Source: Allomyces arbusculus (Eukaryota > Blastocladiomycota > Blastocladiomycetes > Blastocladiales > Blastocladiaceae). Taken from it: a DNA stretch of 64,000 nt. The position numbers and the translations under genes were made by a program. Location of the stretch: the NCBI GenBank assembly GCA_027604705.1, contig JADHYV010000026.1, positions 248,001-312,000 of the forward strand, written 5' to 3'. A model generated the notes under the pieces. That model saw only the letters and a list, made by a program, of their open reading frames with translations, was not told the DNA's origin and searched no databases. Shown here in pieces: positions 1 to 64,000 of this stretch (positions are counted from its first letter, which is position 1; the number at the start of each line of letters is the position of its first letter).

Positions 1-674
1 GCGCCGTGACAGACGCCGTAGCCTTTTGCGCTGCCGCGCGTTTCGGTCTTGGAGACGTGGGCGCCGGCTTGGCGGGGACTTTGCGCTTGACGCGGACCGC
101 CATGTCGAATCGAATAATTACAAAAGGATTGGGAGGTGGGCGCGATGCGGGGTCTAATCAAGCGCAGCTGGTGGCCCCCCACGGATGGGTCAGCGCGGGA
201 CATGGTATTGGTGCATGCATGCAGGCGGGGCAAACCCACATTGCGCGTGTCGTGGTTCCGTTTGTGTCGAGGATCGGCGCGATGCGAGTGGGAGCCGTTG
301 TAAGAATGGTTTGCGGGCAGTCACATGGCCGTGCCGGTGTACATGGCCAGGGACGCCATCATCCGCTGAGGTGGAAGCATTTCGGGCGTGGCGATGTCAG
401 CAAAGTGTGCGACGCCAGAGCGCGTCAATGTGTACGCGGTCACGCTCAGGCGTGTGACGTGTTGCAGGGGTCAACTACGTTATGGACAGCCTGCCTGTTG
501 TTGTTTTTCTGTGCTGCTTTGCTGGAAGGAGGTGCAGCTCGTCACAATTTCAGTATGGTCAACGAAACCGAAGCAACAGCACCTCTCGCACAATGTTCAC
601 GCAGCGTGCAAGACGGCTCAGTTAATGGAGCAGCAGCAGCAGGAGCAGCAGCCTGCGGCCAACCTGATCTCGAG
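1..674. other. Left flank, no recognised gene
   Basis: No family is recognisable here. The reading frame of the Nudix gene stays open through the whole stretch, including an alternative start at 555 that would add a 40-residue low-complexity leader. A short run of CAG repeats lies near 630-655. It is best read as upstream or 5' UTR sequence. Confidence 0.5.
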
Positions 675-1319
675 ATGCTGCGCTTGGGCAAGCCATTGAA
701 GTACTTCACCTTGGTCCTGACCGTTGACTCGGCGCAGCGCCGCATCTTGCTCGGCATGAAGAAGCGCGGGTTTGGCGCCAATGTAAGTTCTCTTGGAATG
801 ATAAAAAGAATCCGGAGCCGCACAACGAGATCACTTACACGTCGTTGCATCCAGATGTGGAACGGATTCGGCGGCAAAATCGACTTGACCGACGCGTCCA
901 CCGAGTCGGCCGCATTGCGTGAACTCCAAGAAGAGTGCGGGGTTGTCGTCCCCGCACACGACCTGCACCGCGCCGGCACGCTCTATTTTGACTTCGGGTC
1001 CAACAAAGCGATCCCGCAAGTGTTTCACGTCGCGCTCTACCGCATCGACTGGACGCCCGAGCTCGCGGCCGCGCAGCCCACGGACGGTCCGCATGGAGCG
1101 CGCGCGCCGTACGAGACCGAGGAGATGCGGCCGCAGTGGTTTGACTGGGACCAGGTGCCGTTTGACAAGATGTGGGACGATGACCGCTTGTGGTTCCCGT
1201 GGCTGCTGCGCAAGGAGCCGTTGACGGCGCAGGTGTGGTTTGACGGAGAGGTGCCGGCCATGGTGCGGTATGTGATTGATGTGGAGCGCACGGGCGAGCG
1301 TGTGGTTGGGTCGGCGTGA
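675..1319 (+). CDS. Nudix hydrolase, MTH1 (8-oxo-dGTPase)-like
   Basis: Exons 675-782 and 855-1319, with a 72-bp GTAAGT intron that stays in frame if unspliced; product about 190 aa. Family role (known): MTH1 hydrolyses oxidised purine nucleoside triphosphates to monophosphates and so cleans the nucleotide pool. Splicing rebuilds the family hallmark GMKKRGFGAN-MWNGFGGK, followed by the Nudix box and RELQEECG. The C-terminal EEMRPQWF and MWDDDRLWFPWLL segments match the MTH1 product-site region. The Nudix box carries one extra residue between the leading Gly and the REXXEE core, and the usual first Glu is not in register. A 10-15 residue insertion precedes EEMRP, making the protein longer than the 156-aa human enzyme. 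The start at 675 was chosen because it leaves the normal short N-terminus; 555 is possible. Confidence 0.88.
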   Translation: MLRLGKPLKYFTLVLTVDSAQRRILLGMKKRGFGANVSSLGMIKRIRSRTTRSLTRRCIQMWNGFGGKIDLTDASTESAALRELQEECGVVVPAHDLHRAGTLYFDFGSNKAIPQVFHVALYRIDWTPELAAAQPTDGPHGARAPYETEEMRPQWFDWDQVPFDKMWDDDRLWFPWLLRKEPLTAQVWFDGEVPAMVRYVIDVERTGERVVGSA

Positions 1320-1683
1320 TGTGCTGTCGCGGTAATTGCAAACGTGCAAAGCACGCTTGTGCATGTCGTTGTTCAGAGAGGCGCGCGCGTGGCTCGCGTG
1401 GACGTCAGGGAAGCGCTCATGTGTGTTTGTGCCCACGCTTGCATGTCGGCGTGCTCTTGACGGGTGCCGAACAGTGTTTTGCTCCATGGATCACTCTGCA
1501 GATCACGATCGCATGCAGTTGGCTGGTGGGCGCGACGCTGGATCGGGGAGGTGTGCAGGGCCCAGGGCCGTTTCAGCGATGGCGTGGAACCCGGCCCCTC
1601 AAAGCGGGGACCACTGCCACGTGACGGAGCCTGCGCCACGCGCCCCCCGCTTGCTCGCAGTTGCACAAGCGGCAGCGCCGCCA

Positions 1684-1731
1684 TTGCTTGCCCAGCCAGC
1701 GTTGCTTGCCCAGCCAGCGCTGCTTGCCCAG
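1684..1731 (+). repeat. Three tandem ~18-bp units in 5' flank of ankyrin-DIL gene
   Basis: Three consecutive copies of a unit reading roughly TTGCTTGCCCAGCCAGCG lie about 250 bp upstream of the ATG at 1978. They keep the frame open, which is why the long frame appears to extend upstream to 1336. Confidence 0.8.
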
Positions 1732-1977
1732 CACCGGGCGCCCGACCGACACGCGCACCTGCTGCAAGTAATTATCTTTTCCGAGTGTCGCCATCTTCCC
1801 CGCCGCCATCCTCTTTCTCAGCAGCTCCGGCGCTCGCCTCCTTGCGTCGCTCGTGCTGCCCGACCTGCCCGCCCGCCCGCACACCGGCTTCAACTGTCCA
1901 CCCCGAGCCCGCTGCACCATCGACGTTCACCCGCTTGCTCATCTGCACGCCAGCAACCCCGCACACACCCACCAAGG

Positions 1978-4900
1978 ATGGCCCATGCCGCCCCGCCCGT
2001 GTCCAGCACGACCACCACGCACGGCGGCGGCGACGCGGCCTCGGCCGCCGCCATGGTGCTGCTCAACGGCAAGCCGCGGTCCCCACGCGCGTCCACTGCA
2101 CCGGCCACGCGCAGTCCGCTCGCCACTGCACCACCGCTGACGGCTGCAAGCCCCGCGCTGAGCCCCGTTGCTGTACCGTCGGACCCGCCCGTACCCGCCG
2201 TCAACTCGACAGACGCGGTCCTGCACCCATTGCCGGCGGGCATCACGGTCCCGCCGCTCCCGCCCGTCCCTGCCGCAAACCTGCCTCCGTCACCTGCAGC
2301 CATGGCAGCCCTCGCCGCCGCCAACGCCAGCGCGCTCCGACCCACGAGCACTCTGGCAATACCCGGGGCTGCCGCGGGCCCACGCCGCAAGTCGGTCGTC
2401 TCACTTGTGCACCAAATGGGCCAGGGCGTCGGCGACGAGGCCGACGTGGCGTTTGAGCTGACCAACACGCTCGACTCGATCTTCCACGACGAGGACATCA
2501 AAAAGAAGTTGCAGGCTGCGTTTGTGCGCGCGTGTGCCGCGGGCGACCTGCGCAAGGTGTCTTACTTGCTCAAGCACTGTGCCGAGGACGTGCCCGTTGA
2601 CACGGCCGACGAAACGGGGTCGACGGGGCTCATGCAGGCCGCGTGCTTTGGCCACGCCAATGTCGTGAAGCGACTGCTCGAGGCCGGGGCCGATGCCGAC
2701 TTGCAGGATAACAGTACGTACCGCGACGCGTCAACGGCTTCCGTGCGTGTGTGTGCGCAGTGTGCATGCGCGCGCAGCTTGTCCTGGGGCCCCTCGAACG
2801 CTGACGTGATATCGATCTGTTCTCTAGACGGCTGGACTGCGCTCATGTGGGCCACCAACAACAATCAGGCGCATGTCGTGGAGCTCCTGCTCGACCGCGG
2901 CGTCGATGCCGACGTGCGCAGTGTCACGGGCAAGACCGTGCGCGACTTTCTCGAGCGCGCACACCTGCCACGGCGTGACCAGCTGGCGTCCATTTTCTAT
3001 TCGGACACACGATCCATCTACACCCGCAACTCGTCCGACTCGGGCGATGCCGCCACGTCCGTCACCTCCGTGACCTCAGACTCGTACTACGTCCCATCGC
3101 TCTACGGCGTCGACTACCGCGAAATGTGCGATATTGTCGGCACCACGGTCCCCGCGGCGCTCGCGCACATTACGCAGAACGGGTCGAGCCCAGCGCGTCC
3201 ACCACCGCCCGTTGACGGTGACGAGTCTGGCGAGATGCCCGTCGCCGAAATGATCGACCCGCAAGCCTACATGGACGAGGAGGACGAAGCGCTCGTTGAG
3301 TTTGACTGGGACGCGTGCCCACCCGACCAAATGCTCGTCTTTTCCGAAACTTCGTTGCCCGCCCTCTTGCACGTGGCCATCAAGAAACTCGCCGACCCGG
3401 CCGTGATCCGATCGCACAATAACAATCCGGCCGGGTACACGCGGCGGCCGGTCTCGGCCAATGTCCTGTTTTTGGCGGCGCGGTACGCGGGCTACTACGC
3501 GTCGCAGGAACTGCTCGACACGTTGTTCTCGCAGGCGCTCGATATGTTGGAACAGACGCTACGGCCGCGACGCCACGATATGATGTTTCTCGGGTACTGG
3601 CTCAGCAACTGCTCGCGGCTGCTCTACTGCCTGAAAAAGGATGCAGGGCTCGTGGTGGCCACGCTGCCGTACCAGGTGCGGCTCAACGAGCTCATCCAGG
3701 ATATTTTCATGGCCCTGCTCCGCGACGCGCAGCAGCGCATTGCTGCAATCGTCGATGAGGCGCTGCTCAGCCACGACACGATTGAAGGGTGGGCGCAGAT
3801 CAAGTACCGCGAGCGCACGCCGTCGTCGACGTCGGCGATTCTTGCGTCTGGGTTTTATGGCAGCAATGGCAGTGGCGCCGCGACCGTCAATGGCGCATCA
3901 TCCTACGGTTCCTCGACTGGTCGTGGGCGCGACGGTCCCATGGCATTGCGCCGCGCCGTCTCGTCGCCCAATTTTGCGAATGGCAGTTCACCACCGAAAC
4001 TGTCGGGGATCAACCGGCTCTCGTCCTATTTTTCGTCAAGCTCGTCGGTCGGATCGAACGCGCCGGCACCAGGCTTGCTTCCGCCGTCGCCGCACCACCG
4101 CAAGCACCACCGCCCGCAGGCCAAGAAGACGCCGCGCACCGTGACGACGATCCTGTCGTCGACGCTCTACGTGCTGCAAACGTTCCACATCCACCCGTCG
4201 CTCGTGCACCAGGCGATCGAGCAGCTCTTCTTCTACATTGGCGCGTCGACGTTCAACCGACTTCTCTCACGGCCGGAACTGTGTTGCCGGTGGAAAGCCA
4301 TGCAGATTCGCATGAACCTGTCGCACCTCGAAGACTGGGTGCGCTCGAACCCGATTCCGGCACCTTCGCGCGACACGTTCACCAAGCACTTGCAGCCCGT
4401 GATTTCCATGCTGCAGTTGCTGCAAATCATTACGCATTTCCGGCTCCTGTCCGTGTTTCGCGAGGCGCTGCGCGAGTCGGGCCACATGACGATCCTCAAC
4501 TGGTCGCAAGTGCGTCGCGCCATGGACCTGTATACGTACGAGGCCGACGAGAATGAGATTGCGCCCGAGATTGCTCAGTACGTGGTCGATGGGGCAACAC
4601 GTGCCGCCGAGGCCGCGGCAGCGCACCGTGCGTCATTGCGCGACGTGGACGACTCGGACGACGAGTCACTGCACGCCGAAGTGACCTCGCCTGCCACCTC
4701 TCCCGCGACCCCGGCCGTCGACCGTCGCCGACGCAGTGTGCGCCGGCCGAGTTTGCCGGACAGTATCGCCGCCACCGTTGAGGCGCATCGCGCTGCCGCG
4801 GCCGCTGCAGCTGCAACCAAACGCGCCAATCTCGACTCGCTCCCAGACCCACTCGCGTCGCCACCGCCCATTGACGAATTTGGCCGCGTGATCCCACCGT

Positions 4901-5289
4901 CGCCACCCACCCCCGCAGCGCCCGGTGCCGTGCCCGTGGCCACGAGACACGTCGACTTGCTGGCCCCACCACCGCCAAGGCGACAGCGGCGTCCGTCGGC
5001 GGTCATGGAACGGATCAAGGGTCCCGTGGTCGCGGTCGCCGCCATGGACCCGACCACGGGGGACGCGGCCTACATGTACTACATGCTCGACGAAAAGTAC
5101 TGGTTGCCATTTGCCGTGCCGACGAACGTGGGCGAGCGGATCGTTGTGCGCATCGATAGTACCGGCGATGAAAAGTATTGCGAGGAAGTGCCAGTTCTCG
5201 CGCACGAGATTGTCGACATGTTGGATAATTTCTCGTGGGACGAGGAACTCACGCCGCCGCCGACCAAGAGGGGGGCCAAGCGCATGTGA
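1978..5289 (+). CDS. Ankyrin-repeat and DIL (dilute) domain protein
   Basis: Exons 1978-2713 and 2828-5289; the 114-bp intron (GTACGT...TAG) is phase 1 and joins DLQDN to NGWTALMWATNN inside an ankyrin repeat. Product about 1065 aa. Residues 1-150 are Ala/Pro/Ser-rich and disordered. Ankyrin repeats cover roughly 180-310 (QAACFGHANVVKRLLEAGAD). A DIL domain, the cargo-binding fold of class V myosin tails, appears in two blocks: about 417-590 (ARYAGYYASQELLDTL, LGYWLSNCSRLLYCL) and 683-835 (QLFFYIGASTFNRLL, ILNWSQVRRAMDLY). The blocks are separated by a Ser-rich insert. No motor domain is present. Fungi are known to carry ankyrin-DIL proteins without a motor; a role in vesicle or organelle tethering is inference. 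The start at 1978 follows CCAAGG and excludes the repetitive upstream extension. Confidence 0.85.
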   Translation: MAHAAPPVSSTTTTHGGGDAASAAAMVLLNGKPRSPRASTAPATRSPLATAPPLTAASPALSPVAVPSDPPVPAVNSTDAVLHPLPAGITVPPLPPVPAANLPPSPAAMAALAAANASALRPTSTLAIPGAAAGPRRKSVVSLVHQMGQGVGDEADVAFELTNTLDSIFHDEDIKKKLQAAFVRACAAGDLRKVSYLLKHCAEDVPVDTADETGSTGLMQAACFGHANVVKRLLEAGADADLQDNSTYRDASTASVRVCAQCACARSLSWGPSNADVISICSLDGWTALMWATNNNQAHVVELLLDRGVDADVRSVTGKTVRDFLERAHLPRRDQLASIFYSDTRSIYTRNSSDSGDAATSVTSVTSDSYYVPSLYGVDYREMCDIVGTTVPAALAHITQNGSSPARPPPPVDGDESGEMPVAEMIDPQAYMDEEDEALVEFDWDACPPDQMLVFSETSLPALLHVAIKKLADPAVIRSHNNNPAGYTRRPVSANVLFLAARYAGYYASQELLDTLFSQALDMLEQTLRPRRHDMMFLGYWLSNCSRLLYCLKKDAGLVVATLPYQVRLNELIQDIFMALLRDAQQRIAAIVDEALLSHDTIEGWAQIKYRERTPSSTSAILASGFYGSNGSGAATVNGASSYGSSTGRGRDGPMALRRAVSSPNFANGSSPPKLSGINRLSSYFSSSSSVGSNAPAPGLLPPSPHHRKHHRPQAKKTPRTVTTILSSTLYVLQTFHIHPSLVHQAIEQLFFYIGASTFNRLLSRPELCCRWKAMQIRMNLSHLEDWVRSNPIPAPSRDTFTKHLQPVISMLQLLQIITHFRLLSVFREALRESGHMTILNWSQVRRAMDLYTYEADENEIAPEIAQYVVDGATRAAEAAAAHRASLRDVDDSDDESLHAEVTSPATSPATPAVDRRRRSVRRPSLPDSIAATVEAHRAAAAAAAATKRANLDSLPDPLASPPPIDEFGRVIPPSPPTPAAPGAVPVATRHVDLLAPPPPRRQRRPSAVMERIKGPVVAVAAMDPTTGDAAYMYYMLDEKYWLPFAVPTNVGERIVVRIDSTGDEKYCEEVPVLAHEIVDMLDNFSWDEELTPPPTKRGAKRM

Positions 5290-5898
5290 GCTGCAGTGTC
5301 CCTGCTACCGTCGTCCTCTCCAATCGGCTGTCGTTTGTTCTTGTTACCCGTTGTACTCCCACCCGCTCTCCTCTTGTATTTTGGCACCGCCGACCTCATC
5401 GTCGGTTGTACTCTGGCCCCTGCTGCAGTTTTGGTTTGGCCCAGTTTTGACCTGTTGCTGTTCTATCGTTCCCCCCTGTTTTTTTGCATTTTTGCCGCAT
5501 TTTTTTGTGCGCTGTTGGGCCATTCCTGCCTTTTGCATTTTCCTCCCCAAGACACGAATAAACTTGCAGATGCCTTGCCAACATGTCCTCGCCAGCGTGG
5601 AATACATTAACATGGCCCTCTCCAACCATGGCGAGGAAGCCCGTGCTCCCCCACCTGGTGCACGACCTTGACCCCGCTTTTGCAGGCGGACAGATAGCGG
5701 CGGCTCGTCTCTTCAGCACCCGTCACCCAATTAGATTAGCTCCACAATTATGATTTCATTGTTGCGGCTAGAAACTATGCGATACCGACTTTCGCCACGA
5801 TTTGATACTCCACACTCCACCCCGCAACACCGACCGGCAGTCAAACTACACCTCTACCTCAACATGACGCGTCTTCACCTCGCCTCGTGCCCACGCGC
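5290..5898. other. Convergent 3' intergenic region
   Basis: This separates the plus-strand ankyrin-DIL gene from the minus-strand dehydrogenase. It is pyrimidine-rich (several T runs at 5460-5520) and lacks any convincing gene. It should hold both 3' UTRs. Confidence 0.6.
5557..5562 (+). terminator. AATAAA polyadenylation signal
   Basis: A canonical AATAAA hexamer lies about 270 bp after the ankyrin-DIL stop, downstream of the T-rich tract. The position suits 3' end formation for that gene. Confidence 0.5.
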
Positions 5899-7088
5899 TC
5901 AGTTCTCGAGCACGAACCGGTACGACACGTCGTTCTTGCGCAGCCGGGCAATCGCCTTGTTCACGTCCTTCATTGGCACCTTTTCAATCCAGGGGTGCAC
6001 CTTCTTCTTGGCGGCAAACTCGAGCATCTCCTCAATGTCGGCGCGTCCACCAATCAGCGACCCGGCAATCGTGCGCTGCTTCATGATCAGCGACGAGAAG
6101 TTGATCTTGACGCTGTCCTCGGGCAGACCGACGACCACAAACGTGCCGTTCACGTCGAGCAGCGACAGGTACTGGTCATAGTCCATGAGCACCGACGACG
6201 CCGTGCAAATAATCAAGTCGAGCGAATTCGCGTGCGCCTTGAAGTCCTCGGCCGACTTGACAATCACAAACTTGGACGCGCCGAGGCGCTCAGCGTCCTT
6301 GCGCTTCCGGTCGGACGTCGACAGCGCGACCGTCTCGGTGGCGCCCAATGCAGCCGCAAATTGGATCGCGAGATGGCCCAGCCCACCGATCCCGACCACG
6401 CCCACGCGCGCATTCGGCTTCCAGTACCGCTTGAGCGGAGCAAACACCGTGATTCCGGCACACAGCAATGGCGCGGCCACGTCCGACGGCAGCGCCTCTG
6501 GCAACTTGAACGCGTACTCGGCGGGCACGCGCACGGCCTCGGCGTACCCACCGTACGCCATGTGGCCCTCTGGGTGCGTCGCGTTGTACGTGAACGTCGC
6601 CGAATTGCACACATTGTCGTGGCCCGTCTTGCATTGCTTGCAGTGCAGGCACGCGCCGCACATGGCACCGACACCGACGCGGTCGCCCACCTTCAGGTGC
6701 TTGACGTGGTGCCCAACCGCCGTGATCCGGCCAACGATTTCGTGCCCAACAATGATCGGAAACTTGGTCGGGCCCCACCCTTCGTCGAGCGTGTGCACGT
6801 CCGAGTGGCTATCGTTGTTGTTGAACAGGACGCGCGTGGTCAGTCAATAATTCGATCGGACCAGAAGTCGCGCGTGTTGCGCCTGCCGCTCGAAACGCAC
6901 CAGACACCGCAATGCGAAATTTCGATCTCAACGTGCTCGCCCGTGAGCGCCGGCGCATCGTACTCCCACGCCACGAGCTCGGCCGACTTGGAGAGCGCCG
7001 CGTAGCCCTTGATCTTGCGTGGACCGGCCGCGGCCGAGGTCGTCGCGTGCGTGCCGGCGGGCGCGTCGTGTGCGGGGTTGGGAGTCAT
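5899..7088 (-). CDS. Zinc-dependent alcohol dehydrogenase (cinnamyl-ADH/ADH6 type)
   Basis: Exons 7088-6901 and 6808-5899, with a 92-bp phase-2 intron (GTGCGT...TAG); 365 aa, normal for the family. Splicing rebuilds SHCGVCHSDVHTLDEGWG with the catalytic zinc Cys at residue 60. Next come GHEIVG and the structural-zinc cysteines in CGACLHCKQC...C, then the Rossmann motif GIGGLGHLAIQ. Family role (known): medium-chain dehydrogenases of this class reduce aldehydes, often with NADPH, in the cytosol. Substrate cannot be read from sequence. The start at 7088 was preferred over 7130 because a TATA box lies about 85 bp upstream and residues 1-40 already form a full N-terminus. The C-terminus VSYRFVLEN is typical. 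Confidence 0.93.
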
Positions 7089-7171
7089 CGTTATGCGGCA
7101 GCGAATTCGAGGGATTGGATCGGTGCACACGGAGAGCGTGAGGAGGGTGGGCGGGGGGGTGCGCGTGAGCC

Positions 7172-7179
7172 TTTATATA
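7172..7179 (-). promoter_or_regulatory. TATA box of the alcohol dehydrogenase gene
   Basis: On the minus strand this reads TATATAAA, 84-91 bp before the ATG at 7088. A similar spacing is seen for the acyl-CoA-binding protein gene. Confidence 0.65.
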
Positions 7180-8807
7180 CGACACTGTTGGTCGTTTGGG
7201 TCGGGCACAAGTCGGCCATGGTCGTGGTCGTGGTCGCGCACGAAGAGCGCGCTGGAGTGCTGGAGATCTCGCGCGTGCTCGTGCTGACAGTAGGTCTCAG
7301 CTCAGCGCGAGCGGTGACCGCAAGGGTCCTCTTCTGTGAGCCGGCGGGACCTCGGACGGGAGACAGGGCGCGCCGAAAAGAATTTTAATCAGCGTAGCAC
7401 GCGCGCGTACCGACGTGCCAACGGGAGTGAAAGCGACGTGCCAACGGGAGTGAATGTCACGCAACGCAAGCTGGTTCCCGCGCGGATCACGGCGGAACTG
7501 GTGTTTGTTTCCCACGCTGCCGGACGCGTCTCCCGGGTGGCTCCTTGACGCGGTGTGTGATCGCGGGCCCTGCCCTTGGTTCGCGCCCAAGCCGCACCGG
7601 CCTTGGTCAGCAACACCACCACCTCACACGCGCACCATCCGCCTCCGTCTCCGGCTCCCTCTCGTTCTTGCCGATTCGCTACGATTTGTTGCTCCGGCGT
7701 TGGCGCCGAATTTTGCTCACAAGTGACGCATCGGTCCTCCTCGCGGATGAGCGGCATCACATCATGTTTCCAATCTGGCAGACCGGGAGCTTGGTGGTTC
7801 ACGGAGAAAGCATGCACATTTTGTGTCAAGTTCCCGCAACCTATCGCGTGCGCCCGGCATGATACGTACGTCGATCTTCACGGACGCGGCGGCGAACAAG
7901 CTTTGGCTGACAAAGAAGAACCCTTGGACGGCCCGCGGTGCATGGAGGTGGTTGCTGGGTAGAACACGCGTTGAGACACAGGCGCGTCGTGCCAAACTGT
8001 CTTGCCCAGCTTCGATGCAAATGCGACTTGATTGGGTCGTGAGGATGCAGTGGTGTCCTCCACAATTGTCGCCAGGACAATGACGTGACAGGATGGATCG
8101 CAATTATGCATCGCAAACTCGTCGACGCGCGTGGGTCCGCTTGGATATCGGTCGTGTATGCACACTTGTCAGCGACTGGCCAACATGGTGGCCAAGGGCC
8201 AAGGCATTCGCGACGGGGGTCGGGCCCCGTATCAAAACGAACGCATCCGCCGCGCAAACTATCATCATCCTGACCGACCAAGTCCTGCGACCTGCCTTCC
8301 ACTCATCCTCAACCTCCTCGCGCTTGCCAAGGATTCGGAGCTGGTGCCGTGGGAGTGTGAGGCCGCGCAGGGGAGCACATGAGTCTGCCTACGACAGGAC
8401 AATCAGATTGCAGCAAATACAAATCAAAAGCATTCACAGTAGCACTCCTAATGCTCTCCACCAAAATTCATGCCCTTGCGGTCTCGGATGCACATGGACC
8501 GGCAGGCTCGTCTGCAACCACATTCAACCCGCGCGGGGGTCCTTCCAGCCAGCAGCAGGCGCGACCGCCTATCCTCGACTCTATAGCGAGGTACGCCCGG
8601 CCAGCACAAGCACGCCAAATTCATCCCGCTGGCGTATCTGAGTCGTGGCCGTAGGCGTCGCCGGCACACACAGCACGCGCCGCGCCGCGTGCGCGACATG
8701 TGAGACCCGGTCAGTGTGCACGCGCCACCACACCAACATGACAACATCCTTTGTAGACAGCTGCCCGCGTCATGCCTCAACAACAACCTGCTGCTGCTAC
8801 GACAAAC
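7180..8807. other. 1.6-kb intergenic region, no recognised gene
   Basis: Short open frames on both strands lack family similarity and look like GC-rich chance frames. The only structure noted is a 23-bp direct duplication at 7411-7456. It is likely promoter for the dehydrogenase at one end and decayed flank of the hAT-derived pseudogene at the other. Confidence 0.5.
7411..7456 (+). repeat. Two-copy 23-bp direct repeat
   Basis: Two back-to-back copies of CGACGTGCCAACGGGAGTGA plus AAG or ATG. The units differ at one base. Confidence 0.85.
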
Positions 8808-9281
8808 CCACCCCGTCCCGTCCCCCTGACCCTCGCGCCCCATGGCCTCCTCCCACCGCAGCCGCACGTCCTCGACATCGAACAAGTTCTTTTCCGCCAC
8901 GCAATCCTCCTCGTCCATGGTCGGCAAGCGGGCCAGCACTGTGCGCGCCACGTTCACGCCGACCCCCATGGCCTCAGCCATCTCAATCAAACTGCGCCCG
9001 ACAACCATGGCCAGCACCGAATTGAGGCTCATCACGCCGCTGCTAACGCCTCAAAGCATGAGCTCGTCGTCGTCGTGTCGCCCCACGTTGGTGAGATGGC
9101 GAATAGATTCGGAATCACGTGATCTTGGGTGTCCTCATCAAGACAGGTCGCCGCATTTCCTTGAGGGTGCGGCAGTATACAAGGTCGAACGCCATGTCGA
9201 GCGGCAATCCAGACAAGAGAGCAGTTCGATCACGTTGAGCAGCGTGCGTGCCTGCGCACGGCGCAAGGTCGAGGCCAACAT
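8808..9281 (-). pseudogene. hAT-derived gene, copy A: internally deleted pseudogene
   Basis: Only the two ends of the gene remain. At 9281-9160 a start codon leads into LRRAQARTLLNVIELL, which matches the N-terminus of the intact copies (ALLYLIDLL). After a frameshift it continues as LPLDMAFD, matching LPLDTPLQ. At about 9060-8808 comes the last-exon sequence LAMVVGRSLIEMAEAMGVG...VRLRWEEAM...GDGTGW, parallel to the C-terminus of the copy at 12851-14990. The roughly 500 residues between them are missing. It is the most decayed, outermost copy of the array. Confidence 0.75.
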
Positions 9282-9520
9282 GGTGTGGGGGCGGCGGGTA
9301 GGTTGGTTAGTAGCAAGACGTCGTGCACGGCGCGTGCAAGGCCAATCGAGAGAGCCGAGAGGGCGCGGATGCGGGAGAGACGACGGGAGTGCTGCGCAAG
9401 GGGTGCGTTCAAGGGGTGGTTACGCCGGCGTTCGAGACAGCGGTCGCGGTCCACCTGCTCCAGTGCGAAGGTGGAGCCGTGACAGGGCGGTTTGCGAAGT
9501 TGGCACAACGCGAGACAGTC

Positions 9521-9530
9521 GCGAGACGCG
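9521..9530. promoter_or_regulatory. GCGAGACGCG element upstream of hAT-derived copy A
   Basis: The 10-mer GCGAGACGCG lies about 240 bp before the copy A start. The same 10-mer lies about 215 bp and 175 bp before copies B and D. Each is followed by similar sequence, so it may be a promoter element carried along in the duplications. Confidence 0.35.
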
Positions 9531-9703
9531 TTTCCAGCACCACCCTCCCTGGCCCAACAACACAAAAATATATACATCATTCAAGCCGGCATTGCCATGC
9601 TCTCCGCCCAAAATTTCTCACCCTGCGGCACTCGCCGGCCGGAAACCGGCACCCGCATCGCACATATCAACACGTTCTAGCACGACCGCCACTGCCCTTC
9701 GTC

Positions 9704-11830
9704 CTAGAGCCCCAAAACCACAGCCTCCTCCCACCGTGCGCGCACTTGATCAAGATCCAGTACCCCACGTGGCGTCTCATCACGCGGAGGCGCCGCCAGC
9801 AGCGGCACGTTCCGCAATACGCGCGTCTCCTCAGCCGCGCCGACAACATCGATTCCCACCGCCGCGACCGACTCGAGCAGACTGCGGCCCACGACCACAT
9901 CGCGCGCCGTCGTCACGCCCATCGCACCCGCCCATGGTCCTTTCCAGCCGGCGGCGGGCGCGAGCCCCTATTCGCAGCACTCTTGTTCAGACGCGCTCTC
10001 GCTGCTCTTCAGAAACCACAGCCACAACGTACCCGAATCGTCGCCGTCGTGGTCGCCGGCACACACAACACGCGCCGCGCCGCGCGTGCCAGATGCGGGA
10101 GCTGTTCTTCGTGCTCACGCCACCACTTAAGCGCCGCGTCGTGCGTCGCCAGTTCGTGCCGCTGGCGATGCGCATGCGCGAGCGCCTCGTACTTGTCGAG
10201 TTCCTCGTTCAGCTTCTTGTGCAGGATGTGGTCGGTGAGTTGGTGGAAGGCGCGCTTCAACTTGGCCTGCTCCTGCGGTGGGGTCGCGATCCACGCCGCC
10301 GAGGGGAGAGCCGGATTCGGTTGGTGAGCGAGGTTCTCGGTGCGGTCGTGGTAGACGGTTCGGATCATGTCCTCCACAATCCTACGTGAGAGCAAAACGG
10401 GCCGAGTGAGTCGGCGCCGCGTTGGGCCCACGACGTGAATCGCGCGTACGTACTCGTCACGAATCGTGCGCCAATGCGCCGGAAACGACTCGGGCGTGCA
10501 TGGGTGCACCTCGCCGTCGCCGGCGGACTGGTCGAAGAACAGGTACCGCGCGGCCGGGCCAAGCGGGACTGTCGGGTCGAGAAAGAGCGCGTGCCGCGCT
10601 GCAGGCGTCATGATCTGGTCCCGCTGATCGCGCAGCGTCGCGAGCATGCGCGAGACGCACGCGTTCAGCGACGCTTGCGGGCACGACAGGTGGAGGTAGT
10701 CGTGGAAGATGCTGAAGAGAGCGAGGAGGTTGCATGCGGTGACGCTGAGCGTTGGGGTCATGGTGGCCGTGACAAGCACTATGGATCGAACCTGTTGGGT
10801 CAGAGAGGAACCAGGAAACCGGCGGTGGCAGCGGCAACCCAGAATTTTTTTTGATAATCATACCATGGTTGATGCAAGAGAACAATTGAATGACTGCCGC
10901 AAGCTCGGCCCAGTTCTCAGCCGTCGGTCGAGCATTCGACGCAAATTGCCCGCCCGGATCGGCCAGGACTCGGACCAGGACGTCACGGTGCCGGACCGCA
11001 AAGCTGTACATGTCAAACGTCGTCGTCCATTTGCCGCCCGGCACGTCGCGCTGCGGGACCTCGACGCGCGCCGCAATCTCCAGCTTGTCGCGGAAGTACT
11101 CGCGCCAGTGCCCCGTGTAGATTTCGCCGTTGGGCGCGTCAGGAGCAATCGAGTCGACGAGCGCGCAGAGCCAGCCGTCGAACCCGTTTTCTTTTAACGC
11201 TGCGACACCGTTCGCGGCGACGCCATGGAGAGCCGAGACCAGATCCGGCTGCGCGATCGTGCGCGCAGCAAGCAGCATCTCGTCGTCCGGGACCAGGTCG
11301 CGCAGTTTGCCCTGCACAGTGCGGATCACAGCATCGGTGGCATCACCTGCGGCGGCCGTCACCCCGCACAGCAAGTCTGGTGCCAGCCCCGAGTCCAGAA
11401 CGACTTGCCAGACGACCTCGTCAACCGCAGCACCCGGTTCTGCTTGCGCAAACTCGGCCACGTGCGAGACGAGCTTCCAGTCCTTGGTGATAAAATGCAC
11501 AGAAACAGCCAAGAACGGAGCGCCGTCGACTGAAGGCACATGCGCGACGGCGAAATGTGGCCGTGGATCCATTTTGGAGAGGGCACCGCGGAACGCTTTC
11601 TGTCGGTGTGCGAGCACGTGGTGGATGCCCGTGGCAATGGCGGCCGTCGACGACGGGAAGAGGAACGAGGACCGCAAACAGCACGCAAACCGCCGGAACG
11701 CCGAGTGGAAAGGGAGCTCAAGTGGCAGTTGCAGTGCGACGAGCAGGTCGAGCAGACCAAGTCGCGCACGGTCGAGCGAGTAAGGCGGCGGCTTGGCGGG
11801 CGCGGTTGGCGGGGGGTTGGTCGTCAACAT
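9704..11830 (-). CDS. hAT-transposase-derived protein, copy B (probably domesticated)
   Basis: Exons 11830-10864, 10778-10454, 10381-10033 and 9967-9704 (introns 85, 72 and 65 bp; phases 1, 2 and 0); 634 aa. The fold follows the hAT order: an N-terminal helical segment (LLDLLVALQLPLELPFHSAF), MDPRPHFAV..., VHFITKDWKLVSHVAEF, then a block aligning with the usual D-N-A-x-N catalytic strand but reading GVTAAAGDATDAVI. Further on are MTPTLS, LFLDPT and the C-terminal dimerisation motif WWREHEEQLPHLARAARRVL followed by VPATTTA. No BED zinc finger is visible. Neither usual catalytic Asp is seen, and the Cys of CxxH is lost (LVSALHG). Exon number, phases and length match copy D (637 aa), so both have stayed open since duplication. 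Host function is unknown. Confidence 0.78.
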
Positions 11831-12329
11831 GGTGGTGATGAAGTGTGCGTGTCTCAGCGTCGAGGCAGTCGAGGACGATTTGAACGAGAAAAGACAGTCG
11901 CAAAGAGTGAGAGTAGGTCAGCACACAGGCTCGCGCCGTCCGCCGGGACGGTCTCGCCAACAGCAGCTGCCCGCCGGCCAGCTCCGTGCAAACCGCGGCC
12001 GGCCACCGGCTGAAACCGAGGACGGCGGCACATTTGAGACAGCCGCGAGACGCGTTTCCTCCACCCTCTCCACCAATTGACTGCCAGCAAGCATCGCGCG
12101 AAGGCTGGTGACTTGTCACGAGTTGTCGATTGCAATGTATACAAATCAATGGATGACCGTTGACGTATCTACGCCGCTCGCATTCAAGCACTCTCTGCGC
12201 GGCCCATGTCGCGCCGTCTTGCTTCCGTCGCTCACGATCCCATGCAATTTCTTCAAACGCCCACATCCCACCCAAATGTGCTCGCCCACGACTTAACAAG
12301 CATCAGAATTGAGAAGTGCACGCAATCGC
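11831..12329. other. Intergenic region between hAT-derived copies B and C
   Basis: No gene is recognised. It should hold the promoter of copy B and includes the shared GCGAGACGCG element at 12045-12054, followed by a TTTCC tract like that near 9531. Confidence 0.5.
12045..12054. promoter_or_regulatory. GCGAGACGCG element upstream of hAT-derived copy B
   Basis: Same 10-mer as at 9521-9530, with the flanking GAGACAG...CGCGTTTCC also shared. It lies about 215 bp before the ATG of copy B. Confidence 0.35.
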
Positions 12330-12780
12330 TGCGGATCGCGGTCTACCGCGCCTGGAACGTCTCGAGCGGACATGGCATGCCCTCGATCTCGACCGTGTGC
12401 GTGCCGAGAAATCGCGCGAGAGCGGGTCCGCCGTTGGCTGCCGGGTCGAGAATAGCGCGTGGTCGACGTGCCGCGTCATGACCAAGTTTTAGGCGCTGCG
12501 CAACTTGACGAGCATCTGCATTACGCCGTCGCAGATCGGCGCCGGTAGGTCCGTCTTGGCCTCGTACTGCTGGAACGCGGCATAGACGTTCATGAACCCG
12601 ACGGTGGCGCGCGCAGAGGCGCCGCCAACCATGGGCACGGTCGGGTGAGACCGCCTTGAGACGCGTCCTCTGCTCTGATCCCCCAAACGAAAATAACGGC
12701 GCGAACACCAGGCCAACCACTGCGATTCCAAACATGACAAATGTGACGATCGACAAATCCACGCCGTTGGTCTAAACACT
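12330..12780 (-). pseudogene. hAT-derived gene, copy C: internal fragment pseudogene
   Basis: A central piece only. VDLSIVTFVMFGIAVV resembles the end of exon 1 of copy D. GFMNVYAAFQQYEAKTDLPA and ICDGVMQMLVKLRSA resemble its exon 2 (VMNVYMELKERATQPNLPA). A stop codon follows LRSA, and the continuation (VMTRHVDHALF, then LDPAANGGPALARFLG) runs in two different frames. There is no N- or C-terminal part, so this is a dead copy between B and D. Confidence 0.72.
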
Positions 12781-12850
12781 CTGCACACGACCCAAAATCG
12801 CCGTCCCGCTTCCTTTCGGCCCGCGCGTTCAGCCCCTCTCTTGATCGCTT

Positions 12851-14990
12851 TCACTCAACCACGTCCCACCCCGTCCCATCGCCCTCCCCCTCGCGCATCA
12901 CGGCCGCCTCCCACCGCACGCGCACCTCCGCGAGATCCAAGACCGCGTCGCGCTCCTCGGTCGCGCTGCCATCGTCGGCCACCGGCGGCAAATGGCCCAG
13001 CACCGACCGCGCCTCGTCAGTGTCAATCCCCATCGTCGCAGTCGTCTCGAGCAAGCTACGCCCGACCACCATGGCGCGCGCCGTCTCGAAACTGACCTTG
13101 CTGCTGCTGCTGCCGGACCACATCAGGCCGGACGCCCCTTTAGTGCCGCCCGAGGACGGCGAGACCGCCTCCATAAACGAGAGCTCTCATCGTCAGTCCC
13201 GCTCCGGTTAGCTCCTTCCATCAAGACACCAATCAGAAAAGACGCACCTGCACCGCCGCACTCGTCGTCGCCGGCACACACAGCACGCGCCGCGCCGCAC
13301 GCGCAACACTCGGGGCCCGCGCGCCGTTCGCGCGCCACCAGTCGCCCGTCGCCGTCGTCATCCACGCAATGTAGCGGACCTGTTGCGCGAGCGTCTCGTA
13401 CGTGTCAAGTTCCCCCTTGAGCTCGTCGCGGTACACTTCATCCACTAATTCATCATTTTCCGTCGTGAACAGGAAGCTTGACGCGACCGAGGGTTGTGGA
13501 GGAGGAGTCGGGCTGGCCGCGGCGGGACCGTACTCGGTGCGGAACATGACGTCGAGGACACTTCCGGTGGAGTGGGGAGTGTGGGTTTGGTGAGTCGAGC
13601 GATGCAGGCATGCAGGTCGAGAATGGAACTGCACATACTCGTTGCGAATCGCTTTCCACCGCGCCTGGAACGCGTCGCCCGCGCACGGCGCGCCCTCGAC
13701 TTCGGTAGCGTACTCGCTGAGGAAAAACTCGAGCACGCCCTGGCCGTTGGCCGCCGGGTCGAGGTAGAGCGCGCGGTAGACGCGACGCGTCATGACCACG
13801 GGCCAGGCGGCGCGTAACTTGGCGAGCATTTGTGTCAAACCGTCGTGGATCGGGGCCGGCAAGTTAGGCTGCGTCGCGCGCTCCTTGAGCTCCATGTAGA
13901 CGTTCATGACCATGATCGCGGCGCGCGAGAGGGTCGGGTAGGTCTTGTCCGAGATTTGCGTCAGCGCTAAAGTAATTCAAACGTCAATCCAGGTCAGATA
14001 TGGGAACGCGTGCCGCATTAAGCCCACAGTCTTTTGCTCGTCCAACGTACCGAGATCCAACACCCCAAAGATCGCCACCACCTTGTCCAACACGGCCCAG
14101 TCGGCGTCCGTCGGCCGCGCGCTCTCCGGGACCTGCGCGCGCGGATCGGCGAGCACCGCATCAAACACGGCGCGATGCTGGTGCACAAACAGGTACATGT
14201 CGCGCGTCGCCGTCCACCTGCTTGGGTCGTCGATCGGCGTGAGCGGCTGGTCCTCGGCGAGCTCCGGGTTGGTATGCCGATAGACGGTCGTCCAGCACCG
14301 GTTGTAGACGCGCATCGCGCGACCGCTGACGGCCGCGATCAGCGCGCGGAGCCAATCGCCCGAGGGCCGGAACGCGCTGACGGCAACGGCCGCGACAGAG
14401 CGGAGGGCGTGCGCGAAGCACGGCTGCGCGTCGATGCTGGTGCCGGGACCAAGCTCGTGCAATTTGGCTTGGAGCGCGCGAATGACGTTGGTGCTATCGG
14501 CGTTGGCGGCAGCCGTCACGCCGCACTGCAGCGCGCGCGGGTCCGGCATGTGCTCGCGCACAACGTTCCACACGGCGTCGGCCACTTGCGCCGAGCCCGG
14601 GTCGGCCGCCGTGAACTCGGCCACGTGCGAGACTAACTTCCAGTCAGGCGTGAAGAAGTGCACCGTCACCACCACCATTGCCGGGACATAGGCTTGTTCG
14701 CGGCCAATCTGCATTCGCGGCGCGAGAAACGAGACGGCGACGGGCGGCCGCGGGTCCATGCGCGCGAGTGCCGTGTGGAAAACCGCCTTGCGAAACGCAA
14801 AGACGCGTTGCATGGCCAGGGCGACGGCGGCGACCGAGTTGGGCAGGGCGAAGTTGGAGCGCATCAAGGAGGTGAAGGCGCGGAAGGCCGGCTGCAGCGG
14901 CGTGTCGAGCGGCAAGTAGGTGCTGACGAGCAGGTCGATCAGGTAGAGCAGCGCGCGCGGCTGCGAGTAGCGCACGCGCGGGGCCGACAT
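12851..14990 (-). CDS. hAT-transposase-derived protein, copy D (probably domesticated)
   Basis: Exons 14990-14051, 13966-13639, 13560-13248 and 13183-12851 (introns 84, 78 and 64 bp; phases 1, 2 and 0); 637 aa. Visible hAT features: HFFTPDWKLVSHV at 111-123; GVTAAANADSTNVI at 157-170, where active enzymes carry D-N-A-x-N; CFAHAL at 191-196 (the CxxH of the hAT insertion region); KTYPTLSRAA after intron 1; YLDPAANG; and the dimerisation motif DWWRANGARAPSVARAARRV with CVPATTSAAV near residues 496-527. The Asp usually found before the GWT box is not recognisable. The RNase H-like core therefore looks catalytically dead while the dimerisation domain is kept, a common pattern in host genes exapted from hAT elements. 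No terminal inverted repeats or target-site duplications were noticed. It shares a 378-bp divergent promoter region with the gene at 15369. Confidence 0.8.
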
Positions 14991-15060
14991 GGTTATTGGT
15001 GCTGTCGAGGGCGAACCTGGCGGCGCGGGTTCGAGCGCGGGCGGGGCCGAGAGTGGGAGC

Positions 15061-15061
15061 G

Positions 15062-15105
<44 letters not shown>
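15061..15105 (+). repeat. (GAGCCG)n hexanucleotide microsatellite
   Basis: About seven perfect tandem GAGCCG units, giving a purine/CG-rich tract between two divergent genes. Likely length-polymorphic. Confidence 0.9.
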
Positions 15106-15163
15106 TGCGGCAGAGTGGAGCCAGCGCGCGATCGACCCGACTTGTCGCTGCGAGACGGCGGCC

Positions 15164-15173
15164 GCGAGACGCG
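15164..15173. promoter_or_regulatory. GCGAGACGCG element upstream of hAT-derived copy D
   Basis: Third copy of the 10-mer, about 175 bp before the ATG of copy D and about 195 bp before the ATG of the divergent gene. Confidence 0.35.
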
Positions 15174-15368
15174 CCGCGAAATCGCCACGCGCATGTCACA
15201 CTGGCGTCCGGGCTCGCGCCGCCCGCCGCGGCGTCGCGCTGCCGCCCCCGACCGTCGAGCCGTGCACGAGCCGACCACTTGCCGCAACCCATCACGACAA
15301 CGGCGCGCCGACCCGCTGCATTTGCCGGCACCAGTGCACTCTTGCCAACGCGCGCCCCGACTGCCGCC

Positions 15369-17452
15369 ATGTCGTCGACCGCGACCCCCGCCACCGTCGC
15401 ACTCCCGCCACCCGTCTTCCCCAAGCCCTCGAGCCGCCTCGCCGTTCAAGAGACCGGATACCGCGCCCCATTCGCCGCCGATCGCGACTTTGCTCCCGCG
15501 CCCGGGCGCGCACGACGCCGGCGCCGCGCGGCTCGTACTGAATCGTCCAATGCAAGCTGGACCAAGCGCGAGAGCGACGACAACGAGCACGACGAAGCCG
15601 ATTCTGCCGGGCGCGATGACCCGTCAAGCGCGTGGGCGTGGTGGACCGCCACGGGCGCGCTCTGGCACGCGCTGCAGCACGTCTTTGCACGTCATCCACC
15701 TACCGACCTGGTCGAGGACCCGACCGCGAGCACGCACGTGCGCCGCGTCGACGACGTCTACTATGCTGCGTGCGGCCACGACATGACGCTCTACGCCGTT
15801 GGTGCGCCCTCCCACGTCGCATCACCTCCCTCCCTCCCTCCCTCCACCTGGCTCACCCCGCTCGGATAGGCACCGTCATGGCCAAATTCGCCGCGCACAC
15901 ATACCTCGTCGCCGAATGGGCGCAACTCGGGCGGCACCCCGACACCCTGTCCACCCTCTTATCCACCGGCACGTCCGTGCCCATGTCCACCAGTGGCCGG
16001 TTCCGGTCGCTCGCGCGCGCCTACGACCCGGCCGACGCCTTACTCGACTTGCCCACCACCGCGACTCACTCTGTTCCTGCCAACGACCCGTTCGGGTTCC
16101 GCCTTCCCGCCGTGGCCCCACGCGGTCGCGACCCTTTCCCGTGGTTGCGCACCGAGGCCGCACAGTTGTTTTCGGTGACCGTCGGCGGACTGACCCTGCC
16201 GTCGCCGTTTCCAGGCCAAGTGTGCTTGGCCGTGGGGAGGGTGGAGAAAGTGCATCGGCCAAGAGAGAGGTACGATTTGGGGTACGAGTTTACGCTCGAC
16301 GAGTTGAGCGTCACGTACGTTGTCGTGCACGAAAGTGTTGGGAAGGTGGACGGCGAGATGGGCCGGTTGCGTAAACGGTTTGTCGACGAGTTGTGTGCGT
16401 GGGCCGGTGAGGAGGAGGAGGAGGAGGAGGTGGAGGAGGAGGGTCGCGACGGAAGGACGGATTCGAAACGGGCGTCGCAGGATTTACCTCCGCCACCGGC
16501 TCATCACCGTCGACCCGGCTCGCCCGTGCCGGACGCCGCGCGCGACCGCGCGCGACTGTACCTCGCGTTCCTCCGCGCGCAGAGGACACACATTCACGTC
16601 CCGCTCTCGACGATCGCCAAGATCGCGCTGTTCCGGGACGTTGTCGGCCGCGGCGTGCTCGTGCTCGAACTCACGCGTCCGCCACTCGTCGTCGGCGGTC
16701 TACGCCCCACCGGCGCCGCGGATTCGGACCAAGTCACGCACCACCTCGCCACGTCCCCGCGACACTTTGTCGTCGGGTACTTTGACGAACTCTACGCACT
16801 GGTCCGCCGGTTGTGTTACTTGTGTCCGAGCGTCGAAGGGACCGTGTACCGTGGTCCGATGGAGGGGGCAAGGGACAGAGGGTATGCGCGAGCGTTTCCG
16901 GGGGATATGCGACCGGCGCCGCGTGCCGCGCTGGTGCCTGCAGACGGCGCACCGCCGCCCAGGATGCCGGACGGCGATTGGACTGTGGCCGAGTTGGAAG
17001 CGGTACCCGTCGCGACGCTCTGGCAGTGGGCGGAGCAGGCAAGGATCCGGCACTTGGTACCCGCAAATGCGGATGCGTTCACGTTGGCCGAGAGTTTGGT
17101 CGTGTACGGCGGGCACGCCGCGTCGGCTGAGGTGGAAGCGGACGGGGAACGTGGGCACGAGCGTCGGCAGCGGAGGCAGGAGAAGCACGAAGACGACGGC
17201 GCGCTGCTGTGCGTGTTTGACGAGGTCGTCAGTGCGGCGGGCAGCGCACCGGTGGCGTTGGGGCCGGCACATGGGACGCGCGCGCGCAAGGAGGTGACAC
17301 GAGTCGGGAGCCTAGGTGGGTGGGGGTGGTGGATCGGCGCGGTCGTGGCCGTGGTTGCTGCGCGCATTTTGCGTGCCGTCTGGCAGGACTGGGTCGGGTC
17401 GGCGGTATGGAACGTGGTGAGACCGGTGGTCGGGGAGCAAACTGGCACCTGA
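15369..17452 (+). CDS. Unknown protein with C-terminal membrane anchor
   Basis: Exons 15369-15801 and 15870-17452 (68-bp phase-1 intron, GTGCGC...TAG, containing a CCCT run); 671 aa. I do not recognise the family. Residues 1-100 are Pro/Ala/Arg-rich. A region from about 100 to 345 has predicted beta/alpha character (DDVYYAACGHDMTLYAVG, GYEFTLDELSVTYVVVH). A Glu run follows at about 350, from a GAG microsatellite near 16410-16440. After it come an alpha/beta stretch (LYLAFLRAQRTHIHVPLSTI) and FVVGYFDELYALVRRLCYLC. The extreme C-terminus has a hydrophobic span at about 630-646 (WWIGAVVAVVAARILRAVW) followed by about 25 residues. That suggests a tail-anchored membrane protein facing the cytosol (inference). 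Confidence 0.7.
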
Positions 17453-17703
17453 GCGAGACTTGGATGGTGGCGAAGAAGGAGTACAGGGGATGAGAAGGTC
17501 CAACAATCCAGATTTTTGTTTTGGGCAAGATATGGTACAATCATGGCAACCAGCGCGGCGGCGCGACGAGCGAGCGGACGGCGAGCACGCAAGGTCAAAG
17601 AACAAGACGCGCGTCGCGCGTGTTTCACTTCCTTGGTCCGCCGATCCCGCCGCCGCCGACTCGCGCGACAAGCTGAGCGCGACGTGCTATACTCTGGTAC
17701 TGT

Positions 17704-18204
17704 TTACTTCTTCTTGAACTCCTCAACGAGGGCAATGTACTTTGCCTCGGCCTCGTCCGAGGCGACGCCCTTCTTGGCGGCCCACGCGTCCCACTTGGCC
17801 TTGCCCTTGAGGTCGAACATGCCCGGGCGCGCCGTCGTGTTGTCGCCGACGGTCGCCTGCTTGTAGAGCGCGTAGAGCTCGAGCAGCTCGTCGTTCGACG
17901 GCTGGTAGGCGAGCGACTTGACTTCCTCGGCGGCCTGGGTGAACGCGTCCTGGAGGACGGTGGCGAGAGCGCGTGGGTCAGTTCGGCGATCGTGAGGGGC
18001 GGGTTGACAGCGGCACGAGGAGCGTGGAGCAGAGCCTGAAGCAGCAGAAGCGGCACTGGTGCAGCACGGTTGGACGAGCACGGAATCTGGCCGCGCGCGC
18101 ATCGCGGTTTGCGGGCGCGCAACACGACCTGCTGCTGGTCTCGCTCAGGGTGCTCCGTAAGGCGCGCTGCTGCTGGTCGTGGTCCATGGACGTACGCTGG
18201 GCAT
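17704..18204 (-). CDS. ACBP: Acyl-CoA-binding protein
   Basis: Exons 18204-18196 (only 9 nt: ATG CCC AGC) and 17949-17704, separated by a 246-bp intron (GTACGT...CAG); 84 aa, the normal ACBP size. Residues read [20 protein letters not shown], then [18 protein letters not shown] (acyl-CoA pocket with the conserved [11 protein letters not shown]), [16 protein letters not shown] and a Lys-rich end. Family role (known): binds long-chain acyl-CoA esters in the cytosol and buffers and transports them. The tiny first exon was chosen because it gives an exact family N-terminus, has the donor consensus of this genome and lies 77 bp from a TATA box. An alternative start at 18187 gives no ACBP-like N-terminus. 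Confidence 0.9.
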
Positions 18205-18673
18205 GGTGTTGGTGGTTGTGGTGGAGGTCGTGGAGAGAGAGCTGCAGAACCGGGCCGCGCTCTTGGCGGGCGCGCGGCCGCTTTATACCCGGGCGCGTGT
18301 CGGCGGCGCGAGGACTCTGTCGCCGAGACGCGTGGCACGAAATTTCACGTCATGTTGGCCGTCTGTCCGGGGCCGGCGTGTGGCGCAGCTGGGGCAGGAT
18401 CAAGGCAGGGCCGCGTACGAAAACCGAAACCGGTTGCGTCGTGGCGGCCAGGCACGCGAAGCTCACATGGGGCCCGTGGGCGCCATGTCCCGCACCGCAT
18501 CGCCTCGTCGTTCCGGCGTTCTGTGTGTCCTTTCGTCCGTGTTTTTCCTCGTCGACCGACTGCACGTCCTGCCCGCCGACGTGCCGCAGCACCGCCAACA
18601 ACTTGCTGCAACCGCGCCCACGCGTCCATTTCCGGGCCTGATCCGCACCACGACCTCGCCCAAGCTTCGCACC
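18205..18673. promoter_or_regulatory. Divergent promoter region between ACBP and the gene at 18674
   Basis: A 469-bp head-to-head spacer. It contains the ACBP TATA box near 18281 and a GAGACGCG core near 18312, like that found upstream of the hAT-derived genes. Confidence 0.5.
18281..18287 (-). promoter_or_regulatory. TATA box of the ACBP gene
   Basis: Reads TATAAAG on the minus strand, about 77 bp before the ATG at 18204. Confidence 0.65.
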
Positions 18674-19861
18674 ATGGCCGCCCAACCACCTCCACCACCC
18701 GGCCAACCAGTCGGCGCGCCTACCACCGCCCCCTTCCCCACCAACCCCACCGCCGCCCCACCGCGCCCACCCACAACCGACGCGCACGCGCACCTCGACG
18801 CCGTCGCGCGGCACCTCGACGGTCTTCTCGCCGCGGCCCACGATTTACGGCACCACGCGCCGCACTTGCCCTACCCGGCGCTCCTCACGCGCCTGCAAGT
18901 CGTGACCGCGCGCATGGCCGCGCTCGCGCACGCGATGCCCGCTGCTGCGCTCAAGGACTTTCTCGTCCTCCCGTTTGCGACCGCGGCCACGCGTCCGCAC
19001 GCGGCGCACGCGCCCGAGTGGTTGCGGTCCCGGCCCGGACCGCCGTTGGCGGATCGCGAAAGGGAGATGGTGGAGAGGGAGAAGGAGAGGGTGAAGCGCG
19101 TAGCCGAGGCGGTTGCGGGGACGGCGAGATCCGCGGGTGGCGGGGAGGACTTGCTCGGGGCGCCGCCAGCGAAACGCGCGCGTCGTGGGCTCGCCGCGGC
19201 GCTGGCGACAGCCGCGGCCACGACGACTGATGCACCATCGGCCCCCATGCAACCGGTCGCCCCACGCGCGGCGGCCGCCGACGATCAGGTGGTCACAATG
19301 CAAGCACAGCTCGATCTGGAAATCAAGCACCACGACCGGCTTGTGAACGTGACGGTCGATTACATCCGCGGCACGGAGAGCGACAGCGACGGCGGTGCTG
19401 ACGCCGAGAACGACGACGACGACGAGGACGCAGATGGTGGAGGAAAGGGCCGCGCGTCGGGACTTGCGGGCCGCGCAAGACGCGACCGCAACGAACCGGG
19501 CGAGTACCTACGCCGCGTGCGCGCGCTCTACGTGGATCTCCCGCCGACGCCGATCCCGACGGCCGGGCCAGGACACGAGTCGGATGCTGCGTCGGATGAT
19601 GGCGCGGTGGCCGCGCGAAGGCGCCGTGGTGCGGCGCGCCGCCGGGCCGTGCGCGCGGAAATGCCGCCCGTCGAGTTGGCGCGCCGGTTGGACGATGTCG
19701 TGCGGTACATGCATGTTGGTCCAGGGCCCGCGGTGGTCGCGCCGCCGCCGATGGCCATGGATCCACGCCGGGGTGGTGGGTCAGGGGTGAGGGCCGGGTA
19801 TGTCATGTCGCCGGACGGTGGGGCGGTGATCGCGCCCCGGCGAACCGTGGGGGAGAAATAA
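18674..19861 (+). CDS. Possible Mediator subunit 8-like protein
   Basis: A single exon of 395 aa, starting at ACCATGG. Residues 1-35 are Pro-rich. Residues 38-100 form amphipathic helices (HLDAVARHLDGLLAAAHDLR, LPYPALLTRLQVVTARMAAL), followed by LKDFLVLPFA, EWLRSRPGPPLADRE and a charged helix. This helical N-terminus with a Leu-Pro-x-x-Leu-Leu-x-x-Leu stretch resembles the Med8 family, the Mediator head subunit. The resemblance is weak and I would not assign it without a profile search. Residues 200-395 include a basic KRARR segment (possible nuclear localisation signal), an acidic run (ENDDDDEDAD) and Gly/Pro-rich tail. A nuclear disordered protein is the safe description. Confidence 0.45.
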   Translation: MAAQPPPPPGQPVGAPTTAPFPTNPTAAPPRPPTTDAHAHLDAVARHLDGLLAAAHDLRHHAPHLPYPALLTRLQVVTARMAALAHAMPAAALKDFLVLPFATAATRPHAAHAPEWLRSRPGPPLADREREMVEREKERVKRVAEAVAGTARSAGGGEDLLGAPPAKRARRGLAAALATAAATTTDAPSAPMQPVAPRAAAADDQVVTMQAQLDLEIKHHDRLVNVTVDYIRGTESDSDGGADAENDDDDEDADGGGKGRASGLAGRARRDRNEPGEYLRRVRALYVDLPPTPIPTAGPGHESDAASDDGAVAARRRRGAARRRAVRAEMPPVELARRLDDVVRYMHVGPGPAVVAPPPMAMDPRRGGGSGVRAGYVMSPDGGAVIAPRRTVGEK

Positions 19862-20061
19862 GGCTGGTATTGTCTTGATTCGATTGGAGGAAGACGTGGT
19901 GAAAATGATGAGGAAAAGATCCGTCCCATTACTGTCCGTGGCGGTCAAGCAACGACCCCGCCACGACAAGAATTACCAATTACACGATTTGAACCTCCCT
20001 ACAACAGCAACAACAACACGACAAAAAACACAATCTACACCACCAGCACGGCCATGACCTC

Positions 20062-21362
20062 CTACTTGCGCGCAATCTGGTGCAACTTGGCGCCCGTGCG
20101 CTGCACGCGGTCGTGCACCTGGTCGGTGCGACGATCAATGCGGCCCAGCTGCTCGTTCGACTGATCAATCGCTTCTCCCATGGCCAGTCCCATCATCTTG
20201 AGCCGCCCGAGCCCGGACGAAATCTCGTCCAAGTTCGAGTCAATTTCGCGCTCCATCTCGCAATTCTCCTCTTCCGGCAAGTAATCCGCGCGCGACCGTT
20301 GTGGCGCCGCCGAGCTCGACGAGGCGCCCGGGTAGTGGCCCGGCGTGTGCTTGCCCTCGGCGTCGTTGAGCGAGGTCTCGAGTTGCCGCTGCTGCGCCTG
20401 GTTTGCCTTGCGGAGCTCCTCCTTTTCGGCGGCAAGCTTGTTCTTGGCCTCAAGCTCCTTGCGCAACTTCTCTTCTTTGCGCTTCGACCGCGTGAACGGG
20501 TTGGAGAAGGAGAAGGTCGAGAGGATGAAGTTCCTGTTGAGTTTTTGCAGGTCCTGCGTCTTGTTCTCGGCCTTGTGCGCGTGGTACTCGGCCTGCGTCA
20601 TGCGTTCCTCGACGTGCGTGAGCTTGTCTACACGCCAGTGGGTCAAATCAGCCCCAGCCATCGCAGTCTCGCGCAGCTCTGCGAAAACAGCGTACCATTC
20701 TGCTCCTGCAACCGGCGCATCGACGACGCGGCGACCTCCTCAGTCTCGCGAATCTTGCGCAACGCCGACCGCGACGTCTGCACCGACTCACCCTTGACCT
20801 GCTGGATCTCGGCATACGTGTCCTGGTAGGCGCGCTCCTCGTCCTCGGCCGAATAAAACACGCCCTCGGCCTCTTGCGGATGGTGGCGCCGCTCGTACTC
20901 GCCCTGCGGAGCGCCAGCAGGTGGTGGCGGCGCGGCAGCGCTGCGACCTGTGCGCGGGTCGTACCCGGACCCTTGGAACAACTCGGCGCGCGCGTCCGCG
21001 GGAGCGGGCGGGTAGTATTGCCCGCGTTGCGCGACGGCCGAGGAGGACGACGACGGGCCGTAGCCGCTGCTGCCGCCTTGGTACTGGCTCTGGTACCCGC
21101 CCTGGTACTGGCTCTGGTACCCGCCTTGCCCGCCCTGGTACCCGCCTTGACTGCCGTATCCGCCCTGGCTCTGGTACCCACCACGCCCGCCCTGGTCTCC
21201 GCCATACCCGCGCCCGCGCGCATTCGGGTCCATGTAACCCGAGTCGGCGCGCGGCGGCTGCGCGCTCGATGGCGAGGGCGCGCCGCCATAGTACCGGTCC
21301 TCGGCGGGGCCGCGGGAGCGCGACCGCGCGCGCGGCGCCGGGTAGCCGGAGTTGTAGCTCAT
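20062..21362 (-). CDS. Sec9/SNAP-25-type Qbc-SNARE
   Basis: Exons 21362-20696 and 20627-20062 (68-bp phase-1 intron); 410 aa. Family role (known): supplies two of the four helices of the exocytic SNARE bundle at the plasma membrane. Residues 1-130 are low complexity with GGYQSQYQ repeats, encoded by a minisatellite at about 21070-21190. The first SNARE helix spans about 180-255 (SALRKIRETEEVAASSMRRL, QEQNDKLTHVEERMTQAEYH) and the intron falls inside it. A Lys/Glu-rich linker follows. The second helix is at the C-terminus (MEREIDSNLDEISSGLGRLK, GEAIDQSNEQLGRIDRRTDQ). No transmembrane segment and no CAAX box are present, as in yeast Sec9. A longer start at 21569 is possible. Confidence 0.88.
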
Positions 21363-22133
21363 GGTCGGTTGCTGAGTGGCGAGGTGAGAGGCGGGAAGGG
21401 CGCGTGCGTCGGGGGCCGCGAGCGAGCTGGCGGCGACGGCGTGCGCGGGGTTGAAGGAGGACGACGAGGTGGGGGAGGTGTTGCGCGGGTCGGAGCGCGG
21501 CGGGTGCGGCTCGTCACGAGAATGCTGGAAGCTGTTGGGGAGCGGGAGCGCTTCGATGCCGATGGGCACCTTGTCAAGAAGAGAAGAGCGGCGAGCGACG
21601 ACGATGGCGGCGGCGCGCTTCGCGATGCTTGGCCACTCTTTGGGCGTGGCAGCGTTTGTCTCGCGCCGTCTCGCGGCCCCATCACGTGCAGAACTGGTTT
21701 GGCTTCCAGAGCTTGCTGCTCGTCGTTGGCCTCGCGCTCTGCCGAGCGCGCCAGCTCGCTAGCAAAATGGTGGGGAGCGATGGACCAGGGCCGGGACGAC
21801 ACGACGGCATGTCATGTGTTGAGGACCAAGAATCCTGTCGGCGGCCGCAAGGTGTGGCCGGCCATCATCGTTGGCGCCCAGGCACTACTACAATCCGAAA
21901 CAGAATCACAAACACATGGTATTCTCCCTAGGATCTAACTATGATACAATATACACGCCCGGCCTCGGTTCTCTTGACGGCCGGTGCTCACGCGAGCTCG
22001 GCGGTGCCTGGCCCGGCGTGATGCGACGCGATGCCGCCCCAGCGGCCGGCTGTGCGCACAGCGTGGTCTCTCTTGGCTCGACAAGATGGTGTTGGCCTGA
22101 TTTTTCCGAGTGGTCTTGGCAGCTCTCACCAAA
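21363..22133. other. Upstream region of the SNARE gene, no recognised gene
   Basis: Contains the 5' flank of the SNARE gene. The minus-strand frame stays open to 21569 and could add 69 Ser/Pro-rich residues. Nothing else is supported. Confidence 0.45.
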
Positions 22134-22352
22134 CTACCGCGACGACTTGCTCTTGGACGACCCAAACAGCATGCGCGAAATCGAGAATGACGACCGCTTG
22201 GTCGATGATGTCGGTGACGACTTGAACTGGGTAGGGCTCGGTGTGGCCTCGGCCTCAACGGGGCTCTTCGGCTTGGGCTCGCTCAGGTATTCGAGGTCCT
22301 GGTCGAGCATGCCGAGGCCGCGGCTGCACCGGTTGTACGCGATCTTGGCCAT
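22134..22352 (-). CDS. Small Ser/Lys-rich hypothetical protein (72 aa)
   Basis: An uninterrupted 72-aa frame starting MAKIAYNRCSRGLGMLDQ and ending in a Ser/Lys-rich tail (MLFGSSKSKSSR). Codon use is GC-rich at third positions at the start, like the neighbouring genes, and an A/T-rich block lies about 130 bp upstream. No family is recognised. It could be a small gene or one exon of a larger one. Confidence 0.35.
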   Translation of the reverse strand: MAKIAYNRCSRGLGMLDQDLEYLSEPKPKSPVEAEATPSPTQFKSSPTSSTKRSSFSISRMLFGSSKSKSSR

Positions 22353-22779
22353 GACGGATTGGTCTGTTTCGTGGTAGAGGGCGAATGAACGAGAGCTGTG
22401 GGGTCACGCTCGAATCGGGCGAGAGAGAAGACTGCGAACGCTGACGCGGGCCGCGTGGGGGAGGCTCATCTTCAAATATGGGCGACGATGCTCACACTTG
22501 GTGGCAACAGTTCCGTGTTGACCCAGGCACCTTGACCGAGGCCACGCGTGTATGCCCACGCGCGCCGAAAAGGCGCGAGACAGCTGCTTGCCCACTCGAC
22601 GCGTGCGTAACAACCTCGACGCCGTGCGCCCACGATTGCGGGGAACGACCTCGGACATTGTTCGTGATGCATGGGAGGGTTCGTGGCTTGGGCAAACAGG
22701 ACCGCCAAGGCTGCCGACGATATTCCGTCGATTGATCGGTTATCCGCGTATCATGCTGCTGGCCCCGCCCGATGCTCGA
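22353..22779. other. Intergenic region, no recognised gene
   Basis: Short frames only. Likely 5' flank of the small gene at 22134-22352 and 3' flank of the gene at 22780. Confidence 0.4.
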
Positions 22780-23182
22780 CTAGCGTGTGGCGCGCGTAAC
22801 CTCGCTGCAAAGCGGACCCGGTTGGTCCTCGGCCTGCATCCCGTGCAGCTGGCAAAAGGAGCCAAAAATCAGTGAGGCGCCACCGTCCTGCAGCATGATC
22901 GTGCACGGAGCTTGGGATGTGTGGAAGCTGATCACGGTGCTGGAGTCGTCCTCGTGCGCGACCTTCGCGGAATGCTGCCGGGTGGTGTCGAATACGCTGA
23001 CTTGCGCGACCATTGCGGCCCGACCAGCGCTCTTTGATTGAGAATCTGCAAATCACCATGAGCAAATTTGAAGTGAATTGGCGCGGCAACATACGTTCGA
23101 AAAGCCTTTGACATGCAAAACAAGACGCGGTCACCTGACTTTGATACAGCGCAGTGATCGTCCTCAAGTTGTCTTCTTCCAT
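22780..23182 (-). CDS. Small uncertain gene, C-terminal half LAMTOR5/roadblock-like
   Basis: Tentative exons 23182-23135 and about 23033-22780. The second exon encodes AAMVAQVSVFDTTRQHSA, then DDSSTVISFHTSQAPCTIML and QDGGASLIFGSF. The spacing of these three strands resembles the second half of LAMTOR5/HBXIP, a Ragulator subunit of about 90 aa. The first half of the roadblock fold (the G-V-L-x-x-D-x-x-G-L-x-L-G segment) is not found in the gap, so the identification is weak. The first exon MEEDNLRTITALYQSQ and the exact acceptor are uncertain. It lies head-to-head with the coiled-coil gene at 23231, only 48 bp apart. Confidence 0.3.
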
Positions 23183-23230
23183 GTTGCGCCAGCAGCGACC
23201 AGCAGCCGGCGGCACCAACGCTCGCCAACC

Positions 23231-25418
23231 ATGGGTCCCCTCGGCAAGAAACCAGCACCACCCGCCGCCAAGGCCGCGGCACTTGCCGCAGACACTGCGG
23301 CGGCGCCGCCCAAGTCTGCCGGTATGCCATGTCGCGCACCGTCTCGTGAGATGAGCCAACAACCCGCCCGTGCACACGCTGCAGCAACTCAACAAACCGC
23401 TGCATGCCCTTGTTGGCTCCGGGGACTGCCCAGAAACGACATGAATCCCCGATCCGGCGCGGCTGACGCGCACGCACCCGCTGCACGACTGTAGCGGCCG
23501 CCCCTGCGCCAGTACTTGCAGCGGCATCCGTTACCGCGAAGCCCGACCCCGCTGCACCGCCAGCAGCTGGCGCGCCCGCACATGCACCCACTCCCGCACC
23601 GCTTCCAGCCGCCGCTCCTCCCGCCGCCAATGCCGCGCACCCTGCGCCCGCGCCCGCATCGACCGCGCACGCCACCGGCACCGTACACCTACCGCCGTCC
23701 GGCCTACCCGCCCCCTCTGCCAAGATGACGCTCACGATCGCCGTGCCCACCGGCGGCGTCGGCAACGGCAAGCCGCCCGCGCCCTCCGAACTCAAGCACT
23801 ACGAGCAAGTGACGCAGGCCATGGTCATGAAAGACCGCCGCGTGCCCTACAAATCGAAAGCCAAGCCGATGCGCAGTTTCAACCCGAACGAGGTGGCGAT
23901 CCCTGAGAATTTGAAGGCCGACGAGAAGGATAAGTTGTTACAGGAGATCAAGGTACGATCTTGCGGGGAGGGGGGGGGGGGGAGGGTGCGGACTGACGAT
24001 TCATTTGTACGTGGGTATAGAAAAAATGGCAGGCCGATTTCGGCCAACGCATTCGGTACGAGGAAGCCAACCGCGCGTTGCGCGACCAGGTCAACGACTT
24101 GAAGGCCAAGCTCGCGACCGTCACTGGAGTCGACCCAGACTTGGCCACGTCCGACGAGCTTCTCGGCGGCGGTGCCGGATCTCCGAGTAAATCCGATGGC
24201 GGTGCCACATCCCCCACGCGCGCCGCCGGACCCCCCAACGGCGCCAATGGCGACGCCGCCGCCGCAACGGGCGCAAAAGGCGCGCGCCAACGCGTGCGCA
24301 AGAACGACGAGCAGTACGCGAAACTTGAAGCACAGCTGCACCGCGCGGCCGGCAAGATTCGTGCCTACGAGGCGCAAAAGCGTGTCGGTGCCGCGCGCCG
24401 CGGATCCGATCCGCCGCCCGAGGAAGAGTCGGTCCTCCGGCAAACCAACATGATCGTGGTCCTCACAAAACGAAACAAGGAGCTCGTGCTCGAGCGCAAG
24501 AAAATGGACGAATTGTTGCATGCCAAGACGGTGACCGCCGAGAACGAGGTACGGCGGTGCGAGAAGCTGGAGCGCGAGCTCGAGTCGACACGGAACAAGT
24601 ATACCCGCGACCGCACGAAATTGGAGGCGGCCATGGGCGAGATGGCAAAGGCGAAAGCGGCCGTGGACGACCGCGTGCGCGAATTGGAGCGCCGGCTCGA
24701 GGCGGCCGCACGGCTGCGGATCGCAATTGAGCACCAGAATGCTGGATTGCGCGACAAGCTCGACAGCTTGATGATCGATTACTCGGACGTAGTCAATGCC
24801 GTTCCGATCGAGGACTTGGAGGCGGCGACCACGTCGCCAAGGACCGAGCGCAAGAAGGCGCCGGCCGCGGCTGCAGTGGTCCCGCTGGCGCTCTCGCCGA
24901 TACCGCCGGGTGGAGAAGGTGCGCACGCATTTGCCGAAAATGCTCGTGCTCATTAGCGTCTCGTCACTGACGATCCAGTCTGATTTGTTCTAGACGACGC
25001 TATGAAGCAAGCGCGGCTCGCGTTCGAGTACGAGGCTTGGGTCAAGAAAAAGTCCGAGGAAGCCGGCCATGCTCCCGCACACCCGGCCGCCGGTGCCGGT
25101 GCACGCGGCAGCCGCAAGCCCACCAAGGCAGCCGCCGACGAGGCCAAGCACCTCGAAATGCAGCGGATCGAGCAGGAGAGGCAAGAAGCCGAGGCTGCTC
25201 GCAAACGGCAAGAAGAGGAACTGGCTCGAGTCGAGGAGGAGCGGAAGAAACAAGAGGCCGAGAACGAGGTGCGGTTGCAGCGTGAGGCCGAGGAACGTGA
25301 AAAGGAGCGGCAGCGGCGCGCCGAGGAGGAGCTCGCCAAGCAGGAAGCCGAGGCCGCGGCTGCAGTGGCGGCAGCGGCGGAGGCCAAGAAAAAGAAGAAG
25401 CGATGGGGTGGCGGGTAG
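23231..25418 (+). CDS. Coiled-coil protein of unknown function
   Basis: Exons 23231-23321, 23495-23952, 24021-24918 and 24994-25418 (introns 173, 68 and 75 bp); 623 aa. Residues 1-105 are Ala/Pro-rich. A folded-looking block follows (LTIAVPTGGVGNGKPPAPSE, YKSKAKPMRSFNPNEVAIPE). From about 165 onward the protein is mostly coiled coil (KKWQADFGQRIRYEEANRAL, RNKELVLERKKMDELLHAKT). The C-terminal 100 residues are a highly charged single alpha-helix (QRIEQERQEAEAARKRQEEE) ending KKKKKRWGGG. The reading-frame joins at all three introns are exact. A cytoskeletal or flagellar scaffold role would be speculation. Confidence 0.75.
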
Positions 25419-25647
25419 GGACAGGAGGGGGTGCGTGGAACGGGAGGGGACTGAGCCGGTCGGGTTGCACTTTGGCAAATGGACGGCCGTGGGACTGGGG
25501 TGTTGAATAGACGATAGAGCGCATTCATCGTTTATTACCATGACTTGACGCTGGAATCGTTTCTCTTTTCAAGCTCCAAACACCGGTTCCTCGTTTACAT
25601 TTTTCTTGGACCACATCGGATCGATCCCAAACGCGACATGTGTGCGA

Positions 25648-28600
25648 TCATATAGTCGGGAAGACCACCTTGGCCTTGACAGCGACTCGCGCCTCGTCGG
25701 TGACCGTGGCGCCGCGTGTCAACGTTGACGCACTCGCCTTGCGATCTGCGCCGACCGCCGACCGGAACGCGCGCGCCAGGAACCCGTGCGGCCTCGCCGC
25801 GCCCGCATCGTGCTCAGGCAGCCGGCCACCAACCATATGCAGTCCCGGCGCGACAATCTGCACGCGCACGCCGCCTGAGTCGGCGCCACCACGGCGCGAC
25901 GGCGGCAACAGTGCCGGTGGGCACGCGACACGCATCGGGGACGCGACGGCCGCGGCCGCCGCCACGACTCGGCCTGCGCTCCCGCGGCGCGAGCCCACCC
26001 CGCCCACGGCCGCAAGCACGGCCGGCGGCATTGCGTTCAGCGCGACACACTCGTTTGGGTCCCACGTCGGTGGAAACCCAAACGCCAAATTCCGGTGCCC
26101 ATCCACCATCACCGCGAGCGTGTACAGCCGGTGCACGAGCATCGCGACGGGGGACATATTTGCAGCCGCCGCGACTGTCGCTGACCCTGCTGATGGGGGC
26201 GTATCCGTATCAGCGTTTCCCGCAAGCCTCGGGTACCGTCTCTCGAGCGCCATGCACGGCGTGTCGGCCACGTCTGGTGGGCAAAAGAGCGACGTGTGCA
26301 TTCCATCGCTCGGGTCGGCGAGCCGTGCGACCATGGCCACGGCGCGGCGGTGCGTGGGTGGTGGCGCATCGGCCTGGATGCGCAGGAGCGTGTCGAACAA
26401 AATCGATGCGACAAACGTGTACTTTTCGTCGCTCGTGCCATAGTGGTGCTCAAAGAGGGCCACGGCGTCGTCGAAGAGATTTGTGAAGTAGGTGGCCACG
26501 AGTTGTACAGTGTCGGCGAGCGGGAGCAGGTCGCCGATGTCGGTACCGTCGTCAGGGGCGTCGGTCTGGGCAGGTTGGTCTCCCGTCGCGGTAGCGGCAG
26601 CGGCAGCGGCAGCGGCAGCGTTGTGGGGTCGTGATCCGCGCCGGGAAAGCAGGCGGCCCAGCAGTCCACCACTTCGCGAGCTGCGCGTGGACGTGCTCTT
26701 AGTACTCGGTTTCCGGTGCGTCGTTGGGAGATGGCAATGAATCGTCGGGCTCGTCGCCGTGGCGCGGTCAGAATCCACGGGATCGTGCAGGACTGGCGCG
26801 GGCCGTTCGAGCGAGTCGTACGGCGTCGCAGTCCCAGCTCCTCCGCGTTGGAGCGAGCCGAACGGGGTCACAGTCCCTCCGCCACGCGGGAGCGATTCGA
26901 GTGGTGCCGCTCCGCGTGGAAGCGACAAGGACGGATCGCGAATCGAGACGAGATCCGTGGGCGCCGTGTCGTTGAACAAGGTGCTCAATCGAATTGCCGT
27001 GTGCTCGTCGCTCGAGCTCGAGTGGAACAGGTCCATGGACGTGGCTTCCGGCGAGGGGCCAATTGGCTTGAGTGCCGGTAGAGGGGCAAGAGCGTCTGCG
27101 TGTGCGACTGGTGCTGCTGGTGGATTTGAACCTTCTATGAAGCAAGGGATCGTCGTGAGCGGTTTGCGACACTGGATCATGAACGGAAAACAGAGTGCGG
27201 ACTTTGACCAGCCTCGTTGTGAATGATATGCGGCATGATTGCCTCCATCGTTTCGAAGAGCTTCGAGTCGAGGTCGACCTGGTTGCGACGCGATGGCAGC
27301 TCCGGCTTGGGCGGGTCCTCCTCCTCGAGCGGCGGTGTTGTGGGGCCGGGCATTTCATGCTCGTCGTGATCACTTGATGCGGGCGACGGCTCTGGTCATC
27401 GATCAAATGGTCGATTCGTCAATTCTTGAATGATGCAACGCAAAGCCGGGTGGCACACAAACATACTTCTGCTGCCGCGCGCCATGGAATCGTATCGGCT
27501 CGAATTGCGCGACGGCGGCAGGATCGGCTGCTTGAGGTGCTCATTGGACGACAAGGTCATCACAATCTTCATTTCCTCGGGCTACACGACAAAATTCACA
27601 TCTCATCGGTCCATTGTCCATCACCAGAAACCAACATAACTCACAGTACATACCGTTAAATCGGCCATCTTGCGCGCTTTCGGCTGCGAGCTCGACGAAT
27701 GCGGCGAAATCACATCCATCTCGTCTTGATCCAAAATCTCGGCAATCCGGCCCTTTGCCTGCACTGTACTCCGCGGCGTGCCCACATCCACAGGCGAGAA
27801 CGCGCCCGCCTCAGCCAGCCGCTTCTGCTCGAGCAACCACTTCCGGTGCGGCGGCGAAACACTCGCAAACGCACTTGGTCCTGCGGGCGCGAGGAGAAGA
27901 TACTGCGAGAGCCGCCCGTCAAACACGGTCGTGGCCGACGACCGCACCCCCGCCGACATGCGCGGTGCGCGCGGCGGGGTCGTTGGGTGCGGTGCGACCG
28001 CCATGGGCCGTGGCGACGGCGATGATGCGGTTCCGCTCGACCGGCGCGGTGGACGGCGAACGGACGCGTGTCGCGTGCGCATGGATTCGTCTTCGGAATC
28101 CACTGCGGCCGATCCGGTCGTGGTGGTCGTCATGGTGATTCGCGCCTGGTGCGGCCCGCCGGTCCCGCGGCCGGCACGAGTCGTGCCGGCAAGTAGCGTC
28201 GGCGGCCACGGGAGCGCATCGGCGTCCATGGTCGCCGTGACAATGGTCGTGCGCCGCGGCAGCATACTGCGCGGGATCGACGCGGCCGACCCGCGCCTCA
28301 GGAGAAAGTCGCACGTTCGTTCGAGAAACGCGAGACGCGTGTATATTTCGTCGGGGATCGGCGCTGCTGGTGCTGTCGTGGGGGTCGCGTCGTCGTGTCG
28401 CGGGACGAGCGCCGTCTCAATCTGCTCAGCAGCTGCTGCTGCGCCCGTCGACTCGCCGTGCGGCGATACTTCCTCTCCCCTGTCCGACCCTGTCTCAAGG
28501 TGGTCCTCGGTGGTGCAGTCACAGACGCGTTTCCGGGCCGCCTTGGCCGCCTGGAGTTCTGCGACCTGGGAGTGCAGTCGCCCGACTTCGTCCTCGAGCC

Positions 28601-28976
28601 GCGCGATTACTTGAACCGAGTCCTCGATTGTCATGACGCATTGTTCGACGAGCCCCTGCAGTACGGCCAAAGCAGGTCCCATCATGTCGTTACCTACAGC
28701 GACGGGCCGATCGAGTTCCCGTGTTGACGTCGACAAGACGGTCGGCGAGTTGAGCACGTGCGCGAGTTCCAGGACCGCGTCGTGGATGCTGTCGGCGACC
28801 TTGGAGGTGCGGTGCGACGACGAAAGGGATACTTCGGATCCGTCGTGAGCGACAGCGAGTGCACGCGAGAGGGCGGTAATAGTTGATGTGCCCGGTCGCT
28901 GCGAGCGTGCGTTGGACGGTGGAGAAGGCGACGGCACGGTGCCCGCCTCCGACGCGGCGATGGTCGTCCCGTCCAT
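25648..28976 (-). CDS. Large unknown protein (1035 aa)
   Basis: Exons 28976-27654, 27581-27467, 27391-27209 and 27134-25648 (introns 72, 75 and 74 bp). Frames join cleanly at each junction; donors are GTATGT, GTATGT and a weak GTCAAA. I do not recognise the family. Residues 1-60 are Ser/Thr-rich, then a helical region (VADSIHDAVLELAHVLNS, IARLEDEVGRLHSQVAELQA) forms a short coiled coil at about 120-150. A central segment has the fold-like KIVMTLSSNEHLKQPILPP and DLDSKLFETMEAIMPHIIHN. The C-terminal third has a helical domain (TVQLVATYFTNLFDDAVALF, KYTFVASILFDTLLRIQ) and NLAFGFPPTWDPNECVALNA. An alanine run near residue 730 comes from a GCG microsatellite (26590-26620). Confidence 0.65.
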
Positions 28977-29569
28977 GGTGGGTTTGGTGGATTTGTTGAG
29001 GTGCTGGTTCGGTTGTTGGTCGTCGCTTGGTGGTGATCGGAGGGGATGCGCGCTTGCTGCAGGAGGGGAGAAGGAACTCGCAAGGCCCGCGGCCGCTGCA
29101 GCAGCCGGAGCATCCTCGTCGGCCGGTCATCGGGTCCATGGCGCGCTGGAGTGTTGCAGCGCGGTTGCAGCATGTGGCGGACGATGTGAGCTGAGAGATG
29201 TTGTTGGGTGGGGATGGTGAATGGTGCCGCGCCGGCCAAGTTCGCGGCAGGCAAAGTGGCCGCATGTGTGGCCCAAGTCGCCCAGGCCGATCCCCAAAAT
29301 GGCCACACACGACGCGCATGACGGAAAGAGCCTGGTTTAACGACGGCTGGCTCAAGAAAGTGCCTGCGCCCAGCGACGCCCAAAGCGCCAACACAGAGCA
29401 AAAACATGCATTGCAACAACAACCGTCGTCCACCATCGTTTCCCAAGACTTCCCAACAACCGGCCTGGCGCGCGCCATGTCCCATTCGCCCACGTCCACC
29501 CGGTCAACCGACAAGAAACGGCCCTTCCGCGCCCCTGCCTCCTTGCATTTACATATCCGAACCAGCTTG
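28977..29569. other. Intergenic region, no recognised gene
   Basis: 5' flank of the 1035-aa gene and 3' flank of the first LURP-one-like gene. It has a CT/GC-rich promoter-like half and nothing coding that I can support. Confidence 0.45.
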
Positions 29570-30256
29570 TTACGCCGCCGCCATCACCGACATCCCCTTC
29601 TGCCGCTGCCGGCGCACATAGTCGGCAAGCACACACAGCGACACGATCAGCGCCATGTCCACGCCCGGCGCGATCTTGAGTTCCATCGTGTCTGGCACGA
29701 GCGGCACACGCGACGCGTCCATGCGCGCGAGCAAAATAGACCCGGGTTCTTTGGGGTGCCCGAGAAAGAAGAACATGTCGAACATGGCCGCCTTGACGTA
29801 AATGCCTGGCATGTCCTTGTACTGTTCGCCCGCGACCTTGCAGAATATCGTCAGGTGCCCGTCAACGTGCCAGTCGGCTGAGATCGACGCGAGCCGGTCG
29901 CCCTTGGTACCGTCTGTGAGCGGCATTCGGAGGAACGAGAAGAGCGAGTTGGTCACAACATCGCGCGAGTGGCAGACGAGAACAAACTTGCGCTGTACAT
30001 GATCGAATAGCTCAAATGCGTCGAACCCAAGCACATTGCCCGACGTGCTAAACATCGGCTCCATGGTTGTGGCGTCGATGATCTTGTTGTCGGCATTGAA
30101 TGGGCTCCACGTGCGGTCGAGCAGCAAGGTGTGCGCTGGCTGGCCGAGCGGAACGACGTAGGCCTCATCCACAGCGAATATGGGCGCATACTTGCATTCG
30201 CACAGCGCGTCGTCGGTCACTTGACATTGATAGTACTTGGTTTGTGTGAGGCCCAT
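29570..30256 (-). CDS. LURP-one/tubby C-terminal-like protein, copy 1
   Basis: A single exon of 228 aa. The LURP-one-related fold (DUF567, a tubby-like beta barrel with a buried C-terminal helix) is suggested by an initial Met-Gly-x-Thr-x-x-Lys-Tyr segment and strands such as EAYVVPLGQPAHTLLLDRTW, VLGFDAFELFDHVQRKFVLV and MFFFLGHPKEPGSILLARMD. The hydrophobic last helix is APGVDMALIVSLCVLADYVR. Known LOR proteins occur in plants and fungi, and their biochemical role is unresolved. Gly2 and the following sequence are compatible with N-myristoylation (inference). It is closest to the next copy (same length, many identical blocks such as FRDCKYAP-like and DKGDRLAS-like regions). Confidence 0.75.
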   Translation of the reverse strand: MGLTQTKYYQCQVTDDALCECKYAPIFAVDEAYVVPLGQPAHTLLLDRTWSPFNADNKIIDATTMEPMFSTSGNVLGFDAFELFDHVQRKFVLVCHSRDVVTNSLFSFLRMPLTDGTKGDRLASISADWHVDGHLTIFCKVAGEQYKDMPGIYVKAAMFDMFFFLGHPKEPGSILLARMDASRVPLVPDTMELKIAPGVDMALIVSLCVLADYVRRQRQKGMSVMAAA

Positions 30257-30871
30257 GGATGGTTTGGCGGTTCGGCTGCTGTTTGAAGCTCGGAAGTGAT
30301 TGATCGTCGAGAGAATGGATGGAAACGCGAGTTGGTGTCGGCTGGTGAGGAGGACTAACCATGGCCGTGAGCTGCAGCACCATGTGGTGCAACGCACGCG
30401 TCTCACACAAGCGAAGCAAACCAAAGTGGCGAAACAGGTTGCGCACGCTGCATATGAATTTATTTACGTTTCAGGTCACGATGGCCGCGCGGGCTGCACG
30501 CTGCAGCGAGTTGGGCATCAGATCAACGGTTTTGCCTCAGGTCAGTTCTCATAATGGATGGCGTGCAAAACGCTGAAAGACGCACATGCTGGAGCAGCGC
30601 GCGCCTGGCATCGGCGACATGCCACAGAAATCCCGAGGGCTTTTGGCGACGCCGGCTGTTCGATACTGTAAGAGCAATACTCAGCAGGAAATCATTGTTT
30701 CCCCACTGTTTTCCGGAGTGATGGGTGACCACGGCATCCTTGCAACCTCACTTCACCATCTGTGCACGCTACATCCCATTCGTTCTTGTCCACCCGGCAA
30801 ATCGAAGAGCAATTGCCAAAGGCGGCCTTGACACACGAGCCTGCGCCCAGTGCCAGGTGCGTGCTTGGTCG
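30257..30871. other. Spacer between LURP-one-like copies 1 and 2
   Basis: No gene is recognised. It holds the copy 1 promoter. Sequence before copy 1 and before copy 2 is not obviously alike, unlike copies 3 and 4. Confidence 0.45.
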
Positions 30872-31558
30872 TTACGCAGCGGCTGCCCCCCTCCTGGCCG
30901 CTTCCCGCTGCCGGCGCGCGTAATCCGCGAGCACGCACAGCGACACGATCAGCGCCATATCGACTCCCGGCGCGATCTTGAGCTCCATAGAATCCGGCAC
31001 AAACGCGGAACGCGTCGCGTTCATGCGCGCGAGCAAAATTGAGTTTGACTCCTTTGGGTGCCCAAGAAAGAAGTACATATCATTCTCGTCGGCTTTGACG
31101 TAGATCCCCGGCATGTCCTTGTACCGCTCGTCTGAGAGCTTGCAAAAGACCGTCATGTGGCTCGCGTGCTCATCAATCCCAATAGATGCGAGCCGGTCGC
31201 CCTTGGTTCCGTCGGGAAGTGGCAGCCGGCGAAACGAAAAGAGCGAGTTGAAGAGGAGGTCGCACGAGTGGCAGACGAGAACCGACTTGCGTCGTGAAAG
31301 ATCGAGCAGTTCAAACGCGTCAAACCCTAGCACGTTGCCCGACGAGACAAACAGCTTTTCCTTGGTCTCGGGGTCGAGTATGTCGTTGTCGGCCGAAAAG
31401 GGACTCCATTTTGTTTCGTTGACGAGCAAGGTGCGCATCGGCTGGTCAAGCGGGATCACGTACGAATCGTCCACGACCATGAGCGGCGCGTACTTGCAGT
31501 CGCGCAGCGCGTCGTCTGTCACTTGGCAGTGCTGATACTTGGATTGCGTGCCGCCCAT
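30872..31558 (-). CDS. LURP-one/tubby C-terminal-like protein, copy 2
   Basis: A single exon of 228 aa beginning MGGTQSKYQHCQVTDDALRD. It shares with copy 1 the blocks VLGFDAFELLD, DGTKGDRLASI, KDMPGIYVKA, FFLGHPKE and SMELKIAPGVDMALIVSLC. Copies 1 and 2 are sister duplicates (inference from shared length and blocks), with copies 3 and 4 forming a second pair. It has the same predicted tubby-like barrel with C-terminal hydrophobic helix, then an Arg/Ala tail. Confidence 0.75.
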   Translation of the reverse strand: MGGTQSKYQHCQVTDDALRDCKYAPLMVVDDSYVIPLDQPMRTLLVNETKWSPFSADNDILDPETKEKLFVSSGNVLGFDAFELLDLSRRKSVLVCHSCDLLFNSLFSFRRLPLPDGTKGDRLASIGIDEHASHMTVFCKLSDERYKDMPGIYVKADENDMYFFLGHPKESNSILLARMNATRSAFVPDSMELKIAPGVDMALIVSLCVLADYARRQREAARRGAAAA

Positions 31559-31964
31559 GAAGCGTCGTAAAAACGAGAGTCTGTTGAAGCGAAAGCGTTC
31601 GATAGGCGCGAAGAGGAAAGGCGGGTTCGCGCGCTGGGGGAGAGAACAAAACGATGGACGCACGAATTATATTGGACGCCGGTCTGCCTTAGGCCCTCGC
31701 GCGCGCGCATCCTTGCAACAAGACAACGAAGTGGCGAAACCGCCAGGTACACCAACCACCAATGCCGGGATGTTTCACATCGATCGTGGGCCGTAATTTC
31801 CAGACCAGCCAGCGGCCCAGCAAATTGTGCAATGTGTTCCCTTTATTTCTACTCGTCCGTGCATCACTTCTTCTCGAACGTGTTCCCTGTTTCCTGGGCG
31901 TGGTCCATGCACCAACGCGCAGCAACTCTAGTCCCACCTGACGACAACGTCAGCGGGCGCTCAC
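31559..31964. other. Spacer between LURP-one-like copies 2 and 3
   Basis: Promoter side of copy 2 and 3' side of copy 3. No coding feature is supported. Confidence 0.45.
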
Positions 31965-32660
31965 TCAATTCTTCCGCCACCGCCGTTGGGCCTCGTCGGC
32001 GAGCACACACAACGCGACCATCCCGGCGACATCCACACCTGGCGCGACTGTCAACTTCATCGTGTCGCCCTCCAGAAACTTGCGGTCCATGGCGGCGCGC
32101 GCGAGCAGCACGGCCCCTTGGTCCATCGGGTGCCCGAGAAACACAAAGTAGGCGCCGCCCTTGACCTTGAGCGTGATGGTCGCGGTCAAATCCGGGCGCG
32201 TTACTTGGCACCGCATCGTCATGTTTGGGTTGAAGGTGCCGCGCGGCGAATGGCCCTCAATCTGGATCGTGGCCAATGTTTCGCGCGCGCGTCCCTCCAA
32301 ACCGGGTGCGATTGCGCGTGGGCGGCGCAGCTCGTACTTGTAGACGTAGCCGAACGTGAAGAGCTCCTCGTAGACGTTGACGACAGGCGTGTTGGTGCGC
32401 ACGTCGACGACTTCAAACTCTTTTTGGCCAAATGCGCGGCCTTCGGTCGAGAAGACGAGCGTGCGCGATTCCGCGTCGAGGACGTTGTAGTAGCCCGACA
32501 GAGAGAGTCCCGCGCGGTGTTCCAAGAGGAAATGGCGCATAGGCTCGTCGTCGGGGAGGACATAGGCGTCGTCGATGAGCACTATCTGGTCGTAGCGTGT
32601 GCCGCGCAGCGCGTTGTTGCTGACATGCCAGCCGTCGTACTTGGACGAGGTGCCGCCCAT
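31965..32660 (-). CDS. LURP-one/tubby C-terminal-like protein, copy 3
   Basis: A single exon of 231 aa starting MGGTSSKYDGWHVSNNALRG. Features: DDAYVLPDDEPMRHFLLEHR, FGQKEFEVVDVRTNTPVVNV, ITLKVKGGAYFVFLGHPMDQ and the terminal helix PGVDVAGMVALCVLADEAQR. It is the intact partner of the broken copy 4; even the roughly 250 bp upstream of both are recognisably duplicated. Confidence 0.78.
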   Translation of the reverse strand: MGGTSSKYDGWHVSNNALRGTRYDQIVLIDDAYVLPDDEPMRHFLLEHRAGLSLSGYYNVLDAESRTLVFSTEGRAFGQKEFEVVDVRTNTPVVNVYEELFTFGYVYKYELRRPRAIAPGLEGRARETLATIQIEGHSPRGTFNPNMTMRCQVTRPDLTATITLKVKGGAYFVFLGHPMDQGAVLLARAAMDRKFLEGDTMKLTVAPGVDVAGMVALCVLADEAQRRWRKN

Positions 32661-32950
32661 GGCGCTGGTGCAGTTGGCTTGGTGTTTGTGTGCTGCAGTG
32701 AAACTGGTGCCTGGTCTAAGATCAAGTTTGGCGGGAGAAGGGTGCACAGGCGCCGGATCATGCTAAATCACACCCTCTCGCCATTCCAACGCCCCCACTC
32801 GCCCAGCTCACGCACTTCGCATTTTGCAGCAAGTCTGGTGGGCGATTCAAGTCTCCTGGGCGATTTTAGGACATGTCCGTGCGCGATGTTTGGGTTAGTG
32901 ATTTTGTGGCGGAGTGGCGACGGATGAGAGAGGTCCAGAGAATGCCTGTG
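32661..32950 (-). repeat. Upstream flank of copy 3, duplicated upstream of copy 4
   Basis: Shared landmarks in the same order as at 33934-34160: GGCGCTGGTG next to the start codon, then GGGAGAAG, CCTCTCGCCATT/CCCTCGCCATTT and CAACGCC. It marks the length of the duplicated segment. Confidence 0.6.
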
Positions 32951-33224
32951 CACGATGCCTTTGATCGAGACGAGCACCGACACGCGAAGCCGAGCGAAAA
33001 GTACGTGCAGATGGCATGTTGTCGGTATCTTCTGTGCCAGGTCGCGGTCAAAAAGATGACGCAACTCATTGCCTTCAGTGAGACCGCTCGTTCTAGAAAA
33101 AAATTCGACTACCGATCAAACTCGTTCCCATTTACTCCGTTTCCATAATTTCTTCGTTTGCAACGTGTGGCGCGCCGCTGGCAGAGCCTGCGCTTGTAGT
33201 GGCCACCACCTGTCCGCCCCACCA

Positions 33225-33933
33225 CTATCGGCCACGCACACTCCAAGCGCTCTTCATGGTCACAGCCACCCGTTGTGCCTCGTCCGCGAGCACGCACAGC
33301 GCAACCATCCCGACTGCATCGATGCCTGGTGCAATCGTCAACTCCATCGTGTCCCCCATGAACAACTTGCCGTCCAATGTGCACGCGCAAGCAACACAGC
33401 CCTCTGATCCATTGGGTGGCCGCGAAACACCGAGTAGAGTCACCCTTGATCTTGAGCGTGATATTTGCTGGACAATCTGGCCGAGTCGCTTGGCACGACA
33501 TGGCCATATCCAGGTTGAACGCCGCGTCAATCCGGACCGTGGCCAAGGTTTCGCCCCGGCTCTCCTCTCGGTCTGGCGCAATGGCGCAGGGGCGCCGCAA
33601 CTCAAACTTGCTGGTGAGCCCAAGCGCGGTCGAGGGCTCCGCATAGACGTTGACAACAGGCGTGTTGTTGCGGCGGACATCAACGACTTCAAACTCTTTG
33701 AGGCCAAACACGTGGCCTTCAGTCGAGAAGACAAGCTTGCGCTACTGCGCGTCGAAAACGAGATAGTAGCCCAACAGCGAGAGGCCAGAGATGTGCTGGA
33801 GAATATATTTGCGCATGGGTTTGTTTTTGGGCGGGACATAGCGGTCGTCGACGACAATCTGGTCGTAGCACGTGCCGCTCGGCGCGTCGTTGCAGACACG
33901 CCAACGGTCGTACTTGAACGAGGTGCCGCCCAT
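33225..33933 (-). pseudogene. LURP-one-like copy 4, broken
   Basis: It starts well (MGGTSFKYDRWRVCNDAPSG) and aligns along its whole length with copy 3. A TAG stop interrupts it at 33744-33742 just after YYLVFDAQ. A second break near 33440 moves the tail (FMGDTMELTIAPGIDAVGMV, ALCVLADEAQR) into another frame. The middle part (FGLKEFEVVDVRRNNTPVVN) is intact, so decay is recent relative to the duplication. Truncated products are possible but a functional LOR barrel is not. Confidence 0.8.
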
Positions 33934-34357
33934 GGCGCTGGTGTAGTTGACTTGATGTTCGTGTGGTGAAGCTGGTGGTCAAGCTTGACGGGAGAAGTTG
34001 AAGTGGCCGATCACCTCCCCTCGCCATTTCAACGCCTTCAGGTCGCCCACCCCACGCATCCCGCATTATCCCTGGTGCTGACGCTACGTTCGCCTCAAAT
34101 TATGGATGATTGTGGGCCTTGTCCGTGGGCGTGTGGTCGGCGACGTGTGGCACGGTGGCGACGACGCGGTCATGGCGAGTGACTCGATGGCACGCTGGCA
34201 TGACGTGGTCCACCCATGGCCAAGTCGCTCAAGTCGCGCTGTCGCTCTTGCTCTTCTCCCTTCCGCGTCTGGCTCGGGCGCATCCTCGCAACGGCTGCAC
34301 AGCACGCCCGCCGAATTCAAACACTCCTTGCCGCACGCTCCCAGCCTCTCCGACACC
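33934..34357. promoter_or_regulatory. Region between broken LOR copy 4 and UBA3
   Basis: The left half is the duplicated upstream flank of the LURP-one-like genes. The right half serves the plus-strand UBA3 gene at 34358. UBA3 therefore sits next to a promoter segment of the LOR family whose own gene is dead. Confidence 0.5.
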
Positions 34358-36067
34358 ATGCTCCCCGACTCGGCCGCACCCGCTGACGCAATGATCGTCG
34401 ACGCGCCGCACCCGCCCGCCGAGGCGACCCCGACGACCGACGACGCAACCGCGACGCTCCCGGTGCCCGAGGGAATCCACGCGCACATGGACCGGTTCCT
34501 CGACTGCGCGGGCCCTTTTACCGACGAGTCCATGTTTGAGCCAGGCGAGGCGATCAAGGAATTTTTGCGCGATGACTGTAAAGTACTCGTGATTGGCGCC
34601 GGTGGGCTCGGGTGCGAGCTGCTCAAGGCGCTCGCGCTGTCCGGGTTCTCGGATATTCACGTCATCGACATGGACACGATCGACTTGAGTAATTTGAACC
34701 GCCAGTTTTTGTTCCGGTACGGACGTTACAGACGCGACGTGTGCGCGGCAGTGATGTGGTGCGACGAGTGGAGGGGCGGACTGTTGACTTGGCGTGGATA
34801 ACACGCGTGTCGGCGGTAGGCAAAAGGATATCGGTCGCCCCAAGGCTATTGTCGCGGCCGAGTTTATCAACGCGCGGATTCCGCACGTCAAGGTGACACC
34901 GTACGTGTTCTTTTCCTGGTCATGCAAGGGCTGGACGCGTTCTCTGCAGCTCATACTCTGTCTCGGCTGACTCTACCGCGCCACCAGTCATTTCTGCAAG
35001 ATCCAGGACAAGGACACGGATTTCTACAGCGAGTTCAACATTGTCATCACGGGCCTCGACTCGATCGAGGCGCGCCGCTGGATGAACGCGACGCTCGTCA
35101 ACATGTACGACGAGGATGACCCGTCCACGCTCAAGCCCTTGATTGATGGCGGTACCGAAGGTATGGTTTTATGCCGCGCGGCTTCGCGTCTCACCCACCG
35201 CCCAAAAAGCTGACCGCCGGCGTGCTTTCCTCGGAATAGGCTTCAAGGGCCAGGCGCGCGTGATCCTGCCCCGCATCAGCGCGTGCTACGAGTGCTCGCT
35301 CGACATGATCACCAAGCAAACGGCGTTCCCGATCTGCACGATTGCGCACACCCCGCGGCTGCCCGAACACTGCGTCGCATGGGCGTCGCTGCTGCAATGG
35401 CCCAAGGAATTTGGCGAAGACCACCGGCTCGACGGCGACAACCCGGACCATATCACGTGGGTGTACGACCAGGCGCTGGCCCGCGCGCAGCAGTACGGGA
35501 TTCGCGGCGTGACGTATTCGCTGGCCCAGGGGGTCGTAAAGAACATCATTCCGGCGATTGCGTCAACGAACGCGGTCGTGGCCGCAGCGTGCGTGCTTGA
35601 AGCCGTCAAGCTCGCTACCAATTGTCAGCCGGTGCTCAACAATTACATGATGTACACGGGCGATGCGGGCGTGTATACGTACACGTTTGAGTTGGAGCGC
35701 AAGCCCGATTGTCCCGTGTGCGGATCGGGTAAGACGACGGTGACGGTGGGCAAGGATGCGACGGTTGCGGAGGTGATTGAGCTGTTGCAGGAGCGCGTCG
35801 ACTTGTACGTGCAATGGTGGTTGCTTTTTTCACCTCTTGACCAGACGCTCAATCCTCTCTCGCTCTGTATCAACTAGGCAACTCAAGCGGCCGTCGCTGC
35901 GCACAGCGAGCAAGACCCTCTACATGCAAAACCCTAAGTCGCTCGAGCAGGCGACGCGGCCCAACCTGGCCAAGCCGCTGCGCGAGTTTGTCGACGATGG
36001 CGAGACCATGATGGTCACTGACGCGAGCCTGCCGCTGAGTCTGCGTGCCACGGTGCACTACGAGTAA
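34358..36067 (+). CDS. UBA3: NEDD8-activating enzyme E1 catalytic subunit
   Basis: Exons 34358-34716, 34820-34900, 34988-35160, 35240-35804 and 35878-36067 (introns 103, 87, 79 and 73 bp); 455 aa, normal for UBA3. Role (known): with NAE1 it adenylates NEDD8, forms a thioester and passes it to UBC12 for cullin neddylation. Seen: nucleotide-binding GAGGLG at 80-85, NLNRQFLFR at 112-120, [28 protein letters not shown], zinc Cys pair in CYEC (220, 223) with a later CPVC, and the catalytic Cys at 237 in [16 protein letters not shown]. Also present are [20 protein letters not shown] and the C-terminal ubiquitin-fold domain ([20 protein letters not shown]). Every exon join restores the human-like sequence. 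Start at 34358; 34391 is an alternative. Confidence 0.96.
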
Positions 36068-36440
36068 TATGCCTCCTGTAATGGGCGCGAAGAGAGCGCG
36101 TGGGTCGGGCTGGTAGGAGCTGAGAGATGAATTGAATTCATGTATGATACCGCGCTAGTCTGCTGATGGACTTGCTCTTGATCTCGCGGACAACCCGCTC
36201 TGGGTTCGGCGATAGCAAGCTGGAAAGAGCTGGCGACGGAGAAGCCGCGGCACACAGCAAACACAGCAAAGGACTACTTGGATCCGGTCACGGGACCGCG
36301 TCGATCAGCTTCTCTGAAGCCGGCGACCGTCGACGACTTCTCGCACGCAATGCAAATTCTCAAATTGCGACGTCGACCATCCATTCTCTCCTCACAATCT
36401 GCAACCTAAACCACTGCCACCACCCGCAACCCGTTGCATC
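36068..36440. other. Spacer between UBA3 and CFAP298
   Basis: Tandem (same-strand) intergenic region of 373 bp with no recognised feature. It should contain the UBA3 3' end and CFAP298 promoter. Confidence 0.5.
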
Positions 36441-37709
36441 ATGGTCCTGATCCACCTTAAATCCAATGACGAGTCGCTGTTCCTCGCCGAGATCCCCGCT
36501 GCGACTCCGACTGACACGGCCATTGCCGACCTGGTCTACCTGCACAACACGCGGCTGCGCATCGAGCGGCTGTGCACGGGTACGCCCTCACGTCACCTTC
36601 CGTCCGTATGCTACGAGCGGACATGCTGACGGGTCTTGTGGAATGGGTCAGCCGTCGACGACCTCGCCAAGTACGGCGCCTACAAGCCCATCGGCAACCA
36701 TGGGTACACGGACGAGGAACTCGCCAAATTCGCCAAGGAGGACGCTAGTGGCGGCAGCAGTGCGCCCGCCGAAGACGCGCCGTGTCCCGTTGTCGTGCAC
36801 GAGGGACGCGAGCACCTGCATCGGGCAGACCCGACCGGGCGGCGAAACGGCTTTGGTATGTAGCCGTTGGATGTCGTGCGTGGGATTCTCGACCGAGCGT
36901 ACTGCCTTCTGACGCATGGGACTCGGCATAGCTCCGCTGCAATCAATCCACGACATGATGCAGGCAGCGATTAACGAGGCGCAAGAAGCAATTTCCAAGG
37001 TACCCACCGGTTGTTTGATTTCTGTGGCGGCACACTGGGAAGCTCACATCGACGGCGACCGTTTGCTTTCCAGAAAAACGTCCAGCTCAAGGTCAAACTC
37101 ACGCGCGAGTCCCTCGACACGATTCTGGCCAACTTCAAGGGCGCCGTTACGATCGCCTACCCCATGGGCTTGCCTGAATTCGACCCGGTCCAGGAAATCT
37201 TGGATGATACCGAGGACATTGGCGCTACCGTCGTACGTTCTTTTTGCCTCATCCTCAACGCGGGCCCCCATTTACGCTCATGCATTGCGCATAGCACGCC
37301 AAGATGGTGCTGGATCCGAACACGGCGACGCTCTGGTGGGCCGGCAAGGAACTCAAGCGCGGCAAGCTCCTAAGCGACTTTGTGGGCCGCAACGACAAGA
37401 CGACGATTATTGCCAAGTTGCAGCGCAAGGGGACCGGCGCGCCGATGCGCGAGCCGCCGCTCGACGAGCGCGGGCAGCGCGAGCTCATGGCCTACTACCA
37501 CAAAAAGCAGGAGGAGCTCAAGGTACGCAGGCGAGGTAGCAAGCGGTGACTGGGGATAGGGATGCTGACGCGGCATGCCGATGGGGCCTATGTAGCGCTT
37601 GGAAGAAGACGAGGACGACGCCTACCTCAACTCGGCGTGGGCGAACCCGAAGGCGCTGAAGTCGACGTTTCATGGGATCGGGTCGGTCGCGTGGAAAGTG
37701 GGCCGCTAA
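36441..37709 (+). CDS. CFAP298: CFAP298 (C21orf59/Kurly) ciliary protein
   Basis: Six exons: 36441-36579, 36652-36855, 36932-36999, 37074-37232, 37295-37522 and 37596-37709 (introns 62-76 bp); 303 aa against about 290 in human. Role (known): required for motile cilium function, acting in dynein-arm preassembly and transport. Conserved blocks: MVLIHLKSNDESLFL at the start, AVTIAYPMGLPEFDPVQEIL, ATLWWAGKELKRGKLLSDFV, KTTIIAKLQRKGTGAPMREP, ELMAYYHKKQEELKRLEEDE and DDAYLNSAWANPKALKSTFH. All five junctions restore the family sequence. Its presence is the best evidence that the organism builds a motile flagellum. Confidence 0.95.
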
Positions 37710-38133
37710 GCCATGGGCGAACCGTACGATCAATTGTCGAAGATGGGTGGGGAGACTTGGGTCAGACTGGTTGGAAGGAGTGGCACTGTATCGCGCCCTT
37801 TTGCGGCAATCCATGGATTTTCTACCCGTTGAACTGCTCTTCACCCGATATGGCGCACGCTCGTGCCCATTTTATTACACGGACCACATCTGGTGGGTCA
37901 TTGAGCGGCCCAGAGGGAGCTGCGACAAATAAAACTGCATCGTGTTGGTGTCGGACCGCCAGACGGCGACGCCCATGGTGGGCGACGTGTGTGCGACGTG
38001 AACGCTAGAAGGCCAGCGTCAGTGGAACGGCATCACCAGGATGAACAAGGGAGCCGGCACAACGCACTCTGTTCAATTAAACGAAACCGCGACCAAATCG
38101 ACGCGTTAGTTCAGAAAACAGCATGGCGACAAG
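37710..38133. other. Convergent spacer between CFAP298 and taspase-1
   Basis: 3' flanks of two convergent genes. An AATAAA occurs near 37929 (after GACAA), which could serve CFAP298. No gene is recognised. Confidence 0.5.
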
Positions 38134-39738
38134 TCAGGAAACCGCACCATAAACTCCGTCTCGAGCTGTCAGCGCAATCAAGCCAACGCTTGGTTCGGGC
38201 ACGAGTTCTACCAACATATCCCAACAGTGAGCACACGACGCGCCGTCCTTCTTCGACGAGCACAGCGCACCTTCCACACCAAGCAAAACGTGCCGAATCG
38301 TTTCCACATTATTCTCCACCTCGCCCTCAGGCCGGCTCAGCGCGTCGGCGCACGATTTCGCGAGCAGCGCTTGCATAATGTGCTCGCCCGTGCCGGAACA
38401 GCTCACACCAACGCCAGCTCGGCCTGTGGCTGGTCGTTCGTCTTGCGCCCAGCATCCGGCACCGTAGACAGCGGCCTATTGGAGCATCGATAGTGAGGTG
38501 TGGAGGCAGAGTCGAGTAGAATGGACAGAGGTAGTACGCACCTCGCCGACGCGGCCGCTTGATTTAAGCGAAATGCCGCCGCTCGATACGGCCGCAGCGA
38601 TGTGGCCGGCATGGTCCATTGCGACGGCACCGACTGTGTCGTGGTTCCATGCGCCAAGCCCGTTGTCATCGTCGTCGGGGAGGGTTTGGTCGGCTCGAGG
38701 CCGTTTAGCAGGAATCGACTGTGCATCATCTGGCTCAGTTGACGCCGTTCCGGTCGCGGCCGCGCAAATGCGGCGATGAGCTTGGTGTCGTCGTTGCGCG
38801 CGGTCTATGGAGTCTCTTCGTGAGCGCGTGAGCGACAGAAGAGTGGTCGCTGGCTCATAAGCACCGGTGACCATCGTGTCTGGATTGACCAGCGGAACTC
38901 CAAGTGATGCAAGCGTTTCGGCGCCGGACACGCCGGAAACCATCCTAACAAGAAAAATCGTCAGCGGGACGCTATCACGCGATATTAAAGCACATGCACG
39001 ACGAGGAAGCAGCACGGACATTGGAGGTACACGGCCTCCTGGGAGCAGACCAGCGAGCTGCTGCTTCACGAGCGCAAACGCGCCGTAAATCGGGTTCTGC
39101 ACTCCTGCGACGAGGGCAAAATCAGTTTCTCACCCCACGCAATTAAATGAACTGGAGACAAACCAGGAACGGCCCCGACGGCACCCCATCGCCGCGACTC
39201 GCCGTCCATGATGGACGCATCGCACTCGACGGTCCCGCCCCAGGTCAGGTTCGATCCGGTTCCCGCGTTCATGGTCACATCGTTCTACGCGGTGACCGAA
39301 GCTTGAGCGCCATATCAAATTCAAAACTTAGTGAGCGCGGAAGCACACCTCCAAGCACGCGACAGCATTTCGAACGGCCCGTGCTGCCCCTGACGGTCGT
39401 GGAGAAGCATGTGAATCCGTATCTTCGAGCGATCCGAGCGCTCGAGCAGCAACGTTGCATGCGCGCTGGCACGATTTGCGGTACTGATTGATACGGGCCG
39501 GATTATGCTGACCAGCGCCAATGTGAATGACAACAATCGCGTGCAGTGATCGGGATCCAACGTTATCGCCCATCATTGAGCGTGAATCCCCTGTGGATGC
39601 AGCGTCGAGAGGCTCTGAAGCATGGTTTGCATTGGTCGATCCGTTCTGTACTTGACAAAAGAAGCTGGATTTTGGCGGCACTGGATCAGCTTGCTCCTTG
39701 GACCGCAACTGGCCGACGCCTGGTCGTTTTTGCGCCAT
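38134..39738 (-). CDS. TASP1: Taspase-1 (threonine aspartase)
   Basis: Exons 39738-39349, 39284-39164, 39104-39020, 38944-38542 and 38475-38134 (introns 64, 59, 75 and 66 bp); 446 aa against 420 in human. Family role (known): an Ntn-hydrolase of the asparaginase-2 type that cleaves itself before a Thr, which becomes the nucleophile, and then cuts partner proteins after Asp. Seen: VIHIGAGQHNPARINQYRKS, CLENDVTMNAGTGSNLTWGG, TVECDASIMDG and WGAVGAVPGGVQNPIYGAFA, then the autocleavage motif DTVGAVAMDH with the catalytic Thr at 302. Next are AAVSSGGISLKSSGRVGEAA, VYGAGCWAQ and SCSGTGEHIMQALLAKSCAD. A 60-residue N-terminal extension is low complexity. Animals use it on MLL and TFIIA; the fungal target is unknown. 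The exon 3 donor (GTCCGT) is non-standard but exact in frame. Confidence 0.93.
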
Positions 39739-40022
39739 GATCGGCCGTCGTGTTCGTGTCGTGGCCCGGGGTGCGCTGCGCGGCGTCGCCGACGGCCGGA
39801 GAAGGTGGAGCAGTGGTTGCCTCGCACCTCGTCTCTCAGATGAATGCGTGACTGGTAGCAGGTGGCTCAGCCAGTCGCACGTGCTTGCCCTGCCATTCTT
39901 GCCGCTCCACCTTGTGCTGATCGTTGCTCGCGATTTGCTCACCTCGCTCCATCGACATCAACAACAAACTAGTACATTGCCAACCACGAGCCGACAAAAA
40001 CCCAACAGCTGCCCGCAATACG
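39739..40022. promoter_or_regulatory. Bidirectional promoter of taspase-1 and HSCB
   Basis: The two genes start head-to-head only 284 bp apart, so they must share a promoter region. No TATA box is seen. Confidence 0.55.
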
Positions 40023-41010
40023 ATGATCAGGTCCATGTCCGCAATACTCCCAGCTGCACGCGTTGCATTACGACCGACAGCGCGCTCAACCGCGATCCTG
40101 GCCGCTACATCTACCCCTGCCCGCACCACCACGCTCTGTACCCATCTGCCCGCCCCTACCCGCCTCCTCCACGCGACGCTCTCCCTCTCCTCCCCTATCC
40201 CCGCCCCCCGCTCCCACCCGTGCGCCGGCTGCGGCACCCCGATCCCGACCGTCGTCCCGGCCTGCCCCATCTGCTCGCGCGTGCAGCCGCTCGATCCGGC
40301 CACAACCTACCACGAGATCCTGGGCGTCGACGAACGCGCGCGGGAAACGGGAGCCACGGGCGCGACCATCTGGCGCGTGGATTTACCGCGTGCGCGCACG
40401 CGGTTCTTGCAATTGCAGCGGATCGTGCACCCGGACGTGCAGGGGAACGATGCGACGGATGCCGAGATGCAGGCGGCCGTGATAAACAAGGCGTGGGCAT
40501 GTTTAAAGGATGAGTTGGCCAGGGCCAAGTACTGCGTGCGTTGATGTTGGATCTACGACGCGTCTTTTTGGAGTCAGGGACTGACGCGCGCGAGGTGGTT
40601 GTAGCTACACTTGTACGATGCCGACGTGACCGAGAGCGAGCCCGCGACCGACCCGGACTTGCTCATGTTTGTCATGGAGACGCGCGAGCAAGTCGACGAC
40701 GCACAGTCGCTCGAGGAGCTCGACGAATTGGCGACTGCAGTGCAAGGTACCGGCCGTTTTTCCCGTTCGAACTTAATCTCGTTCTCAGGACTCACGCAAC
40801 GCAACAATCGGACTATCAGCTGAAATTGGGGATGCGGTCGGTGCGCTCGATGCCGCGTTTGCCGAGGTGCTGAGCCCGTTCGCGCCCGATTTTAAGCCCT
40901 TAGCAGCCGACGATCCGGGACTGGCCGCTGTCCGCGACCAGGTCATTAAGCTGCAGTATTTCTACAATATCATGGAGGCGATTGCCGACAGGAGGGCCGA
41001 ACTCGATTGA
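40023..41010 (+). CDS. HSCB: HSCB/Jac1, mitochondrial Fe-S co-chaperone
   Basis: Exons 40023-40535, 40605-40746 and 40820-41010 (introns 69 and 73 bp); 281 aa. Role (known): a J-protein that brings the ISCU scaffold to the mitochondrial Hsp70 for Fe-S transfer. Residues 1-60 are Arg/Ala/Thr-rich without acids, a good mitochondrial presequence. A zinc-binding CAGC...CPIC follows (Cys 67, 70, 81, 84), as in animal HSCB; yeast Jac1 lacks it. The J-domain has TTYHEILGVDERA, FLQLQRIVHPD (HPD at 136-138) and NKAWACLKDELARAKY. The C-terminal ISCU-binding helices contain LLMFVMETREQVDDAQSLEE and KLQYFYNIMEAIADRR. For intron 2 I chose the acceptor at 40819; another at 40788 breaks the frame. Confidence 0.92.
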
Positions 41011-41501
41011 TGCGTGTCGTGGATGAGTAGAAGCGAGAAGGTTTTGATAAAAGTCGAGTTTTGTTGCAGACACTCAGCAAAATTGTCTTTTTGAACGTCA
41101 GCACCCGCGAGGAGCACCGCCCAGGATTGGAGAGATCACCATTCAGGGACGCATCGCAATAAGTGAAGACGATTCGGGCCAAGGCTGGACCAAAGTACGC
41201 ATTTGGGACGACAAGCAATCGGTTCACAAAGCGACGCTTTGTACGACAATTTCTCGCTTCAGATCCAGGAGCAGCGACGAAGAACGGATTTCCAAGGAAA
41301 AAAATACACAATGGCATTCCCTTGTTACTGAATCACGACACGACGGCCATCGCCGCTCCCCACGCAGCACGCCGCGGCCACCAGACCGGGGCGAAATCTG
41401 GGACCTGCAACGAAGACGATGAGAGAGCGTTGACGGCGAGCGAGGCGCCACGTCAACAGCACCAGGAAACGACCACACCATCAACCAAAAGCTCGACCAT
41501 T
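41011..41501. other. Convergent spacer between HSCB and eL39
   Basis: Contains only short frames. It is richer in A/T than its surroundings, as expected for 3' UTRs. Confidence 0.5.
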
Positions 41502-42223
41502 TTACAGGTTGAGCTTGGTGCGGCGCCAGTGACGGCGCTTGGCGTTGTAGCTAGGGCAACAAAAATCGCGATGTTAGATTCGCCCTGGAGAGAAAAAACC
41601 AGGTAGCGGGCGGGAGGGCAGCGGGGCATAGCATCAACCGAACTTTCGACGTTTCGTCTCCACTCCGAGAAAAACGATCATCGCTCCAAAAATGGAGACC
41701 ATTGTAGGTCCCGAGTGACCGCACAACGGTCGTCTCGAAAATGAGAACGGTCAATTCCAGCGCCTGGGCGTGCGCCCTCCCGCCCTCAAAACCGTTTCCA
41801 GCGCCGTGCGCACGGAAAGAAAACGGCGCTGGAGACGAGCGGAGACGAAATGGATCGTTACCGGATGGAGTTGTCGGTCCGCAGGCGAATCCACGAGGGG
41901 ATCGGGCGGTTCTGGCGCTCCTTCTTGCCGAGGATGCGCTTGACACGGAAAGTCTTGTTGGACGGCTAGAAGAGGCGAATTGGGCCCGCGAACAGACGAT
42001 TTGGCGCAACGGATGGACGCGCGTGGTCACGGTCGGTGACGGGGGCATAGCGCGGGCCGCCGAGCGAGTGGGGCAGTGGGGGACGCTCGGTCAGCATCGT
42101 AGGTCGAGGCCGCCATTTCCGGTTGGTTTTCGGCAATGGCGACAGTTGTTCTCTGGAGTCGTGGTGATGGTGGAGGTGGTGGTGCTTGCAGCATCATGGT
42201 GGCAGGCGGTGGCCACGCACCAT
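41502..42223 (-). CDS. RPL39: 60S ribosomal protein eL39
   Basis: Exons 42223-42221 (just the ATG), 41965-41862 and 41550-41502; introns 255 and 311 bp. The product is exactly 51 aa, the universal eL39 length. Exon 2 reads [35 protein letters not shown]; exon 3 reads [15 protein letters not shown]. eL39 lies in the nascent peptide exit tunnel of the large subunit (known). The isolated ATG exon was placed at 42221 because it is the nearest upstream ATG followed directly by a strong donor (GTGCGT), and other eL39 genes also have an intron right after ATG. The long introns fit the common pattern of ribosomal protein genes. Confidence 0.9.
41797..41833 (-). repeat. Perfect 11-bp inverted repeat in eL39 intron 2
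   Basis: TCCAGCGCCGT at 41797-41807 and its exact reverse complement at 41823-41833 enclose a 15-nt loop. This would form a stable hairpin in the pre-mRNA about 30-65 nt downstream of the exon 2 donor at 41861. TTCCAGCGCC also occurs once more at about 41755. Confidence 0.7.
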
Positions 42224-42800
42224 CTCGTCGACGTCGATTGGTGAGAAGGAGGTGCAACTGGCGCTGGCAAACTGCCACAAACGCCGTTTCCCTGGGCAGA
42301 AACCGTGCAGCTGCCACGAGCATCAAGGCTGCTCTTCAGGGTCACGTGGAAGCCAAACGCGTGGTTGTGCGATGCGAGACAGTCCAAGATCTGGCGCGAC
42401 TTGGGCCGCCGCTGCCTTGACCGCGACGATCGTCTGTTTGACCGGCGAGCGGAACCAAGTCGGCAAGTCGGCGGGTCCCCCGACGTACGAATGGACCTGG
42501 CGCCGTTAACTCCTCGTTTTACATTGCCATAAATAGCGGCAGCGTGCCCACCCCGCGCCCGTGCTGCACTCTCCCCCACTGCTGCCGTTGCCCTGTTGTT
42601 CCTGAACCGACTTCGTCTCGTCCTGCCTGCCCGCCCGACCGCCCGACCGCCCGGGCGTCTGCTCGTTTCTCCCTGCCGATCTGGGCGCTTGTCTCTCCCA
42701 CGCTCGGACCAGTTTCACGGTCTGAGACGAAGTCCTCCCGCGCATCTCGCGCTCAATTGACCATTTGTTGTTCAACGATACCCTACCCAACGGCATCAGC
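42224..42800. promoter_or_regulatory. Divergent promoter region of eL39 and the gene at 42801
   Basis: A 577-bp head-to-head spacer. ATAAATAG at about 42530 is a TATA-like element pointing toward the plus-strand gene. The rest is pyrimidine-rich on the plus strand. Confidence 0.5.
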
Positions 42801-45800
42801 ATGTCTACCATGTCGACGAACCCTGCCGGCGGTCTGCACAGCAGCGGTTCAGCCGTCACTCGACCTGGTTTTCTCGACGCGTTTTGGACGGCGGGCACGA
42901 CCGACGGCGCCTTGGCCGAATTTGAGGTGAGTCGATCAATCCACTCCATTTGGCCGCTCCGAGTCTTGTTCCCATACTGATCACAAAAGTTGGGCGGCAG
43001 TTTGACCTCCATTTCACGGTCCGACACCGGATTCACTCGCTGCCCGCGGCATCGCCCAAGTCGGCGCCCGCCCAGCGAGCAGCCATGTCTATCTTGCAGA
43101 TCCCCGACCCGGTCGCCAAGATTGTTCACGCGTCGGGCCACGAGGAAATGTTGATCGTGGACCTGTTCAAGGACCTCAACTACTCGATGGGCGGCCTGAT
43201 GCTCTCGATTTTGCGCGAGCTGCTGCAAGTGCCGCAACAGATGCGCGACGCAATTGTCAAAACGCGTGGGATCGCGCCGCTTGTCACTGGCGAGGAGCTC
43301 GTGCGCGTCCTAGTCGAAAAGACGATGGGCGCCGAGTCGATAGATGTCGACATGACAACAGGCGTCAAGTCGATGGCCGTTAACAAGACGGTGGGCGTCA
43401 AGTCGATGGACGTTAACAAGACGGTGGGCGTCGAGTCGATGGATGTTGATACGCCGCCGCCGCACTCGTCCTCAACGGCGAGCGACGGCAAGAGCAAGGA
43501 ACCATTGCCAGCACCAGTCGCGGAAAACAATCAAATTGACGCGACTGCTTCTGTCGTGCCAGTGGACCACGTCATGTCAGACGTTGAGGAAACGTTTGGT
43601 GCGTTTTTTGTCTGTTGATGCATTCTTCCCAGCCGCGACGAGGATTGATCCAAATTGTCGACAGCGTGGTCGCCGATCATGGATCGCACGGGCCCATCGC
43701 CGCGCCCACCATCGATCACAATCACGTCGGTTCCTGCTTCCACTGTCGCCTCGCCCGTTCCCGGTCCCTTTGCGCCGCCAGTCACGTCACGCCGATCGTC
43801 TTCATCTAATGTCGTTGATCTCGACGAGTGCGAGTACCCAAGCCCGGCGTCGTCGCCCACGACGGCCCCGACTGAGCTCCCGCCGCCGCCCAAGACTGCT
43901 TCTGGCCCGACCGTTGAGCCTATGCTCCCGCTGTCGCTCGATGGCGACATGCCCATCAACACCAACTACAACCAGAATGAGTACGGCGCGGCGTGGACGC
44001 TCCTCTCCGTGTCGGGAAAGCTTGGTAACAAGGAGGCGACTGGATCCGGGGCAGAATCGGCGCAGGACTCCTGTGCTGCGTCGCCCACTACCACATTGCC
44101 CGCGGCCGTGCCGCCTACGACCGCGTCGAGCCTGCTTTCGACCTTGGAAAACAGCGTCCCCGGCACGTCCTCTACGCTCTCCACCGTGTCACGCACCATC
44201 AACGGCCGTGCGAACTCGCCGACTCCGCACACGCCGCTCGTCTCCATGGACTCGGCTGTTTCGCTTGGCAACGACGACTTCACGCCGCTCGGGTCCGCTG
44301 TCTGCTCGGCCGCGCCGAGCACTCTGAAGATCACGAATGAGCAGCATTCGCCCGTCAACTTGGCAGCATCGTCGCATCGCCACGGCAAGTCGTCGGAGCA
44401 GGGCGAGGCCGAGCCAATGGAATGGTCGAGCCCGGCCGACGTGACGGCCGACGTGAGATTTTCAACGCCAGAGCTCATTAAGCTCTTGTTCCCGGAACCG
44501 GCGTCGCTCGAGTCGACAGCGGTGCCGAGCAAGGACCCCCTGACCAAGGTTGCACGTGATCCTCGTCTCGCGCGACTTGGGCCTGCGACTGCGTCCGCGC
44601 CCAGCAATATAATCGTGCCAGGAACACGTCCAGTCCAGCCCAAAAGCGATCCAAACCCAGAGACTCCCGTGACGCGTGGCGGCACGGTCTGGGTGCGCCC
44701 TGCAAGTTCCGTGGAGGTCCGCATTGACAGACGGCCGCGTGTTTTTGTACCGAACACTGTGGCAACGGTGGCACCTGCCGTCTCGAAATCAGCTGCTGCG
44801 CCTGTTCCCTCGCGTCCGCGTTCGCAATCACCGTCCCTCGTCGAGGAGACTACGCAGGTGGAGTCGCCGACGTCAACACTGACGCCGCTCAATAAGGCGA
44901 GTGCGGCCAATACACCGACACCGTTGCACAGCCTGACCGAGCGGTCGAGCAACATGGGATTTGTCGCGTTACCTGCATGGACGGAGATGGGGTTCTTGCC
45001 CAAGTCGCCGACGCTGGCTCGGCACGACCGCGAACCTGGGGAGGCCACGGCGCCGCCGAGTCCCACGCCAACCACGGCGTCGAATCAAGTGCGCGCGACC
45101 CGGCCAGTTTCGCCCGCTAATCTCGTCGCTGCGCTGCTCTCGCCCGTCCGGCTCGTGCCTACGCCGACCCTGCCCTCGCCAAGCAAGCCCGCGGCAGGGG
45201 CTTCACCGAGCCACCCCGTGGAATTGGCGACTAACGAGGCCAGTAACGGCGCTCGCAAGCGCGTGCGGCGTAGTATTGGCGCTGCTGACGCGCCAGTACA
45301 GCCGCCGCGCGTTTTCTCGATTGTCGAGCTCGACCATAAGCAGGATCCGACTATGCCCAACGACCGCCATGGCCCGGTGACGCCCAACGAGCGGCAGGAC
45401 CCGATCGTGCTCGCCCACGAGCGGAGGGATGCATTCACGCTCCGCGACCATCGTGATAACACCATCGCGCCGCACGACAGCCGAAACTCGGCCGGGCCCT
45501 ACCCCAACACGCGCATCCATGACGACCCGTACGCGCGTTCTCTCAATCGCGGCCGGAGCGGCCACTCCCGCTCTCGCTCGCCGAACCGCACCATGGGCCG
45601 CGATCGCGACTCCGCGGTTGGCCTCCGGGAATGTGCGCGCAAAACAGACCGGTACGTCCCAGAGCACCGCAACCAATCGCGCAGACGCGGTCGGTCCACT
45701 TGCCGCGACGACCGTCCTGCCTGCAATGGCCCACTCCCGCTCGCGAACGATCGGCGCGTGTCGGGGGCCAGTCTTGGCACGACGGCACCACCACCTCCGC

Positions 45801-46009
45801 CACCGCCTCCGTCGTTTGGATCGTCGGCGATCATGCAGGGGGTTCGTGCGTCGATGGCCACGTCGCCGCCGGCCAAACCGCCTGTCGGGCCGTCGACGCC
45901 GCACGGGTTTGTGCCGGGAACAGTGCTTGCGTCGCTGGTGGTACCATCGAGGCCGCAAGACCCTCGGCGCGCGGCGGGTGCCGCGCCGATGCACGGACGC
46001 GACGCATAA
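42801..46009 (+). CDS. Large Ser/Pro-rich disordered protein (1022 aa)
   Basis: Exons 42801-42926, 43001-43598 and 43665-46009 (74-bp and 66-bp introns; donors GTGAGT and GTGCGT). The family is not recognised. Residues 60-170 look folded (SILQIPDPVAKIVHASGHEE, DLNYSMGGLMLSILRELLQV), followed by an 11-residue repeat block (VGVKSMDVNKT). Residues 230-1022 are disordered, with many Ser-Pro and Thr-Pro sites. A moderately RS-rich segment lies near residues 865-900 (RSGHSRSRSPNRTMGRDRDS), then a Pro run (PPPPPPPP) and PHGFVPGTVLASLVVPSRPQ. The RS segment and its position directly before the RS-gene array suggest a nuclear, RNA-related protein, but it lacks the array's signature modules. Confidence 0.65.
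43328..43453 (+). repeat. 33-bp tandem repeat inside the 42801 gene
   Basis: Almost four units of 33 bp starting GGCGTCAAGTCGATGG encode an 11-residue repeat. Units 2 and 3 are nearly identical, so this copy-number change is recent and frame-neutral. Confidence 0.85.
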
Positions 46010-46572
46010 CGACGGCATGGCGCGCGCATCCTGTCAGTTGCTGTTGCGACAACGGCCACTCATTCTTTTTTTGGCGTCTCGAAGGAGACAACCATCCAAC
46101 TTGGCGCGTTGCGCGCCGGCGCGCGTCCGCTGGGCGCCCGGCGCGTTTCGCTGATCCTGTCGCGCTTTGCGCCGTGTTTGAATCGCCATCTGTGATCTGT
46201 AAATTTCGTCGCATCTGGATCCGTTTTGGTGAAGGGGAAAACACGGCTGTTGTCTTTTGTTGCATTCCTGGATGGGTAGGAGAGCTGTCAGTTGTGCTGG
46301 CCAGAAATCCACGGTGTTGAAGTGTTGAGAAAGAATGGAATTTCCATTTCCTGAATGAGGTCCACACACACGATTACTTCGTCGTTGCCGAACAGCAGAC
46401 CAGCTCCTGACACGGCTGCACATGATCAGCACTGCTCAAGTCAGATTTCTGCTTGCGACCTCCTGCAACAGTGTTCCACCAGCTCGCGCAGTTGTCTTAT
46501 CTGCGATACTTGGCCGATCATTGCAGTTTTTCGAAGCAAGCATCAACAACCGGCATCTGTCCTCTTTATCTA
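46010..46572. other. Spacer between the 42801 gene and the first RS-family gene
   Basis: Frames here are short and without family resemblance. It should hold the promoter of the first RS-family member. Confidence 0.45.
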
Positions 46573-48951
46573 ATGCAACACTGGCGCCTTCCCGCCAGCT
46601 CGGCCGGTGCGCCGAGCCAGCCTGCCGAACAGCTGCAGCACCCGCCAGCACCTACGCCAATTCCGTGGACGCCGGCGGCCAGTGTCATCCCTGCTGGGAA
46701 TCATCCTGTTGCTGAGAGCGCCTCGTTGGCTGCTACTGCTGCACCGGGCCACGGCTATGGCTCGACCATCCATCCTAGCAACAAAGAAGAACAGGTACAT
46801 ACGTTTGAGCACGATAGGCCAATGAGGACGAGGGAGTGAAGAAATTGGGGCCGTTGGTGAAACGTTGGTGGTCGCTTTGGGCTTGCGTCGCTCACCGGGT
46901 CGGCCCTGCTCTCGCTCATATTCTAGTGGACGATCCTGTTTGCCGTGCGCAGCATGCCGACAGCCAACGGAGCCGTACAAGTATGCGAACCCGTCGTCCT
47001 GCGCGGTGCCTCCCCGCTATCCGCGTGCACTGGCCAATCGATTCTGGACGCGCTGGTCGACATGAAGTTGCCCTTGCCCATGGCCGACCTGGTCCTCTTC
47101 CGCTCACTTGCCTCGATCACGACGCAGTTAAACAGTCTTGTGCACCAGTCGGGGTCGCAGGCCGTTCCGGTCCCTGCGCAGAGCCACTGGTACCGCGATC
47201 TCCTCTGCGGTTCCGCTGTGCCGCAAGCAAATGGAATTGACTTGCACGCTGCAGTGGCGGGCGCTCAGGCTACGGTGACGACGCCACTTCCCACCGCTCC
47301 TGCTCCCGCGACTGATGTACCCTCGTGGCTCGCGCACCTCTCGTCGACAGTAGCCGCATCGACGACGACGCCGATGAGCCCGGCGCCGTCGGTGGCGCTC
47401 CCAAACCCTGCGGTCCCGGGCTATTTGCAAAGCGAGCCAACACCGACCACGGTGCCGGCGACCGTGAAGCCGACGGAATCAATGTCACGCGAAGCCAGTG
47501 TGCAGGACTTGCTCGCGCAGTTGAATGGGTTCGCTCATCACGAACGGTTTGGTGCAAATTCGGCTCCCCTTGTCGAATTAACGGTGCAATCTCCTACCGC
47601 TGCTCTGCCGGCGCAACCATCTGCCTCTGCAGTGTCGGCAATGTACCCGAGTGCTCTGAGTGATGTAGTGACGTTGGCGGCACCCCCTGTGCCGACGGCG
47701 CCGACGCCATGGACGCCGTACGCGCTCACGACAGTGCCGGCGGCCGTGCATGCGCAGTACTACCACCAGCAGCTGGCGGCAATGCAGATGCAGCTGCAGA
47801 CGCATGAGATGCACTTTCCGCCACAGCGGTTGCAGTCGCAACCGCTGCCTTCTGTTGAGTCGGTCACGGCAGTCGATGCATCTGCTCCTCAACCGCGCGC
47901 GAAGCGTGACCGCAGCCGCAGTCGTAGCCTGAGTCAACGCCGGCGGCGGCGGGATTCTCTCGACCGACCTCGTTCACGGTCGCGCGACCGCGTGTCCAAG
48001 CGGCGATCTGACTCCCGGGCGCGGTCGCGGTCGCGTGATCGTGCTGCCTCGCCAAGTTGCAGTCGCAGCACTGCGGCCTCGCATCGCCCTGCTCATGATT
48101 CCATGTCACGCAGTCTCACCTACCGTCCCTTCCCCAAGGTCCGGTTCCGCGCACACATGTACCCAAAGGGCCAGCGGCCGACCAAGCCGCAGTGGTTTGA
48201 CCGGCTGTCTCATGCGTTGCGCGACGTGGGCACGCCGTCCGACTTGGATTATGATGCGGACGCAAATGTGTTGCATTTTACGTTGCCGGCATCGCACGAG
48301 TACGTTTTCTGCTTTCGTTGACGAGGACTGCCAGCGCTGGCGAGAGACTAACGCTTTTTGTGAATGCGCGCAGTGTCGTCTCAGCCACCATGGCAACGTC
48401 AGGGATTATTATCGGCCAGCTCTATTTTAAGGTGCGTTCACCGATTTTTTGTCATTCCGTTTCACGCTTTCTCTCCCTGACCGAGATGCTCTTTTCGACT
48501 GCATTCTAGTTTGAGCCTGTCGACCCGGCCGACATGCCCCCCGCCGAGGTCCTGCCAAGGGAACCGCGCGCGTGCTATGCGCTCTTCAACATCCCGCTGC
48601 GCGCGGCGTTCAACGAGCTTTTCCAGCTCATGAAGGCGAGCGGCGTCTTTGCTGACCTCGACCTACACTCGCGCGTGAGCCCGCGCAACAACACGAGTTA
48701 CGGGTTCATCACGTTGTTGCGACGGTCGCAGTTCGCGGCCGAGCGGCTCGACGGCGTGTATGTGCAGGGACGGCCGATCAAGGTGCTTTGATTTCTTTCT
48801 GTTTTGTTGCTTGGTCGTGTCTCATCGCGCTCACCACGATGGATGGTCTTCTTCGCTCCAGGTTGTGCGCATCGAGGACCCGGAGCATTTCTTCAGCTCG
48901 CCACAACACGTGGTGGATTTGGTGGACCGGATGGCACACGAAGTTGACTAA
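46573..48951 (+). CDS. RS-domain/RRM-like family, member 1 (intact)
   Basis: Exons 46573-46794, 46927-48299, 48374-48431, 48510-48782 and 48862-48951 (introns 132, 74, 78 and 79 bp; phases 0, 2, 0, 0); 671 aa. Modules: Pro-rich leader; exon 2 start WTILFAVRSM...VCEPVVL and a helical segment; Ser/Thr/Pro linker; RS domain at about 405-465 (KRDRSRSRSLSQRRRR, RDSLDRPRSRSRDRVSKR). Next come PQWFDRLSHALRDVG...NVLHFTLPA, the tiny exon VVSATMATSGIIIG and the RRM-like module (YALFNIPLRAAFNELFQL, MKASGVFADLDLH, SYGFITLL, LDGVYVQGRPIK). The end is VVRIEDPEHFFSSPQHVVDL. RS plus RRM is the plan of SR splicing factors (known), but the order here (RS before RRM) and the other modules fit no named family. 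A nuclear RNA-binding role is inference. Confidence 0.72.
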
Positions 48952-49302
48952 GAGGCGGACCACGCGGCCGTGTCGGAGCCGGGTCGGTCGGAAGGATGCG
49001 CTGCGGCAGTCGGTCGGCCAAGACGCGGTGGTGACGCGGCCGTCGGCGCGCCAAAGTGTCCATCATTTTGCTCAACGATGCATCCTCATTTGTACTGAGC
49101 AGAGCGCGTGTCAAGACGGTGCTGGTGGGACATGGTTCTTGGCGAAGCGAAAACGAGGGACATAACTTGGTGAACCCGGTTCAGTACCTTTTTGCCCGCA
49201 GAGATACTTGAACTCCACCGACCCACCGCCCCACGTGATCCGCGATGCTTCACCCACTGCTCATCCCGACCGCAACAGCAAGCACCTGCACCACCAGCAC
49301 GC
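48952..49302. other. Spacer between RS-family members 1 and 2
   Basis: A 351-bp same-strand spacer with nothing coding that I can support. Confidence 0.45.
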
Positions 49303-51292
49303 ATGACGACGCGGCCGTCATCCATGATCTCCTCGGCTGCCGCCGCTGCGCATGGGACCCACCCCGCGCCCATCTTGCAGGCCAATGAAGCGACCATGAC
49401 AACGTTGACACTGAAGACGCACTCTTCTATCGCAGCGCACGATCTCGTTTTTTCCCCTCCATTGATTGTCGACGGCGTCGCGGCGTGGACGCAGTCGGAT
49501 CATATGCCGCAGCTGCAACAGCTGCAGCCTGTGGGAGCTCAACACTGGCTGTCGCGCCCCACCAACGCCAAATCGGGCCAAATCAGAGCAGATACTAGTC
49601 TGACCAGCCGCGCGGCGCACTGGACGCCTCGGGTCGATACGAATCCGGGCAAGGTAAAGTTTGACGACGTTCGGACTCCCGCGCGAACCCGCTCTGATCC
49701 GTCGTTCTGCTATCCAGATCACGGTTCTGTTCGGTCTTCAATTCCCTTCTGGATCTTCCGCGAGCACCGTGAGCGTCTTGGAACCGCTCGTCGTGCCGCA
49801 GGGCGCGGAGCCGCATGCACTTTCCGACTGGCTCGCGACGAGCGTTTGCGACGTGCCCGAAGCTGTGGGTCGGCTGATGTGGATGCTCTCGCAGGTCCCC
49901 GACCATCTATCACGCGTCGTTCAGAGCGCGGACGCTGTTCCAGTCCTTGTCAAGGAGCCAGAATGGGCATCGGACTTGCTGCATGTGTACGTTGTCTGTG
50001 CTTCGCATCATGAAAGGTGACACTTCCTAATACGATGATGTGCTCGGCCCACGCACCCAGAATCGACCCATCGCTGCCCTCACCAGCGACAACGGCACCG
50101 GCCACCCCGCCGCAATCGTCTCCACCCTATGATCGCGATCCCGGCCGTCATGTAAGTGACGCACCGACCCTTCCCGCAGGCGACGCACCGACCCCGCCCG
50201 CAGGTGACGCACCAACCCGGCCCGCCGGCGCCGTTCCGCTCCTGTCGCCGCGCGAATACAATCACTCCCGGACCATCAGTCGCGCCCTACGCCCTTCGCG
50301 GCGATCCACCCGCTCGCGGTCCCCTTCCCGGTCGTACCGCCCGTCGTCGTCGCGTCGCGGTCGATCGCGTTCCCCACGTGCCGCTTGCCGGAGCGGCGGC
50401 AGTGACGATGCGGTCGTGATCTCGACCAACCCGCCAATCGCGACGGGCAAACCCACGTCAAGGGCGCGGCAGTACTTGACCGAAGTGCAGGTCGTGGCAA
50501 CAGGCCCGGCCACTGCGATTCGCAATATGGTCGATCCGATGTGGGTGCACCGGTTTCTTGCGCGGTATATGCCTCGGTACTTTGTGATGAACGAAGCGGC
50601 GCGCGTGATTCGCATGTGGATGCGCGAGGATGATGGGTGCGTCCTGCCAGTTTTTCGTGGCGTGCGGGTGGGTGCAGGTTGGGATGGAGCTTAACATCTA
50701 AGAACCGAATTGAATAGGGTCGCGCGTATTGAGCTCGAGTCAGGGATAGTCATGGGCCACCTGCGACTGAGCGTACGTGATCGGGTGCGGCAACTCTCCT
50801 CTCCCTACTTTCCTGATCTATGCGTTGCATGTCCATAGTTTGAGCTCGTCCACCGCCCCGGCGCGCCTTCGGTTCCCCGCCCTGCCGTGCCCACAGAGCG
50901 CGTCTCAACCTACCTTATTTTCTTCCGCGACGTGCCGGGCAACGCTGTGCGCGACCTCGCGCGCAAGCTAGAGCTGCTCGAGATCAATGGGTTCGTCGAC
51001 ATTCCCAGCAGCAAGCACATGGCCGTGACGCCACGGTGCTGGTACGCATTCATGTCCGTGTTCGCGTCGAGTCGGACACTCGGCGAAGCACTGGATGGGG
51101 TGATGTTTCGTGGTTACCAGCTTCGGGTGCGTTCTTGTTTCCTTTGCGTCATTGATGGACGACGAAGTCCTCACACGACGTGGTGAATGATGCGGCTAGG
51201 TTGTATGTCTGCACGACACAGCGCGGCTGTTTGCTGCGGGCGACGACCGGGAGCTCAAGAAGGCGATCGAGTCGCACGCATGGACGTGGTGA
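49303..51292 (+). CDS. RS-domain/RRM-like family, member 2 (intact)
   Basis: Exons 49303-49653, 49718-49986, 50061-50636, 50718-50772, 50839-51126 and 51200-51292 (introns 64-81 bp); 543 aa. Same modules in the same order as member 1. Exon 2 starts ITVLFGLQFPSGSSASTVSV then LEPLVVP (the Cys of CEPVV is replaced by Leu). The RS domain is compact (RRSTRSRSPSRSYRPSSSRR). Then come WVHRFLARYMPRYFVMNEAA with VIRMWMRED, the tiny exon VARIELESGIVMGHLRLS, and the RRM-like exon (YLIFFRDVPGNAVRDLARKL, GFVDIPSS, YAFMSVFAS, LDGVMFRGYQLR). The C-terminal exon is VVCLHDTARLFAAGDDRELK. It has an extra intron after exon 2 that member 1 lacks; member 3 shares it. All junction phases match the other members. 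Confidence 0.72.
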
Positions 51293-53002
51293 GAAGAGAG
51301 CTGACGATGGTGATTTTGCCGTGTTCTGTGAATGAAAAAGAAAATTGCTTGTCTCCGCATCACCGTGTCGATCGATGAAAATCAGATGTTCTCTTGCCTC
51401 TCACAGCTCTGGCGAGTCGCCGCGCGACACATAAATGTAAACGAGTTCAGTTTGGCTTTGAAAGATAACGCGAACGGCGCTCATCTTTCTCAAGATGTTC
51501 GCGCGAGCGACCGGACTTCGAGCTCGAGGCTTAATTGAGACGAAAACGCCGCCACCGGATCCTTGATCCGCCGCAACTACAGACGCATGGACACGTGCCT
51601 CCGTCAATGTATCGCTTGCGAAAAGAAAGGAAAAGAAGACAAGAGAACGGCACCAACCATGATCGGTGCTCCAATCGGCGACACCTGCTTCAAATCGTGA
51701 ATGCTAATCCAGTTCTTGCTCGCGACCGTGAGAATCGTGTAAAGTCTGCAAAATCGTGTGAAGTCTGGAGGATACAGACAATCCGCATCCATCAGTTCAA
51801 TCCGCATCCATCAGTTGGTCATGGGCACGGTGACCGTCGCTGAAAGCAAGCAAGGAAACATGACGAACCCCAGGTCCGGTCGGCCGGGCACGTCCGTACC
51901 CGCGTGCGAATTACCCAACCATAGCCCCGTTTCACGTGCGGCACAGAGAAGCGGGCGCACGGCGACGGGAGCGTTGATGGCTACGGACGTGGCGCCCGGC
52001 CAAGCGCGTGGGTAGAGATCGTCGGCCGGATCTGCTGGATAACAGACGATCGCACAGCCATGGTCAAAGAGTGGGAGGGGAGCGAAATGAAGATGTAAAA
52101 CGTAAGCCAGCGAGAGGTGTTATCGCTTCGCTGACAAACCACCACCCACATCCGTTGCCATCGGCACTTGGAACATGAATAACCTGCGGGCTGGCGCTGC
52201 GTGCAGCAACATAATTCCTGGCATCGTCCGAAATTTTGCAAATATTCGTGTAGAAAAATGTACTCTGTTGTCGCAAATGGACACCAGCGGTGCCGGAGCT
52301 GTGAGCTGTCACGCCATGTCAGCATCAAAAGAAGAAGCAGGTCACGCAGAAGTTGCCATCGATGGACTGTGAAGAGATATGTAACATTTGCTGCGCTCCA
52401 CGCGTCATCTCTGCTTGGTCACATAGGTGAAACATCAATGGGACTGCAGAAAATTTGTGTTGTGTACTCTTTGAGCGGCCCGCAGGTAATGGGCCATAAT
52501 GTGACAGATCGCCAAATCATGCGGAGGATATGACGGACAAAAAATGGAAGTGGATTGGATGCGGGTGCTTCGAACTACATTTGGGCATGACCTTCAACAA
52601 CGTCGCGACCACGACCATCATCGTGGGAGGTAACGGCGAGTCAATTGGGACGTCGAACATTCAATACCAATCGCATGCCCTCCCAGTACAGCACCTGTAA
52701 GAAATGAAGCCACGGGTGGTTGACCTAAACGGTCATTAACGCAATTACAGTTTGGCAGCGAGTTCGGGGACCTCGTGGTCAACGCGTGCGGGAGAGGTGA
52801 ACACAGCGGCCAGGTCGGCAATGCTACATACCTCTCAGAAACCAAGAGATAATGTGAGAGCAGCAAGGTCGGCCAGGGCCAAAGCAACGACGCGAAAGCG
52901 AGGAGCGTGGCACACGTACAAGGATTCGTTTCCCTGTTCCAGCTTCCAGCCCTCGAGCGCCTTCACTTTACCCGAGTCCTTCCTCGACACGGTCATAAAG
53001 GC
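51293..53002. other. 1.7-kb region with no supported gene
   Basis: Lower GC than the flanks and full of short frames. An 18-bp direct duplication (AATCCGCATCCATCAGTT) sits at about 51779-51815. The final C-terminal exon of the minus-strand pseudogene that starts near 54640 may lie here but could not be identified. Confidence 0.4.
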
Positions 53003-54640
53003 CTAATAGCTGGCCATGAAAGAGAGGGGTAGTGTGCAGAGGCGTGTTAGCATCAGCGCCCGTGCGTAGCTCTGCAAAAAGAGCACGCACCCAAGGTCTG
53101 GCCGCCCAAGAACATGGCACACAGGAGCGCGACTGCTTGGAAGATCAAGCGAAGCCCGCAACCGCAACTTCTTGAACGTCCTGAACATCGATCCCTCATC
53201 CTTTGGCACCCCAAACACGACAAACGTTTCCCGGGACCGGGTATGGAGAAGAGTCGTCTGCCGGGGTGGCCGGTCGGATCTGAGGGCCAGGTCAAGCAAG
53301 GGTCAGAAGCAATTGTGCTTTGTCAGTCGGAGCAAAATGCACACGCACATCGACCCTGATAAGATCAACAATGAAACCCGACTCGGAAAGCACGTCGCGC
53401 ACGATCCTATTCAACCGCATTTGACCAGTTGTTCAATCTTTCTGCGCCGTCATTGATTTGCCGTGCGAGAATGAATACGAACGTGGGCGACCAGGTCATG
53501 CAAAACGTCACCTGGCTCTTGGCGACATCGACCACCACGTTCTGCGGGTTACGCAAAAACGATAACGCCCGTGAAAGCCGCTTTGCCCAGCTTGAAGTAT
53601 TGTTGGGCAATAAAGCGTTGCCAGTCAAGTGCCCATCAAACCAAACGACTCCGCGTGAATCAGCGCGCGGACTCCAAGCGTGTTGATTCCCAGCGCGTTG
53701 ATCCCCAGCGAGTTGATACCCAGCATGCGAATTCCCGAATTGGGCGAAAATGTTTGGGTGCGGACGCGGGGTCGCGAATGGTGACGTTGACCGCGACAAA
53801 ACTTGTGAGCGTGCAGAAGTGCGAGAGTCAGCGCGTGCGTACGAGGGTTCAGGCGAGCGCGAACGTGAGCGCGTATCGGAACGCGGCGAGTTGCAATGAC
53901 TGAGCTGGCAAAAAGAAGGGTGCGAGCCGGCGCGTGTGTGCGAGCGGCCAGGCGAGCGAGAAGGTGATTGCGCGTCGGACCCGCGTGGCGAGTTGGGATG
54001 GCCAAGCTGGCCAAGCTGGCCAAGCACAGCCGCGACCTCGTCATCAAGTGAAGGGTGCACGATACCGTGTGATGAGGCCGGTCCTGACTTCGCTCGCGGC
54101 CGCAAAGATCATCGCAGCCAGTAATTTCGAGTGCAGTCGGAGCGGGCAGCACGTGGGAGCCACCCTCAGATAATTTGCTGTTGCAAAGCCAGAAACGGGC
54201 GACCAAGAGTCAGTGCTGGCACGACACTCCCATCCGTACTTGCAGTCGATGCGACAACAAGATCGTGGCGCCATTGCGTCGTCGCCGACAAGGTGAAAGG
54301 AGAACACGACGCGGCGTGAGCAACAGTCCGCAACTATGTCGCAGCGTTGATCAACGTTTGCAACAGCGCACGAGCAGGCGCGGGCAACATCGCAGTCGGG
54401 TCGAGCAGAGCAGCGACCAAGGAATTGCTGGCTGCATGCAACTGCGGCGGCATCGAAACAATTGGCTCGCAAATGGCAACAGGAGCGACGGGGAGAGAAC
54501 TGGTCCGCCGCCAGCTGCGGGCGGAAGCGGACGGGCATGGTCACGGTCATTCTTGGTGCGGGCATGATCGTTGCGGCGGTGCCCGCAACGGGTGGCATTG
54601 GTACGCCGGTAGAGAGTTGCGGCAGATGGTCCATGGTCGT
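53003..54640 (-). pseudogene. RS-domain/RRM-like family, minus-strand member (decayed)
   Basis: Recognisable pieces in family order on the minus strand. VAICEPIVSM with AASNSLVAALLDPTAMLPAP and TTQWRHDL occupy about 54530-54240. The RS domain is at about 54000-53770 (SPRSDTRSRSRSPEPSYARA). Then come NNTSSWAKRLSRALSFLRNP with NVVVDVAKSQVTFCMTW, the tiny exon IVRDVLSESGFIVDLIR near 53390-53340, and the RRM-like exon (ETFVVFGVPKDEGSMFRTFK) at about 53240-53003. The leading segment and the CEPIV block lie in different frames, and a TAG follows LINAAT inside the first module. It therefore looks dead, though some exons remain open. It is the only array member, with the right-edge one, on this strand. 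Confidence 0.65.
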
Positions 54641-55973
54641 GGGCGCCGCAAGTTGATGATCATGAACAACAGCAGCACCCGTAACGAGAGAGCCGATTCA
54701 AATGAGCAAGCGGAGCATGAAGCATGTGTGCGAGAATGACGCGGTGTGCGCAAGCGTGTGAGTCATTGAAGCAGCAACGGAGATCCAACCCGACCGCAGC
54801 GCATCCCCGAGCCCGCCGCGGTGCAGTCGCGGCAGACCAGACCAACGACTCGGCGAAGTGGCAACGGGACAGCCAAACTGGCTGCAACTCCGGCGCCAGC
54901 GACCCGTTACCTGGTGAAGTGGCCGGCCCTCTGCAGGCGCAACCCATTGGCCGTGACTCGACTATTCTTCTTCATGCTCCAGCATCTCTTTCAATCCGAC
55001 CAGTTGCAATGAGCTCAACGAACGTCAGCGCTGCAACACCTCATGTACATCTATTGGCTATTGATTCATGCAGCCATCCGACAGCGCAGACTCGATTCGA
55101 CATGGCCAGCTAATTGACATCGCTGTGGGCACGACATCACAGTTTTCTATTGACGTTGGTGTCCGCTTTCCCCCGAAACCAGTTTGTGAAGGAGGTTCTT
55201 GCCGCTGCGAAATTATAGTCCCATGCCAAATTGTATGCAAGGATGCGCGCGGCCGGCTCTGGCCTGTCGTCAAAGTGGATTAGCGTTGGATCAGATATCC
55301 AAAGTCGCCGGCATCGCGACTGGTGTATTCGGGCCTCGACCAGGCCTCCCTCGCCGTGGCGATGCTGCTTGGCCTTCAACTCTCCTCCTGCATGCTGCAT
55401 GGACAGTTGGGACACGACTCTCACTACGGGGATAATGTGACGCGCGCCCTCTTGTTCTGGGACCACCTTGGCTCAGCATTTTCAAAAACGGCTCGAAAGA
55501 ATGCGCAACATCTGGGCGCAGGCTGCATGCAGGTGGCAGCCAGCTGCTGCGGCTGAACTCGAAACTGCACGCCACTTTTCGTTTCTTCCCGGAGCGCCTC
55601 TGTCGTTCTGGAGGCGCGTGGATGAACCACGGATAGAGAACGCGCCTGCACTGCTCCCCGAAGGTCGTTCTCCCCGACAACACGCGGCCAACAAACGCTC
55701 CATTCGAACAACGGCAGCCGACGGCTCGAAGTTTTCGGCGCCGACCGCTCCTGGCTCGTGTACCAGCAGTGGCCAACAGCGCCAGCATCCAAAGGTCCCG
55801 ATCAAGATAAAAAACATCATTTCGGCGCGGCCTCCCCATCCTGGCGTCCATATATACTTGCGCGACGCCATGGCACTCGAGCAACAATCCCAGCGGCGCT
55901 TGATCTCGACGCAAACCTCACCATTTGTCGCCCCGCCGTTTGACCCCAAGTCCCAACAAATCCGCCGCGCACC
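54641..55973. other. 1.3-kb region upstream of the ZIP transporter, no supported gene
   Basis: Short frames on both strands without family resemblance. It ends with the TATA box of the transporter gene. The 5' exon of the decayed minus-strand RS gene could lie at its left end but was not found. Confidence 0.4.
55850..55857 (+). promoter_or_regulatory. TATA box of the ZIP transporter gene
   Basis: Reads ATATATAC, about 117 bp before the ATG at 55974, in an otherwise GC-rich stretch. Confidence 0.6.
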
Positions 55974-57074
55974 ATGACTGTATCACACGAAACGACGGCC
56001 GAGCCCAACTACGGCCTCGCATTTGCCGTGGCCATTGGCGCGGGCCTGTCGACGGCCTTTGGTGCCGCTTCAGTCAAGTTTGGCTCGCTGCAATCACCAC
56101 GTTTCCTGGCCACGGGCATGGCACTCGCTGGCGGTGTGATGTACGCATGGATTCTCGCTGCATCCTCAACGGTCTGCTAGGGTTCAGGCGTATGGGAAGC
56201 AAGAATACGCTCGCTTGGAAGCGCGCCATTGCTGACTGGCCCCTGTTGAACTGGCGATAGGTTATATGTGAGTCTCTTGGACATCTGGATGGAGTCCAAG
56301 GCCTCGTTCGAAGAGGCGTGGCCAAGCGAAACCGGCAAGAAGCACGCCTACATTGCCGCGACGGGCATGTTCTTTGCCGGCGCATTGCTCGCAGTCGGCA
56401 TGGAGGCCGGCGTCAATTGGCTCGAGTCGCGGCTGCTGCGTCGCGGCGCGTCGGGCGCTCGCCCGCCATCGCGTCCTGCATCGTCGAGCCCGGACCCGGA
56501 GGCGGCCGTGACATCAGCCATCAAGGACAAGCCGCGCGATAGTGATCCGCGCGACGCGGCGCAGACGGCAGAGCAAGTCATGTCGGCCGAGGACCGCGCG
56601 AGTCTGCTGCGCACGGCCATGGTCACTGGGATCGCGCTCACGATCCACAACATCCCGGAAGGCCTGGCCACGTTCATCTCAATGTGCTCCAGCGTCGCGT
56701 CGGGTCTGCCGCTTGCTGTCGCCATTGCCGTGCACAACATTCCCGAGGGCATTTGCGTCGCCGTGCCGATTCTCTACGCGACCGGGTCCAAGTGGAAGGC
56801 GTTCATGTGGGGCACCATCACGGGCGTGTCAGAGCCTGTTGGCGCTGTGCTCGGCTATGCGATCTTGAAGTCGACCGACGCGGCCAACTTGTCCACCGTT
56901 TACGGCGTCCTGTTTGGGCTGATCTCGGGCATTATGACGTATATCGCCGTTGCCGAGCTGATCCCAACGGCGTTGTCGCACCACAAGAACCCTCGCGACG
57001 TGGCGGTCATGGTCTTTGCCGGGATGGCGATTATGGCTGCGAGTCTCGTCTTGTTTGAGGTCGCTGGCGCATAA
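55974..57074 (+). CDS. ZIP-family zinc transporter (ZupT-like)
   Basis: Exons 55974-56140 and 56261-57074 (120-bp phase-2 intron, GTACGC...TAG); 326 aa. Family role (known): moves zinc and other divalent metals into the cytosol. Splicing restores the first helices (AFAVAIGAGLSTAFGAASVK, GGVMLYVSLLDIW). The metal-site motif HNIPEG occurs twice, at 185 and 214, on adjacent helices (LTIHNIPEGLATFISM and AIAVHNIPEGICVAV). Further helices are VSEPVGAVLGYAIL, GVLFGLISGIMTYIAVAELI and VMVFAGMAIMAASLVLFEVA. The variable loop at about 110-155 is Ser/Pro/Asp-rich, not His-rich. It is the only non-RS gene in the last 17 kb, and its 3' end was copied to 59545. Confidence 0.92.
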
Positions 57075-57271
57075 TGATGGATGCGGTTCGTTCAGTCGTG
57101 TTGTTGATTTTGTGATGGGTTTCTTTTGCGTGTGTAAAAACAATGGAGGTGTGATTTGATTTATTGTGAAATTGACGCTTGGGTCCCTTCATGCCGATCA
57201 CATCACACAAAACGCGAGCGAGTGGAAATCATAGCCCAGAATCTTGACCGAACTGGATCAACTCGCTGCAA

Positions 57272-59330
57272 ATGAATCCGCTCACGGCCGACAGCAACGT
57301 GCCCTCGAATGCGGCGCTGTATCCGCGCACAACATGTCAACCACTAACAAGCGCGACCGCGGTCCCTGCTCTGGCGGAGGCTGCTGCCTATGACCCGTCG
57401 CTGACACTTCCGGCGCCTCCTGCACCCGTCCACGCCGCTGTTAATGCCGCAGCTGGTGATGACGAGGTACATACACGTTTGTCGCTTCCTTGAGTGGTGT
57501 TGGTTTTCGTTGGTTGAAGTGTCTCACTACATCTGGGTCGCAGCTCGTCATTCTCTCTGCCATCAGCGCACCAACCATGCCCACCGACCCGCATCCGTCC
57601 ACAGTCCAAGTGTGCGAGCCCGTTGTACTCGCCAGTCGGGACCGGGACCAGGGTCGACCAGCGCGTTCGCTCGTCCAGGAGCTCATGGACGCGCGCACGA
57701 CGCACCCTCTGTTGGTTTCCACTAGCTTGATTGTCAAGAGTTTAATCAGCATGACCTCCAGGGTGACCGAAATGGTGCGCGTGTCGGGAGGCGTGCCCAT
57801 GTCGGTGCCGGCCGCGACCAAGTGGCACCTCCACTTGTCCTCGATCGAGTACGTCTTTAACTCCGCCAGACGGACGTTACGACACCATTCTCACTGTGCC
57901 TGTCAAGGGACTGCCATCTGTCTCGTCGATCCTTGACCCGCTCACCGGCACGCTCATCGCTGTCAAGGTCGCCGCAGCATCGTTCGCGCCGTGAACATTA
58001 ATGGGCCGCAGCAGGTCCCGCATGTGGGCACGGTAACGGTCGTGGTCGCGCCATCCGGCGTCCTCGCGGAAACGCGACCGCTCTCGGTCGCACTCACGGT
58101 CGCGATTGACACGCCGGAGTCGCAGCAAGGCGCCGTCCCGATAGCGCCAGAGAAGTCGCAGTCGGAACAGCAGCCGCACAGCGCCGCACGCGAGCGAAAA
58201 GATCCGCGGCCGTAGCCGCAGCTGCAGTCGGCGCCGATCGGCATCGCCTATGCAGTGGCACGCCGTTCTCGATGGTCGGACACCTCCACTGCGCGAGCTC
58301 GCCAAGAAAATGGTCAAGTTTATCGGGAAGTTGACCGGCGGAAATGAGCACCGCTTAACGAGGCACCCGCGGTGGATGGGCCGATTGAACTTTGTGTTCA
58401 CGGATTTGTACACTCCGCGGCACGGATCGGTCGATAAGGTGCAACACGTGCTGACGTTTTGGGTGCCGCGCTATGATGGGTGCGTATTAGTTCGTTTAGC
58501 GGTGCGTGCAGGGGACGACTGATTCGCTTGGACACGCTGTCTCTCACTCAATGTGTGGCCAACAAGGGTCGTTGCCGACGTGATGCAGCAAAACGGAGTC
58601 GTTATTGGGGCCACCCGTATCGATGTCCGTTCCTTTGCGTTGAATCAACGCCGTCTTCCCAACGGCGGAGTACTTTTGATGTGCGAAATTGACCAGCTTC
58701 CACCGGTCATAGTTTGAATCATCCGATCCTAGCGACGCGCTTCCACCCGACGAGCACCCACTGCAGCGCGACGTGTACATTGTTCTGCACACGCCGCATA
58801 ACCACCAGTTACTTATTATGGTCCAAGCAATGCGCGCGCAAAACATTGCGGGCGATCACGACATGGTTGGTTGCTCGGTCCCAGGCACGTCCATTCAGTA
58901 CGTACAAGTTTGACTGCGCGGCTTCAGCTGGGGAGGTTTGGCTCACTCCGACAGACGACGAACGTTGCATTCCAATTATTACGCGGTGTTGACCGTGCCG
59001 TCGAACAACATGGGCAACGTCATGGAGCTCAACCAGTGTTGAATGGTTGGCAAGCAACTCCGGGTATATGCGGCTCCCCATTCGCTGCCCTTGGTCGCTT
59101 TTGCTTGGCCATGCCGAAGTGGGCGCAGCACGTTCCCTACACTAGCGCGCTTTAACTGGTCTGGTTGGCTATGCTGCCCTCGATGTAGGTGTTCAAACTA
59201 AACGACGCCAAGGCTGTGTTTGCTCACCCAACCCGGCTCGCGGCCGAATTGGAGACCATGCTGAAGCGGTCCGTTGACGGCTCGGTCACCTTGAGCCAAT
59301 TGAAAATCTCTGAGTCTGGTCGTCTCGTGT
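57272..59330 (+). pseudogene. RS-domain/RRM-like family, decayed member after ZIP
   Basis: The 5' part is intact: exon 1 57272-57466 and exon 2 57544-57848 (LVILSAISAP, VCEPVVL, LVQELMDARTTHPLLVSTSL, RVSGGVPMSVPAATKWHLHL). The RS frame at 58019-58250 has two stops (58034-58036, 58142-58144). Further on, KKMVKFIGKLTGG with HVLTFWVPRYDG, the 58-nt exon 58567-58624 (VVADVMQQNGVVIG) and the 185-nt exon 58713-58897 keep exactly the lengths seen in member 3. The next acceptor AG (before 58980) is lost, and a TGA interrupts the RRM module at ELNQC. A last-exon match (DAKAVFAHPTRLAAELETML) starts near 59189. Close similarity to member 3 shows it was once a full copy. Confidence 0.75.
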
Positions 59331-59544
59331 TGAACAGTGTATTTTTGCACCCTGGCCCATTTCTATGTTGCGCCCTTGTTGCCAATTCGATTGCATTCAA
59401 GCCCCTCCAATAAATTTTACAAGCGGCCCCATAAGCATCATGAAATCAACAACTGTGGAGAGGGAGTAAGAACAAGCGCGCATCGCGATGTCCTGTTTAT
59501 GCGCGTGAGTGTGTTGCTGTACGAATCCTCTGCCTCGACCGCGT

Positions 59545-59830
59545 GTGCTCCACAATGCAATCCTGAAGACGGCCGACGCGGCCAACCTGTCCATCTTTGA
59601 CAGGATCCTGGATGCTGGATCCCGGATCCTGTTTGGACTGATTGATGTCTGGGCTTGCGGCAACTTTCCTGCGCAGGAACCTGCTCACAACCTGACCGTC
59701 ATGGTCCTTGCAGGGACGGCAGCCATAGCCGAGCAAGGGTGCGCTGTTAGTTCGATCTTTTAGTGGGTGTTCGAGAGAGAAATGTATCGATTCTTTAGCG
59801 TGGGCAAAACAATGGACGTGTCTCGTTGGA
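59545..59830 (+). pseudogene. Decayed copy of the ZIP transporter 3' end
   Basis: AILKTADAANLSIFDRIL matches AILKSTDAANLSTVYGVLFG of the intact transporter, then FGLIDVW, NLTVMVLAGTAAIAEQG (for DVAVMVFAGMAIMAASL). Even the 3' UTR phrase AAAACAATGGA is kept. The 5' two thirds of the gene is absent. It sits just before RS member 3, exactly as the intact transporter sits before the decayed RS member, so it marks the edge of a duplicated unit. Confidence 0.8.
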
Positions 59831-59854
59831 TGTGGCGCTCTTGTGTCTTGTGTC

Positions 59855-62573
59855 ATGAATCAACCATCACATTCTGCTGAGGACCTGCCTCCGTCGACCT
59901 GGCCTGGTGCCCAACCATCTGACCACCGACTGTTCATTGACCACAACTCGCTGCAAATGGACGCGCGCTTGGCCAACGACGGCACGGCGTTGAGTGCGAC
60001 GCTGTTCCCGCGCATGGCATGGCGACCGCCAACAACAGCAGCAAGCACGGCAGCTCCCCGTCCCAACCATCTTCACCTCGCGCCGGCCAGCTCCACACCT
60101 GTTGTACAAGCCGGCCTCGCCGCTTTCCACGCCCGCAACAACGTGCAAATCAGTTCCACACCGGCCGTGCCCTTCATTCAACATTATGCTGCGCCAGCTG
60201 CGCTCCAGCCCTCCCTTTCTGCGTCTGCCAACATCGCGTCGCACCCGCGCATTCACCCGGCTCCTTCATTGACCTGGTCCACGAAGATTGGGGCTGCTGT
60301 GCCGGGGCCATCTTCAGTGCTTCCATCTCACTCTGCACCTATTCCTGCTGATGGTCACGCTGCCGGAGACGACGAGGTAATGCACAATCGCGACCAGAAT
60401 CTGGCGCACGGCGTGGCTCACCACATCGCCGCGATTTGGCCCCAGGTGATCATTCTCTTTGCCGTTCGCGCGCCAATCAAGCTGGCCGGTGCGCATGCAT
60501 TTGCGGCGCATGTTTGCGAACCAGTCGTGCTCGTGGGCCAGAACCAGGACCGTCCAGCGCGCTCGCTCGTCGAGGCTCTCATGGAAGCGCGCACGACGCT
60601 CCCGTTGTCGGACCCCACCAGCTCGCTCGTCAAGAACTTGATCAGCGTGACCGGTAAGATGGCCGAGATTGTGCGCGTGTCGGGCGGCGTGCCCATGTTG
60701 GTGCCGGCCGCGACGCAGTGGCACTGCGGCTTGCACCCGGCCGTGTACGTGTGTGCTCGCCACCTGGGAGGATCGAAGCAGTGTTAATCGTGCTGGCCCC
60801 ATTTCCCACAGTCTCGGCGATACGCTGGCCATTTCTGCACCTGTTGCAACACCATCCGTGCAGGTGCCTGTCCATGCTCCGCCCGCACCGATCCAAACAC
60901 CACCCGTACCCGCCCAAGCCCTGCCCGCATCCGTCCAATCGCCGCTCAGCTCGCCAGCAAGCCCATCAGCGGGCAGCATTCCGCACAGTTGCGAGCGGTC
61001 GCCCAGCCTGGCATCATCTCGACCCCGCGCTCACTCGCGATCAAGGGATCGCAGCCAATCTCGTCGTGACCGAAGTCGCTCGCCGGTGCGCAAGTCTCGG
61101 CCCAATTTGCGGTCGGAATCGCGGTCCAGGTCGCGTTCCAGGTCGTGGCAACGGCACCCTTCACGTCGTGAGCGCCATCGCCGCAGAAACGCTTCACGGT
61201 CGCGGTCGCGGTCGCGGCAGGGCAGGTCTACCCGCAGCCGCGCAACGTCTCAGTCACGGTCACGGTCGAGGTCGCGCCCGCGCCCGCGCCGGTCTGGTTT
61301 GGCCCGCAGTCGGTCGCGGTCGCGGCCGCGGAAGCGCCGGTCCCCTCCTGTGCGCGGTCGGTCGCGATCGCGCTCACCGCAGTGCCGGTCCGCACGAGAC
61401 CAGATCGGTTCCAAACCGCGCTCACGCAGGGCGAGCCGCAGTCGTAGTCGCACGCGCAGTCGCAGTCGCACGCACAGTCGCAGCGTCGAGCGGGCACGTC
61501 GGCGGTCGGACCGGCCACGGGCTCGAGCCCCAATTTGTGACCGTGACGCACGCCGTCGCCATCGCTCCGCGTCCCCAGTGCTATGGCGCGACGATTCTGG
61601 CCGTCGTGCGGCCGCTCGTCCATCTGAAGCCGAGCTGGTCAAGACCATGATCAAGTTTGTCGTCAAACTGAGCGGCGGCACGCTCAAGGACATGATGAGC
61701 CATCCCAACTGGTTTGGCCGGCTGAACTTGGCGTTTCGGGACGTGTGCCCGCCGCAGCACGTGCTTGCTGATGAGGCGCGCAATGTACTCACGTTTTGGG
61801 TCCCTCGGTCGGCGTCTGACGCGTACGTGTTGAGATGCCTGTTTGTTGGTGTCGCTGGGGGTGCGGGGAACTGACTCGCTTTGGCCTGGTTTTCTACTTG
61901 ACTTGTGCTTGGCTAGAGTGGTTGCGGACGTGATGCGCCAGTCTGGCGTCGTGATCGGCTGTACTCGCTGCGATGTACTTTTTGACGGAATCGAGACGGG
62001 TCGAGCCCCTTCCAAGGTTTGCGATATTGACTGAACGAGGCCTTTGCTCGTCCATGCACGTAGTTTGAGCCGGCCGATCCGAACGATGCGCCCTCACCCG
62101 ACCAGCACCCGCCGGACCGCGACGTTCATGTGATCCTGCACTCGCCGCACCACGGCTCGTTCCACTTGATGGTGCAGGCGTTGCGCTCGCGCAACATTAC
62201 CGGCGATCTCGACATGATGGGCCGGACGGTGCTCGGCACGAATATCGAGTACGACGACCTTATACACGGACTCGTGATGCATGACGCTGATGGCACGTTT
62301 TGTATTCGTGGCTAGATTCGCAATCTTGACCGTGCCGTCACACAATACGGGCTGCACCGAGGACCTCGACAAGCATTGGGTTGACGGCCAGCAGCTGCGG
62401 GTACGGCTCGCCGCGTATCGGGCGCGCCTCCCGTGCCTTTTGCTGACGGATTTGCTCCACAGGTGTTCAAGTTGGATGACGCCAAGGCCGTGTTCGCTCA
62501 TCCTGGACGACTCGATACTGAGCTTGAGGCGATGTGGACGCGGTCTGTTGTTCCTTCGTTGTGGGCCACATAA
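59855..62573 (+). CDS. RS-domain/RRM-like family, member 3 (intact, largest RS domain)
   Basis: Exons 59855-60376, 60446-60744, 60812-61822, 61917-61974, 62064-62248, 62316-62400 and 62463-62573 (introns 62-94 bp); 756 aa. Exon 2 starts VIILFAVRAP and has HVCEPVVLVGQNQDRPARSL and RVSGGVPMLVPAATQWHCGL. The RS domain is very long, about residues 335-540 (SRPRAHSRSRDRSQSRRDRS, RSRSRSRPRPRRSGLARSRS). Then come ELVKTMI, KLSGGTLKDMMSHPNWFGRL with NVLTFWVPR, the 58-nt exon VVADVMRQSGVVIG, and the RRM-like module split by an extra intron (DVHVILHSPHHGSFHLMVQA, then FAILTVPSHN, WVDGQQLR). The last exon is VFKLDDAKAVFAHPGRLDTE. A start at 59843 would add four residues. The RS length and RRM-like fold suggest a nuclear speckle or splicing role (inference). 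Confidence 0.75.
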
Positions 62574-62929
62574 TTCATGTCATGTAAGGATCCCACGCTC
62601 AAGATGGCTCGCGCTAATCAAACAGGCGACAGAACATCAAAGCAAATAAGTGCAGCCTGAAAGCTGCCAAGGGGGCACGCAATGATTTGGTGAGCATGGG
62701 CGCCAGGACGCTTTGTCAACTGGCCCAGCTCCATGTCTATTGACGTGTGGTTTCTCAGTCGTAAAGAGGGGACGGCGGGCGGGTGGAAAAGGGTCTGAAC
62801 GCTGATTCCAAATTGATCTGCAACGTTCTCAATGCCAGAGATCAGACTCGTGGATCTTGTCACAACCTTTCCACTTCGGCCAGCCACACATCGTGAGTTG
62901 ATTGACAACTCTTTTTGTTGTCAAGAGTG
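62574..62929. other. Spacer after RS-family member 3
   Basis: No gene is recognised. Presumed 3' flank. Confidence 0.4.
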
Positions 62930-63300
62930 GACCCCGACCGACCTCATGCTCGCTGCAAATGGACTACCCGCAGGCCAATTTCAATTCCACGGCTTGGCGA
63001 CCGCCAGCTGCCGGCACGACTTGCTCGGCTCCACCGACACCACATGCCCGCGAAGTCACTCAGGACATTGCCCCAGCAATGCAAATGAGGATCATGTTTG
63101 CGCTGCGCTTCCGAGTCACGCACGAGGGGAGCGGACGACGAATTGCTGTGCGCGTCTGCGAACCCGTCAAGCGAGCTGCAATCGGCTACGTGATGGGGCC
63201 ATCGGTCATCACCATCAAGCCGTCTATGACGACTGAGACCAATCAATGCCGGCTCGACCATGAACACTATTGCGGTGGCTATACGTGGTGTTCAAGCTGA
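62930..63300 (+). pseudogene. 5' fragment of an RS-family gene
   Basis: CSLQMDYPQANFNSTAWRPP parallels NSLQMDARLAND...MAWRPP in exon 1 of member 3. MRIMFALRFR...VRVCEPVK parallels the exon 2 start (VIILFAVRAP...HVCEPVVL). The frame runs into a stop soon after, and no RS domain or later module follows. It is a truncated duplicate, probably left by the same unequal exchange that made the other copies. Confidence 0.6.
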
Positions 63301-63648
63301 CGGTTTTCGCTTGATCGGCGCCGGCTCTTGCGACGCTCAAATCTGGTTCCATTCTTCAGATTGCCCAAATCTCAGATTGAAGCGGTTCATATTACGTTTT
63401 TGATTCCTTTCTCCTTGTTCCCCACCTGGTCGGGCCCGTATGCGATGCGAGGTCCATATGTGCAGTGACCTGAACGTGGCGGCATGGCAAGCACCTCTTG
63501 TTCATGCTTTGATATGTACATGCGTGCGGCAAGACCGCTGCAGTTGTGGCCGGTGATCGCCACTCGGGAGAGAAATCTGCATGTAGCGAGATCGGTAAAA
63601 AATTGACGAACTATGGGCTGGCTGGGGAAACTGGGGCCAAGAAGTAGA
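63301..63648. other. Spacer between the 5' fragment and the right-edge gene
   Basis: AT-richer than average, no coding feature. Lies on the 3' side of both neighbours. Confidence 0.4.
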
Positions 63649-64000
63649 TTAATCGATATATAACCTGTTTGGCAATCTTGCGAACCTCCTGCTGCAAACG
63701 ATCAGGGTCAGCAACACAGCCTTTGCGTTATGCAAGAGGACCACCTACCGCGACCACGAAACAGTCAATCAACACGTAAATCAACAACGCAGACAATTTC
63801 GGCCAAACGTGGACAACACGGACCCGCAACCACTTTCCGTTGATGACGACGCGATCCAGGTCTTTCGCGCGGCCAAGGGCATTGGGCGCCATGGTCAGGA
63901 ACCCATACGACACTTCGGTACTGGGCAGTTTCATGCTGTAATTGAGATCGGCATCTAGTCGACACAGGCCGTGCGCGCTTATGGCCTCCACGAGACTGTT
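63649..64000 (-). CDS. RS-domain/RRM-like family, right-edge member (partial, 3' exons)
   Basis: Runs off the window. Exon 64000-63824 encodes the second half of the RRM-like module (VEAISAHGLCRLDADLNYSM, SYGFLTMAPNALGRAKDLD, VVINGKWLR). The layout matches member 1 (SYGFITLL...LDGVYVQGRPIK), and the 79-bp intron (donor GTCCGT) sits at the same place. The last exon 63744-63649 starts VVLLHNAKAVLL, matching VFKLDDAKAVFAHP. After that the better match (DPDRLQQEVRKIAKQV) lies in the next frame, so the C-terminus may be frameshifted. Whether the gene is intact cannot be judged without the upstream part. Confidence 0.6.

What the first reader, a model, noticed from the sequence alone, without database searches (positions are those of the whole stretch)
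46573..64000. Locally expanded, apparently undescribed RS-domain + RRM-like gene family
Seen: at least seven loci in 17 kb share one module order (CEPVV module, RS domain, Trp/Phe helical module, 55-58 nt exon coding V-V-x-x-x-M...G-[VI]-[VI]-[IM]-G, RRM-like module, C-terminal DAKAVFAHP helix). Intron phases are conserved. Three are intact, one partial, three decayed. Known: SR splicing factors combine RRM and RS domains, but with RRM first, and they are not usually found as rapidly turning-over tandem arrays. Inference: a lineage-specific family of nuclear RNA-associated proteins evolving by birth and death.
Basis: partly seen in the sequence, partly recalled or inferred. Interest (0 to 1): 0.85.

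Follow-up and report, generated by a model that had tools for sequence, protein, structure and literature searches.

The report
Expanded fungal RS–RRM protein gene family
A tandem cluster of genes encodes proteins that join an arginine-serine-rich stretch to a real but very divergent RNA-binding domain and an unrecognised front domain; some twenty copies, several of them decayed, lie in the same genome, which points to a fast-changing family of nuclear RNA-binding proteins.

Summary
Profiles built only from copies outside the window recover all seven loci at 46.5–64 kb with at least one module, S5 weakly. S1, S2, S4 are intact; S3, S5, S6 decayed; S7 is cut by the window end, and its continuation shows it decayed too. 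Splice models give 671, 543 and 722 aa, all GT-AG. The 55–58-nt exon and the intron phases recur in paralogues on other contigs. The family is not only local: at least 21 copies lie on six contigs of the 25.9-Mb assembly.

The 'RRM-like' module is a true but divergent RRM (HHalign Prob 90 against eight canonical RRMs, best of 150 shuffles far below; PDB profile search best E 3e-8), though single sequences miss Pfam. The 'Trp/Phe module' plus the 55–58-nt exon may be one second, degenerate RRM split by an intron (profile test negative). The N-terminal 'CEPVV' module had no convincing match in Pfam or PDB. S3/S4 are a tandem duplication that also copied the 3' end of a ZIP transporter gene.

Best reading: SR-related RNA-binding proteins evolving by birth and death. 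New variant of a known kind. Lineage restriction and expression could not be tested.

The parts
46573..48951 (+). S1, intact gene, 5 exons: 46573-46794, 46927-48299 (CEPVV + RS + first part of RRM1), 48374-48431 (58-nt exon), 48510-48782 (RRM2), 48862-48951 (C-terminal helix); 671 aa
   Evidence: splice model; profile hits
49303..51292 (+). S2, intact gene, 6 exons: 49303-49653, 49718-49986, 50061-50636, 50718-50772 (55-nt exon), 50839-51126, 51200-51292; 543 aa
   Evidence: splice model; CEPVV and RRM2 profile hits
52757..54495 (-). S6, decayed copy: CEPVV 54495-54346 with a stop just after, RRM1 pieces 53646-53476 and 53414-53352, possible RRM2 strand 1 at 53281-53144, possible C-terminal helix 52831-52757
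   Evidence: CEPVV E 2.4e-9; RRM1 pieces 6e-5 and 0.5 or 0.0075 and 0.018; the last two pieces are weak (E 0.88 and 0.09) and rest on order
57272..59272 (+). S3, decayed copy: CEPVV 57544-57843, RRM1 58295-58486 + 58-nt exon 58567-58624, RRM2 58713-58901 and 58968-59039, C-terminal helix 59189-59272; two stops in RS, one in RRM2
   Evidence: start codon by eye
59957..62573 (+). S4, intact gene, 7 exons: 59957-60376, 60446-60744, 60812-61822, 61917-61974 (58-nt exon), 62064-62248, 62316-62400, 62463-62573; 722 aa
   Evidence: splice model; profile hits
62960..63300 (+). S5, decayed N-terminal fragment (first exon and start of the CEPVV module)
   Evidence: E 6.5e-4; E 0.011
63700..64000 (-). 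S7, 3' part of a minus-strand copy that continues at least 1.2 kb into L009; RRM2 exon open, CEPVV module in three frames, end of the first RRM1 exon not found
56846..57071 (+). 3' end of the ZIP zinc-transporter gene (PF02535), the source of the copied tail
   Evidence: Pfam E 8e-33; duplication
59544..59750 (+). decayed copy of the ZIP gene's 3' end just before S4, marking the unit that was tandemly duplicated
   Evidence: 59544-59610 is 79% identical to 56846-56912; the rest by eye in translation

Best explanation
The loci are members of a divergent SR-related protein family. Each intact protein has a private N-terminal domain ('CEPVV'; a low-confidence model shows short strands plus helices), a linker with an RS stretch, a module that may be a degenerate RRM split over two exons, a second module that is an RRM and keeps the two RNP1 aromatic residues in most members, and a short C-terminal helix. 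Most likely the second RRM binds single-stranded RNA. The RS stretch, phosphorylated by SR-protein kinases, would send the protein to the nucleus and couple it to other RS proteins of the splicing or mRNP machinery. The CEPVV domain would act as a specific partner-binding module. Gene number changes by tandem duplication and decay. Shown: homology, gene structure, RRM identity of the second module, RS composition, one tandem duplication, low dN/dS between S3 and S4. Inferred: RNA binding, nuclear location, phosphorylation, any role in splicing.
For: RRM2: HHalign of 10 members against 8 canonical RRMs Prob 89.9, score 39.7, 76 columns; best of 150 column shuffles 11.4; reversed 3.4. PDB profile search: 73 chains at E<=1 (60 shown), best 3.3e-8 (cS22), then Prp24, and at E 0.007-0.06 RBFOX, RBM39 and U2AF65. 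AlphaFold2 model of the S1 exon has the order b-a-b-b-a-b. Only 3 of 72 alignment columns are at least 80% aromatic: RNP1-3 (10 of 10), RNP1-5 (8 of 10) and one in strand 1 (9 of 10). RS: S4 has 62% R+S over 200 aa and 72 RS/SR dipeptides (shuffle mean 27, max 40 of 500); S1 has 24 (max 21); over 50 aa S1 reaches 68% and S2 62%. Conserved splicing: C123 paralogue phases 0-2-2-0-2-0 as in S4; C30 paralogue 2-0-0 from the CEPVV exon on, as in S1. S3 versus S4 dN 0.26, dS 0.92 over 230 codons. Tandem unit with the ZIP tail.
Against: No transcript or protein data. No single RRM2 reaches Pfam RRM_1 (0 of 10 at E<=1), and none of the 93 RRM_1 matches listed for the genome lies in a family locus. With the five window members alone the RRM comparison is weaker (Prob 19.5, score 22.8); the non-window members carry it (Prob 94, score 44.7). 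RRM1 is not detectable as an RRM by profile comparison (Prob 0.1, below its own best shuffles); its only PDB match is E 0.3. The strand-1 aromatic of RRM2 is out of the canonical RNP2 register, and S4, the most RS-rich of the three modelled window genes, has H/F/I at the three positions. The RRM2 model is of moderate confidence (pLDDT 68.7, pTM 0.45) and Foldseek gives 0 matches at E<=0.001, the best being phenylalanine hydroxylase, acetohydroxyacid synthase and NikR, with RRMs lower in the list. The RS/SR dipeptides of S2 (19) are within shuffles of its own composition (max 20). dN/dS says little about S4 alone, since S3 is decayed.
Confidence: 0.68

Rival explanations
1. The proteins are diverged paralogues or orthologues of a known RS-first splicing factor such as U2AF65 or RBM39, with the CEPVV domain as decoration.
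For: RS stretch before the RRM modules; RBM39 and U2AF65 RRMs are among the PDB profile matches (E 0.01 and 0.06).
Against: The best matches are to other RRMs (cS22, Prp24); no full-length match to any Pfam family at E<=1; the third RRM (UHM) that marks those proteins (recalled) is not seen in the gene models.
Confidence: 0.07
2. Secreted or host-directed effectors that interfere with a host's RNA processing, comparable in idea to the SP7-like effectors of mycorrhizal fungi.
For: Gene turnover, clustering and private domains are common in effector families (general knowledge); SP7-like effectors affect host splicing (abstract start of PMC11333574 seen).
Against: No signal-peptide-like N terminus in S1, S2 or S4 by eye (no predictor was run); RS plus RRM is typical of endogenous nuclear proteins; the life style of this organism is unknown to me.
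Confidence: 0.08
3. A decaying, mostly non-functional repeat family (relics or transposon cargo) whose open copies are just young.
For: 4 of the 7 copies on C26 are broken; one C123 copy has exactly lost the intron between the two RRM1 exons, as in a copy made through RNA.
Against: S3/S4 dN/dS of 0.28; intron phases and domain cores kept among paralogues about 20-35% identical; open multi-exon genes on C26, C123 and C30; Pfam finds no transposase or reverse transcriptase in S1, S2, S4. No dedicated search for terminal repeats was made.
Confidence: 0.1
4. RS-containing nuclear proteins whose RRMs bind protein rather than RNA, so that they act as scaffolds in chromatin, transcription or export.
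For: RRM1 lacks recognisable RNP motifs; the strand-1 aromatic is out of register; S4 lacks F/Y/W at two of the three positions in RRM2.
Against: RNP1 positions 3 and 5 are aromatic in 10 and 8 of 10 members.
Confidence: 0.15

Closest known systems
Canonical SR proteins (SRSF family)
   Same: RS stretch of at least 50 aa with over 40% R+S, joined to an RRM
   Different: RS lies before the RRM, the RRM is too divergent for Pfam RRM_1, extra N-terminal domain
SR-related proteins with RS first (U2AF65, RBM39; Tra2 in part)
   Same: RS before RRM (recalled for the known proteins)
   Different: no UHM or third RRM, private CEPVV domain, C-terminal helix, many and partly decayed gene copies
RRM superfamily (cS22, Prp24 as nearest PDB profile matches)
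   Same: RRM2 aligns over its whole length, RNP1 aromatics mostly kept
   Different: 14-16% identity in the profile alignments; strand-1 aromatic displaced; single sequences missed by Pfam
Birth-and-death tandem families
   Same: tandem units, decayed copies beside intact ones, several clusters
   Different: the content is RNA-processing type, which is usually conserved and low in copy number (general knowledge)

Membership tests
RRM superfamily (second module) | sequence profile similarity to RRMs over the full domain | tested here: met
   HHalign Prob 89.9, score 39.7 against a best of 11.4 in 150 shuffles; PDB best E 3.3e-8
RRM superfamily (second module) | b-a-b-b-a-b fold | tested here: inconclusive
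   predicted order fits but pLDDT 68.7 and no Foldseek match at E<=0.001
RRM superfamily (second module) | aromatic RNP2-2, RNP1-3, RNP1-5 | tested here: inconclusive
   RNP1-3 10/10 and RNP1-5 8/10; strand-1 aromatic 9/10 but out of register
RRM superfamily (first module, Trp exon plus 55-58-nt exon) | profile similarity to RRMs | tested here: not met
   HHalign Prob 0.1; single PDB match E 0.3 to TUT1 2e5g
Pfam RRM_1 | single-sequence score above cut-off | tested here: not met
   0 of 10 RRM2 members at E<=1; S1, S2, S4 full length 0 families at E<=1
Canonical SR proteins | RS domain at least 50 aa, over 40% R+S, RS/SR dipeptides | tested here: met
   S1 0.68, S2 0.62, S4 0.74 over 50 aa; 14, 14, 25 dipeptides in those windows
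Canonical SR proteins | amino-terminal typical RRM with the RS domain downstream | tested here: not met
   RS precedes the RRM modules in S1, S2, S4; definition from passages of PMC9479744
SR-related proteins | RS domain plus RNA-processing or RNA-binding context | tested here: inconclusive
   RS domain and RRM present; function untested
U2AF65/RBM39 | three RRMs, the last a UHM (recalled) | tested here: not met
   no third RRM-like module in the three gene models
Lineage-specific family | absence from related organisms | not testable with these tools
   no other eukaryotic genomes held; phage, viral and prokaryotic collections gave no relative

The most novel reading that the evidence does not exclude
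A multigene, rapidly turning-over set of RS-RRM proteins with a private N-terminal recognition domain serves a variable, conflict-driven RNA function in a zoosporic fungus (for example RNA surveillance of mobile elements, self/non-self or mating-stage splicing control, or host-directed splicing interference), so that splicing-type factors here evolve like immune or effector genes.
Probability: 0.15. Interest if true: 0.8.

Novelty: new variant of a known kind. Interest (0 to 1): 0.47.

Why it matters
RNA-processing factors are usually conserved and few. A family of SR-related proteins that duplicates, scatters and decays like effector or defence genes would be an unusual case of rapid evolution in RNA-binding proteins. 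It adds a divergent RRM branch that Pfam misses and an N-terminal domain without a convincing match in the libraries searched. The recurring 55–58-nt exon is also a handy marker for finding further members in fungal genomes.

Tried and rejected
Tried without result: Pfam with full proteins and with single modules (stray single-member matches only, best E 0.029 to 0.1); PDB search and fold search with the CEPVV module (best E 0.53; no Foldseek match better than E 1.3 on a pLDDT 67.6 model); relatives in phages, IMG/VR and GTDB contigs (none). Telomere test: no exact four-fold TTAGGG array was found in the assembly (the tool warns that simple repeats can be skipped in DNA searches), so the idea that the clusters are subtelomeric, suggested by their nearness to contig ends, stays untested. 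A tree of 16 CEPVV modules has no branch at the tool's high-support mark and long branches; only S1 with the C30 copy (93/86) and S3 with S4 (83/61) are worth mention. A claim that all three RNP aromatics are conserved was dropped after the register of the strand-1 residue was checked.

Literature: six searches (listed 1 of 1, 10 of 10, 11 of 11, 12 of 544, 15 of 18 and 12 of 13 papers) showed no description of such a family in the titles and abstract starts listed. One paper on family expansions in early-diverging fungi, PMC8778642, was searched by term only and has no mention of RRM or RNA recognition. This does not show that the family is unpublished.

Full report
Observation. The window is C26:248001-312000 of a 25.9-Mb assembly in 197 contigs. 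Three intact genes could be modelled with GT-AG introns and no stop: S1 (671 aa), S2 (543 aa), S4 (722 aa). To avoid circular proof, profiles were built only from copies on other contigs; they recover all seven loci with at least one module, and the reversed window gives no hit at E<=0.1. S5 rests on one weak hit (E 0.011), S7 on RRM2 alone. S2's and S7's first-RRM modules are not hit by the outside profile; they were found with a profile that contains them. S3, S5, S6 and, with the sequence beyond the window, S7 are decayed.

Gene structure. S4 has seven exons with cumulative phases 0-2-2-0-2-0. A paralogue on contig C123 (470 aa) has the same six phases and a 58-nt exon at the same place, although its modules are only 21-35% identical to the first row of each module alignment. 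S1 lacks the intron after the CEPVV module and the one inside RRM2 (phases 0-2-0-0). The C30 copy, read from its CEPVV exon to its stop, is open over 611 aa with phases 2-0-0 and a 58-nt exon, so it lacks the same two introns, and it groups with S1 (93/86). In one search the C30 model was begun out of frame and gave no protein; one search replaces it. The second C134 copy has phases 2-0-2-0 and a 58-nt exon over the part modelled, which starts after its CEPVV exon. GC at third codon positions is 0.69-0.71 against 0.52-0.57 in introns.

Extent. Own-genome searches with single proteins and profile scans of the fetched contigs give CEPVV-bearing copies on C26 (7), C100 (5), C99 (2), C123 (2, a third at E 0.0016), C134 (2) and C30 (3), in all at least 21. 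C34, C165 and C195 have weak matches that I do not count. Seven of the 21 were rows of the first profile and match it by construction. Further RRM2-only matches lie on C123 and C30. The searches state that counts are lower bounds. Whether each copy outside the window is intact was examined for three only (C123, C134, C30). Another C30 copy (238.4 kb) has an open frame of 1022 aa but was fetched only in part.

What the modules are. The second RRM-like module is an RRM homologue. Profile comparison of ten members with eight canonical RRMs gives Prob 89.9 and score 39.7 against a best of 11.4 in 150 column shuffles; the five window members alone give Prob 19.5, the others Prob 94. A PDB profile search finds 73 chains at E<=1; of the 60 shown most are named RNA-binding proteins or splicing factors, while a few names (such as KIAA1579 or PES4) do not tell. 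A shallow AlphaFold2 model of the S1 exon shows b-a-b-b-a-b at pLDDT 68.7. Foldseek gives no match at E<=0.001; phenylalanine hydroxylase, acetohydroxyacid synthase and NikR lead, and three RRM entries (2cqc, 2do4, 1wg5) are among the first 50. That these leaders share the ferredoxin-like plait with RRMs is recalled. Two RNP1 aromatics are kept in 10 and 8 of 10 members; the strand-1 aromatic is off the RNP2 register. The Trp/Phe module with the short exon has the length and, by eye, the strand-helix pattern of one more RRM (clearest in the C123 paralogue), but profile comparison is negative, below its own best shuffles, and the only PDB match, TUT1 2e5g, is at E 0.3 (that this entry is an RRM is recalled). 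The CEPVV module is predicted as short strands plus two main helices at low confidence and has no convincing match. The RS stretches pass the published composition rule for RS domains.

How the cluster arose. The 3' end of the ZIP transporter gene (56.8-57.07 kb, Pfam E 8e-33) recurs, decayed, at 59.54-59.75 kb before S4, and S3 and S4 share 70-74% DNA identity over four aligned stretches. So one visible event is a tandem duplication of a unit of about 3 kb made of the ZIP tail plus one RS gene. After it one copy (S3) decayed. S3 and S4 differ with dN 0.26 and dS 0.92 over 230 codons, which speaks for purifying selection during most of their divergence. This is birth and death in the usual sense.

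Mechanism. Most likely the intact proteins are nuclear: the RS stretch is phosphorylated and mediates import and contacts with other RS proteins, RRM2 binds RNA, RRM1 is a partner-binding or helper domain, and CEPVV gives family-specific contacts. None of these steps was tested. The canonical SR definition asks for an N-terminal RRM with RS downstream (PMC9479744, passages seen); that is not met, so these are SR-related at most. RS-first proteins with RRMs are known (U2AF65, RBM39, recalled), so the order itself is not new. New, as far as the libraries searched can tell, are the divergence, the front domain and the unstable copy number.

Limits. Phage, viral and prokaryotic collections gave no relative.

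Noticed in passing
window 42926-46009 (+): Possible eighth, very divergent member: a weak CEPVV match (43091-43288, E 0.0035; frame open 42926-43615), then a 786-aa open frame (43649-46009) with an RS-like stretch. No first-RRM or RRM2 hit lies between it and S1.
   Followed up: partly
G000:C123:1083-2394 (-) (L010): A family copy in which the two exons of RRM1 are fused exactly at the intron site, as if copied through RNA or by precise intron loss; no RRM2 hit follows it.
   Followed up: partly
C26:316122-316392 (L009) and C123:1-266 (L010): A stretch of about 270 bases 94% identical between the end of C26 and the start of C123, near two clusters of the family; a recent repeat or an assembly link.
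   Followed up: no
window 29603-30257/30905-31559 and 31976-32692/33265-33965: Another duplicated region in the window, two pairs about 75% identical over 665 and 731 columns, not hit by the RS-family profiles.
   Followed up: no
window 1336-5286 (+): Gene with ankyrin repeats followed by a DIL (dilute) domain.
   Followed up: no
whole assembly G000: No exact (TTAGGG)x4 array found on either strand: telomeres are missing from the assembly, use another repeat, or were skipped by the search.
   Followed up: no
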